Origin: Struthio camelus | Taxonomy: Eukaryota > Chordata > Aves > Struthioniformes > Struthionidae | Length of the DNA: 64,000 nucleotides | Direction of reading: 5' to 3' | Assembly (NCBI RefSeq): GCF_040807025.1 | Contig: NC_090942.1 | Span: 181,239,247 to 181,303,246, forward strand | In this document: one piece after another, positions 1 to 64,000 of the stretch | How positions within the stretch are numbered: the stretch's first letter is position 1 | Layout of the letters: the number at the start of each line of letters is the position of its first letter | Notes under the pieces: generated by a model | Databases searched by the model: none | What the model saw: the letters and a program-made list of their open reading frames with translations, nothing else | What the model was told of the DNA's origin: nothing | Position numbers and translations under genes: made by a program

Positions 1-3000
1 AGACTGGGGGAGGGAGGGGTGAAAGGGGAGTAGTTGCACTCCACCACAATATAATCCATATTTTCCCTGCCAAGAAAATAAAAATACTGTGTGCCAAAAA
101 ATTATATAACGTCACTTATACACCCTCAGTTGGGGCTTAGTTATCATTGCTCACTTTGGGTTTCTATGACTTTTTGTAAATATGTATTTAGCAAGACTAA
201 TATTGATCTGAATTATCCAGTCTACTTTGTAATTCATAAAACACTTTAAGTGGTAGGAGACTTTAAGTGCCAGTGATGATCACTTTGCTTTAATATGGAT
301 TCAGTTTACAATCCAATTAGAATAAGCATGACAAGCATCTCTGTAATAACTATGTTATTATTTTCTAATCTGTTAACATTTCAGTTTTTATTTATATTAG
401 TAATTTTGATTTAAATAAAAAGTAAGCTATATAATCAGCAGAATTGGGAACATGTTCAGGACCAGGCTGGATGTGGCTGCATCTATATTACTAAACAGAG
501 AGACAGAAAGCAATATCAAAGTTTGCGCCCCCATATTAATTAATTGCTAGGTTACTTAATTGTTAGCTCTCTCAGCTTTGAATACCCCATCAAGGAGAAT
601 GCTTAGGAACAACTCAAGAGATTGATCACTCTAGCAACTGCTCTCAAAATCATTACGGATGAGACTGCACAGAGGTGGCTTCCTCTGTCCCATACAGTCT
701 TACAACACTGTCCTCTGAAGGCTTTGCTCTCTCATATGCTCTCCTGCAACATGCCTGAACATGTAATAACTACCCTAGTCACACTATAAAAGTACCACTC
801 CAAACACCCCTCACACTATTTTTGAAACTGTGATCCGGAAAAAAATAAAAATAAATTGTAATTATTTCTTTGAATCATAGGAGCAACCTCTGGGTCTGGA
901 GGAGGTCCAGATGCACATGCTATGTAGTATACCCATGACCACTGTAGCGGCAGCTTTTGCTTAACAGTGTGGCTGCAAGCCAGTTTGTGCAGTTTGGCTT
1001 CAGGGCAAAGAATCATTTCCTGAATCACTTCTATTTGGCTTTAGAATCACAGGCAACAGCTAAACTGTGTATGTTGTCAGTGCCAGAAGACACCTCACAA
1101 TGTTCAGCCCGAATGGTGTGGACCAGCTCACTTCCATGATATGTTGGGGTCTTAGTTTACTGTGTTGATTTTCCATTAGTCTGCCTACATCTTCCTTTTG
1201 CATTGCAGCACTGAAGACTCACACCGGGAACATATATGTAACACGGGAAACAAGGATACAGGGCAAAACAGATGTCAAACCTACTTGAAAATATAGATAT
1301 ATTCCATAATGTAAATCCACACTAACTCTATTGGTACCTCTTGACCACTGTCGTATTTCTTGCATGCAGAGGTTGATGCTAAAAGCCAGTAGTAAAAAGA
1401 CAGGCTTTTTTTAGAGCCCACATTCAGTGCTAAAACCAAAATAACCATAAAAGGCTAGATTTCTTTCCTCCAGAAACAATGCAGCAGATCCCGTTGCTAC
1501 AGCAACAGTTCACAGTCTCATTGATGGGATGGACTAGCCAATGTGTCTCCTGGGACTGGGAGAGAAATGATGCTCTTGAGAGCAGGAGATGCAGTTCTCA
1601 GCAAAGCTCTGTGGAAATAAGAGCTACACATGCAGTGAGGTTTTCAGAACCACATCAACAAAACAGCCCTGAATTATTCAAATTTGCAACTACTTTGTGT
1701 CACCAGACAGAATCCAACAGTGAATCCAGCTCACAAACAGTCATCTTTATTTGTGCAGTCTCCCTATAAATCACGAAAGATGCTGTCAGATATCTCATCT
1801 GAGGTCCTTATTAATTCATATGACCACATTTTATCGTAAAGTACTAATTATTGCTTTTATGTGTAATATGCATGCTTATATTTCCCTGGGAACTGAAAAT
1901 AGAATTCAGTATTGTGAAACATTCAGATTATCATATTAATTAAAATCTGAAGTGCAAAGTTGCATCCATAAAATATTGTTGCTTGCAAACTTTTTCTTAG
2001 ACACAATGGAAAATCTGGTTGATTACAGTTTATAATAGCAGTAATCCCTGCAATATCATTCATTAGCACAGTTAACAACTAATTTGTTGGAGCTTTGACT
2101 GCCCTTGGCTTTCCCTCAAGCTGTTCATAAACTGGTCATTAACTGTTGGTTACAATTGATTTCTCAAGGCCCTATTTAAAAGAAATTTTATTTCAATTCA
2201 GCATCCACAGAGCCTAATCTTGATTTGGTAAACAAAAATCATTCTCTTCTTTAGTGATAGAACTTTTGTTCCTTATTCTCCTTGGTATACCCTTTCAGGG
2301 ATATATGGCGATGTAAGTTTTGTGGCCAAGGGCTAATGCGAAAGCCAACCCCCGCTATCCTTATTCCAAATTTTCAGCCCAAAAAGGAAGAACACTCTAT
2401 TGACATTTAGCAGGAAAAAAGGAGACAAATGAAAGGGTCCAAAGGGAAGCCTGCAGCTTATTTGTTTTACATATATTATTCCTTTATATTTGGAAAATAT
2501 CTACTTCAATGTAAAGAAATGTTTGTGATTATTATAATATTATGATTGACCAGGAATGCTGACCAATTAAATATACCCAAACAGAGTTAACACCCAACCT
2601 AAGACTATAGTGTGCTGTGTTAAGGTAATAAAGTTACAGCCTTTAAAAAAAAAGGGAACAGGAGACTTTGTAGGAAAATATTTCATAAGGCATAACAAGT
2701 TTAAGAGGCATCTGTAAATTCAGAAAGAGTCTGTTTAAGAATCTCTTGTGCATTAGAAGGCTGTTACTTTTCAGTGCTTCCTGAATTCCTGGTAAGAATT
2801 TAAATACCAGGAATGGTTAATGAAGCTGCTAGCAGTATAAGGAGTGGAGGAAAAGGTATGAACTGACTGACACTACTACCATGTGTGGAAGACTTTTGTC
2901 TAAGGAGAACACACTGATATCAGCTCTTGTATATTTAAGCTCCAATAAAAGCCATTTCAAGACTTCCAGCGTGCAGCTAGCTCTGTCAAAGTCCTGTCAC

Positions 3001-3389
3001 TTTTTCTTTAGCGTAAAATTTCTCTCTCCTGTTCTGTCCTTCCAGCCAATATTCTGGTCTATATATTAGCTGTCTTTTGCTTTGACAGCTTTAGCCTTCT
3101 CCTGTCCAGCCTTTCCACCTTTCTTTGTCCATTTTTTTCAAAGTTTCACAGTTAAATGAATCACTCTCTTCTGGAAATCCAGCCTTGTAACTTGCTGTCC
3201 TCTAAACTTTTCACCATCTCATCATACTCATGATCAGTATACATTTCTTCAAATTCTACAAAGCATTGCTCCACATTTCAGTTCCAGTATTTTTCCCAAA
3301 TCTACTCTAATAGTTCTTCTGAATGCTTCCTTTATTCTCTTGAGAGAGTTTTATATTGTTTGCTTTTGTAGCAATCTCTTTAGGTTGAA
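1..3389. other. AT-rich intergenic DNA, no gene seen
   Basis: This stretch is clearly richer in A and T than the rest of the window. Its open frames are all short, show no recognisable protein family and are not joined by plausible splice sites. I see no tRNA or rRNA structure and no long tandem repeat. It may contain old dispersed repeats that cannot be classified by eye. Confidence 0.6.
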
Positions 3390-3404
3390 AACCACGACCA
3401 TGAG

Positions 3405-4142
3405 ATGGTGGAGTTCAGGATCCTGCGAGGAGGGAGCAGGGCAATAAGTAGGACTGCAATGCTGGATTTCAGGAGAGCTAACTTTGGCCTCTTCAGGGAC
3501 CTACTTAGGGGAATCTCATGGGGGAGGGCCCATGAGAAGGAAGGAAGACTAGAAGGAAGAGGGGCCCAAGAAAGCTGGTTAATATTCAAGCATCCCCTCC
3601 TCCAGGCTCAAGATGGGTGCATCCCTCTGAGTAATAAGCCCAGCAAAGCGGGCAGGAGACCTGTGTGGATGAGCAAGGAACTCCTGGCAAAACTCCAGCA
3701 GAAGAAGGAAGTCTACAGAACGTGGAAAAGGGGACGGGCCACTTGGGAGGAATACAGGGACGTTGTCAGAGTGTGCAGGGATGCAATGAGGAAGGCTAAG
3801 GCCCAGTTGGAATTAAATCTGGCAAGGGATGTCAAGGGCAACAAGAAGGGCTTCTTCAAATGCATCAATAGCAAGAGGAAGCCTAGGGAAAACGTGGGCC
3901 CGCTGATGAATGGGGCGGGTGCCCTGGTGACGAAGGATACAGAGAAGGCAGAGTTGTTGAATACTGCCTTTGCTTCCGTCTTCACTGCTAAGGCCAGTCC
4001 TCAGGAATTCCAGACCCTGGGGACAAGAGAGGAAGTCTGGAGAAAGGAAGACTCTCCCTTGGTGGAGGAGGATCAGGTCAGAGATCTTTTGTCCAAACTT
4101 GACATCCGTAAATCCATGGGCCCCGACGGGATGCACCCATGA
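3405..4142 (+). pseudogene. CR1 ORF2, N-terminal fragment (linker and start of reverse transcriptase)
   Basis: This is 245 residues of CR1 ORF2 after the endonuclease core: the MVEFRILRGG segment, a lysine- and arginine-rich linker, and the region leading to GPDGMHP, which opens the reverse transcriptase fingers. It ends at the TGA in 4140-4142. The expected reading is R-V-L-R-E-L, so the stop looks like CpG decay of [11 protein letters not shown] follows directly after the stop in the same frame, which shows this is a point change and not an end of homology. The ATG at 3405 is an internal methionine of the family, not a real start. Confidence 0.9.
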
Positions 4143-4161
4143 GTGCTGAGGGAGCTGGCGG

Positions 4162-5562
4162 ATGTTATTGCTAGGCCACTCTCCACCATCTTTGAAAGGT
4201 CCTGGAGATCAGGAGGTGCCTGAGGCCTGGAAGAAAGCCCATGTCAGCCCAGTCTTCCAAAAGGGCAAGAAGGAGGAGCCAGGAAACTCCAGGCCTGTCA
4301 GCCTCACCGCCATCCCTGGAAAGGTGATGCAACAGCTCCTCCTGAAGGTCATCGCTAAGCATCTGGAGGACAAGAAGGTGATCAGGAGTAGTCAGCATGG
4401 ATTCACCAAAGGGAAATCATGCTTGACCAATCTGATAGCCTTCTCTGATAGGATGACTGGCTGGGTGGAGGAGGGGAGAGCAGTGGCTGTTGTCTGCCTG
4501 GACTTCAGCAAGGCTTTTGACACTGTCTCCCATCACATCTTCCTAGGTAAACTGAGGAAGTGTGGGCTAGACGAGTGCATGGTGAGGTGGATTGAGAACT
4601 GGCTGGATGGCCGAGCTCCGAGGGTTGGAATCACTGGTGCAGAGTCAAGCTGGAGGCCTGTAGCTAGTGGTGTCCCCCAGGGGTCAGTCCTGGGTCCAGT
4701 CTTGTTCAATATATTCATCAGTGACCTGGAGGAAGGGACAGAGTGCACCCTCAGCAAGTTTGCTGATGCTACTAAACTGGGGGGAGTGGCGGACACACCA
4801 GGAGGCTGTGCTGCCACTCAGAGGGACCTGGACAGGCTGGAGAGGTGGGCGGAGAGAAACCTCCTGAAGTTCAACCAAGGCAAGTGCAAGGTCTTGCCCC
4901 TGGGGAGGAATAACCCCATGCACCAGAGCAGGCTGGGGGTTGACCTGCTGGAAAGCAGCTCTGCAGAGAAGGACCTGGGAGTGCTGGAGGACGACAAGTT
5001 AAGCATGAGGCAGCAGTGTGCCCTTGTGGCCAAGAAGGCCAAGGGTATCGTGGGTTGCCTTAGGGAGAGTGTTGCCAGCAGGTGGAGGGAGGTGATCCTG
5101 CCCCTCTCCTCAGCCCTGGTGAGACCTCACCTGGAGTGCTGTGTCCAGTTCTGGGCTCCCCAGGACAAGAGAGACATGGCACTCCTGGAGAGAGTCCAGC
5201 GGAGGGCTACCAAGATGATTAGAGGGCTGGAGCATCTCTCCTCTGAAGAAAGGCTGCAAGAGCTGGGCCTGTTCAGCCTGGAGAAGAGAAGACTGAGAGG
5301 CGATCTCATAAATGTGTACAAGTATCTGAAGGGGGAGTGTCAAGAGGATGAGGCCAGCGTCTTCTCTGTGGTGCCATGTGACAGGACAAGAGGCAACGGG
5401 CACAAACTGAACCACAAGAGGTTCCATCTGAACCTGAGAAAAAACTTCTTCCCTGTGAGGGTGACAGAGCATTGGAGCAGGTTGCCCAGAGGGGTAGTGG
5501 AGTCTCCTTCGCTGGAGATATTCAAAACCCGTCTGGATGTGATCCTGGGCAATATGCTCTAG
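4162..5562 (+). pseudogene. CR1 ORF2, reverse transcriptase and C-terminal fragment
   Basis: From about 4215 this frame carries the CR1 reverse transcriptase palm and thumb and the C-terminal region. Motif A is [12 protein letters not shown] and motif B is [11 protein letters not shown]. Motif C reads FADATKL, while active CR1 has FADDTKL, so one of the catalytic aspartates is lost. The conserved ending LEIFKTRLD is followed by a stop near the element's 3' end. The frame is offset from the preceding fragment because of the small deletion near 4213, and the first dozen or so codons are not family sequence. This is transposon debris, not a host gene. Confidence 0.92.
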
Positions 5563-5626
5563 GTGACCCTGCTTGAGCAGGGAGGTTGGACTAGATGATC
5601 TCCAGAGGTCCCTTCCAACCTAAACG

Positions 5627-5642
5627 ATTCTGTGATTCTGTG
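5627..5642 (+). repeat. CR1 3' tail microsatellite, (ATTCTGTG)2
   Basis: Two exact copies of the octamer ATTCTGTG end the CR1 element. This short tail repeat is diagnostic of the CR1 family and fixes the element's 3' boundary and plus orientation. Confidence 0.92.
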
Positions 5643-6420
5643 AAAACAGTTTTCCACTTCACGTCCGCTAAGCCAAGTCCTTCTCCTGCACATCTTTCTC
5701 CAAAATCAGAAAGAAAGATGATTTCCTCACTGAAAAGCAGGACTTCATCTCCGTCTGATCTGTCCTCACTTCTTTTACCTACAAACAGATAAATCTGGGC
5801 AAGTTTCTTAAGATCAGATCCAAAAAAGATCACAGGCAAAGATTTATTCAGGCTCTGACACATAAGGCAATGTTAAAAGAAACAGTAAAACATCTTTCAA
5901 ACAAAATATTCCCTACAAAGCACATCAGTAGCTTCAGCTATATCTATACTAATTTAATTAGTCCAGAACCAAAGAAGTCTGGCACAGGGGGCTGAGAGGT
6001 ATTGAATGGCTTGTGTCCATACCACTAAATTCATTTTCATCCTCCAAAACAAGTGACCATATCCAAAATGCTTACTAACTGTGATCCACTGTTGTCCCAA
6101 AGAAGGATTCTTTCACCTGGTGTGCAAAGAGCTGAGACACATAGAGTTGAGATATTTGTTTAATTCATTTTTGTGCAGAGATGGCTGCTAGATGGTAATT
6201 CCACCACACCTGATTACTGCACAGCTTATACTTTATACAGTTTAAGCAATAGTTATCAGAACAGTTTACAACTACATTAAGTCATTCTTCTTCTCATTGC
6301 TTCTGTTAGGTCTCATCTTCATTTAAAGCCACAGTATCCTCTTTTTCTACTACGCATCCTCCATGGGGAAAGGGCTCTGATCAGCAGGGGGCTTCCCTGC
6401 TTGTAGATGGGTTTTTTAAT

Positions 6421-6436
6421 TATGCTAATTAGCATA
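6421..6436. repeat. 16-bp perfect palindrome TATGCTAATTAGCATA
   Basis: The sequence equals its own reverse complement over 16 bases. It holds a TAATTA homeodomain-type core flanked by ATGC, similar to octamer-type sites. It lies about 120 bp left of the array edge and occurs only there, so only gene copy 1 has it upstream. A regulatory role is speculation. Confidence 0.5.
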
Positions 6437-6461
6437 GTTCACCCGTGGTTCAAGTAGAACT

Positions 6462-6511
6462 ACTGTTTATCAACTCCTGTTTATCAACGGTTTATCTCCT
6501 GTTTATCAACT
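6462..6511 (+). repeat. Short direct repeats of TGTTTATCAAC
   Basis: Three exact TGTTTATCAAC motifs plus one related GGTTTATCTCC lie within about 50 bp, with irregular spacing. They sit immediately left of the array edge and are absent from the junctions of units 2 and 3. Confidence 0.6.
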
Positions 6512-6555
6512 GTTTTTGTTCTCTTCAGGTTTATTTGGGAACTTCCTTATCTGGT

Positions 6556-7077
6556 TCCTCCGAGCAGCCCTGGAAACGCCCAGCTGCGTGCTGCAGTGGC
6601 CGTGCTTTTGGGGAAGCCTGGGCTGCTGGCTTTCAGCATGTCTGTTAGGCCCTTTGCGCTTGGGAACGTGGGAACCAGCTGCTGTTTCGGCCACGGGTGG
6701 AGGTCAGTCGCTGTGCGAGCCTCCTTCAGCTCTGTACGGGAGACAACTGCGTCGCACTAGCCACATCTGAGCAACCGGCTCGGCGTAAGGAGGGAGCTGG
6801 GGTAGCTTCCCGGCAGTTGCTGGGTAAGCGGTGCCTTGCAGAGGCTGTCACTGTTAGCTGGATCAGCGTACGCGACAGTGTACAGGTAAATGATGACACG
6901 CGGCCAATGTCACTGTGACCCGATTGTGACCCCCCCCGGCCCCTTGGTGACAGAGGGCCAGCCGCGCCTCCCCAAGGCCAGTGCGCAACGCTGTGCAGTG
7001 GTGTCTGGTCGTCCTCCCTGGTGGGCACGGTGGGTCGTCTTGTACTGAGGTACCGCAGGTACCCCAGGGCGCTGACG
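6556..7077 (+). promoter_or_regulatory. Shared 5' flank of gene copy 1, candidate promoter and 5'UTR
   Basis: These 522 bp between the array edge and the likely start codon are GC-rich and repeated in all units. A CCAAT box lies at 6904-6908, followed by the inverted repeat GTCAC-T-GTGAC (6909-6919). ACAG|GTAAAT at 6885/6886 could be the donor of a non-coding first exon, with AG acceptors possible at 7058 or 7067. I see no clear TATA box. CCAAT promoter and non-coding exon are alternative readings, both inferred. Confidence 0.35.
6904..6908 (+). promoter_or_regulatory. CCAAT box upstream of gene copy 1
   Basis: CCAAT lies about 170 bp upstream of the proposed ATG at 7078. The same box occurs at 28060-28064 and 49239-49243. 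Whether it is functional depends on where transcription starts, which the sequence does not show. Confidence 0.3.
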
Positions 7078-9744
7078 ATGTCTTGTGCCTGGGAGCGAAG
7101 GTCAAAGCACTGCTCAGAACTGGGGGAAGTAGCTGCTTACGTCCCCGACCTGCTTTTGTCTGAGGACTTGAAGCAGGAGAACCGTTGCGTTCAGAACTTC
7201 CACGGAGTGCTGCTCTTTGCGGATGTGTCAGGTGGGTCAAAGCGTTATGAAGGGCGGGCACTGAGGAGGAGTCACCGACCCGAGCCGTTGGGACTTAGCG
7301 GGCCTTTTGGAGCCCTGGTCGTCCCGCCTGTGGTAGAGAAGGGGTCAAAGGAGATGTCGTTTGCTGCTGAGGTCTTCCGCTTTGGGGAAGTAGCGCTCGG
7401 ACGTAGCCGAGGTCACAGCCCGGGGGCGGTCTTTGCTGCCAGCCGCACTGCGGCCTGCTTGTGGTCACCCGTCTGCTCAGAGCAGTGTGCGTAGGGAGCT
7501 CTGAGGCTGCCGGAGCAGCAGCTTGGGCCCGCGCTGTTGACTGCAGTGCTCTCTCCGGAGCTTTGGGGAGGTGTGAGGTGGGCCAGGCTCTGGCTCATGG
7601 AGGCCTGGGAGAGGAGGCCTGGCTGCCTTGCCTCACCCTTGTTAGTCTTTGTCAGGGCAAACTTGGAGGAGCAGCTGCTGCGCAGAGGAGCTGGCTTGCC
7701 AGGTGCTGCGTTAGTTGGCAAAGGCCTCCCGGGCTTTCTAGCTAAGGGTGTTGCCTGGCTGTAGGCAAGAGGGGAGGCAGCCGGGGGACGTGCTGGAGGG
7801 TGGCAGCCAAGTGCAGGAGCTAGGCGTAACGGGTAGGTGTGAGCATGGGGAAGGCGCCCGTCAGCGAGCGCTCAGAAGCGCGGGTGGAATTAGAGGGCTG
7901 TGCCCGCTGTCAGGGGCGCGCCCGGGTTCTCCCGGAGCGTGGTTCTCTTGGCTGGCTGAAAGCGACGTGGAAAGTGCCAGGTCCTTCGGCCCCGTGGACG
8001 CGTCCTGATTTCTTTGTGCCTGTGTGTCCCTGTTGCAGGTTTCACTGCTCTGACAGAGAAATTCAGCCAGAGCATCAGCAGAGAGCGGGGTGCGGATGAG
8101 GTCACGCAAACCCTCAATCGCTACATGGGTGACATTTTGGAGGGTAAGTGCCGTTCTGCAGGACTGTGTGGGATTGGGCCACGACGAGAGAGAGGTGCTG
8201 GGCAGCCTGCTGCTGCTGCTGCCGCCGCCTCCTCCTTGCGCGGGCTGGAGGTTCCCATGGGGCTGAGAGCAGCCGAGAGCAGCTGGGCTCTTCTGGCAGG
8301 TGCTTTCTGCTCCCCACGAAGACTAAGGAGGTGCCCGCTTTCTCAGCACCCACCCTTGGCCTTGTGGAGTGACCGCTGTTCAGTGATGGAGGAAGATTTT
8401 GCTGGTGTTGGGGCGCAGGGGGGAGCGGGTGCATCTAGCCAGTGTTAGTGCCCAAATGAGCCGGGGATGGGGGCGCTGACCAAAGTGTGCGTTACTTTCC
8501 CTGGGGCCTTGTCACAGGGCACAGTAGCGTAGGTCCCAGGGCTGTGGTCCCTGTGAGCAGTGCAGCTGCTACGTTTGCTAAGTTGTGCCCCCAAAGCACC
8601 GCTGCTCTTGTGCTGCTGTCTGAGCAGAGCGGCTTGTCCTGCGGCCTTCCTGAAGAAGGCCTAGCTGCAACTCTTGTTGTGCTTTTTTTTTTCGCTCCGC
8701 AGAGCTGCTGGCTTTTGGTGGAGACATCTTGAAGTTTGCAGGTACGTGTGCGTAAAAGAGACGTGGCCTCGTCTGCTGCAGCTGCAGACGAGTGCTAGGG
8801 GAGAGGGGAGACAGAGCCGCGAGCTGGCAGAGCCCCGAGGGGTGGCTCTGCTGGCACGCAGGTGCCCAGGGGGAGCTGCCGTCCCGGGCCCTGGCGGCGT
8901 GGCTGCAGTTGTAGCTGGCGGGGCAGAGGGGGAGGTGTGCCTGTGGCCAGGGTGCTGTAGTTGAGGAGGAGGCCTTCACCCAAACGCGTTTTCCCTGGCA
9001 CGCCTGCTGGCTTCCGCTGCCCCGGCAGGTGGGTGCAGGTCAGGGAGCGTCAGGTGTCACGAGAGCCGTCCCTGTCCCCTTGCTTTCCCCAGGGGATGCT
9101 GTGCTGGTGCTGTGGAGAGCAAAGCACACGCAGCTGAGGGACACCATCAGCCTGGTGCTGCAGTGTAGCCAGCAAATCCAGGAGAAGTACAGGATCCGTG
9201 AGACGGACGTGGGTCTGAAGCTCCGATTGAAGATAGGTACGGGGAGTGCCGGATTAGGCTGCTGCGCGTTCTCAGGCAGGCGTTCACGAGCTGCCTGCAT
9301 GCAAAGTGAGCCGGTGGCCGGCCAACGTGCCGGTGTGGGGCCCCTGATGAGGACCCCCTCCCCGGCCATGATCAGTCCTGAATCCATAAAGTGGGTGCTT
9401 CACCTGCACTCGAAGCAGTTGAGCGGGAAGAGCCCGGCTCCAGGGCTGAGCTTCAAAGTTGGCCTGGGAGGAGCTGAGCTGTGGCGGGCTGTGGAGGTAA
9501 AAATGCTCTCTGCATCAGTTGTGCTTGTCTCTCACCAGGGATCTCTGCAGGGCATATGTCCCTCCTGACTGTTGGAGACAAAAAGCAGCAGCACTTCCTG
9601 ATCCTTGGCCAGGCCGTGGGTGAAGTGTGGCAGGCCCAAAACCTTGCCAATGCAAGTGACGTGATCCTGTCACCCAGCTGCTGGGAGCTCTGTAACCAGA
9701 ACAAGATCAAGACCAAGAGACTTAAAGGCCAAAGCGCTGTGAAG
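7078..9744 (+). other. Copy 1, C1 cyclase domain (exons 1-5, residues about 43-216)
   Basis: Class III cyclase first half. LLFADVSGFTAL carries metal ligand Asp49, and FGGDILKFAGD carries Lys97 (bicarbonate-pocket lysine in human) and metal ligand Asp101. GQAVGEVWQAQN (exon 5) has Trp178 (codon 9628-9630) where human GQAVDDVRLAQN has Arg176. Numbering is a constant +2 from human across this domain, so the alignment is secure. The matching spans are 28234-30900 in copy 2 and 49413-52079 in copy 3. Confidence 0.9.
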
Positions 9745-12700
9745 GTGGGTGGGATGGCCTCTGGAGCAATTCTGAGGGCCTAGCCGTGGCCGTGGCTGCG
9801 AGGGAGGAAGGTGCGAGGAGGGCGAGGAGACGCGCGTGGAGGGAGTTCTAGGTGTCGACGTAGGTGGGGAGCAGTAGCTGTTGGGGAGCAGTTTTGTCTC
9901 CGGGTTGTCTCTGGATTCTGCTGGGTGGCGTTGAAGAGGGGGTCAGGAGGCGCTGGAAGAGCCTGCCTCAACGGGTACTGTCCTCTGTGGGTGCTGGAGC
10001 TGTCCTCGACGCGTTTTTGTACTGTGTGCCTTTAGGTTACAGGCATGGAACGGATGTCTCTGTCGGAACGCGAAGACATCTTCTCCAAGTTTACCCGAGC
10101 CCAGCTGAACTACAGTTCTCCTGAGGCGTCAGGTGAGGCCCATCTTCATGATGTTCTGTGGCTGCCCAGAAAGGTGGGGGCGGGCTTGTTCAGGGGCCAG
10201 CGAGGAACGCCCTCTGCCCTCTCCCCCTTGCAGTTAGCATTTGTGCCTTTGGCCCTGGTGCGCTTCAGCGGAGGCACTCGCTGCTTCCCCCTCCTTCCAG
10301 GGGCCTGCTCTGGCTGAGCACCTGCAGGAGGAAGAAACGTGCAACTGGAGGAGACTTTCTCTCCCTGAGTTCCAGTGCCAGCCCCTGCTTTCCAACTGCT
10401 TTTCCCTAGGCAGGCTCGTAGTGCCAGCCTGCCAGTCACCGCCTGGATTTTCCTTCCCTAGGCATCCTGAGGCCTGCTGTTACCCTGGCCCCTCGGCATG
10501 CTCTGGGGAAGCTGCTGCGGAAGTACGTCCCCGCATCTGTTCTGAGGAAGGTATGGCCACAGCTGCCGGGAGCTGTGTTTTTTTTTTTGCCCCGAGGGGA
10601 GGATTTATTCCTTCCGCGGAGAGCGCGGGCTGCTGCCCACGTGTGGGCTCTTGCTTGGTGTTTGCTGGAGGCAGTCAGCTCTCGGGGAGAGCTGGCTGCT
10701 GAAGGTGTCCCGCTCTCGTCTTCCAGATTGATGACAGGCAGCCCCCGGACTACTTGTCCGAGCTACGGCCGGTCACCTGCCTCTTTGTCAAGCTGCAGTT
10801 TGCTGCCGATGTCAACTTAACGCAGATCTGCAAGGCTATCCAGGACAGCAGCGTGATGATGTTGGAGATCATCCGGCCTCACAAGGGCGAGATCAACAAA
10901 ATCTCCATGTTTGATAAAGTGAGTGTGGGGGAGGAGCCCACCCCGCAAAAGCGTGGGCAGCAAACGAGAGGGCAGTGGCTCTCTCGCTCTACTGAGCAGT
11001 GGGGAAAGGAGAAGCAGCTCTGCCTCGGCGCTGGGATCAGCACCCTCTGGCTGGGGGTTGCCCTGAAGCTCTGCTGCTCTCGGCAGAGGCTCGACTCGCA
11101 CGGCATGAGCCGTTTGCCGTAGGCGTTGTCACAAGCTGTGCTGCCCCCGTCCTTGGCAGGGCTGCACGTTCCTGTGTGTGTTTGGACTCCCTGGAGAGAA
11201 GCTGCCCGACGAAAGCGTTCACGCCTTGGAAAGCGCTCTTAAAATCTCCAAGGCGTGCTCCTCGAGGCCTAGGAAAATCGAGTGAGTGGGGAGGCGCGTT
11301 GCCCGGGACTGCGCGGGGGAAGGAGGGAGGGATGGTTTCTCAGCGAGACGTGCCCTCTAGCTTGGCCTCCTCTGTCCCTGGGAGGAAGGAGACAGTGCCC
11401 TGAGAGGTGCCCTTCTTCCCCGCGCCGAGGAGACGTGCTGTGGCCGGCTGGAGTCAGGGACTTTCCGCCCGTCCCAGCTGTGAGGCCTTAGGGGAAGGGC
11501 TGAAAACTGCCTGGCTGCTCTCGGGAGCCCCTTTCACCTGGGGGCGTTACGCTGCGGAGCTCTGCAGGTCCCCGAGGTCTGCCCTGCCAGGGCGGGAGGT
11601 GGTGCGAGGGGAGCTGGGTGAAGGGGTGAAGGTAGGCGGGCAGGCAGGCCTGTGCGCGGGTGCTGCTGAACGCCTGTTGCTCTCCGTGTGTGTCAGGGCC
11701 GTGTCTGTCGGGGTTACCAGCGGGACGGTGTTCTGCGGAGTCGTAGGCCATCGCGTGAGGCACGAATACACAGGTACGAGGTGTTTGGCTGAGGAGTGGG
11801 TGGCTGGGCTGGGTCTGTTCAGCCGGAGCAGTGTGCCAAAGGAAGAGGCAGAGCGGCAGGGAACAGCCTGTTGCCCGTACGTGCTGGGCTGGGACGAGGC
11901 CTGTGGCCTGTGGCCTGTGGCCTGTGGGGAACGAGGGAGGCAGGGCGGGCGCCACTGCGGTGCGGGGGACCGGGCTCAGAGCCTTGTTGTTCCTGTTGGT
12001 TGTGCTGCCAACGGTTTGGGGCTTGCCTGTGCTGGAGGCGATGCAGCCGTTGGCGGTGAAGGGTGGAGCGGGTTGGTTTCATAGGTACGTGAATGCGTGC
12101 TCTCTCTCTGTGGCAGTCATTGGCCAGAAGGTGAATCTGGCAGCCCGGCTGATGGAGCACTACCCTGGGCTGGTGTCCTGTGACGCAGCAACGTACGCAG
12201 CCTCTAGGCTGCCCCGATGGTGCTTCAAGGAGCTGCCGGAGGCAAAGATGAAGGGGGTTGTCGATCCTGGCCCCGTGTATCAATACCTGGGGGTGTCGGC
12301 GAAGTCGTGAGTGTCCTGTTTGAGCGGGCTGGTTGGGGGCAGGGTGGCACACAGGGTCCAGTCTTGGTCCGCCAAGAGGAGTTGTGCAGAGCTGGCCCCC
12401 GCCCACACCTCCCATCGCTGGGGCTGAGAAGATGGAAAGGCAGAGCACAGGTATGCTTTTGGCCTGCCTACGCTGGGGCCTCCTGCTGTAAGGAGACTGG
12501 GAGTGATGCCGGAGGGGTGGAGAAGGCTTTTAGGTGTCCGTAGGCACAGAGGGGCCTTGCAGCCCCTGCCCAAACGGCTTCCAGCTGTGCTTTCTGCCCT
12601 GTGCTTGCTCCATTGCGCGCAAGACTAACGCAGTGGCAATTCTGCCCCAGGGAGGCGTTCTCCCAGCTGCTTCCGAGCATGAGGCTCCCAGAAAGCTTTT

Positions 12701-15700
12701 GATCAGGCCAGGACTCAGTTCCTGAGTGCCTCCTGGTGAAAGTTCAGGTGTTCCCCCGGGCCAGGGTTTGGCATCCTCTTTGGAGGACGTTTGGAAGGTT
12801 GACGTTGCCGTCCCCTTGCAACTTCAGAAAAACTCAAGCCCAAGGTGCCTGGTGCTTGGCGCCTTGGCCCAAGAAGTGACCCTTGTCGTCCTGTTGCACG
12901 TCGTGGCTTGCAGTGTTTTTTCTTGCCCGTCTTTGCCTTGACAGCAGCTGTTGCAGGGCCCCGCTTCTAGAAAGCGCTGCCTGTGAGCACAGGCCAGGGG
13001 ACCAGAGACTTGTTTGGCTTGTCCTGCGGGGTGCAGCAGTGTGCTAGCCAGCGGCACTGCCTGGCTTCTTGCTCATGTCTCTGCTTCCTTGGGCTTTGGC
13101 CTGTGGCGCTCGAGTCTTGATGCTGTCTGGTGTCCCCCTGTGGCCGTTGGGCTTCTTCCTGGCTGCAGCTTTGCTAGTGCTCGTTTGGTGTTTGCGCTCT
13201 CTGCTGGGCCAGTGGGAGCGTGGGCAGGATTTGCTCCGGCTCAAAAGAAGAGCGGGCACCCGGGAGCGCGTACCCTCAGCTCCAGCTCCACGCGTGGCTC
13301 TACGTCCTCCAGCTTCTGCCTACTTAATTGGCTCTTGTTTTTCTCTTCCCGCTGCTAGCGTGTTTGGCATGGATGTTATGAAGGAGAGGTCCGGCTATTC
13401 CCCGTTGCTCGGTAGGTGGAGAACGCCTTGGTCTGCCGAAGGCCGATTTGTTGCCGTCGGTACCTGTTAGTTCCGCTCTGGGAACGGAGAAGCTTTTGCG
13501 AGGGATGGTGTTGCCCGGCGTGGCCCTAAGGGTTTGGTGCATACCTTGGCTCCTAGCTGGTTCCTGTCTTTGGGGTTGGGCCGCAGCTAGAGGTGGGAAG
13601 CAGGGTGAGGCGTGCACCGGGTGCTCCCTGCTGTGCTGCATAGCTAGCGTGGCGGGACCTTTCCAGTGTGCAGTTGCTCACAGCCTCAGGGCTAAAGCGA
13701 TGCCCGTATTTGGGATCGGGGAGGAGATTTCCTTGGGTCTGACTGACCTGCTGCGGCGGCGAGAGAGAAGGGTGCCGACGGCTGTTTGCTTTCCAGCTCG
13801 CTGCAACAGCTCGCTTTCTTGTTTGCCTTCCCAGGTCGGGAGGAGGAGATTGCCCTCTTTGAAAGCTACTTGAAAGCCTACGTGGATAAGAAAGCAAGCC
13901 ACATCATGGCGTTTGAGGGCGTAACAGGCTCTGGAAAGAGCCATTTACTTATGGAGCTTGCCTCTTTAGGCCAGGCTGCTGGGCTCAGGTGAGTGTTGCT
14001 GACCGGGACCTGCGGAACGCTTTCGCTGCCCAGCCGCTGATGTCCGTGGGCTACTGGAGCCCCTCTGCCCGGGTGCGTGGCCCTTGGACTGCAGCATCCC
14101 TGCAAGGCCTGCAGGAGCTGCTGCTGAGGAGCAGCTGCGTGCTCTCCTGCTCCCTCCTGAGGGAGCTAGAGGTGGCTCCTGGAGCCACTGCTGTTGAGCT
14201 TCCTTCTTTGGGCCAGGCACCAAGCAAGGTAGAGCCCGAGCTCAGTCAGGGCTTTGGCCGTAGCCCCAGAGCCAAGAGAAGAAACCCAAGTGGCCCTAGA
14301 TTCCGCCTCTCCCCTAGAGCTTAGTGCGAGAAGCCTGCGGCTGCTTGGGTCCCTCTCTGAATCTCAGTGCCTTTTGCTTCTGCATGGCAGGGTAGTGGCT
14401 GTGGAAGTGCTGGAGCTCAACCTGAAGCAGGTCTACTCTGCCATGCGCATGGTGCTGGCTGTGGCCATGGGCCTGCAGGCCTGTAAATCGTGCAGTGCCA
14501 GACAGCTCGTCCTGCAGGAAAAGCTCCAAGGGCTGGTGGAAGAGAGCAGCTACTGCCTCCTCAACGTGCCTTTCGTCGTTAAGGTGAGAGCGAGAGGCCT
14601 CTGTGGCCGTGGCGAAGGCCTGCTTGTGAGCCGTCCTGTGGCTGTTGTGGTTGGGACACTGTGGCTGGGGAGTGGGCTTAGCTCCCTGGTGGGAGCAGCA
14701 GGAGGGTAGCACAGGCTGTGCTTCTGTTTGTGGGTCCAAAGAGGGGGGCGAGGGGGCCGAGGGGGCCCCTTGTTAGGGGTGAGTGCAGGTGCCAGGCTGC
14801 TGCAGGCAGTTCCTGGGGCCTTGCTCAGCAGCCTGGAAAGGGCATTGCAGAGAGGCTTTGAGAGGGGGCTGATGAGCTGGTGCTGAGTTCACTGGTGCGG
14901 GAGCAGCCTGCTCCCTCGCGCGATTGCCATGGCGAGGGAAGAAGCTCTTCTCCCGCCTCATCCCTCCCTGCAAGAGCTCTGCCAGAGACCCTCAGCAGAG
15001 GGCCTCCGTTGTAGGCTCCCGGTGACGTCCGCGCTGCGTCTCCTCTCCACTGTGTGGGGGAGAGGTAAGATGCTGAGGGCAACAGAGGCGTTTTGCTCGC
15101 TTGGACTTGCGTGGTGGGCAGGTGTGCTGAACCGCCCTGAAAGGCTGTTGCTCTGTGACTCTGCTTTTCCGGCCAGTTTCCCCTGTCGGAGAAGGTGTCC
15201 AAGATGAGCGACGCTCAAAGGACAATGGAACTGGAGTTGGTTTTTAAGAAAGTGCTACAGAAGGTGAGCCGTTCTCCCCATCCTGGGTCAGAGAAGGAAA
15301 GCAAGGCCGCAGGCTGAGGGCTCTGCAGGAGAGCGGTGGGAGCTGGTGGGAGGACAATGTACCGGGGTCATTGCCCTGCAGAGGCTGAACTCCCCGTGCC
15401 ATGTCCCCTGATAACTTTCCTCCTGTGAAGTTGGAGGGCATGTGCTCAGGGGGAGGAGGAACGGTGTCTTTCCGTGCCACCGTGCCCGAGAGACCTTAAG
15501 AGTCTCGGAGCACGGAAGAGCGGGTGAGATTCTGAACGAAGAGGTAGCTGGGGAGAGGAGAGCGACTTCTGCGCGTCCTCTGTGTGGGGAGAGGCCGGCC
15601 AAAGTTTGCCCTGTGGAGGATGCTTGAGAATCCCTCAGAATCCACCCAGACCAACGTGTTTGTTTCAGCTCGTTGAAGACGAACTTGTCCTGTTTGTCAT

Positions 15701-18700
15701 CGACAACGCGCACTACATCGACTCTGCCTCCTGGGCTGTTATGTCGCGCGCGCTCAGAGATGTCCCGCTCTTTGTGGTCATGGGCTTTGCTCCCGCTCGC
15801 TCTAGAAGACAGAGGCTCTGCGAAGCTGCAGCAGACATCATGAAGTTGCAGCAAACGACCCACGTTCATCTGGGAGAGCTGAAAGCTTCAGCTGTTGTGC
15901 AGAAAGCCTGCCGGGAGCTGGGAGTTGTCAGCGTGCCCAGGGACCTAGAGACGTAAGTCCCAGGCGGGGCCTCGGAGCTCTTCCCGAGGGGTTGACCCTC
16001 TGCAGAGAGAGGGCAGGAGGGAACGAACATGGTGGGGCAGTGGGGGCGATTTGCTGGGGCCGAGGCTCTCACTGGTGCTGGGGAGGATCTAGGCTGTTGG
16101 GGCCAGGAGAGACGAGGCTGGCAGCTCTGTGCCTTGGGCACTGTCCGCGACTCTTTTCTGGCGCGTTCCAGCAAGCGCTGTATCTTCCGGGCAGCTCAGA
16201 TGCCAAAGGCAGTGGGAGTGCTGGCCTGTTCAAAAGGGAGGTGTAGCTGTGGCAAAGATGCTGGTCTGAAGCGTGTCCCACCTTGCTTTGCCTGTGTCAG
16301 TCCCTGCTGGATCTGCTCCTTTCCAGGTTCCTGATGCAGAGAAGCTGCGGGATCCCATATTACTGCGAGGAACTGCTGAGCGACCTTAAGCGCCACGACA
16401 TGCTCTTGTTCCACCTGCTGCGGAAGGGCGAGAAAACGGAGGACAAGTGGGAGAGCCTCTTCAGTAAGCACCTTTGTGGCTGACGGCCTGGCTGCTGCGG
16501 CCCATCTTCCAGAGCACGTTGTTGCCCTGGGCTTCCCCTGTGAAGCTGGCACAGGCTGGTGTTGCAGCAGTAGAGGCCTTGGCCTGGCTCAGGCGTGGGC
16601 TCCTGCATGCCTTGCTGCTGGGATAGCCTAAGCACAGGCTGGGGAGTTTGGGTGGCTTTGTGAGGCGAAGCAATGCGGACGGGGCAGAAAATTGCAAAGG
16701 AGGGGAAGAGACGCTCCCTGGCACTAAGCTCAGCCCTGGTATTGTCTGGAGGCAGCATGAACGGGGGCGGTTATTGTGGAGCAGTGCGGAGAGTGGCGTG
16801 GCTGCAGTGTGCCTTGGGTGCAGCCGCGCGGTGGATTTATGCTGCCACGGACCGCAGGGCCCAGCTGCTGTGAGACCTGCTCGGGGGATGAATGCTAAAG
16901 GGTGGAAGATGGAGGGCAAGCGGGAGGTCACGGCCTGAATCGTCTCCCTTTTTGAAAATCGCTTTACGCTGCTCTCTTGCTCCGCTCAGCTTCTGTAACG
17001 GAGGCTTCCCCTGCCGCAGCCTCCTGGAGCTCCAGCGCGGGGAAGGACCGCAGGGTGTGCACCATCAGACCTGACGTGAACCTGCAGAGCATCGTGCTTC
17101 CCTCCACCTTGAAAGGTGAGGGGCCGAGCCCCGCTGCGGCGGCTGGCGGCTGCACGGAGGTTCTTTCCCGGGGCGTGGGCTAGAGAGAGGCTGGGCGTCT
17201 GCGTGCTGCAGAGTTACCCCTCTCAGCTCTGGGGCTCTGCTGGGAAGGTGGCTCTGGTCCCGCTGGTTCTTCCCATTTCTCGGGGTGCTGGATGGGAGGC
17301 TGGGAATGAGCTTCCCTGCCCTCTAGCTGTGACCTTGCGCAGTGAGCCTGGCAGAAACGTTCCCCAAGGAACATGTGTTTCTCCTTTTCCCGGTCCTTGC
17401 TTCCTGTGCTTGCAGGAGGAGCAGAGCCGTGTTGGAGATACGTGCCCTGGGTTGCGACTGCCCAAGGGGTTTGGTCCCTAGGAAAGAAGGCTACAAATGT
17501 AGCGTCTGGTGTGGTGAAGCTAAGGCAGCCTCGGCAGCCTCAGGCTTGGGAGAGGGCAAGAGAGAGACCTGTGGCTTGTTTTTGACAGGGATTGCGCTGG
17601 CTGAGGTGGACAGCATGAAGCCCTCGGAGCGGATGGTCTTGAAGTGCGCAGCCGTCATCGGGCCGACGTTTACCACCGAGCTGCTGTTACGCCTCCTTCC
17701 CAGGTGGACCAGGACCAAGATGAACAAGGCGTTGAATGTCCTGGTGAGAGGCAACGTCTTGAAGTGGCTGAATGCTGGGAAGGTGCCAGAAGGCAGCAGT
17801 GTTCCCGCCGAGGGGTCCGCCACCTCTCTGGAGGAAGAGAGCGGTAAGTGGTGATAATGCGCCCCCGGGAGCGTGGTAGGCTCCTGCTGCTCCCGGCTGT
17901 GTGGCTGGCGGGGCTCGCCAGGGCACGCTGCACTGCCCCCTCCGGTGGTGTGTAATGCCCAGGGCCGGCCTTGCTTCTGCTGCCAGCAGCCTCGGCAGCT
18001 GCTTGCGGGGGTGCGGCTGAAGGCTGTGCGTTGGGAGGGAGAGCAGGGCGGGAGCCTGTTGCGCAGGCTGTGCTGGTGTCGGCAAGGCAAACGGGTCCCT
18101 TTCACCCTAGCGCTGCGAGGCTCCGAGTGCAGGAGCGCTGGTTTCCTGCCAAGGATCCACGCCAAGGCCTGTCTTTCGTCCCCCGGCTGTGGCCCCAGCT
18201 GTGGCTGATGTGAAGGCCCGTTGCCTTTCAGGTGCCCAGAAGCGGTGCTTGGGCGAGACCGAGAAGACGGCGAGGCTGCAGTCTGGCGTCCTGACCTTCT
18301 GCACCCCGCTGCTGCGGGAGGCTGCCTACGAGCTGTGGCCCAAGGGACAGAGGGTGGCCATGCACCGCAAGTGCACGGCCTTCCTGGAGAGGCAAGCGCA
18401 CAAGTGCCAGTGCTGCGGCGGAGGGGACTTTGTGGCCTTCCACCGCTTGGCCCTCGGCAGCGCCCAGGAGGCAGAGAGCTGGGACGACCGCGCCAGCGAA
18501 CGCTACTCGTCCAGCTGGGAGGCCTGGCTGCTCAGACAGGAGGAGCTGAAGAGGGATGAGCTCCGTGCCGCTCCGGGTATGCTAGCTGCCGTGCTTTGGA
18601 GCCTGGGCCCTCCACACTGTGCTTGCGCAATTAATGGAAGCGCTCCTCTGTCTCAAGCGCCGTCCGCAGAAGCGTTTTGCTGGAGCCTAGGGATGCTGTC

Positions 18701-21700
18701 AGCGCAGGGGAGAGGCTTCCCTAAGACTAGCTTAGTCCTCCACTGAGGCCAGCTGCACCAGCAGAGCCATGCTGTGGGCACAGCGTAGAGCCTCTCTGCC
18801 CCGGAACGCCCTCCTGCATTTCCCCGGAATGACCGGAGAGCAGCCCATGTCCTTGCAGTGACAAGAGCCTTGCGGTGCACCCCCCGGCCCCGCAGGCTGA
18901 GGCGCCTTTCCTGGTGGGTGTGCTACGCTTGCCCAAAACATAACAGCCCTGCCGGGAAGGCAGCTCTCGGGGGAAGGGGCCAGGAAGAGAGCTGCCGTCG
19001 GTCCCTTTGACTCTGCTCTCCTCCCCTTTCTGATCGAGCGTGGCAAGATGCAGCTCTTCCCGCGTGTGAGGTGAGGAAGCGTTTAACTCGTGCTTTGTTT
19101 CCAGGTACTGCAAAAGCTCTGCAGAAAGAGAAGAGCTTCCTGGAGGAGACTTTTCGGTGAGGAGAGGAGGTTTTGGTTATGTTGGGAAGTCAGCGGGCCC
19201 AGGGTCTGCAGAGGGGGCAAGTGGAGTTTGCAGTTGTGCCTGCTGGCTGTGACTCTAGCTCAGGAAAGAGCTGGCCTGCAGGGTGGGAGCTGGGATGGGG
19301 TGGCCCTGGAGATGAGCCTCTTGGAGGAAGCCAGTGGGATCAGGGTGACCCAGTGGGGGCAGGGTGGAGCCAGCCCTGCCTTCCTAGCTGTGGGAGAGCA
19401 AAGTTGCGAGGTGTGCAGGGGCAAAGCAGCCAGCGGGAGCAGGGGGGCTGCTGGAAGGTGACAGAAAGGCCTGCTTGACTTTCTCCCTGGGGCAAAGAGC
19501 AGCGTTGCTCCAGCGCAGGGTCAGCAAAGGCACCAACAGCATCGCGTCCTCGTGGATCTTGTTACCGCTAAAGCCAAAGGAAGAGTTTGCTAGGGCTTGA
19601 AAGGGGCAATGTTGCTCCTCGTCCCCGTTTTGCCCTGCCTGGCCCCGCTCGCCTTGGGCTCCGGGGCTCCGGAGCGCGAGAAGACTGCTCAGCGCGCGCG
19701 GGTTGACGTCGCTGCAGTGGAAGATGTGCACAGGGCCTTGCTTGTGCTGCGCTAGAATATGCTGTTGGTCTAGGCAGACGGAGCGGTATAGGTGATGCTA
19801 GCGTGTGTCGTCTTTCTGCGTGATCTTGTCTCTGAGTAGAGCGGCAGAGCAGTTTCTGGCCAGGACGGAACGCGTACCTACGGTGCCCAGCAAGACCAAA
19901 GGGACGCCCGGTGCCGCGTGTGCCTGTGAATGCAGGGCCATTGTGGATTTGGTGCTTGTGCCGCTGGCTCACCACCACATGGCAATGGGCAACGATGCCA
20001 GAGCCCTTTATTACCTGCTGGAGTGCGCGGCTGCCTACTTGCACGTCTCCGACAACTACCTGGTGAGTCGCCCTGCTTGCCGGAGCCCACTGCACAAGGA
20101 GGCCTCTCAGTTGCCTTGTCCTGGGCAAGCCGATTTTGCCATTGCACTAGGACGTGCCTCTGTGGGGACTTGGGGCTGAACCGCTGGCGTCAGAGCCGGC
20201 CTTCTCCCCCTGTTTGCCTCTCCTGGGGCAAGGGAGGCAGGGCAGAGAAGCAGGACCTTTGCACAAGGCGCACGCGCCAGGAGGTGGTGCGAAGGAGCAC
20301 TCGTGCCCGTGGGCTGTGTTAGGGTGGGCATCGCCAGGGGCAGATGTGTGCCCTCCTCAGAGAGCTGCTGGAGGCAACTGGGAACGATGGGGCTGGATGC
20401 AGGCTCTGCACCGACGCTCACCTGCTCTCTGTGTGCTTGTTCCAAGGCCTTTATGAACCTGAAGAAAGCAGAGGTTGTGAGGAGCTCAGCGGCTGAGAAA
20501 GCCGATGTGCTTCCCTGCTTTGAAGAAGCCACCTTCCTGAGCCTGAAAGGGGAGGTAAAGTGCCAGGGAGGTTCTGAGGGCTCTCCTGGTGGGTGGAGTT
20601 GGACGCTTTTGTGGGGGGTGGCGGCGGCGGCGATAGGCCTGGCGTTTTGAGGCACGGCCGCTACCAGCGGCCTTTCCTGTGAGCGCTTCAGCCTCCGGCC
20701 AAAAGCGGTCGAGGCCCTCGGCCTTGGTTCAGGCAGAGCCTGGAAATGTGGTGCGTGCTCAGTCGGAGCCCTTTGGGACTGTCTGAAGAAGCCTTTCTCC
20801 TGTGCAGGTCTGCTACAACATGGGCTGCATGGACCTGGCAAAGAAGACGCTCAGCAAGGCATTGAGCCTGCTGAAGAGAAAATTCCCCCTCACCTCAGCT
20901 GGCGTCGTCTTCCAGTTTCTGCTGGAGAAGTCAGAGCGTGCCTCCCACAGGAAGAACAGAGAGTCCTCCCTTCATCAAGAGGCAGGGTAAGAAGCCGAAG
21001 GGAAAGAGGAGGGAAGGAAGAGGCGTTTCCTGCGTGGTCCCGGGCACCTAGGCCCACACCTGCCTAGGCTTAAGCCCAGACTTTCCCTGAGCATAGGCGT
21101 TAGCACGGGGAAAGCTGCTGAGGGACCTGGAGGCTCCTGGGTGGGGGAGCGGGCACGTGTTGGCTTGTGGGGGGGGGGGTGGTGGGGGTGAGAGCAGAGA
21201 GATGTTCCCAGGGAGCACAGGCTGCAGAGGGGAAGGGAGCCGGCAGGGAGGAGCAGGACGTGGGCAGGGAGGGGTAAGTGGAGGGGAGGTGTGAGAACGA
21301 GGAAGCTCAGGGGTTGCAGCCAGGTGCAAGGCTGCCGTAGAACAAGCCTTTTCCTCGCGGTGCCCAGCTTTGCTTCGCCCTCCCTGGGCTGTAGTGCCAA
21401 CCCGTTCCTGCTAGCAGCCATCTTTCCCTGGGGGTGCTTCTTGGCTCTGCCGCTTCCATGCCTGCAGCCCGGCCTGCATCAGCTGCCGCCCTGCTGGGAG
21501 CAGGTGCAGCTGCCTCCTCTGTCGCCCTGCTTCCCCTGGCCCTGCCTGACCTGGCACTGTGTAGCTAGTGGCTGTGGCCCAGCAGTTTCTCTTGTGTGGC
21601 AGGAGGGAGAGGCTGCCCTGGCTGTTCCGGCAGAGCCACTGCCTTTCCTTGCTGCGGCAGCTCTTCAGCCTGGAGGGCACTTCCAGCGGCCGGAGGCTCT

Positions 21701-24429
21701 CGCGCCTGGCAGCGCTCATGAAGGTCAACACGGCCGAGGAGTCTGAGGATGCGAGTCACGTGAGTGCCTCCTCTCTGCGGCAGCAGACGCGTTTCTGACA
21801 TAGCTCCTTTCCCCTGGCCCGCCTAGAGTACCAGCAGGGTCTGCCCGGGGCGGCAAGAAGAGGCCAAACGCGACGGAGTGGTACCCGTCCCTGAACTTTG
21901 CTTTACAAACTTCCAGCAGACGTGCGTTGCTGCTCTTCTTGGTAGTCGCTCTCATGGCGTTTGTTTCGCCGTTGTAAGCGTTGGGCTGGTTGTGGCTTGA
22001 AGGCAGCACCCCGCTGGGGCCCTCGTCTCGCCGCGGCTGCAGTTAGCAGCGGCAGTCCTAAGAACCGTTTGTCGTAGGGGTGAGAGCCCTGAGAGCAGAA
22101 GAGAAGAGAGCACCTGGCCGTTGGGTTTATGCCCTGAGCCGTCTAGGCCAGAGAGTCACCCTGGCGACATTCAGTCTTGTACAGTCTCCTGTCTGGACCG
22201 TTTTAGATCCTGTTGTCCTACATGGAATATGCGCGGTGCTGCCAGGACCTGGGCTGCCAGGAAGAGTGGCTGCAGTACGGGCGGGCGGCCATCCAGCTTA
22301 GCTCTGACGACGAGCTCTTTGGAGGAGGGGTATTAAAGGCTGCCAAATTTGCCCAGGCCCTGAGCCACCTGAACCTCAGCCTGGGGAATCTGCCCCTCTC
22401 TATCGACGTAGGTACGTACTGCCCCCGCTGCCTGCGAGAAGGCATCTCCGCCAAGGGAGCCTGTGCGAGCCTGCTGGTTTTCTTGGCAGGCTATCGCGCC
22501 AAGAGCCTGTGCATGGAGCTGGAGAGGCCCGACCTGGACTGCGAGGTCCTCGCCACGCTCTTTGCGGCGCTCTTTCTGCAGATGAGGTAATGCTGCTGCG
22601 GGACAGACTGCTGGTTGCGCAGGGTCAGGGGACCACCTGAGATCCTTCTTGTGTCATTCTCTGCGCGCAGCAAAGAGGGCTGCTTGGTTTCTTATTGGAT
22701 ACTCGCTGGCCGTATGGACGCTGGTAAATTAAACAATGCCAAGGGCCGTGGCTGGCTGTTTGGGAGCGTGAGTGTGTGCTGTGAAACTGCTGGAACAGTT
22801 GCTGGCTCGGTTCTGGCCCTTGCCAGGTAGCGCTTGCCCCAGGCAATTCCCAGGCCTGGTTTAGGAGCGAGCCTAGCGCAGGGAGGCGCTCGTTGTGTTT
22901 GGGGCGCTAGCCACGTTTGGTTGGGTGGACGCGGGCCTTTCCACGCCACGCGGCACCGGTGCCCGAGACGGCAGTCGTCCAGGGGGAGGTCTCGAGAGGA
23001 GCAGTTTCTGAAGCAAACGCGTTGTCTGGGCGAGTGCGGAGGGCAGTGGGGAGCTGTGCGTGCTCTTTGGCCTGCTTTTCCTGACAAAGACTTGGATGGA
23101 AAGGGGAGTAGCTCTGCTCCTGGGCCAATGGGAAAGCACTGGCTGCATGGGAAGGATGCCTGAGTTTTGCTCCGGGCCTTGCCGTTTGGGCCGGGGTCAC
23201 TGCAGCCTTTCTCCGGAGACTTGTTGCCAAAAGATGAACAACTGTCTGCTGGAGAAACTCTGATGGCCTTGCCAGAAAGAGCAGCGCAGGGAGAGCGGGA
23301 TGATGGGAAGGGGAGCGGGCAGCGTCCGGAGGTGGTGACTGGGCTCCCACCCCACGGAGAGGCTCCATGGCGGCTCGCTGTGCTCCTCCGCAGGTACCCA
23401 GAATGTGAGGAAGTGCTGCGCAGGCTCGAGAAGCAGGTGGCTGCAGAGCACAGCATCATTGGGCAGGCATACTTCTTCTCCTGCTGCTTAGACCTGTTGC
23501 TTTACGCTGGTAAGTGCTCAGTGAGGAGGGCCCCAGAGAGCCAGGAGGCTTGCAAAGATGCTTTTTCTCCTGCTACAACACGGGCGCCAGAGCCTCCAGC
23601 CATGCTTTCACTTCCTGGGCCGAGTCCTGGGCTATTTGGCTCTGGGTGTGTCTTTGTCTGTCTTTCCTGCCTGCCCTGTCTTTGTTTGCATGTTCTACAC
23701 GTGATCCCAGAGTGATTTCAAAATGCTTGCAATTTCCCTCTTTGCTTCCCGCGTTTTGAGATTCCCCTTTCTGAAACCTCTTCCCAGGCTCACTCTGCTC
23801 TGGCTCCTGGGGAAGCGGGCGGGCATAGCAGTGCTGGGATGTGCCTGACCAGGAGGCATCTAACAGCCTACGCTCCGGAGTGGCTGTCGCTTGCTGGTCA
23901 ATGGCAGCGTGTCTCTGCCAGCGCTCGAAAGCTGCTGAAGAAAAGGGAATAGCTATCTGTGTGGCGCTTGACTAGCCCTGAGGAGCTAGGCTAGAACTCC
24001 AGCCCCTGCCTTGTTCCTGTTTGGTTTTTGCTTGCTCTCTGAGTGGTTTACCTGCCCAGAAATTCTCCAGCTGTGCTTCAGCTTTGTCCTGCTACGAATG
24101 CCCGAGGGAAAACAAGGCAGCGGAGGGCGGCACTGCTTCTCTGCGATGCATTTGTATTACAGGCTGGGAGTACAAGTCATTTGAAGAGTGCAGGAGCTTC
24201 GTTGAGCGGAACGAAGCAAACCGCATCCTCAGCTCGCACAACAGCATCCTGCTTGGACTGTATTCGTCCCTGGCTCTTTGGTAAGTTACAGAGGTGCTTA
24301 GACTGGCGACAGGCCCAGGCAGTGGTTCTGGCAGGGGAGGTGGGAGCTCTGGGCCTGTCGTGTCCCCCGTGCCCTGTCCAACAAGGCGGCCGTCGCTGGG
24401 GTGTAGAGTACTTGATCAAGTACTCTACA

Positions 24430-24477
<48 letters not shown>

Positions 24478-26095
24478 CTCTCTGGATGGTGTAGGTTTGG
24501 AAGGCTTGGGCAGTGGGCCGACTTCCAGAAGCCCTTTGAAAAGGCCAAGAGGCTGCTGAAGAGAGCTGACGCCTCCGTTTTGGCCACCCAAGCATGCAGC
24601 CGGCTCCTGGAGTGCTACACGCTGGTGCTGCGGAACGACCTTGAGCGCAGCTCGGCGAGGGCCCGGGAGAGCCGCAGCAGGGCTCTAAGGGTGAGGGAAG
24701 AGGAGGAAGGGGGTGTGCATGCTGTGAGGGGACTCTAGGGAAAGCTGTGTTGCGAGCAGCAGTGGATTGGCAAGGCCGGGGCGAAGGAGCCGTGCTGGGA
24801 TGGAGCCAGGCTAGAGGCGGAGTGTAGTAGTGGGTTAGAGAGGAACATGGCAAGAGGCTGCTCCCCCATGGGGCGGCAGCAAGAGGTGGTAGAGAAGGCA
24901 GTGAGGTGACGGGGGTCTTCCCGGGCACGTGAGGATTCCCTTGTGGGAGTGGGAATGGGAATGGGAATGGCCTGCAAGACAGGAGAAGAGACTTGCACAG
25001 CCATGAGCTAGCTAGTGAGCCCTGCTGAAATGCCTGCTGCATGTGAGGGCTTATGGCTCGGGAGAGACTTGTGTGGTATCTCAGCCTTGCTAGCTGCGTG
25101 CTCCTTGTGCCTTTGCGGCTGCTTTCCCCTTTGGGGAACAGGTGCAGTCCTCAGTGCCAAGCCATCGCCCAGCTCGATGACTTCTGCTGACGTGCCTCTC
25201 CATTGTTCTCTCGGTAGCTTGCGGAAGAGGTTTTTGCTCGGTGCTCTACAAGCCCCGTCTTCTACCCCAGAGCCTACCATCTGAAAGCGTACGTTTTCTG
25301 CATGCTGGGTAACAAAGACCAGAGCCTGTGGTGCCTCAGGCAGGGCCTCCAAGCCTGTGAAGTGAACGGCAACCTCCTGGAGAAGACTTGGCTGGAGATG
25401 AGCGCTGTAAGTGGATCCTCTTTGCCTCTGAGTTGCTCCCTGGGCAGAGGCTTGGCATGCCCTAGGAGAGGGTGGCGCGGACCGTACTCCGGCAGGTCCA
25501 CGTAGGGAAAGCCCCCAGCGAGCTTCAGGAGCGTGTGCTGAAAGTCCTTGGCGAGCTGGTAGGGGCTGCTAGCCCTCCTCAGCAGGAGGGCAGTGGCAGC
25601 TGCGATGCCCTTCCCTCAGGAGGGGCTGGAAGGACACGCGAGGGAGCAGCACGCGCTGCAGCACGCCGCTCCTTCCCAGCATCTCTGCTGGGCTGAGGAG
25701 CGGTGGAGTGGAATCTCTGCCTCTCCCTTGAGCCAGCTCTGGGAGCCAGCCTGAACCTGTGAGGAGGCTTCCTTTGCGTTCCCTCTCCTTGCCCTCCCTG
25801 ATAGGCTTTTGCAGCACGGCAGATTGGGTGATGGGTGGAAGAAGCTACTGCGAGAGGCCTCGCTTGCCTTCCCGGACCGCTCGGGGGACCTCCCGTTCTT
25901 CGCGGCTCTCACTTGGGCTTTTGTTTTCCTCAGGAGCGGTGGTTCACTGGCAAGGGCCCCGTGGGAGACTTGTGGCTGGAGACAGCGCCACGTTTTCCCC
26001 AGCTGAAGCAAGCAAAGCCTGAAGTCTGTAGCTCCAGGTACCTGCTGAAGCTGCCAGCACGGCCGAGCGAGGATGCTCTTCCAGGGATTAAATAA
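7078..26095 (+). CDS. ADCY10: Soluble adenylyl cyclase (ADCY10-like), copy 1, 32 coding exons, intact
   Basis: The family converts ATP to cyclic AMP in the cytosol, nucleus and sperm flagellum and is normally stimulated by bicarbonate and calcium. Exons: 7078-7231, 8039-8143, 8703-8741, 9093-9236, 9539-9744, 10036-10132, 10462-10550, 10727-10918, 11160-11281, 11697-11773, 12117-12306, 13359-13411, 13835-13988, 14391-14583, 15177-15263, 15669-15952, 16327-16463, 16990-17115, 17589-17843, 18232-18576, 19105-19156, 19840-20062, 20447-20554, 20808-20986, 21603-21759, 22207-22411, 22490-22586, 23394-23509, 24163-24280, 24495-24690, 25218-25406, 25934-26095. All introns are GT-AG and every phase fits, giving 1616 residues (human 1610). 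Catalytic Asp49 and Asp101, Lys97, Lys336, Thr408, Asn415 and Arg419 match human Asp47, Asp99, Lys95, Lys334, Thr405, Asn412 and Arg416. Trp178 replaces human Arg176. The start ATG has A at -3 and gives an N-terminus close to human length; an upstream ATG at 7021 is in frame but less likely. Human positions are from memory. Whether this is the orthologue or a lineage paralogue is open. Confidence 0.93.
10036..10550 (+). other. Copy 1, linker between C1 and C2 (exons 6-7, residues 217-278)
   Basis: This is the less conserved connector. Exon 7 ends in LLRKYVPASVLRK, matching human SLQKYVMESILKQ just before the second cyclase domain. Exon 6 has little similarity to human and is placed by its splice phases and position. 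Confidence 0.8.
10727..12306 (+). other. Copy 1, C2 cyclase domain (exons 8-11, residues about 279-472)
   Basis: This is the second half of the composite active site. YLSELRPVT opens it. GEINKISMFDK holds Lys336, matching human Lys334 in adenine recognition. RHEYTVIGQKVNLAAR holds Thr408 (adenine), Asn415 and Arg419 (transition state). FKELPEAKMKGVVDPGPVYQY closes the domain as in human. All recognised catalytic positions are kept. The matching spans are 31888-33480 in copy 2 and 53062-54643 in copy 3. Confidence 0.9.
11898..11925 (+). repeat. GGCCTGT minisatellite in intron 10, 4 units (copy 1)
   Basis: Four exact heptamers lie in tandem in intron 10 of gene copy 1. In copies 2 and 3 the same place holds GGCCTT followed by five heptamers. 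Confidence 0.9.
13359..16463 (+). other. Copy 1, P-loop NTPase region (exons 12-17, residues about 472-775)
   Basis: This is the STAND/AAA-like ATPase segment typical of sAC. Walker A is GVTGSGKS (residues 518-525), against GLPGYGKS in human. Walker B is LFVIDNAHYID (Asp646, Asn647), against IFIIDEAQFVD in human, so the acidic residue after the Walker B aspartate is Asn. SCGIPYYCEELL (exon 17) matches human SCGIPFYCEELL. Residue 529 is Met here and Thr in copies 2 and 3. Residue 629 is Lys here and in copy 3 but Glu in copy 2. The matching spans are 34533-37637 and 55696-58800. Confidence 0.88.
21169..21179 (+). repeat. G11 homopolymer in intron 24 (copy 1)
   Basis: A run of 11 G is followed by TGGTGGGGG. 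It is 9 G at 42344-42352 in copy 2 and at 63507-63515 in copy 3. Nearby G runs could form a G-quadruplex, but the length difference may also be sequencing error. Confidence 0.8.
24402..24429. repeat. 28-bp perfect palindrome in intron 29 (copy 1)
   Basis: The 28 bases equal their own reverse complement, with centre TTGATCAA and no spacer. The palindrome lies 4 bp before the GT tract and about 65 bp before exon 30. It can extrude as a cruciform or fold as an RNA hairpin. Confidence 0.92.
24434..24475 (+). repeat. (GT)21 microsatellite next to the exon 30 acceptor (copy 1)
   Basis: Twenty-one GT units end 19 bases before exon 30 (starts 24495). In the transcript this is a UG tract just upstream of the 3' splice site, with only a short pyrimidine stretch TTTCTCTCT between. 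Confidence 0.95.
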
Positions 26096-26096
26096 A
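26091..26096 (+). terminator. AATAAA polyadenylation signal overlapping the stop codon (copy 1)
   Basis: The canonical signal AATAAA contains the TAA stop (26093-26095). Cleavage normally falls 10-30 nt downstream, so the predicted 3'UTR is only a few tens of bases. No other AATAAA that would better serve the gene is seen nearby. Confidence 0.75.
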
Positions 26097-27711
26097 GAAA
26101 CACTGCCATCATCTCAGCGTTCTGTATGGCATAGTCACAGAGCACAGCAAGAGGACGCTGAAGGCGTGCCATGAGAGTCTCTGGCGTGTGGTTTATTGGG
26201 AAAGCTAGGCTGCGGGGAAGCCACCACCCCCGTTGTTAGTGCTCACAAGAGTCGAGGGCTGTAAAGCAGCGCAAGAAATTCTCTCCCCCTCGCCCTAGTG
26301 CAGGTCCCTGTGGCGCTGTGTAAGCACTTGAGCCGGCTGCAGGAGGAGCTTGGCCCTGGTGTAGGGCCAAGTGGTTGCTGAGGTGGGGAGGGTGGGAGGG
26401 TGTTTTTCTGCAAGCGGGCCTGGTTTGAAGTGTTCCCCAGTCAGAAAAGTCAACAGCACTAGCGGCCTCATCCTGTTCCCCTCTCTGGTTGATGCGGATG
26501 AAAGCTCCTTAGTGGAGAATGGATGTACGTGTGTCCATATAGAAGTAGCCAAGAGGGATGCCCCTGTGGGCAAGGGCGCTGCTTGTGCTGGGGTCCCCCC
26601 AGCTCCCAGCTGAGCTTGCCTTGGGGAGCAGCCAGCCCTTGCTGCTCACTGACAAGAGAGACCATTGGCCTAGGCGTCCTCACGCTGCTGCGCGCTCTTC
26701 CTGAGGAGGCAGAGCAAGCCTGCTCGGTCGGCCTGCATCATCAGTCTCCCATACGGGTGACCGCTTTGCCTGCCTCGTGGGAAGGAGGAAGGAGGAAGCG
26801 TGTGAGCTGGGCTGGCAAGCAGCGTTCCGAACCTGGGCCTGGCTCGGTGTGTGTGCCTGGCTGTCGCCAGCAGGTTGCAGTTGGGTGTGCTAGGTGCAAG
26901 TGACTTGTGCTTGCTTGGGAGACTTTTGTGGGCCCCGAGGCAGCAGGGGGAGCCTTCTGGAGGCAAGAAGAGAGACCATCTTGGTAGCCTGTCTCTGAGT
27001 GCTGAGGCAGCAGGAAAGAAGGCAGGCTGGTTTCTGCTGTCAAGTGCTCTGCTGTTTGAGGTCAGCAGCGCAAGGGCACAGGCTCGTCTAAAGCACCTGG
27101 TCCCCCAGGCCTGGGAGGGGCTGGTGCTCCCTCGCCTGGTCATTGCCTGAGGGAGAGGCACTGACAGTGCCAGAGGGACACTGGAGGCTGCCTGGGCAAG
27201 CAGCCGCTGAGTGTCACCGTGTGCCAGGCATGCCAACTCGTGCAGCTGCTCCTCTGCGCGACTGGGGAGAAGGGCAGCTTTGGCGTGCACGGAGCGTGGC
27301 CTTGGCTGCTAGCCCTCGTCCCCCGTAGAGCCCGGCTCTCCTCAGTGCTGCTGCTTTGGTGGCAGGGAGAGTTGTGTGGCTCGGGGCAGCGGCTAAGGTG
27401 GACGGGGAGCTGCCTTTGCCTAGCCGGAGGCAGGTGCCCTGCGTGAGCCAGGGTGCCCAGCGTGGCTCTGTTTCCCTGGGGCATGCAAGGTTTACAACAG
27501 CGTTCTCCCTCGGAGCAGGGACCTGGAGCTGCCTCCTGCTGCAGCTTTTGACTTTGTCTTGCCCTCTCTGATAGGCCGGTGCGCCGTGGTCCTGGCCCAG
27601 CCCTGTCCATCTCCTGCCGGCCTCCCCCAGGAGCCGTGCGGATGGAGGTTGGCTGTGTCCCCCGCTCCCGCCCCGGAAAAGCCCCACTTCTTTTTTGCAA
27701 AGAAATACAAG
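26097..27711. other. Spacer between gene copy 1 and unit 2; no gene seen
   Basis: This is GC-rich intergenic DNA. It may include the end of the copy 1 transcript and distal promoter elements of copy 2. The only long frames run on the minus strand, lack any family similarity and are typical of GC-rich DNA. The last bases, AAAGAAATACAAG, abut the start of unit 2. Confidence 0.6.
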
Positions 27712-28233
27712 TCCTCCGAGCAGCCCTGGAAACGCCCAGCTGCGTGCTGCAGTGGCCGTGCTTTTGGGGAAGCCTGGGCTGCTGGCTGTCAGCATGTCTG
27801 TTAGGCCCTTTGCGCTTGGGAACGTGGGAACCAGCTGCTGTTTCGGCCACGGGTGGAGGTCAGTCGCTGTGCGAGCCTCCTTCAGCTCTGTACGGGAGAC
27901 AACTGTGTCGCGCTAGCCACATCTGAGCAACCGGCTCGGCGTAAGGAGGGAGCTGGGGTAGCTTCCCGGCAGTTGCTGGGTAAGCGGTGCCTTGCAGAGG
28001 CTGTCACTGTTAGCTGGATCAGCGTACGCAACAGTGTACAGGTAAATGATGACACGCGGCCAATGTCACTGTGACCCGATTGTGACCCCCCCCGGCCCCT
28101 TGGTGACAGAGGGCCAGCCGCGCCTCCCCAAGGCCAGTGCGCAACGCTGTGCAGTGGTGTCTGGTCGTCCTCCCTGGTGGGCACGGTGGGTCGTCTTGTA
28201 CTGAGGTACCGCAGGTACCCCAGGGCGCTGACG
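27712..28233 (+). promoter_or_regulatory. Shared 5' flank of gene copy 2, candidate promoter and 5'UTR
   Basis: This is the same 522 bp as in unit 1, with a CCAAT box at 28060-28064 and the possible ACAG|GTAAAT donor. Unlike copy 1, the sequence further upstream is the GC-rich spacer, so distal control may differ between the copies. Confidence 0.35.
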
Positions 28234-31200
28234 ATGTCTTGTGCCTGGGAGCGAAGGTCAAAGCACTGCTCAGAACTGGGGGAAGTAGCTGCTTACGTCC
28301 CCGACCTGCTTTTGTCTGAGGACTTGAAGCAGGAGAACCGTTGCGTTCAGAACTTCCACGGAGTGCTGCTCTTTGCGGATGTGTCAGGTGGGTCAAAGCG
28401 TTATGAAGGGCGGGCACTGAGGAGGAGTCACCGACCCGAGCCGTTGGGACTTAGCGGGCCTTTTGGAGCCCTGGTCGTCCCGCCTGTGGTAGAGAAGGGG
28501 TCAAAGGAGATGTCGTTTGCTGCTGAGGTCTTCCGCTTTGGGGAAGTAGCGCTCGGACGTAGCCGAGGTCACAGCCCGGGGGCGGTCTTTGCTGCCAGCC
28601 GCACTGCGGCCTGCTTGTGGTCACCCGTCTGCTCAGAGCAGTGTGCGTAGGGAGCTCTGAGGCTGCCGGAGCAGCAGCTTGGGCCCGCGCTGTTGACTGC
28701 AGTGCTCTCTCCGGAGCTTTGGGGAGGTGTGAGGTGGGCCAGGCTCTGGCTCATGGAGGCCTGGGAGAGGAGGCCTGGCTGCCTTGCCTCACCCTTGTTA
28801 GTCTTTGTCAGGGCAAACTTGGAGGAGCAGCTGCTGCGCAGAGGAGCTGGCTTGCCAGGTGCTGCGTTAGTTGGCAAAGGCCTCCCGGGCTTTCTAGCTA
28901 AGGGTGTTGCCTGGCTGTAGGCAAGAGGGGAGGCAGCCGGGGGACGTGCTGGAGGGTGGCAGCCAAGTGCAGGAGCTAGGCGTAACGGGTAGGTGTGAGC
29001 ATGGGGAAGGCGCCCGTCAGCGAGCGCTCAGAAGCGCGGGTGGAATTAGAGGGCTGTGCCCGCTGTCAGGGGCGCGCCCGGGTTCTCCCGGAGCGTGGTT
29101 CTCTTGGCTGGCTGAAAGCGACGTGGAAAGTGCCAGGTCCTTCGGCCCCGTGGACGCGTCCTGATTTCTTTGTGCCTGTGTGTCCCTGTTGCAGGTTTCA
29201 CTGCTCTGACAGAGAAATTCAGCCAGAGCATCAGCAGAGAGCGGGGTGCGGATGAGGTCACGCAAACCCTCAATCGCTACATGGGTGACATTTTGGAGGG
29301 TAAGTGCCGTTCTGCAGGACTGTGTGGGATTGGGCCACGACGAGAGAGAGGTGCTGGGCAGCCTGCTGCTGCTGCTGCTGCCGCCTCCTCCTTGCGCGGG
29401 CTGGAGGTTCCCATGGGGCTGAGAGCAGCCGAGAGCAGCTGGGCTCTTCTGGCAGGTGCTTTCTGCTCCCCACGAAGACTAAGGAGGTGCCCGCTTTCTC
29501 AGCACCCACCCTTGGCCTTGTGGAGTGACCGCTGTTCAGTGATGGAGGAAGATTTTGCTGGTGTTGGGGCGCAGGGGGGAGCGGGTGCATCTAGCCAGTG
29601 TTAGTGCCCAAATGAGCCGGGGATGGGGGCGCTGACCAAAGTGTGCATTACTTTCCCTGGGGCCTTGTCACAGGGCACAGTAGCGTAGGTCCCAGGGCTG
29701 TGGTCCCTGTGAGCAGTGCAGCTGCTACGTTTGCTAAGTTGTGCCCCCAAAGCACCGCTGCTCTTGTGCTGCTGTCTGAGCAGAGCGGCTTGTCCTGCGG
29801 CCTTCCTGAAGAAGGCCTAGCTGCAACTCTTGTTGTGCTTTTTTTTTTCGCTCCGCAGAGCTGCTGGCTTTTGGTGGAGACATCTTGAAGTTTGCAGGTA
29901 CGTGTGCGTAAAAGAGACGTGGCCTCGTCTGCTGCAGCTGCAGACGAGTGCTAGGGGAGAGGGGAGACAGAGCCGCGAGCTGGCAGAGCCCCGAGGGGTG
30001 GCTCTGCTGGCACGCAGGTGCCCAGGGGGAGCTGCCGTCCCGGGCCCTGGCGGCGTGGCTGCAGTTGTAGCTGGCGGGGCAGAGGGGGAGGTGTGCCTGT
30101 GGCCAGGGTGCTGTAGTTGAGGAGGATGCCTTCACCCAAACGCGTTTTCCCTGGCACGCCTGCTGGCTTCCGCTGCCCCGGCAGGTGGGTGCAGGTCAGG
30201 GAGCGTCAGGTGTCACGAGAGCCGTCCCTGTCCCCTTGCTTTCCCCAGGGGATGCTGTGCTGGTGCTGTGGAGAGCAAAGCACACGCAGCTGAGGGACAC
30301 CATCAGCCTGGTGCTGCAGTGTAGCCAGCAAATCCAGGAGAAGTACAGGATCCGTGAGACGGACGTGGGTCTGAAGCTCCGACTGAAGATAGGTACGGGG
30401 AGTGCCGGATTAGGCTGCTGCGCGTTCTCAGGCAGGCGTTCACGAGCTGCCTGCATGCAAAGTGAGCCGGTGGCCGGCCAACGTGCCGGTGTGGGGCCCC
30501 TGATGAGGACCCCCTCCCCGGCCATGATCAGTCCTGAATCCATAAAGTGGGTGCTTCGCCTGCACTCGAAGCAGTTGAGCGGGAAGAGCCCGGCTCCAGG
30601 GCTGAGCTTCAAAGTTGGCCTGGGAGGAGCTGAGCTGTGGCGGGCTGTGGAGGTAAAAATGCTCTCTGCATCAGTTGTGCTTGTCTCTCACCAGGGATCT
30701 CTGCAGGGCATATGTCCCTCCTGACTGTTGGAGACAAAAAGCAGCAGCACTTCCTGATCCTTGGCCAGGCCGTGGGTGAAGTGTGGCAGGCCCAAAACCT
30801 TGCCAATGCAAGTGACGTGATCCTGTCACCCAGCTGCTGGGAGCTCTGTAACCAGAACAAGATCAAGACCAAGAGACTTAAAGGCCAAAGCGCTGTGAAG
30901 GTGGGTGGGATGGCCTCTGGAGCAATTCTGAGGGCCTGGCCGTGGCCGTGGCTGCGAGGGAGGAAGGTGCGAGGAGGGCGAGGAGACGCGCGTGGAGGGA
31001 GTTCTAGGTGTCGACGTAGGTGGGGAGCAGTAGCTGTTGGGGAGCAGTTTTGTCTCCGGGTTGTCTCTGGATTCTGCTGGGTGGCTTTGAAGAGGGGGTC
31101 AGGAGGCGCTGGAAGAGCCTGCCTCAACGGGTACTGTCCTCTGTGGGTGCTGGAGCTGTCCTCGACGCGTTTTTGTACTGTGTGCCTTTAGGTTACAGGC

Positions 31201-34200
31201 ATGGAACGGATGTCTCTGTCGGAACGCGAAGACATCTTCTCCAAGTTTACCCGAGCCCAGCTGAACTACAGTTCTCCTGAGGCGTCAGGTGAGGCCCATC
31301 TTCATGATGTTCTGTGGCTGCCCAGAAAGGTGGGGGCGGGCTTGTTCAGGGGCCAGCGAGGAACGCCCTCTGCCCTCTCCCCCTTGCAGTTAGCATTTGT
31401 GCCTTTGGCCCTGGTGCGCTTCAGCGGAGGCACTCGCTGCTTCCCCCTCCTTCCAGGGGCCTGCTCTGGCTGAGCACCTGCAGGAGGAAGAAACGTGCAA
31501 CTGGAGGAGACTTTCTCTCCCTGAGTTCCAGTGCCAGCCCCTGCTTTCCAACTGCTTTTCCCTAGGCAGGCTCGTAGTGCCAGCCTGCCAGTCACCGCCT
31601 GGATTTTCCTTCCCTAGGCATCCTGAGGCCTGCTGTTACCCTGGCCCCTCGGCATGCTCTGGGGAAGCTGCTGCGGAAGTACGTCCCCGCATCTGTTCTG
31701 AGGAAGGTATGGCCACAGCTGCCGGGAGCTGTGTTTTTTTTTTTGCCCCGAGGGGAGGATTTATTCCTTCCGCGGAGAGCGCGGGCTGCTGCCCACCCCA
31801 CGTGTGGGCTCTTGCTTGGTGTTTGCTGGAGGCAGTCAGCTCTCGGGGAGAGCTGGCTGCTGAAGGTGTCCCGCTCTCGTCTTCCAGATTGATGACAGGC
31901 AGCCCCCGGACTACTTGTCCGAGCTACGGCCGGTCACCTGCCTCTTTGTCAAGCTGCAGTTTGCTGCCGATGTCAACTTAACGCAGATCTGCAAGGCTAT
32001 CCAGGACAGCAGCGTGATGATGTTGGAGATCATCCGGCCTCACAAGGGCGAGATCAACAAAATCTCCATGTTTGATAAAGTGAGTGTGGGGGAGGAGCCC
32101 ACCCCGCAAAAGCGTGGGCAGCAAACGAGAGGGCAGTGGCTCTCTCGCTCTACTGAGCAGTGGGGAAAGGAGAAGCAGCTCTGCCTCGGCGCTGGGATCA
32201 GCACCCTCTGGCTGGGGGTTGCCCTGAAGCTCTGCTGCTCTCGGCAGAGGCTCGACTCGCACGGCATGAGCCGTTTGCCGTAGGCGTTGTCACAAGCTGT
32301 GCTGCCCCTGTCCTTGGCAGGGCTGCACGTTCCTGTGTGTGTTTGGACTCCCTGGAGAGAAGCTGCCCGACGAAAGCGTTCACGCCTTGGAAAGCGCTCT
32401 TAAAATCTCCAAGGCGTGCTCCTCGAGGCCTAGGAAAATCGAGTGAGTGGGGAGGCGCGTTGCCCGGGACTGCGCGGGGGAAGGAGGGAGGGATGGTTTC
32501 TCAGCGAGACGTGCCCTCTAGCTTGGCCTCCTCTGTCCCTGGGAGGAAGGAGACAGTGCCCTGAGAGGTGCCCTTCTTCCCCGCGCCGAGGAGACGTGCT
32601 GTGGCCGGCTGGAGTCAGGGACTTTCCGCCCGTCCCAGCTGTGAGGCCTTAGGGGAAGGGCTGAAAACTGCCTGGCTGCTCTCGGGAGCCCCTTTCACCT
32701 GGGGGCGTTACGCTGCGGAGCTCTGCAGGTCCCCGAGGTCTGCCCTGCCAGGGCGGGAGGTGGTGCGAGGGGAGCTGGGTGAAGGGGTGAAGGTAGGCGG
32801 GCAGGCAGGCCTGTGCGCGGGTGCTGCTGAACGCCTGTTGCTCTCCGTGTGTGTCAGGGCCGTGTCTGTCGGGGTTACCAGCGGGACGGTGTTCTGCGGA
32901 GTCGTAGGCCATCGCGTGAGGCACGAATACACAGGTACGAGGTGTTTGGCTGAGGAGTGGGTGGCTGGGCTGGGTCTGTTCAGCCGGAGCAGTGTGCCAA
33001 AGGAAGAGGCAGAGCGGCAGGGAACAGCCTGTTGCCCGTACGTGCTGGGCTGGGACGAGGCCTTGGCCTGTGGCCTGTGGCCTGTGGCCTGTGGCCTGTG
33101 GGGAACGAGGGAGGCAGGGCGGGCGCCACTGCGGTGCGGGGGACCGGGCTCAGAGCCTTGTTGTTCCTGTTGGTTGTGCTGCCAACGGTTTGGGGCTTGC
33201 CTGTGCTGGAGGCGATGCAGCCGTTGGCGGTGAAGGGTGGAGCGGGTTGGTTTCATAGGTACGTGAATGCGTGCTCTCTCTCTGTGGCAGTCATTGGCCA
33301 GAAGGTGAATCTGGCAGCCCGGCTGATGGAGCACTACCCTGGGCTGGTGTCCTGTGACGCAGCGACGTACGCAGCCTCTAGGCTGCCCCGATGGTGCTTC
33401 AAGGAGCTGCCGGAGGCAAAGATGAAGGGGGTTGTCGATCCTGGCCCCGTGTATCAATACCTGGGGGTGTCGGCGAAGTCGTGAGTGTCCTGTTTGAGCG
33501 GGCTGGTTGGGGGCAGGGTGGCACACAGGGTCCAGTCTTGGTCCGCCAAGAGGAGTTGTGCAGAGCTGGCCCCCGCCCACACCTCCCATCGCTGGGGCTG
33601 AGAAGATGGAAAGGCAGAGCACGGGTATGCTTTTGGCCTGCCTACGCTGGTGCCTCCTGCTGTAAGGAGACTGGGAGTGATGCCGGAGGGGTGGAGAAGG
33701 CTTTTAGGTGTCCGTAGGCACAGAGGGGCCTTGCAGCCCCTGCCCAAACGGCTTCCAGCTGTGCTTTCTGCCCTGTGCTTGCTCCATTGCGCGCAAGACT
33801 AACGCAGTGGCAATTCTGCCCCAGGGAGGCGTTCTCCCAGCTGCTTCCGAGCATGAGGCTCCCAGAAAGCTTTTGGTCAGGCCAGGACTCAGTTCCTGAG
33901 TGCCTCCTGGTGAAAGTTCAGGTGTTCCCCCGGGCCAGGGTTTGGCATCCTCTTTGGAGGACGTTTGGAAGGTTGACGTTGCCGTCCCCTTGCAACTTCA
34001 GAAAAACTCAAGCCCAAGGTGCCTGGTGCTTGGCGCCTTGGCCCAAGAAGTGACCCTTGTCGTCCTGTTGCACGTCGTGGCTTGCAGTGTTTTTTCTTGC
34101 CCGTCTTTGCCTTGACAGCAGCTGTTGCAGGGCCCCGCTTCTAGAAAGCGCTGCCTGTGAGCACAGGCCGGGGGACCAGAGACTTGTTTGGCTTGTCCTG

Positions 34201-37200
34201 CGGGGTGCAGCAGTGTGCTAGCCAGCGGCACTGCCTGGCTTCTTGCTCATGTCTCTGCTTCCTTGGGCTTTGGCCTGTGGCGCTCGAGTCTTGATGCTGT
34301 CTGGTGTCCCCCTGTGGCCGTTGGGCTTCTTCCTGGCTGCAGCTTTGCTAGTGCTCGTTTGGTGTTTGCGCTCTCTGCTGGGCCAGTGGGAGCGTGGGCA
34401 GGATTTGCTCCGGCTCAAAAGAAGAGCGGGCACCCGGGAGCGCGTACCCTCAGCTCCAGCTCCACGCGTGGCTCTACGTCCTCCAGCTTCTGCCTACTTA
34501 ATTGGCTCTTGTTTTTCTCTTCCCGCTGCTAGCGTGTTTGGCATGGATGTTATGAAGGAGAGGTCCGGCTATTCCCCGTTGCTCGGTAGGTGGAGAACGC
34601 CTTGGTCTGCCGAAGGCCGATTTGTTGCCGTCGGTACCTGTTAGTTCCGCTCTGGGAACGGAGAAGCTTTTGCGAGGGATGGTGTTGCCCGGCGTGGCCC
34701 TAAGGGTTCGGTGCATACCTTGGCTCCTAGCTGGTTCCTGTCTTTGGGGTTGGGCCGCAGCTAGAGGTGGGAAGCAGGGTGAGGCGTGCACCGGGTGCTC
34801 CCTGCTGTGCTGCATAGCTAGCGTGGCGGGACCTTTCCAGTGTGCAGTTGCTCACAGCCTCAGGGCTAAAGCGATGCCCATATTTGGGATCGGGGAGGAG
34901 ATTTCCTTGGGTCTGACTGACCCGCTGCGGCGGCGAGAGAGAAGGGTGCCGACGGCTGTTTGCTTTCCAGCTCGCTGCAACAGCTCGCTTTCTTGTTTGC
35001 CTTCCCAGGTCGGGAGGAGGAGATTGCCCTCTTTGAAAGCTACTTGAAAGCCTACGTGGATAAGAAAGCAAGCCACATCATGGCGTTTGAGGGCGTAACG
35101 GGCTCTGGAAAGAGCCATTTACTTACGGAGCTTGCCTCTTTAGGCCAGGCTGCTGGGCTCAGGTGAGTGTTGCTGACCGGGACCTGCGGAACACTTTCGC
35201 TGCCCAGCCGCTGATGTCCGTGGGCTACTGGAGCCCCTCTGCCCGGGTGCGTGGCCCTTGGACTGCAGCATCCCTGCAAGGCCTGCAGGAGCTGCTGCTG
35301 AGGAGCAGCTGCGTGCTCTCCTGCTCCCTCCTGAGGGAGCTAGAGGTGGCTCCTGGAGCCACTGCTGTTGAGCTTCCTTCTTTGGGCCAGGCACCAAGCA
35401 AGGTAGAGCCCGAGCTCAGTCAGGGCTTTGGCCGTAGCCCCAGAGCCAAGAGAAGAAACCCAAGTGGCCCTAGATTCCGCCTCTCCCCTAGAGCTTAGTG
35501 CGAGAAGCCTGCGGCTGCTTGGGTCCCTCTCTGAATCTCAGTGCCTTTTGCTTCTGCATGGCAGGGTAGTGGCTGTGGAAGTGCTGGAGCTCAACCTGAA
35601 GCAGGTCTACTCTGCCATGCGCATGGTGCTGGCTGTGGCCATGGGCCTGCAGGCCTGTAAATCGTGCAGTGCCAGACAGCTCGTCCTGCAGGAAAAGCTC
35701 CAAGGGCTGGTGGAAGAGAGCAGCTACTGCCTCCTCAACGTGCCTTTCGTCGTTAAGGTGAGAGCGAGAGGCCTCTGTGGCCGTGGCGAAGGCCTGCTTG
35801 TGAGCCGTCCTGTGGCTGTTGTGGTTGGGACACTGTGGCTGGGGAGTGGGCTTAGCTCCCTGGTGGGAGCAGCAGGAGGGTAGCACAGGCTGTGCTTCTG
35901 TTTGTGGGTCCAAAGAGGGGGGCGAGGGGGCCGAGGGGGCCCCTTGTTAGGGGTGAGTGCAGGTGCCAGGCTGCTGCAGGCAGTTCCTGGGGCCTTGCTC
36001 AGCAGCCTGGAAAGGGCATTGCAGAGAGGCTTTGAGAGGGGGCTGATGAGCTGGTGCTGAGTTCACTGGTGCGGGAGCAGCCTGCTCCCTCGCGCGATTG
36101 CCATGGCGAGGGAAGAAGCTCTTCTCCCGCCTCATCCCTCCCTGCAAGAGCTCTGCCAGAGACCCTCAGCAGAGGGCCTCCGTTGTAGGCTCCCGGTGAC
36201 GTCCGCGCTGCGTCTCCTCTCCACTGTGTGGGGGAGAGGTAAGATGCTGAGGGCAACAGAGGCGTTTTGCTCGCTTGGACTTGCGTGGTGGGCAGGTGTG
36301 CTGAACCGCCCTGAAAGGCTGTTGCTCTGTGACTCTGCTTTTCCGGCCAGTTTCCCCTGTCGGAGAAGGTGTCCAAGATGAGCGACGCTCAAAGGACAAT
36401 GGAACTGGAGTTGGTTTTTGAGAAAGTGCTACAGAAGGTGAGCCGTTCTCCCCATCCTGGGTCAGAGAAGGAAAGCAAGGCCGCAGGCTGAGGGCTCTGC
36501 AGGAGAGCGGTGGGAGCTGGTGGGAGGACAATGTACCGGGGTCATTGCCCTGCAGAGGCTGAACTCCCCGTGCCATGTCCCCTGATAACTTTCCTCCTGT
36601 GAAGTTGGAGGGCATGTGCTCAGGGGGAGGAGGAACGGTGTCTTTCCGTGCCACCGTGCCCGAGAGACCTTAAGAGTCTCGGAGCACGGAAGAGCGGGTG
36701 AGATTCTGAACGAAGAGGTAGCTGGGGAGAGGAGAGCGACTTCTGCGCGTCCTCTGTGTGGGGAGAGGCCGGCCAAAGTTTGCCCTGTGGAGGATGCTTG
36801 AGAATCCCTCAGAATCCACCCAGACCAACGTGTTTGTTTCAGCTCGTTGAAGACGAACTTGTCCTGTTTGTCATCGACAACGCGCACTACATCGACTCTG
36901 CCTCCTGGGCTGTTATGTCGCGCGCGCTCAGAGATGTCCCGCTCTTTGTGGTCATGGGCTTTGCTCCCGCTCGCTCTAGAAGACAGAGGCTCTGCGAAGC
37001 TGCAGCAGACATCATGAAGTTGCAGCAAACGACCCACGTTCATCTGGGAGAGCTGAAAGCTTCAGCTGTTGTGCAGAAAGCCTGCCGGGAGCTGGGAGTT
37101 GTCAGCGTGCCCAGGGACCTAGAGACGTAAGTCCCAGGCGGGGCCTCGGAGCTCTTCCCGAGGGGTTGACCCTCTGCAGAGAGAGGGCAGGAGGGAACGA

Positions 37201-40200
37201 ACATGGTGGGGCAGTGGGGGCGATTTGCTGGGGCCGAGGCTCTCACTGGTGCTGGGGAGGATCTAGGCTGTTGGGGCCAGGAGAGACGAGGCTGGCAGCT
37301 CTGTGCCTTGGGCACTGTCCGCGACTCTTTTCCGGCGCGTTCCAGCAAGCGCTGTATCTTCCGGGCAGCTCAGATGCCAAAGGCAGTGGGAGTGCTGGCC
37401 TGTTCAAAAGGGAGGTGTAGCTGTGGCAAAGATGCTGGTCTGAAGCGTGTCCCACCTTGCTTTGCCTGTGTCAGTCCCTGCTGGATCTGCTCCTTTCCAG
37501 GTTCCTGATGCAGAGAAGCTGCGGGATCCCATATTACTGCGAGGAACTGCTGAGCGACCTTAAGCGCCACGACATGCTCTTGTTCCACCTGCTGCGGAAG
37601 GGCGAGAAAACGGAGGACAAGTGGGAGAGCCTCTTCAGTAAGCACCTTTGTGGCTGACGGCCTGGCTGCTGCGGCCCATCTTCCAGAGCACGTTGTTGCC
37701 CTGGGCTTCCCCTGTGAAGCTGGCACAGGCTGGTGTTGCAGCAGTAGAGGCCTTGGCCTGGCTCAGGCGTGGGCTCCTGCATGCCTTGCTGCTGGGATAG
37801 CCTAAGCACAGGCTGGGGAGTTTGGGTGGCTTTGTGAGGCGAAGCAATGCGGACGGGGCAGAAAATTGCAAAGGAGGGGAAGAGACGCTCCCTGGCACTA
37901 AGCTCAGCCCTGGTATTGTCTGGAGGCAGCATGAACGGGGGCGGTTATTGTGGAGCAGTGCGGAGAGTGGCGTGGCTGCAGTGTGCCTTGGGTGCAGCCG
38001 CGCGGTGGATTTATGCTGCCACGGACCGCAGGGCCCAGCTGCTGTGAGACCTGCTCGGGGGATGAATGCTAAAGGGTGGAAGATGGAGGGCAAGCGGGAG
38101 GTCACGGCCTGAATCGTCTCCCTTTTTGAAAATCGCTTTACGCTGCTCTCTTGCTCCGCTCAGCTTCTGTAACGGAGGCTTCCCCTGCCGCAGCCTCCTG
38201 GAGCTCCAGCGCGGGGAAGGACCGCAGGGTGTGCACCATCAGACCTGACGTGAACCTGCAGAGCATCGTGCTTCCCTCCACCTTGAAAGGTGAGGGGCCG
38301 AGCCCCGCTGCGGCGGCTGGCGGCTGCACGGAGGTTCTTTCCCGGGGCGTGGGCTAGAGAGAGGCTGCGCGTCTGCGTGCTGCAGAGTTACCCCTCTCAG
38401 CTCTGGGGCTCTGCTGGGAAGGTGGCTCTGGTCCCGCTGGTTCTTCCCATTTCTCGGGGTGCTGGATGGGAGGCTGGGAATGAGCTTCCCTGCCCTCTAG
38501 CTGTGACCTTGCGCAGTGAGCCTGGCAGAAACGTTCCCCAAGGAACATGTGTTTCTCCTTTTCCCGGTCCTTGCTTCCTGTGCTTGCAGGAGGAGCAGAG
38601 CCGTGTTGGAGATACGTGCCCTGGGTTGCGACTGCCCAAGGGGTTTGTTCCCTAGGAAAGAAGGCTACAAATGTAGCGTCTGGTGTGGTGAAGCTAAGGC
38701 AGCCTCGGCAGCCTCAGGCTTGGGAGAGGGCAAGAGAGAGACCTGTGGCTTGTTTTTGACAGGGATTGCGCTGGCTGAGGTGGACAGCATGAAGCCCTCG
38801 GAGCGGATGGTCTTGAAGTGCGCAGCCGTCATCGGGCCGACGTTTACCACCGAGCTGCTGTTACGCCTCCTTCCCAGGTGGACCAGGACCAAGATGAACA
38901 AGGCGTTGAATGTCCTGGTGAGAGGCAACGTCTTGAAGTGGCTGAATGCTGGGAAGGTGCCAGAAGGCAGCAGTGTTCCCGCCGAGGGGTCCGCCACCTC
39001 TCTGGAGGAAGAGAGCGGTAAGTGGTGATAATGCGCCCCCGGGAGCGTGGTAGGCTCCTGCTGCTCCCAGCTGTGTGGCTGGCGGGGCTCGCCAGGGCAC
39101 GCTGCACTGCCCCCTCCGGTGGTGTGTAATGCCCAGGGCCGGCCTTGCTTCTGCTGCCAGCAGCCTCGGCAGCTGCTTGCGGGGGTGCGGCTGAAGGCTG
39201 TGCGTTGGGAGGGAGAGCAGGGCGGGAGCCTGTTGCGCAGGCTGTGCTGGTGTCGGCAAGGCAAACGGGTCCCTTTCACCCTAGCGCTGCGAGGCTCCGA
39301 GTGCAGGAGCGCTGGTTTCCTGCCAAGGATCCACGCCAAGGCCTGTCTTTCGTCCCCCGGCTGTGGCCCCAGCTGTGGCTGATGTGAAGGCCCGTTGCCT
39401 TTCAGGTGCCCAGAAGCGGTGCTTGGGCGAGACCGAGAAGACGGCGAGGCTGCAGTCTGGCGTCCTGACCTTCTGCGCCCCGCTGCTGCGGGAGGCTGCC
39501 TACGAGCTGTGGCCCAAGGGACAGAGGGTGGCCATGCACCGCAAGTGCGCGGCCTTCCTGGAGAGGCAAGCGCACAAGTGCCAGTGCTGCGGCGGAGGGG
39601 ACTTTGTGGCCTTCCACCGCTTGGCCCTCGGCAGCGCCCAGGAGGCAGAGAGCTGGGACGACCGCGCCAGCGAACGCTACTCGTCCAGCTGGGAGGCCTG
39701 GCTGCTCAGACAGGAGGAGCTGAAGAGGGATGAGCTCCGTGCCGCTCCGGGTATGCTAGCTGCCGTGCTTTGGAGCCTGGGCCCTCCACACTGTGCTTGC
39801 GCAATTAATGGAAGCGCTCCTCTGTCTCAAGCGCCGTCCGCAGAAGCGTTTTGCTGGAGCCTAGGGATGCTGTCAGCGCAGGGGAGAGGCTTCCCTAAGA
39901 CTAGCTTAGTCCTCCACTGAGGCCAGCTGCACCAGCAGAGCCATGCTGTGGGCACAGCGTAGAGCCTCTCTGCCCCGGAACGCCCTCCTGCATTTCCCCG
40001 GAATGACCGGAGAGCAGCCCATGTCCTTGCAGTGACAAGAGCCTTGCGGTGCACCCCCCGGCCCCGCAGGCTGAGGCGCCTTTCCTGGTGGGTGTGCTAC
40101 GCTTGCCCAAAACATAACAGCCCTGCCGGGAAGGCAGCTCTCGGGGGAAGGGGCCAGGAAGAGAGCTGCCGTCGGTCCCTTTGACTCTGCTCTCCTCCCC

Positions 40201-43200
40201 TTTCTGATCGAGCGTGGCAAGATGCAGCTCTTCCCGCGTGTGAGGTGAGGAAGCGTTTAACTCGTGCTTTGTTTCCAGGTACTGCAAAAGCTCTGCAGAA
40301 AGAGAAGAGCTTCCTGGAGGAGACTTTTCGGTGAGGAGAGGAGGTTTTGGTTATGTTGGGAAGTCAGCGGGCCCAGGGTCTGCAGAGGGGGCAAGTGGAG
40401 TTTGCAGTTGTGCCTGCTGGCTGTGACTCTAGCTCAGGAAAGAGCTGGCCTGCAGGGTGGGAGCTGGGATGGGGTGGCCCTGGAGATGAGCCTCTTGGAG
40501 GAAGCCAGTGGGATCAGGGTGACCCAGTGGGGGCAGGGTGGAGCCAGCCCTGCCTTCCTAGCTGTGGGAGAGCAAAGTTGCGAGGTGTGCAGGGGCAAAG
40601 CAGCCAGCGGGAGCAGGGGGGCTGCTGGAAGGTGACAGAAAGGCCTGCTTGACTTTCTCCCTGGGGCAAAGAGCAGCGTTGCTCCAGCGCAGGGTCAGCA
40701 AAGGCACCAACAGCATCGCGTCCTCGTGGATCTTGTTACCGCTAAAGCCAAAGGAAGAGTTTGCTAGGGCTTGAAAGGGGCGATGTTGCTCCTCGTCCCC
40801 GTTTTGCCCTGCCTGGCCCCGCTCGCCTTGGGCTCCGGGGCTCCGGAGCGTGAGAAGACTGCTCAGTGCGCGCGGGTTGACGTCGCTGCAGTGGAAGATG
40901 TGCACAGGGCCTTGCTTGTGCTGCGCTAGAATATGCTGTTGGTCTAGGCAGACGGAGCGGTATAGGTGATGCTAGCGTGTGTCGTCTTTCTGCGCGATCT
41001 TGTCTCTGAGTAGAGCGGCAGAGCAGTTTCTGGCCAGGACGGAACGCGTACCTACGGTGCCCAGCAAGACCAAAGGGACGCCCGGTGCCGCGTGTGCCTG
41101 TGAATGCAGGGCCATTGTGGATTTGGTGCTTGTGCCGCTGGCTCACCACCACATGGCAATGGGCAACGATGCCAGAGCCCTTTATTACCTGCTGGAGTGC
41201 GCGGCTGCCTACTTGCACGTCTCCGACAACTACCTGGTGAGTCGCCCTGCTTGCCGGAGCCCACTGCACAAGGAGGCCTCTCAGTTGCCTTGTCCTGGGC
41301 AAGCCGATTTTGCCATTGCACTAGGACGTGCCTCTGTGGGGACTTGGGGCTGAACCGCTGGCGTCAGAGCCGGCCTTCTCCCCCTGTTTGCTTCTCCTGG
41401 GGCAAGGGAGGCAGGGCAGAGAAGCAGGACCTTTGCACAAGGCGCACGCGCCAGGAGGTGGTGCGAAGGAGCACTCGTGCCCGTGGGCTGTGTTAGGGTG
41501 GGCATCGCCAGGGGCAGATGTGTGCCCTCCTCAGAGAGCTGCTGGAGGCAACTGGGAACGATGGGGCTGGATGCAGGCTCTGCACCGACGCTCACCTGCT
41601 CTCTGTGTGCTTGTTCCAAGGCCTTTATGAACCTGAAGAAAGCAGAGGTTGTGAGGAGCTCAGCGGCTGAGAAAGCCGATGTGCTTCCCTGCTTTGAAGA
41701 AGCCACCTTCCTGAGCCTGAAAGGGGAGGTAAAGTGCCAGGGAGGTTCTGAGGGCTCTCCTGGTGGGTGGAGTTGGACGCTTTTGTTGGGGGGTGGCGGC
41801 GGCGGCGATAGGCCTGGCGTTTTGAGGCACGGCCGCTACCAGCGGCCTTTCCTGTGAGCGCTTCAGCCTCCGGCCAAAAGCGGTCGAGGCCCTCGGCCTT
41901 GGTTCAGGCAGAGCCTGGAAATGTGGTGCGTGCTCAGTCGGAGCCCTTTGGGACTGTCTGAAGAAGCCTTTCTCCTGTGCAGGTCTGCTACAACATGGGC
42001 TGCATGGACCTGGCAAAGAAGACGCTCAGCAAGGCATTGAGCCTGCTGAAGAGAAAATTCCCCCTCACCTCAGCTGGCGTCGTCTTCCAGTTTCTGCTGG
42101 AGAAGTCAGAGCGTGCCTCCCACAGGAAGAACAGAGAGTCCTCCCTTCATCAAGAGGCAGGGTAAGAAGCCGAAGGGAAAGAGGAGGGAAGGAAGAGGCG
42201 TTTCCTGCGTGGTCCCGGGCACCTAGGCCCACACCTGCCTAGGCTTAAGCCCAGACTTTCCCTGAGCATAGGCGTTAGCACGGGGAAAGCTGCTGAGGGA
42301 CCTGGAGGCTCCTGGGTGGGGGAGCGGGCACGTGTTGGCTTGTGGGGGGGGGTGGTGGGGGTGAGAGCAGAGAGATGTTCCCAGGGAGCACAGGCTGCAG
42401 AGGGGAAGGGAGCCGGCAGGGAGGAGCAGGACGTGGGCAGGGAGGGGTAAGTGGAGGGGAGGTGTGAGAACGAGGAAGCTCAGGGGTTGCAGCCAGGTGC
42501 AAGGCTGCCGTAGAACAAGCCTTTTCCTCGCGGTGCCCAGCTTTGCTTCGCCCTCCCTGGGCTGTAGTGCCAACCCGTTCCTGCTAGCAGCCATCTTTCC
42601 CTGGGGGTGCTTCTTGGCTCTGCCGCTTCCATGCCTGCAGCCCGGCCTGCATCAGCTGCCGCCCTGCTGGGAGCAGGTGCAGCTGCCTCCTCTGTCGCCC
42701 TGCTTCCCCTGGCCCTGCCTGACCTGGCACTGTGTAGCTAGTGGCTGTGGCCCAGCAGTTTCTCTTGTGTGGCAGGAGGGAGAGGCTGCCCTGGCTGTTC
42801 CGGCAGAGCCACTGCCTTTCCTTGCTGCGGCAGCTCTTCAGCCTGGAGGGCACTTCCAGCGGCCGGAGGCTCTCGCGCCTGGCAGCGCTCATGAAGGTCA
42901 ACACGGCCGAGGAGTCTGAGGATGCGAGTCACGTGAGTGCCTCCTCTCTGCGGCAGCAGACGCGTTTCTGACATAGCTCCTTTCCCCTGGCCCGCCTAGA
43001 GTACCAGCAGGGTCTGCCCGGGGCGGCAAGAAGAGGCCAAACGCGACGGAGTGGTACCCGTCCCTGAACTTTGCTTTACAAACTTCCAGCAGACGTGCGT
43101 TGCTGCTCTTCTTGGTAGTCGCTCTCATGGCGTTTGTTTCGCCGTTGTAAGCGTTGGGCTGGTTGTGGCTTGAAGGCAGCACCCCGCTGGGGCCCTCGTC

Positions 43201-45602
43201 TCGCCGCGGCTGCAGTTAGCAGCGGCAGTCCTAAGAACCGTTTGTCGTAGGGGTGAGAGCCCTGAGAGCAGAAGAGAAGAGAGCACCTGGCCGTTGGGTT
43301 TATGCCCTGAGCCGTCTAGGCCAGAGAGTCACCCTGGCGACATTCAGTCTTGTACAGTCTCCTGTCTGGACTGTTTTAGATCCTGTTGTCCTACATGGAA
43401 TATGCGCGGTGCTGCCAGGACCTGGGCTGCCAGGAAGAGTGGCTGCAGTACGGGCGGGCGGCCATCCAGCTTAGCTCTGACGACGAGCTCTTTGGAGGAG
43501 GGGTATTAAAGGCTGCCAAATTTGCCCAGGCCCTGAGCCACCTGAACCTCAGCCTGGGGAATCTGCCCCTCTCTATCGACGTAGGTACGTACTGCCCCCG
43601 CTGCCTGCGAGAAGGCATCTCCGCCAAGGGAGCCTGTGCGAGCCTGCTGGTTTTCTTGGCAGGCTATCGCGCCAAGAGCCTGTGCATGGAGCTGGAGAGG
43701 CCCGACCTGGACTGCGAGGTCCTCGCCACGCTCTTTGCGGCGCTCTTTCTGCAGATGAGGTAATGCTGCTGCGGGACAGACTGCTGGTTGCGCAGGGTCA
43801 GGGGGCCACCTGAGATCCTTCTTGTGTCATTCTCTGCGCGCAGCAAAGAGGGCTGCTTGGTTTCTTATTGGATACTCGCTGGCCGTATGGACGCTGGTAA
43901 ATTAAACAATGCCAAGGGCCGTGGCTGGCTGTTTGGGAGCGTGAGTGTGTGCTGTGAAACTGCTGGAACAGTTGCTGGCTCGGTTCTGGCCCTTGCCAGG
44001 TAGCGCTTGCCCCAGGCAATTCCCAGGCCTGGTTTAGGAGCGAGCCTAGCGCAGGGAGGCGCTCGTTGTGTTTGGGGCGCTAGCCACGTTTGGTTGGGTG
44101 GACGCGGGCCTTTCCACGCCACGCGGCACCGGTGCCCGAGACGGCAGTCGTCCAGGGGGAGGTCTCGAGAGGAGCAGTTTCTGAAGCAAACGCGTTGTCT
44201 GGGCGAGTGCGGAGGGCAGTGGGGAGCTGTGCGTGCTCTTTGGCCTGCTTTTCCTGACAAAGACTTGGATGGAAAGGGGAGTAGCTCTGCTCCTGGGCCA
44301 ATGGGAAAGCACTGGCTGCATGGGAAGGATGCCTGAGTTTTGCTCCGGGCCTTGCCGTTTGGGCCGGGGTCACTGCAGCCTTTCTCCGGAGACTTGTTGC
44401 CAAAAGATGAACAACTGTCTGCTGGAGAAACTCTGATGGCCTTGCCAGAAAGAGCAGCGCAGGGAGAGCGGGATGATGGGAAGGGGAGCGGGCAGCGTCC
44501 GGAGGTGGTGACTGGGCTCCCACCCCACGGAGAGGCTCCATGGCGGCTCGCTGTGCTCCTCCGCAGGTACCCAGAATGTGAGGAAGTGCTGCGCAGGCTC
44601 GAGAAGCAGGTGGCTGCAGAGCACAGCATCATTGGGCAGGCATACTTCTTCTCCTGCTGCTTAGACCTGTTGCTTTACGCTGGTAAGTGCTCAGTGAGGA
44701 GGGCCCCAGAGAGCCAGGAGGCTTGCAAAGATGCTTTTTCTCCTGCTACAACACGGGCGCCAGAGCCTCCAGCCATGCTTTCACTTCCTGGGCCGAGTCC
44801 TGGGCTATTTGGCTCTGGGTGTGTCTTTGTCTGTCTTTCCTGCCTGCCCTGTCTTTGTTTGCATGTTCTACACGTGATCCCAGAGTGATTTCAAAATGCT
44901 TGCAATTTCCCTCTTTGCTTCCCGCGTTTTGAGATTCCCCTTTCTGAAACCTCTTCCCAGGCTCGCTCTGCTCTGGCTCCTGGGGAAGCGGGCGGGCATA
45001 GCAGTGCTGGGATGTGCCTGACCAGGAGGCATCTAACAGCCTACGCTCCGGAGTGGCTGTCGCTTGCTGGTCAATGGCAGCGTGTCTCTGCCAGCGCTCG
45101 AAAGCTGCTGAAGAAAAGGGAATAGCTATCTGTGTGGCGCTTGACTAGCCCTGAGGAGCTAGGCTAGAACTCCAGCCCTTGCCTTGTTCCTGTTTGGTTT
45201 TTGCTTGCTCTCTGAGTGGTTTACCTGCCCAGAAATTCTCCAGCTGTGCTTCAGCTTTGTCCTGCTACGAATGCCCGAGGGAAAACAAGGCAGCGGAGGG
45301 CGGCACTGCTTCTCTGCGATGCATTTGTATTACAGGCTGGGAGTACAAGTCATTTGAAGAGTGCAGGAGCTTCGTTGAGCGGAACGAAGCAAACCGCATC
45401 CTCAGCTCGCACAACAGCATCCTGCTTGGACTGTATTCGTCCCTGGCTCTTTGGTAAGTTACAGAGGTGCTTAGACTGGCGACAGGCCCAGGCAGTGGTT
45501 CTGGCAGGGGAGGTGGGAGCTCTGGGCCTGTCGTGTCCCCCGTGCCCTGTCCAACAAGGCGGCCGTCGCTGGGGTGTAGAGTACTTGATCAAGTACTCTA
45601 CA

Positions 45603-45656
<54 letters not shown>

Positions 45657-47274
45657 CTCTCTGGATGGTGTAGGTTTGGAAGGCTTGGGCAGTGGGCCGA
45701 CTTCCAGAAGCCCTTTGAAAAGGCCAAGAGGCTGCTGAAGAGAGCTGACGCCTCCGTTTTGGCCACCCAAGCATGCAGCCGGCTCCTGGAGTGCTACACG
45801 CTGGTGCTGCGGAACGACCTTGAGCGCAGCTCGGCGAGGGCCCGGGAGAGCCGCAGCAGGGCTCTAAGGGTGAGGGAAGAGGAGGAAGGGGGTGTGCATG
45901 CTGTGAGGGGACTCTAGGGAAAGCTGTGTTGCGAGCAGCAGTGGATTGGCAAGGCCGGGGCGAAGGAGCCGTGCTGGGATGGAGCCAGGCTAGAGGCGGA
46001 GTGTAGTAGTGGGTTAGAGAGGAACATGGCAAGAGGCTGCTCCCCCATGGGGCGGCAGCAAGAGGTGGTAGAGAAGGCAGTGAGGTGACGGGGGTCTTCC
46101 CGGGCACGTGAGGATTCCCTTGTGGGAGTGGGAATGGGAATGGGAATGGCCTGCAAGACAGGAGAAGAGACTTGCACAGCCATGAGCTAGCTAGTGAGCC
46201 CTGCTGAAATGCCTGCTGCATGTGAGGGCTTATGGCTCGGGAGAGACTTGTGTGGTATCTCAGCCTTGCTAGCTGCGTGCTCCTTGTGCCTTTGCGGCTG
46301 CTTTCCCCTTTGGGGAACAGGTGCAGTCCTCAGTGCCAAGCCATCGCCCAGCTCGATGACTTCTGCTGACGTGCCTCTCCATTGTTCTCTCGGTAGCTTG
46401 CGGAAGAGGTTTTTGCTCGGTGCTCTACAAGCCCCGTCTTCTACCCCAGAGCCTACCATCTGAAAGCGTACGTTTTCTGCATGCTGGGTAACAAAGACCA
46501 GAGCCTGTGGTGCCTCAGGCAGGGCCTCCAAGCCTGTGAAGTGAACGGCAACCTCCTGGAGAAGACTTGGCTGGAGATGAGCGCTGTAAGTGGATCCTCT
46601 TTGCCTCTGAGTTGCTCCCTGGGCAGAGGCTTGGCATGCCCTAGGAGAGGGTGGCGCGGACCGTACTCCGGCAGGTCCACGTAGGGAAAGCCCCCAGCGA
46701 GCTTCAGGAGCGTGTGCTGAAAGTCCTTGGCGAGCTGGTAGGGGCTGCTAGCCCTCCTCAGCAGGAGGGCAGTGGCAGCTGCGATGCCCTTCCCTCAGGA
46801 GGGGCTGGAAGGACACGCGAGGGAGCAGCACGCGCTGCAGCACGCCGCTCCTTCCCAGCATCTCTGCTGGGCTGAGGAGCGGTGGAGTGGAATCTCTGCC
46901 TCTCCCTTGAGCCAGCTCTGGGAGCCAGCCTGAACCTGTGAGGAGGCTTCCTTTGCGTTCCCTCTCCTTGCCCTCCCTGATAGGCTTTTGCAGCACGGCA
47001 GATTGGGTGATGGGTGGAAGAAGCTACTGCGAGAGGCCTCGCTTGCCTTCCCGGACCGCTCGGGGGACCTCCCGTTCTTCGCGGCTCTCACTTGGGCTTT
47101 TGTTTTCCTCAGGAGCGGTGGTTCACTGGCAAGGGCCCCGTGGGAGACTTGTGGCTGGAGACAGCGCCACGTTTTCCCCAGCTGAAGCAAGCAAAGCCTG
47201 AAGTCTGTAGCTCCAGGTACCTGCTGAAGCTGCCAGCACGGCCGAGCGAGGATGCTCTTCCAGGGATTAAATAA
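28234..47274 (+). CDS. ADCY10: Soluble adenylyl cyclase (ADCY10-like), copy 2, 32 coding exons, intact
   Basis: Exons: 28234-28387, 29195-29299, 29859-29897, 30249-30392, 30695-30900, 31192-31288, 31618-31706, 31888-32079, 32321-32442, 32858-32934, 33291-33480, 34533-34585, 35009-35162, 35565-35757, 36351-36437, 36843-37126, 37501-37637, 38164-38289, 38763-39017, 39406-39750, 40279-40330, 41014-41236, 41621-41728, 41983-42161, 42776-42932, 43380-43584, 43663-43759, 44567-44682, 45336-45453, 45674-45869, 46397-46585, 47113-47274. It encodes 1616 residues with no frameshift or internal stop. By eye it differs from copy 1 at four residues: Met529Thr, Lys629Glu, Thr926Ala and Thr950Ala. Lys629Glu (codon GAG, exon 15) is private to this copy. 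All cyclase catalytic residues are kept, and Trp178 (codon 30784-30786) again replaces the bicarbonate-pocket arginine. All 31 introns keep GT-AG ends. Nothing in the sequence marks this copy as a pseudogene. Confidence 0.93.
33065..33099 (+). repeat. GGCCTGT minisatellite in intron 10, 5 units (copy 2)
   Basis: Five exact heptamers follow a partial GGCCTT unit. One full unit plus the partial unit account for the 13-bp difference from copy 1. Confidence 0.9.
42344..42352 (+). repeat. G9 homopolymer in intron 24 (copy 2)
   Basis: Nine G at the site that has eleven in copy 1, again followed by TGGTGGGGG. Confidence 0.8.
45575..45602. repeat. 28-bp perfect palindrome in intron 29 (copy 2)
   Basis: Identical to the palindrome in copy 1, again directly before the GT tract. 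It has been conserved without change despite being a structure prone to deletion. Confidence 0.92.
45607..45654 (+). repeat. (GT)24 microsatellite next to the exon 30 acceptor (copy 2)
   Basis: Twenty-four GT units, three more than copy 1, with the same 19-base gap to exon 30 (starts 45674). Confidence 0.95.
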
Positions 47275-47275
47275 A
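47270..47275 (+). terminator. AATAAA polyadenylation signal overlapping the stop codon (copy 2)
   Basis: Same arrangement as copy 1. The TAA stop (47272-47274) lies inside AATAAA, so the predicted 3'UTR is very short. Confidence 0.75.
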
Positions 47276-48890
47276 GAAACACTGCCATCATCTCAGCGTT
47301 CTGTATGGCATAGTCACAGAGCACAGCAAGAGGACGCTGAAGGCGTGCCATGAGAGTCTCTGGCGTGTGGTTTATTGGGAAAGCTAGGCTGCGGGGAAGC
47401 CACCACCCCCGTTGTTAGTGCTCACAAGAGTCGAGGGCTGTAAAGCAGCGCAAGAAATTCTCTCCCCCTCGCCCTAGTGCAGGTCCCTGTGGCGCTGTGT
47501 AAGCACTTGAGCCGGCTGCAGGAGGAGCTTGGCCCTGGTGTAGGGCCAAGTGGTTGCTGAGGTGGGGAGGGTGGGAGGGTGTTTTTCTGCAAGCGGGCCT
47601 GGTTTGAAGTGTTCCCCAGTCAGAAAAGTCAACAGCACTAGCGGCCTCATCCTGTTCCCCTCTCTGGTTGATGCGGATGAAAGCTCCTTAGTGGAGAATG
47701 GATGTACGTGTGTCCATATAGAAGTAGCCAAGAGGGATGCCCCTGTGGGCGAGGGCGCTGCTTGTGCTGGGGTCCCCCCAGCTCCCAGCTGAGCTTGCCT
47801 TGGGGAGCAGCCAGCCCTTGCTGCTCACTGACAAGAGAGACCATTGGCCTAGGCGTCCTCACGCTGCTGCGCGCTCTTCCTGAGGAGGCAGAGCAAGCCT
47901 GCTCGGTCGGCCTGCATCGTCAGTCTCCCGTACGGGTGACCGCTTTGCCTGCCTCGTGGGAAGGAGGAAGGAGGAAGCGTGTGAGCTGGGCTGGCAAGCA
48001 GCGTTCCGAACCTGGGCCTGGCTCGGTGTGTGTGCCTGGCTGTCGCCAGCAGGTTGCAGTTGGGTGTGCTAGGTGCAAGTGACTTGTGCTTGCTTGGGAG
48101 ACTTTTGTGGGCCCCGAGGCAGCAGGGGGAGCCTTCTGGAGGCAAGAAGAGAGACCATCTTGGTAGCCTGTCTCTGAGTGCTGAGGCAGCAGGAAAGAAG
48201 GCAGGCTGGTTTCTGCTGTCAAGTGCTCTGCTGTTTGAGGTCAGCAGCGCAAGGGCACAGGCTCGTCTAAAGCACCTGGTCCCCCAGGCCTGGGAGGGGC
48301 TGGTGCTCCCTCGCCTGGTCATTGCCTGAGGGAGAGGCACTGACAGTGCCAGAGGGACACTGGAGGCTGCCTGGGCAAGCAGCCGCTGAGTGTCACCATG
48401 TGCCAGGCATGCCAACTCGTGCAGCTGCTCCTCTGCGCGACTGGGGAGAAGGGCAGCTTTGGCGTGCACGGAGCGTGGCCTTGGCTGCTAGCCCTCGTCC
48501 CCCGTAGAGCCCGGCTCTCCTCAGTGCTGCTGCTTTGGTGGCAGGGAGAGTTGTGTGGCTCGGGGCAGCGGCTAAGGTGGACGGGGAGCTGCCTTTGCCT
48601 AGCCGGAGGCAGGTGCCCTGCGTGAGCCAGGGTGCCCAGCGTGGCTCTGTTTCCCTGGGGCATGCAAGGTTTACAACAGCGTTCTCCCTCGGAGCAGGGA
48701 CCTGGAGCTGCCTCCTGCTGCAGCTTTTGACTTTGTCTTGCCCTCTCTGATAGGCCGGTGCGCCGTGGTCCTGGCCCAGCCCTGTCCATCTCCTGCCGGC
48801 CTCCCCCAGGAGCCGTGCGGATGGAGGTTGGCTGTGTCCCCCGCTCCCGCCCCGGAAAAGCCCCACTTCTTTTTTGCAAAGAAATACAAG
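47276..48890. other. Spacer between gene copy 2 and unit 3; no gene seen
   Basis: Nearly identical to the unit 1 spacer, with a few substitutions and the same length. No gene, RNA or repeat is recognised in it. Confidence 0.6.
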
Positions 48891-49412
48891 TCCTCCGAGC
48901 AGCCCTGGAAACGCCCAGCTGCGTGCTGCAGTGGCCGTGCTTTTGGGGAAGCCTGGGCTGCTGGCTGTCAGCATGTCTGTTAGGCCCTTTGCGCTTGGGA
49001 ACGTGGGAACCAGCTGCTGTTTCGGCCACGGGTGGAGGTCAGTCGCTGTGCGAGCCTCCTTCAGCTCTGTACGGGAGACAACTGCGTCGCACTAGCCACA
49101 TCTGAGCAACCGGCTCGGCGTAAGGAGGGAGCTGGGGTAGCTTCCCGGCAGTTGCTGGGTAAGCGGTGCCTTGCAGAGGCTGTCACTGTTAGCTGGATCA
49201 GCGTACGCAACAGTGTACAGGTAAATGATGACACGCGGCCAATGTCACTGTGACCCGATTGTGACCCCCCCCGGCCCCTTGGTGACAGAGGGCCAGCCGC
49301 GCCTCCCCAAGGCCAGTGCGCAACGCTGTGCAGTGGTGTCTGGTCGTCCTCCCTGGTGGGCACGGTGGGTCGTCTTGTACTGAGGTACCGCAGGTACCCC
49401 AGGGCGCTGACG
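48891..49412 (+). promoter_or_regulatory. Shared 5' flank of gene copy 3, candidate promoter and 5'UTR
   Basis: Same 522-bp block, with a CCAAT box at 49239-49243. Its upstream context is the spacer, as for copy 2. Confidence 0.35.
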
Positions 49413-52400
49413 ATGTCTTGTGCCTGGGAGCGAAGGTCAAAGCACTGCTCAGAACTGGGGGAAGTAGCTGCTTACGTCCCCGACCTGCTTTTGTCTGAGG
49501 ACTTGAAGCAGGAGAACCGTTGCGTTCAGAACTTCCACGGAGTGCTGCTCTTTGCGGATGTGTCAGGTGGGTCAAAGCGTTATGAAGGGCGGGCACTGAG
49601 GAGGAGTCACCGACCCGAGCCGTTGGGACTTAGCGGGCCTTTTGGAGCCCTGGTCGTCCCGCCTGTGGTAGAGAAGGGGTCAAAGGAGATGTCGTTTGCT
49701 GCTGAGGTCTTCCGCTTTGGGGAAGTAGCGCTCGGACGTAGCCGAGGTCACAGCCCGGGGGCGGTCTTTGCTGCCAGCCGCACTGCGGCCTGCTTGTGGT
49801 CACCCGTCTGCTCAGAGCAGTGTGCGTAGGGAGCTCTGAGGCTGCCGGAGCAGCAGCTTGGGCCCGCGCTGTTGACTGCAGTGCTCTCTCCGGAGCTTTG
49901 GGGAGGTGTGAGGTGGGCCAGGCTCTGGCTCATGGAGGCCTGGGAGAGGAGGCCTGGCTGCCTTGCCTCACCCTTGTTAGTCTTTGTCAGGGCAAACTTG
50001 GAGGAGCAGCTGCTGCGCAGAGGAGCTGGCTTGCCAGGTGCTGCGTTAGTTGGCAAAGGCCTCCCGGGCTTTCTAGCTAAGGGTGTTGCCTGGCTGTAGG
50101 CAAGAGGGGAGGCAGCCGGGGGACGTGCTGGAGGGTGGCAGCCAAGTGCAGGAGCTAGGCGTAACGGGTAGGTGTGAGCATGGGGAAGGCGCCCGTCAGC
50201 GAGCGCTCAGAAGCGCGGGTGGAATTAGAGGGCTGTGCCCGCTGTCAGGGGCGCGCCCGGGTTCTCCCGGAGCGTGGTTCTCTTGGCTGGCTGAAAGCGA
50301 CGTGGAAAGTGCCAGGTCCTTCGGCCCCGTGGACGCGTCCTGATTTCTTTGTGCCTGTGTGTCCCTGTTGCAGGTTTCACTGCTCTGACAGAGAAATTCA
50401 GCCAGAGCATCAGCAGAGAGCGGGGTGCGGATGAGGTCACGCAAACCCTCAATCGCTACATGGGTGACATTTTGGAGGGTAAGTGCCGTTCTGCAGGACT
50501 GTGTGGGATTGGGCCACGACGAGAGAGAGGTGCTGGGCAGCCTGCTGCTGCTGCTGCCGCCGCCTCCTCCTTGCGCGGGCTGGAGGTTCCCATGGGGCTG
50601 AGAGCAGCCGAGAGCAGCTGGGCTCTTCTGGCAGGTGCTTTCTGCTCCCCACGAAGACTAAGGAGGTGCCCGCTTTCTCAGCACCCACCCTTGGCCTTGT
50701 GGAGTGACCGCTGTTCAGTGATGGAGGAAGATTTTGCTGGTGTTGGGGCGCAGGGGGGAGCGGGGGCATCTAGCCAGTGTTAGTGCCCAAATGAGCCGGG
50801 GATGGGGGCGCTGACCAAAGTGTGCGTTACTTTCCCTGGGGCCTTGTCACAGGGCACAGTAGCGTAGGTCCCAGGGCTGTGGTCCCTGTGAGCAGTGCAG
50901 CTGCTACGTTTGCTAAGTTGTGCCCCCAAAGCACCGCTGCTCTTGTGCTGCTGTCTGAGCAGAGCGGCTTGTCCTGCGGCCTTCCTGAAGAAGGCCTAGC
51001 TGCAACTCTTGTTGTGCTTTTTTTTTTCGCTCCGCAGAGCTGCTGGCTTTTGGTGGAGACATCTTGAAGTTTGCAGGTACGTGTGCGTAAAAGAGACGTG
51101 GCCTCGTCTGCTGCAGCTGCAGACGAGTGCTAGGGGAGAGGGGAGACAGAGCCGCGAGCTGGCAGAGCCCCGAGGGGTGGCTCTGCTGGCACGCAGGTGC
51201 CCAGGGGGAGCTGCCGTCCCGGGCCCTGGCGGCGTGGCTGCAGTTGTAGCTGGCGGGGCAGAGGGGGAGGTGTGCCTGTGGCCAGGGTGCTGTAGTTGAG
51301 GAGGAGGCCTTCACCCAAACGCATTTTCCCTGGCACGCCTGCTGGCTTCCGCTGCCCCGGCAGGTGGGTGCAGGTCAGGGAGCGTCAGGTGTCACGAGAG
51401 CCGTCCCTGTCCCCTTGCTTTCCCCAGGGGATGCTGTGCTGGTGCTGTGGAGAGCAAAGCACACGCAGCTGAGGGACACCATCAGCCTGGTGCTGCAGTG
51501 TAGCCAGCAAATCCAGGAGAAGTACAGGATCCGTGAGACGGACGTGGGTCTGAAGCTCCGACTGAAGATAGGTACGGGGAGTGCCGGATTAGGCTGCTGC
51601 GCGTTCTCAGGCAGGCGTTCACGAGCTGCCTGCATGCAAAGTGAGCCGGTGGCCGGCCAACGTGCCGGTGTGGGGCCCCTGATGAGGACCCCCTCCCCGG
51701 CCATGATCAGTCCTGAATCCATAAAGTGGGTGCTTCGCCTGCACTCGAAGCAGTTGAGCGGGAAGAGCCCGGCTCCAGGGCTGAGCTTCAAAGTTGGCCT
51801 GGGAGGAGCTGAGCTGTGGCGGGCTGTGGAGGTAAAAATGCTCTCTGCATCAGTTGTGCTTGTCTCTCACCAGGGATCTCTGCAGGGCATATGTCCCTCC
51901 TGACTGTTGGAGACAAAAAGCAGCAGCACTTCCTGATCCTTGGCCAGGCCGTGGGTGAAGTGTGGCAGGCCCAAAACCTTGCCAATGCAAGTGACGTGAT
52001 CCTGTCACCCAGCTGCTGGGAGCTCTGTAACCAGAACAAGATCAAGACCAAGAGACTTAAAGGCCAAAGCGCTGTGAAGGTGGGTGGGATGGCCTCTGGA
52101 GCAATTCTGAGGGCCTAGCCGTGGCCGTGGCTGCGAGGGAGGAAGGTGCGAGGAGGGCGAGGAGACGCGCGTGGAGGGAGTTCTAGGTGTCGACGTAGGT
52201 GGGGAGCAGTAGCTGTTGGGGAGCAGTTTTGTCTCCGGGTTGTCTCTGGATTCTGCTGGGTGGCTTTGAAGAGGGGGTCAGGAGGCGCTGGAAGAGCCTG
52301 CCTCAACGGGTACTGTCCTCTGTGGGTGCTGGAGCTGTCCTCGACGCGTTTTTGTACTGTGTGCCTTTAGGTTACAGGCATGGAACGGATGTCTCTGTCG

Positions 52401-55400
52401 GAACGCGAAGACATCTTCTCCAAGTTTACCCGAGCCCAGCTGAACTACAGTTCTCCTGAGGCGTCAGGTGAGGCCCATCTTCATGATGTTCTGTGGCTGC
52501 CCAGAAAGGTGGGGGCGGGCTTGTTCAGGGGCCAGCGAGGAACGCCCTCTGCCCTCTCCCCCTTGCAGTTAGCATTTGTGCCTTTGGCCCTGGTGCGCTT
52601 CAGCGGAGGCACTCGCTGCTTCCCCCTCCTTCCAGGGGCCTGCTCTGGCTGAGCACCTGCAGGAGGAAGAAACGTGCAACTGGAGGAGACTTTCTCTCCC
52701 TGAGTTCCAGTGCCAGCCCCTGCTTTCCAACTGCTTTTCCCTAGGCAGGCTCGTAGTGCCAGCCTGCCAGTCACCGCCTGGATTTTCCTTCCCTAGGCAT
52801 CCTGAGGCCTGCTGTTACCCTGGCCCCTCGGCATGCTCTGGGGAAACTGCTGCGGAAGTACGTCCCCGCATCTGTTCTGAGGAAGGTATGGCCACAGCTG
52901 CCGGGAGCTGTGTTTTTTTTTTTGCCCCGAGGGGAGGATTTATTCCTTCCGCGGAGAGCGCGGGCTGCTGCCCACGTGTGGGCTCTTGCTTGGTGTTTGC
53001 TGGAGGCAGTCAGCTCTCGGGGAGAGCTGGCTGCTGAAGGTGTCCCGCTCTCGTCTTCCAGATTGATGACAGGCAGCCCCCGGACTACTTGTCCGAGCTA
53101 CGGCCGGTCACCTGCCTCTTTGTCAAGCTGCAGTTTGCTGCCGATGTCAACTTAACGCAGATCTGCAAGGCTATCCAGGACAGCAGCGTGATGATGTTGG
53201 AGATCATCCGGCCTCACAAGGGCGAGATCAACAAAATCTCCATGTTTGATAAAGTGAGTGTGGGGGAGGAGCCCACCCCGCAAAAGCGTGGGCAGCAAAC
53301 GAGAGGGCAGTGGCTCTCTCGCTCTACTGAGCAGTGGGGAAAGGAGAAGCAGCTCTGCCTCGGCGCTGGGATCAGCACCCTCTGGCTGGGGGTTGCCCTG
53401 AAGCTCTGCTGCTCTCGGCAGAGGCTCGACTCGCACGGCATGAGCCGTTTGCCGTAGGCGTTGTCACAAGCTGTGCTGCCCCCGTCCTTGGCAGGGCTGC
53501 ACGTTCCTGTGTGTGTTTGGACTCCCTGGAGAGAAGCTGCCCGACGAAAGCGTTCACGCCTTGGAAAGCGCTCTTAAAATCTCCAAGGCGTGCTCCTCGA
53601 GGCCTAGGAAAATCGAGTGAGTGGGGAGGCGCGTTGCCCGGGACTGCGCGGGGGAAGGAGGGAGGGATGGTTTCTCAGCGAGACGTGCCCTCTAGCTTGG
53701 CCTCCTCTGTCCCTGGGAGGAAGGAGACAGTGCCCTGAGAGGTGCCCTTCTTCCCCGCGCCGAGGAGACGTGCTGTGGCCGGCTGGAGTCAGGGACTTTC
53801 CGCCCGTCCCAGCTGTGAGGCCTTAGGGGAAGGGCTGAAAACTGCCTGGCTGCTCTCGGGAGCCCCTTTCACACGCTGCGGAGCTCTGCAGGTCCCCGAG
53901 GTCTGCCCTGCCAGGGCGGGAGGTGGTGCGAGGGGAGCTGGGTGAAGGGGTGAAGGTAGGCGGGCAGGCAGGCCTGTGCGCGGGTGCTGCTGAACGCCTG
54001 TTGCTCTCCGTGTGTGTCAGGGCCGTGTCTGTCGGGGTTACCAGCGGGACGGTGTTCTGCGGAGTCGTAGGCCATCGCGTGAGGCACGAATACACAGGTA
54101 CGAGGTGTTTGGCTGAGGAGTGGGTGGCTGGGCTGGGTCTGTTCAGCCGGAGCAGTGTGCCAAAGGAAGAGGCAGAGCGGCAGGGAACAGCCTGTTGCCC
54201 GTACGTGCTGGGCTGGGACGAGGCCTTGGCCTGTGGCCTGTGGCCTGTGGCCTGTGGCCTGTGGGGAACGAGGGAGGCAGGGCGGGCGCCACTGCGGTGC
54301 GGGGGACCGGGCTCAGAGCCTTGTTGTTCCTGTTGGTTGTGCTGCCAACGGTTTGGGGCTTGCCTGTGCTGGAGGCGATGCAGCCGTTGGCGGTGAAGGG
54401 TGGAGCGGGTTGGTTTCATAGGTACGTGAATGCGTGCTCTCTCTCTGTGGCAGTCATTGGCCAGAAGGTGAATCTGGCAGCCCGGCTGATGGAGCACTAC
54501 CCTGGGCTGGTGTCCTGTGACGCAGCGACGTACGCAGCCTCTAGGCTGCCCCGATGGTGCTTCAAGGAGCTGCCGGAGGCAAAGATGAAGGGGGTTGTCG
54601 ATCCTGGCCCCGTGTATCAATACCTGGGGGTGTCGGCGAAGTCGTGAGTGTCCTGTTTGAGCGGGCTGGTTGGGGGCAGGGTGGCACACAGGGTCCAGTC
54701 TTGGTCCGCCAAGAGGAGTTGTGCAGAGCTGGCCCCCGCCCACACCTCCCATCGCTGGGGCTGAGAAGATGGAAAGGCAGAGCACGGGTATGCTTTTGGC
54801 CTGCCTACGCTGGTGCCTCCTGCTGTAAGGAGACTGGGAGTGATGCCGGAGGGGTGGAGAAGGCTTTTAGGTGTCCGTAGGCACAGAGGGGCCTTGCAGC
54901 CCCTGCCCAAACGGCTTCCAGCTGTGCTTTCTGCCCTGTGCTTGCTCCATTGCGCGCAAGACTAACGCAGTGGCAATTCTGCCCCAGGGAGGCGTTCTCC
55001 CAGCTGCTTCCGAGCATGAGGCTCCCAGAAAGCTTTTGGTCAGGCCAGGACTCAGTTCCTGAGTGCCTCCTGGTGAAAGTTCAGGTGTTCCCCCGGGCCA
55101 GGGTTTGGCATCCTCTTTGGAGGACGTTTGGAAGGTTGACGTTGCCGTCCCCTTGCAACTTCAGAAAAACTCAAGCCCAAGGTGCCTGGTGCTTGGCGCC
55201 TTGGCCCAAGAAGTGACCCTTGTCGTCCTGTTGCACGTCGTGGCTTGCAGTGTTTTTTCTTGCCCGTCTTTGCCTTGACAGCAGCTGTTGCAGGGCCCCG
55301 CTTCTAGAAAGCGCTGCCTGTGAGCACAGGCCGGGGGACCAGAGACTTGTTTGGCTTGTCCTGCGGGGTGCAGCAGTGTGCTAGCCAGCGGCACTGCCTG

Positions 55401-58400
55401 GCTTCTTGCTCATGTCTCTGCTTCCTTGGGCTTTGGCCTGTGGCGCTCGAGTCTTGATGCTGTCTGGTGTCCCCCTGTGGCCGTTGGGCTTCTTCCTGGC
55501 TGCAGCTTTGCTAGTGCTCGTTTGGTGTTTGCGCTCTCTGCTGGGCCAGTGGGAGCGTGGGCAGGATTTGCTCCGGCTCAAAAGAAGAGCGGGCACCCGG
55601 GAGCGCGTACCCTCAGCTCCAGCTCCACGCGTGGCTCTACGTCCTCCAGCTTCTGCCTACTTAATTGGCTCTTGTTTTTCTCTTCCCGCTGCTAGCGTGT
55701 TTGGCATGGATGTTATGAAGGAGAGGTCCGGCTATTCCCCGTTGCTCGGTAGGTGGAGAACGCCTTGGTCTGCCGAAGGCCGATTTGTTGCCGTCGGTAC
55801 CTGTTAGTTCCGCTCTGGGAACGGAGAAGCTTTTGCGAGGGATGGTGTTGCCCGGCGTGGCCCTAAGGGTTTGGTGCATACCTTGGCTCCTAGCTGGTTC
55901 CTGTCTTTGGGGTTGGGCCGCAGCTAGAGGTGGGAAGCAGGGTGAGGCGTGCACCGGGTGCTCCCTGCTGTGCTGCATAGCTAGCGTGGCGGGACCTTTC
56001 CAGTGTGCAGTTGCTCACAGCCTCAGGGCTAAAGCGATGCCCGTATTTGGGATCGGGGAGGAGATTTCCTTGGGTCTGACTGACCCGCTGCGGCGGCGAG
56101 AGAGAAGGGTGCCGACGGCTGTTTGCTTTCCAGCTCGCTGCAACAGCTCGCTTTCTTGTTTGCCTTCCCAGGTCGGGAGGAGGAGATTGCCCTCTTTGAA
56201 AGCTACTTGAAAGCCTACGTGGATAAGAAAGCAAGCCACATCATGGCGTTTGAGGGCGTAACGGGCTCTGGAAAGAGCCATTTACTTACGGAGCTTGCCT
56301 CTTTAGGCCAGGCTGCTGGGCTCAGGTGAGTGTTGCTGACCGGGACCTGCGGAACGCTTTCGCTGCCCAGCCGCTGATGTCCGTGGGCTACTGGAGCCCC
56401 TCTGCCCGGGTGCGTGGCCCTTGGACTGCAGCATCCCTGCAAGGCCTGCAGGAGCTGCTGCTGAGGAGCAGCTGCGTGCTCTCCTGCTCCCTCCTGAGGG
56501 AGCTAGAGGTGGCTCCTGGAGCCACTGCTGTTGAGCTTCCTTCTTTGGGCCAGGCACCAAGCAAGGTAGAGCCCGAGCTCAGTCAGGGCTTTGGCCGTAG
56601 CCCCAGAGCCAAGAGAAGAAACCCAAGTGGCCCTAGATTCCGCCTCTCCCCTAGAGCTTAGTGCGAGAAGCCTGCGGCTGCTTGGGTCCCTCTCTGAATC
56701 TCAGTGCCTTTTGCTTCTGCATGGCAGGGTAGTGGCTGTGGAAGTGCTGGAGCTCAACCTGAAGCAGGTCTACTCTGCCATGCGCATGGTGCTGGCTGTG
56801 GCCATGGGCCTGCAGGCCTGTAAATCGTGCAGTGCCAGACAGCTCGTCCTGCAGGAAAAGCTCCAAGGGCTGGTGGAAGAGAGCAGCTACTGCCTCCTCA
56901 ACGTGCCTTTCGTCGTTAAGGTGAGAGCGAGAGGCCTCTGTGGCCGTGGCGAAGGCCTGCTTGTGAGCCGTCCTGTGGCTGTTGTGGTTGGGACACTGTG
57001 GCTGGGGAGTGGGCTTAGCTCCCTGGTGGGAGCAGCAGGAGGGTAGCACAGGCTGTGCTTCTGTTTGTGGGTCCAAAGAGGGGGGCGAGGGGGCCGAGGG
57101 GGCCCCTTGTTAGGGGTGAGTGCAGGTGCCAGGCTGCTGCAGGCAGTTCCTGGGGCCTTGCTCAGCAGCCTGGAAAGGGCATTGCAGAGAGGCTTTGAGA
57201 GGGGGCTGATGAGCTGGTGCTGAGTTCACTGGTGCGGGAGCAGCCTGCTCCCTCGCGCGATTGCCATGGCGAGGGAAGAAGCTCTTCTCCCGCCTCATCC
57301 CTCCCTGCAAGAGCTCTGCCAGAGACCCTCAGCAGAGGGCCTCCGTTGTAGGCTCCCGGTGACGTCCGCGCTGCGTCTCCTCTCCACTGTGTGGGGGAGA
57401 GGTAAGATGCTGAGGGCAACAGAGGCGTTTTGCTCGCTTGGACTTGCGTGGTGGGCAGGTGTGCTGAACCGCCCTGAAAGGCTGTTGCTCTGTGACTCTG
57501 CTTTTCCGGCCAGTTTCCCCTGTCGGAGAAGGTGTCCAAGATGAGCGACGCTCAAAGGACAATGGAACTGGAGTTGGTTTTTAAGAAAGTGCTACAGAAG
57601 GTGAGCCGTTCTCCCCATCCTGGGTCAGAGAAGGAAAGCAAGGCCGCAGGCTGAGGGCTCTGCAGGAGAGCGGTGGGAGCTGGTGGGAGGACAATGTACC
57701 GGGGTCATTGCCCTGCAGAGGCTGAACTCCCCATGCCATGTCCCCTGATAACTTTCCTCCTGTGAAGTTGGAGGGCATGTGCTCAGGGGGAGGAGGAACG
57801 GTGTCTTTCCGTGCCACCGTGCCCGAGAGACCTTAAGAGTCTCGGAGCACGGAAGAGCGGGTGAGATTCTGAACGAAGAGGTAGCTGGGGAGAGGAGAGC
57901 GACTTCTGCGCGTCCTCTGTGTGGGGAGAGGCCGGCCAAAGTTTGCCCTGTGGAGGATGCTTGAGAATCCCTCAGAATCCACCCAGACCAACGTGTTTGT
58001 TTCAGCTCGTTGAAGACGAACTTGTCCTGTTTGTCATCGACAACGCGCACTACATCGACTCTGCCTCCTGGGCTGTTATGTCGCGCGCGCTCAGAGATGT
58101 CCCGCTCTTTGTGGTCATGGGCTTTGCTCCCGCTCGCTCTAGAAGACAGAGGCTCTGCGAAGCTGCAGCAGACATCATGAAGTTGCAGCAAACGACCCAC
58201 GTTCATCTGGGAGAGCTGAAAGCTTCAGCTGTTGTGCAGAAAGCCTGCCGGGAGCTGGGAGTTGTCAGCGTGCCCAGGGACCTAGAGACGTAAGTCCCAG
58301 GCGGGGCCTCGGAGCTCTTCCCGAGGGGTTGACCCTCTGCAGAGAGAGGGCAGGAGGGAACGAACATGGTGGGGCAGTGGGGGCGATTTGCTGGGGCCGA

Positions 58401-61400
58401 GGCTCTCACTGGTGCTGGGGAGGATCTAGGCTGTTGGGGCCAGGAGAGACGAGGCTGGCAGCTCTGTGCCTTGGGCACTGTCCGCGACTCTTTTCCGGCG
58501 CGTTCCAGCAAGCGCTGTATCTTCCGGGCAGCTCAGATGCCAAAGGCAGTGGGAGTGCTGGCCTGTTCAAAAGGGAGGTGTAGCTGTGGCAAAGATGCTG
58601 GTCTGAAGCGTGTCCCACCTTGCTTTGCCTGTGTCAGTCCCTGCTGGATCTGCTCCTTTCCAGGTTCCTGATGCAGAGAAGCTGCGGGATCCCATATTAC
58701 TGCGAGGAACTGCTGAGCGACCTTAAGCGCCACGACATGCTCTTGTTCCACCTGCTGCGGAAGGGCGAGAAAACGGAGGACAAGTGGGAGAGCCTCTTCA
58801 GTAAGCACCTTTGTGGCTGACGGCCTGGCTGCTGCGGCCCATCTTCCAGAGCACGTTGTTGCCCTGGGCTTCCCCTGTGAAGCTGGCACAGGCTGGTGTT
58901 GCAGCAGTAGAGGCCTTGGCCTGGCTCAGGCGTGGGCTCCTGCATGCCTTGCTGCTGGGATAGCCTAAGCACAGGCTGGGGAGTTTGGGTGGCTTTGTGA
59001 GGCGAAGCAATGCGGACGGGGCAGAAAATTGCAAAGGAGGGGAAGAGACGCTCCCTGGCACTAAGCTCAGCCCTGGTATTGTCTGGAGGCAGCATGAACG
59101 GGGGCGGTTATTGTGGAGCAGTGCGGAGAGTGGCGTGGCTGCAGTGTGCCTTGGGTGCAGCCGCGCGGTGGATTTATGCTGCCACGGACCGCAGGGCCCA
59201 GCTGCTGTGAGACCTGCTCGGGGGATGAATGCTAAAGGGTGGAAGATGGAGGGCAAGCGGGAGGTCACGGCCTGAATCGTCTCCCTTTTTGAAAATCGCT
59301 TTACGCTGCTCTCTTGCTCCGCTCAGCTTCTGTAACGGAGGCTTCCCCTGCCGCAGCCTCCTGGAGCTCCAGCGCGGGGAAGGACCGCAGGGTGTGCACC
59401 ATCAGACCTGACGTGAACCTGCAGAGCATCGTGCTTCCCTCCACCTTGAAAGGTGAGGGGCCGAGCCCCGCTGCGGCGGCTGGCGGCTGCACGGAGGTTC
59501 TTTCCCGGGGCGTGGGCTAGAGAGAGGCTGCGCGTCTGCGTGCTGCAGAGTTACCCCTCTCAGCTCTGGGGCTCTGCTGGGAAGGTGGCTCTGGTCCCGC
59601 TGGTTCTTCCCATTTCTCGGGGTGCTGGATGGGAGGCTGGGAATGAGCTTCCCTGCCCTCTAGCTGTGACCTTGCGCAGTGAGCCTGGCAGAAACGTTCC
59701 CCAAGGAACATGTGTTTCTCCTTTTCCCGGTCCTTGCTTCCTGTGCTTGCAGGAGGAGCAGAGCCGTGTTGGAGATACGTGCCCTGGGTTGCGACTGCCC
59801 AAGGGGTTTGGTCCCTAGGAAAGAAGGCTACAAATGTAGCGTCTGGTGTGGTGAAGCTAAGGCAGCCTCGGCAGCCTCAGGCTTGGGAGAGGGCAAGAGA
59901 GAGACCTGTGGCTTGTTTTTGACAGGGATTGCGCTGGCTGAGGTGGACAGCATGAAGCCCTCGGAGCGGATGGTCTTGAAGTGCGCAGCCGTCATCGGGC
60001 CGACGTTTACCACCGAGCTGCTGTTACGCCTCCTTCCCAGGTGGACCAGGACCAAGATGAACAAGGCGTTGAATGTCCTGGTGAGAGGCAACGTCTTGAA
60101 GTGGCTGAATGCTGGGAAGGTGCCAGAAGGCAGCAGTGTTCCCGCCGAGGGGTCCGCCACCTCTCTGGAGGAAGAGAGCGGTAAGTGGTGATAATGCGCC
60201 CCCGGGAGCGTGGTAGGCTCCTGCTGCTCCCGGCTGTGTGGCTGGCGGGGCTCGCCAGGGCACGCTGCACTGCCCCCTCCGGTGGTGTGTAATGCCCAGG
60301 GCCGGCCTTGCTTCTGCTGCCAGCAGCCTCGGCAGCTGCTTGCGGGGGTGCGGCTGAAGGCTGTGCGTTGGGAGGGAGAGCAGGGCGGGAGCCTGTTGCG
60401 CAGGCTGTGCTGGTGTCGGCAAGGCAAACGGGTCCCTTTCACCCTAGCGCTGCGAGGCTCCGAGTGCAGGAGCGCTGGTTTCCTGCCAAGGATCCACGCC
60501 AAGGCCTGTCTTTCGTCCCCCGGCTGTGGCCCCAGCTGTGGCTGATGTGAAGGCCCGTTGCCTTTCAGGTGCCCAGAAGCGGTGCTTGGGCGAGACCGAG
60601 AAGACGGCGAGGCTGCAGTCTGGCGTCCTGACCTTCTGCGCCCCGCTGCTGCGGGAGGCTGCCTACGAGCTGTGGCCCAAGGGACAGAGGGTGGCCATGC
60701 ACCGCAAGTGCGCGGCCTTCCTGGAGAGGCAAGCGCACAAGTGCCAGTGCTGCGGCGGAGGGGACTTTGTGGCCTTCCACCGCTTGGCCCTCGGCAGCGC
60801 CCAGGAGGCAGAGAGCTGGGACGACCGCGCCAGCGAACGCTACTCGTCCAGCTGGGAGGCCTGGCTGCTCAGACAGGAGGAGCTGAAGAGGGATGAGCTC
60901 CGTGCCGCTCCGGGTATGCTAGCTGCCGTGCTTTGGAGCCTGGGCCCTCCACACTGTGCTTGCGCAATTAATGGAAGCGCTCCTCTGTCTCAAGCGCCGT
61001 CCGCAGAAGCGTTTTGCTGGAGCCTAGGGATGCTGTCAGCGCAGGGGAGAGGCTTCCCTAAGACTAGCTTAGTCCTCCGCTGAGGCCAGCTGCACCAGCA
61101 GAGCCATGCTGTGGGCACAGCGTAGAGCCTCTCTGCCCCGGAACGCCCTCCTGCATTTCCCCGGAATGACCGGAGAGCAGCCCATGTCCTTGCAGTGACA
61201 AGAGCCTTGCGGTGCACCCCCCGGCCCCGCAGGCTGAGGCGCCTTTCCTGGTGGGTGTGCTACGCTTGCCCAAAACATAACAGCCCTGCCGGGAAGGCAG
61301 CTCTCGGGGGAAGGGGCCAGGAAGAGAGCTGCCGTCGGTCCCTTTGACTCTGCTCTCCTCCCCTTTCTGATCGAGCGTGGCAAGATGCAGCTCTTCCCGC

Positions 61401-64000
61401 GTGTGAGGTGAGGAAGCGTTTAACTCGTGCTTTGTTTCCAGGTACTGCAAAAGCTCTGCAGAAAGAGAAGAGCTTCCTGGAGGAGACTTTTCGGTGAGGA
61501 GAGGAGGTTTTGGTTATGTTGGGAAGTCAGCGGGCCCAGGGTCTGCAGAGGGGGCAAGTGGAGTTTGCAGTTGTGCCTGCTGGCTGTGACTCTAGCTCAG
61601 GAAAGAGCTGGCCTGCAGGGTGGGAGCTGGGATGGGGTGGCCCTGGAGATGAGCCTCTTGGAGGAAGCCAGTGGGATCAGGGTGACCCAGTGGGGGCAGG
61701 GTGGAGCCAGCCCTGCCTTCCTAGCTGTGGGAGAGCAAAGTTGCGAGGTGTGCAGGGGCAAAGCAGCCAGCGGGAGCAGGGAGGCTGCTGGAAGGTGACA
61801 GAAAGGCCTGCTTGACTTTCTCCCTGGGGCAAAGAGCAGCGTTGCTCCAGCGCAGGGTCAGCAAAGGCACCAACAGCATCGCGTCCTCGTGGATCTTGTT
61901 ACCGCTAAAGCCAAAGGAAGAGTTTGCTAGGGCTTGAAAGGGGCGATGTTGCTCCTCGTCCCCGTTTTGCCCTGCCTGGCCCCGCTCGCCTTGGGCTCCG
62001 GGGCTCCGGAGCGCGAGAAGACTGCTCAGCGCGCGCGGGTTGACGTCGCTGCAGTGGAAGATGTGCACAGGGCCTTGCTTGTGCTGCGCTAGAATATGCT
62101 GTTGGTCTAGGCAGACGGAGCGGTATAGGTGATGCTAGCGTGTGTCGTCTTTCTGCGTGATCTTGTCTCTGAGTAGAGCGGCAGAGCAGTTTCTGGCCAG
62201 GACGGAACGCGTACCTACGGTGCCCAGCAAGACCAAAGGGACGCCCGGTGCCGCGTGTGCCTGTGAATGCAGGGCCATTGTGGATTTGGTGCTTGTGCCG
62301 CTGGCTCACCACCACATGGCAATGGGCAACGATGCCAGAGCCCTTTATTACCTGCTGGAGTGCACGGCTGCCTACTTGCACGTCTCCGACAACTACCTGG
62401 TGAGTCGCCCTGCTTGCCGGAGCCCACTGCACAAGGAGGCCTCTCAGTTGCCTTGTCCTGGGCAAACCGATTTTGCCATTGCACTAGGACGTGCCTCTGT
62501 GGGGACTTGGGGCTGAACCGCTGGCGTCAGAGCCGGCCTTCTCCCCCTGTTTGCTTCTCCTGGGGCAAGGGAGGCAGGGCAGAGAAGCAGGACCTTTGCA
62601 CAAGGCGCACGCGCCAGGAGGTGGTGCGAAGGAGCACTCGTGCCCGTGGGCTGTGTTAGGGTGGGCATCGCCAGGGGCAGATGTGTGCCCTCCTCAGAGA
62701 GCTGCTGGAGGCAACTGGGAACGATGGGGCTGGATGCAGGCTCTGCACCGACGCTCACCTGCTCTCTGTGTGCTTGTTCCAAGGCCTTTATGAACCTGAA
62801 GAAAGCAGAGGTTGTGAGGAGCTCAGCGGCTGAGAAAGCCGATGTGCTTCCCTGCTTTGAAGAAGCCACCTTCCTGAGCCTGAAAGGGGAGGTAAAGTGC
62901 CAGGGAGGTTCTGAGGGCTCTCCTGGTGGGTGGAGTTGGACGCTTTTGTTGGGGGGTGGCGGCGGCGGCGATAGGCCTGGCGTTTTGAGGCACGGCCGCT
63001 ACCAGCGGCCTTTCCTGTGAGCGCTTCAGCCTCCGGCCAAAAGCGGTCGAGGCCCTCGGCCTTGGTTCAGGCAGAGCCTGGAAATGTGGTGCGTGCTCAG
63101 TCGGAGCCCTTTGGGACTGTCTGAAGAAGCCTTTCTCCTGTGCAGGTCTGCTACAACATGGGCTGCATGGACCTGGCAAAGAAGACGCTCAGCAAGGCAT
63201 TGAGCCTGCTGAAGAGAAAATTCCCCCTCACCTCAGCTGGCGTCGTCTTCCAGTTTCTGCTGGAGAAGTCAGAGCGTGCCTCCCACAGGAAGAACAGAGA
63301 GTCCTCCCTTCATCAAGAGGCAGGGTAAGAAGCCGAAGGGAAAGAGGAGGGAAGGAAGAGGCGTTTCCTGCGTGGTCCCGGGCACCTAGGCCCACACCTG
63401 CCTAGGCTTAAGCCCAGACTTTCCCTGAGCATAGGCGTTAGCACGGGGAAAGCTGCTGAGGGACCTGGAGGCTCCTGGGTGGGGGAGCGGGCACGTGTTG
63501 GCTTGTGGGGGGGGGTGGTGGGGGTGAGAGCAGAGAGATGTTCCCAGGGAGCACAGGCTGCAGAGGGGAAGGGAGCCGGCAGGGAGGAGCAGGACGTGGG
63601 CAGGGAGGGGTAAGTGGAGGGGAGGTGTGAGAACGAGGAAGCTCAGGGGTTGCAGCCAGGTGCAAGGCTGCCGTAGAACAAGCCTTTTCCTCGCGGTGCC
63701 CAGCTTTGCTTCGCCCTCCCTGGGCTGTAGTGCCAACCCGTTCCTGCTAGCAGCCATCTTTCCCTGGGGGTGCTTCTTGGCTCTGCCGCTTCCATGCCTG
63801 CAGCCCGGCCTGCATCAGCTGCCGCCCTGCTGGGAGCAGGTGCAGCTGCCTCCTCTGTCGCCCTGCTTCCCCTGGCCCTGCCTGACCTGGCACTGTGTAG
63901 CTAGTGGCTGTGGCCCAGCAGTTTCTCTTGTGTGGCAGGAGGGAGAGGCTGCCCTGGCTGTTCCGGCAGAGCCACTGCCTTTCCTTGCTGCGGCAGCTCT
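49413..64000 (+). CDS. ADCY10: Soluble adenylyl cyclase (ADCY10-like), copy 3, partial at the window end
   Basis: Exons: 49413-49566, 50374-50478, 51038-51076, 51428-51571, 51874-52079, 52371-52467, 52797-52885, 53062-53253, 53495-53616, 54021-54097, 54454-54643, 55696-55748, 56172-56325, 56728-56920, 57514-57600, 58006-58289, 58664-58800, 59327-59452, 59926-60180, 60569-60913, 61442-61493, 62177-62399, 62784-62891, 63146-63324, and exon 25 from 63939, cut by the window end. The visible 24 full exons are open and phase-consistent, so the copy looks intact as far as it can be read. It agrees with copy 2 at Thr529, Ala926 and Ala950, with copy 1 at Lys629, and alone has Ala1097Thr in exon 22. 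Trp178 (codon 51963-51965) is present. The 11-bp intron 9 deletion lies away from splice sites. The remaining seven exons should lie just beyond the window. Confidence 0.92.
54228..54262 (+). repeat. GGCCTGT minisatellite in intron 10, 5 units (copy 3)
   Basis: Same structure as copy 2: a partial GGCCTT unit and then five exact heptamers. Confidence 0.9.
63507..63515 (+). repeat. G9 homopolymer in intron 24 (copy 3)
   Basis: Nine G, as in copy 2. Confidence 0.8.

Follow-up and report, generated by a model that had tools for sequence, protein, structure and literature searches.

Soluble adenylyl cyclase (sAC), the product of ADCY10, has long been regarded as a general bicarbonate sensor. From sea urchin and salmon, a study of 2026 argues that it is, outside mammals, mostly a sensor of pH, and describes its gene as absent in all but a few birds (PMC12867704). 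According to that study, K95 and R176 are found in 100 of 100 mammalian sACs, and most non-mammals have a neutral residue in place of one of these charges or of both. Alkaline pH activates the sea urchin enzyme (R to N) and the salmon enzyme (K to N), whereas bicarbonate and Ca2+ do not. In the sea urchin enzyme, K117, which corresponds to Lys95, plays an important part in pH regulation with Mg, pH stimulation of K117 mutants persisted with Mn, and insertion of an arginine at the Arg176 site (N198R) gave no bicarbonate sensitivity. In human sAC, both charges are crucial, and neutralising either K95 or R176 greatly lowers catalysis (PMC12867704). Work on the human enzyme presents Arg176 as the switch that releases Asp99, and the Arg176-Asp99 salt bridge as inhibitory in the apo form (PMC12250328).

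According to one paper, birds lack sNHE, CatSper is kept in two palaeognaths only, and sAC is patchy, with pseudogene remnants in turkey, duck and pigeon (PMC6660944). ADCY10 is named in penguins (PMC11371425), and ADCY10L1 in chicken (PMC12192435). Testis-expressed amplicons occur on chicken dot chromosomes and on the Z (PMC9974502). In the literature searched, as far as its text was accessible, nothing was found on ADCY10 amplification in birds or on an R176W replacement.

The window analysed here, a stretch of 64,000 nucleotides from Struthio camelus (contig NC_090942.1, positions 181,239,247 to 181,303,246), contains head-to-tail units, each with an ADCY10 gene. By self-BLAST, unit 1 (6556 to 27711, 21.16 kb), unit 2 (27712 to 48890, 21.18 kb) and unit 3 (48891 to 64000, cut by the window end) all lie on the forward strand; in unit 1 the ADCY10-like catalytic region is complete. 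Over 21,154 aligned bases, units 1 and 2 show 43 mismatches, and the other pairs show 27 in 15,096 and 24 in 15,110. Six copies taken from other arrays diverge from copy 1 by 3.5 to 3.8% over the 5.2-kb catalytic region, and an assembly artefact of identical copies was rejected on account of both sets of differences. Ahead of unit 1, the unique flank contains long reverse-transcriptase-like frames (3384 to 5562), which we take to be a LINE of the CR1 type.

The catalytic region was modelled as 11 exons with AG/GT borders and, within the modelled part, introns of 0.2 to 0.8 kb. In copy 1 (7078 to 12306, forward strand), exons 1 to 6 lie at 7078-7231, 8039-8143, 8703-8741, 9093-9236, 9539-9744 and 10036-10132, and exons 7 to 11 at 10462-10550, 10727-10918, 11160-11281, 11697-11773 and 12117-12306. 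The same 11 exons are present on the same strand in copy 2 (28234 to 33480) and copy 3 (49413 to 54643), and the encoded protein of 471 residues, free of stops, is identical in all three. It matches human sAC in the PDB with an E-value of 9.9e-148 over model residues 17 to 469. The two proteins agree at 229 of 468 aligned positions, and the model carries both class III cyclase domains, C1 and C2, on a single chain (PF00211, 77.7 bits, two stretches). Asp47, Asp99, Lys144, Lys334, Thr405, Asn412 and Arg416, the seven catalytic residues, are all identical to those of human sAC. The alignment thereby upholds the original prediction that Lys95 is retained together with Asp47, Asp99, Lys334, Thr405, Asn412 and Arg416. 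The residue opposite Lys95 is Lys97 (AAG, 8732 to 8734 in copy 1), and that opposite the metal-binding Asp99 is Asp101 (GAT, 9095 to 9097), both on the forward strand. Downstream of C2, a forward open frame with the P-loop GVTGSGKS (13747 to 13992) may encode the NTPase domain that in sAC comes after C2; its AAA_16 match, seen in this one frame only, scores 25.0 bits, under the cut-off of 32.6. A C-terminal exon-like stretch of the unit follows at 22207 to 22413, also on the forward strand.

The residue opposite human Arg176 is Trp178. Its codon, TGG, occurs within GQAVGEVWQAQN at 9628 to 9630 in copy 1, 30784 to 30786 in copy 2 and 51963 to 51965 in copy 3, all on the forward strand, so that the replacement is present in every window copy, as had been proposed. 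The exon holding it includes GISAGHMSLLTVGDKKQQHFLILGQAVGEVWQAQNLANASDVILSPSCWELC, and the back-translated motif has three matches in the window and none in 100 shuffles. In a phmmer search against the PDB, the exon gave an ungapped alignment to human sAC (four distinct sequences, best E-value 1.1e-18), with W opposite the R of human GQAVDDVR; the identification of the gene as ADCY10 and of the site as the Arg176 equivalent is right, and a misalignment of the residue was rejected since the exon is ungapped. For numbering, a human sAC sequence with K at position 95 and R at 176 was used. The constant offset of +2 that had been assumed holds up to about human residue 375, beyond which one extra window residue makes it +3. 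A neighbouring residue might in principle supply the missing charge, and this was rejected at the level of sequence because ILGQAVGEVWQAQNLANASD contains no K or R. A CpG transition, suggested as the origin of the Trp codon, is possible.

The replacement is not confined to this single residue. The pocket was defined by 21 residues from a docking table in PMC8742349, which names 24; D47, N412 and R416 were counted as catalytic, and the table, whose source says only "adenylate cyclase", is presumed to follow human sAC numbering. The pocket is better conserved than the remainder of the alignment: 16 of its 21 positions are identical to human, compared with 213 of 447 elsewhere (one-sided Fisher test, p 0.009). 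Five positions have changed, namely R176W, F336S, M419E, V167I and V335I. The prediction of a replaced pocket arginine thus stands as to Arg176, but because four further pocket positions have changed it does not describe a one-residue event. Ser338 (TCC, 10904 to 10906) lies opposite Phe336 and Glu422 (GAG, 12155 to 12157) opposite Met419, both on the forward strand. If the new Glu422 has any effect on an anion, it would be to repel it, and the changes at Met419 and Phe336 could move Lys95 in either direction.

Beyond the window, its own assembly (G000; 1,451,902,618 bases in 262 contigs) was searched. The Trp-bearing exon has at least 140 matches, mostly about 21.2 kb apart. By hand count these fall on nine contigs, designated C1 (10), C8 (6), C17 (14), C33 (9), C70 (7), C173 (7), C176 (53), C194 (30) and C223 (4), of which the 10 on C1 form the array sampled by the window. 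The array contigs measure 225.6, 39.4, 21.2 and 4.4 Mb, plus five shorter ones; C176, with 53 exon copies in 1.12 Mb, must be almost wholly array. By multiplication, the amplified ADCY10 unit totals about 3 Mb. ADCY10 reportedly belongs to the chicken Z amplicon, as a 2010 paper is said to have found.

A degenerate pattern requiring TGG at the site returned 140 matches (25 forward, 115 reverse), and a reversed-pattern control returned none. The corresponding arginine pattern (MGN at the site, in a required GQAVGEV context) had no match in the whole assembly; MGN covers every Arg codon and also the AGY codons of Ser. The human exon, used as a query, gave 140 matches at 49 to 54% identity on the same contigs as the array. 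As the arginine pattern is absent and the human-exon matches are confined to the array contigs, the assembly gave no sign of an Arg form, and a hidden Arg copy was rejected on the same two grounds. The claim that Trp occupies the site in every copy therefore extends past the window. For the C2-domain exon, 139 matches were counted: 136 lie at 97 to 100% identity and one at 89%, and two, at 95%, are pieces from fused copies. The C-terminal exon has 144, of which 139 (three partial) lie at 96 to 100% in array contigs and five on another contig, C21.

The five matches on C21 (at 10230489, 10842882, 11061449, 11099061 and 11466632) have 72% amino acid identity, and each contains a TAG; of the exon queries, only the C-terminal one brought them to light. 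One stretch there, L102, was read; it matches the unit only from window-equivalent position 18956 on, at 71 to 90%, and is without the cyclase part. On the basis of this one stretch, the C21 matches would be older partial paralogs or pseudogenes.

Parts of CatSper also seem to be present in the assembly. A CATSPERD beta-propeller match (PF15020, 311 bits) on the reverse strand of contig C2 (142905815-142906849) sits in one open frame of 865 residues with no stop, as if in an intronless copy. On the reverse strand of contig C16 (942483-944945), CATSPERG (PF15064) is matched by six exon-like stretches in the expected order, one of which has an internal TAG.

We consider it likely, with a probability of roughly 0.6, that the amplified genes encode an active sAC that lacks the bicarbonate switch and is probably gated by pH. 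In human sAC, bicarbonate draws Arg176 off Asp99, with Arg176 acting both as anchor for the anion and as the switch of the apo state. A tryptophan should neither form the salt bridge with Asp99 nor bind the anion as an arginine does. Without Arg176, there would be no inhibitory bridge and no anion anchor, so that bicarbonate would no longer gate the enzyme. With Lys95 kept and Arg176 neutral, the enzyme groups by sequence with the sea urchin type, and since the Lys95 equivalent of that type is important for its activation by alkaline pH, pH is the most likely cue here. A Lys95 network like that of sea urchin should give pH sensitivity; otherwise the enzyme would be ungated, and ungated basal activity is the main alternative to a pH cue. 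Lys95 is no sure mark of pH gating, because pH stimulation of the K117 mutants persisted with Mn and the salmon enzyme does without that Lys. The bulk of Trp, which is unlike the Asn of the tested enzymes, also counts against this reading. Single-charge loss is usual outside mammals (PMC12867704), and the Trp enzyme is therefore not exceptional in kind. The legend to Fig. 1 of the same paper names K, R, N, M, V, S, Q and T, and W is unnamed there.

It may instead be that the Trp cripples catalysis, leaving a weak or dead enzyme whose copies persist for some other function or are turning into pseudogenes. Such an outcome seems unlikely in view of the copies themselves. Together with the three window copies, 40 others were read through the catalytic region, making 43 of 140 (C1 10 of 10, C8 6 of 6, C17 2 of 14, C33 7 of 9, C70 7 of 7, C173 3 of 7, C176 1 of 53, C194 3 of 30, C223 4 of 4). 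The region is complete in 39, and these 39 contain no stop and no exon indel, with AG/GT borders intact; W178, K97, S338 and E422 are each present in 39 of 39. The four copies excluded from the counts are L010, which starts after exon 1, L041, which is cut by a contig end, and two with internal deletions, L021 (C223:15367) and L028 (C194:73238). The latter share the same deletion, in which window-equivalent position 9699 is joined to 12178, fusing exon E of the C1 domain into exon J of the C2 domain. Two deleted copies and one truncated copy among the 43 are what decay might produce, and sAC pseudogenes do occur in some birds (PMC6660944).

Variation among the copies points the other way. The 39 complete copies fall into three subfamilies: the C1-contig array (10), a group on C8 at 0.7 Mb (4) and the others (25). 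Between the subfamily consensuses, dS is 0.030 to 0.033 and dN/dS is 0.28, 0.25 and 0.31, each below 1 (Fisher p 0.0038, 0.0034 and 0.0085, in comparisons that share sequences and are not independent). Across the 39 copies, there are 25 synonymous and 33 non-synonymous distinct codon variants, with non-synonymous variants below the neutral expectation (p 0.0008). Singletons (8 synonymous, 15 non-synonymous) fall only slightly short of the ratio of about 3.2 expected under neutrality and are much weaker evidence. All of these statistics ignore gene conversion within arrays. An avoidance of key positions by this variation was rejected as evidence: none of the 30 variable positions overlaps the 28 pocket and catalytic positions, but since chance gives the same at p 0.15, this carries no weight.

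As Trp is found in all three subfamilies, it would be older than their split, unless it was spread by conversion, and purifying selection would have acted on the Trp enzyme. With a dN/dS of 0.25 to 0.31 between subfamilies, the Trp form has been kept under purifying selection since that split. The marks of a pseudogene (stops, frameshifts, a dN/dS near 1) are absent from the 39 complete catalytic regions. Purifying selection, together with the conservation of all seven catalytic residues, argues against a dead enzyme. Human sAC made neutral at K95 or R176 loses much activity (PMC12867704), and since the R176-neutral mutants of the human enzyme are less active, the Trp enzyme could be weak.

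Two other readings start from the loss of gating and from copy number, and both are improbable. In the first, loss of the Arg176-Asp99 brake would make the enzyme constitutively active, with output set by gene number, Ca2+ or ATP and not by an anion. The inhibitory nature of that bridge in apo human sAC (PMC12250328) and the 140 exon copies are in keeping with this, but the neutral human mutants are less active, not more (PMC12867704). In the second, which we put forward with equal reserve, gene dosage would have replaced allosteric control: a pocket-filling Trp would have removed the switch, some 140 Trp copies would offset the lost stimulation, and cAMP in sperm would be set by copy number and pH. 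The link that this proposal draws between lost gating and the roughly 140 copies is speculation.

An enzyme that tolerates the Trp and still responds to bicarbonate by means of Lys95 and the other pocket residues alone is the least probable of all: Lys95 is kept and most pocket residues (16 of 21) match human, but both charges are crucial in human sAC, the Arg176-neutral sea urchin enzyme gave no response (PMC12867704), and one pocket position has acquired a Glu.

Here a presumably internally fertilising bird keeps a selected and highly amplified sAC that is without the switch arginine. In what is presumably a bicarbonate-rich fluid, this would provide a natural test of whether environment or descent lies behind lost bicarbonate sensing. 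The same case would test whether copy number can replace an allosteric switch.

Among described systems, one set of comparators is the bacterial sAC-like cyclases (Chloroflexi, Actinomycetes and others). A scan of bacterial and archaeal genomes turned up 53 loci, and the frame was usable in 52. These cyclases share the metal-binding Asp with the enzyme described here and, where aligned throughout, the C1-C2 layout. At the Lys95 column, 34 of 52 have Lys. The Arg176 column has a letter in 24 of 52 (Ala 13, Gly 4, Ser 2, Phe 2, Val 1, Lys 1, Leu 1), and neither Arg nor Trp is found among those 24 loci. As a multi-copy tandem array, with 140 exon copies mostly about 21.2 kb apart, the locus resembles an avian testis amplicon. 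The testis amplicons of chicken dot chromosomes (PMC9974502) likewise form long tandem arrays with many intact copies. It differs from them in that the gene is ADCY10 and that the contigs reach 225.6, 39.4, 21.2 and 4.4 Mb, plus shorter ones.

With the catalytic domains of human ADCY10 (PDB 4clf, 4oya and others), the enzyme has in common the C1-C2 layout, the seven catalytic residues and Lys95; it departs from them in having Trp for Arg176, Ser for Phe336, Glu for Met419, and Ile for Val167 and Val335. Relative to the mammalian, bicarbonate-regulated type, it therefore has Lys95 (in 39 of 39 complete copies) but not Arg176. The pH-regulated sACs of non-mammals, as described in PMC12867704, have K95 or R176 neutral, and the K/W combination seen here agrees with that definition. 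Another counterpart is the class of sea urchin (Arbacia) in the same source, in which, as here, the Lys95 equivalent is kept and the Arg176 position is neutral. The Arbacia enzyme has Asn at that site and its activation by pH has been measured, whereas in this array the residue is Trp and activation by pH is a prediction.
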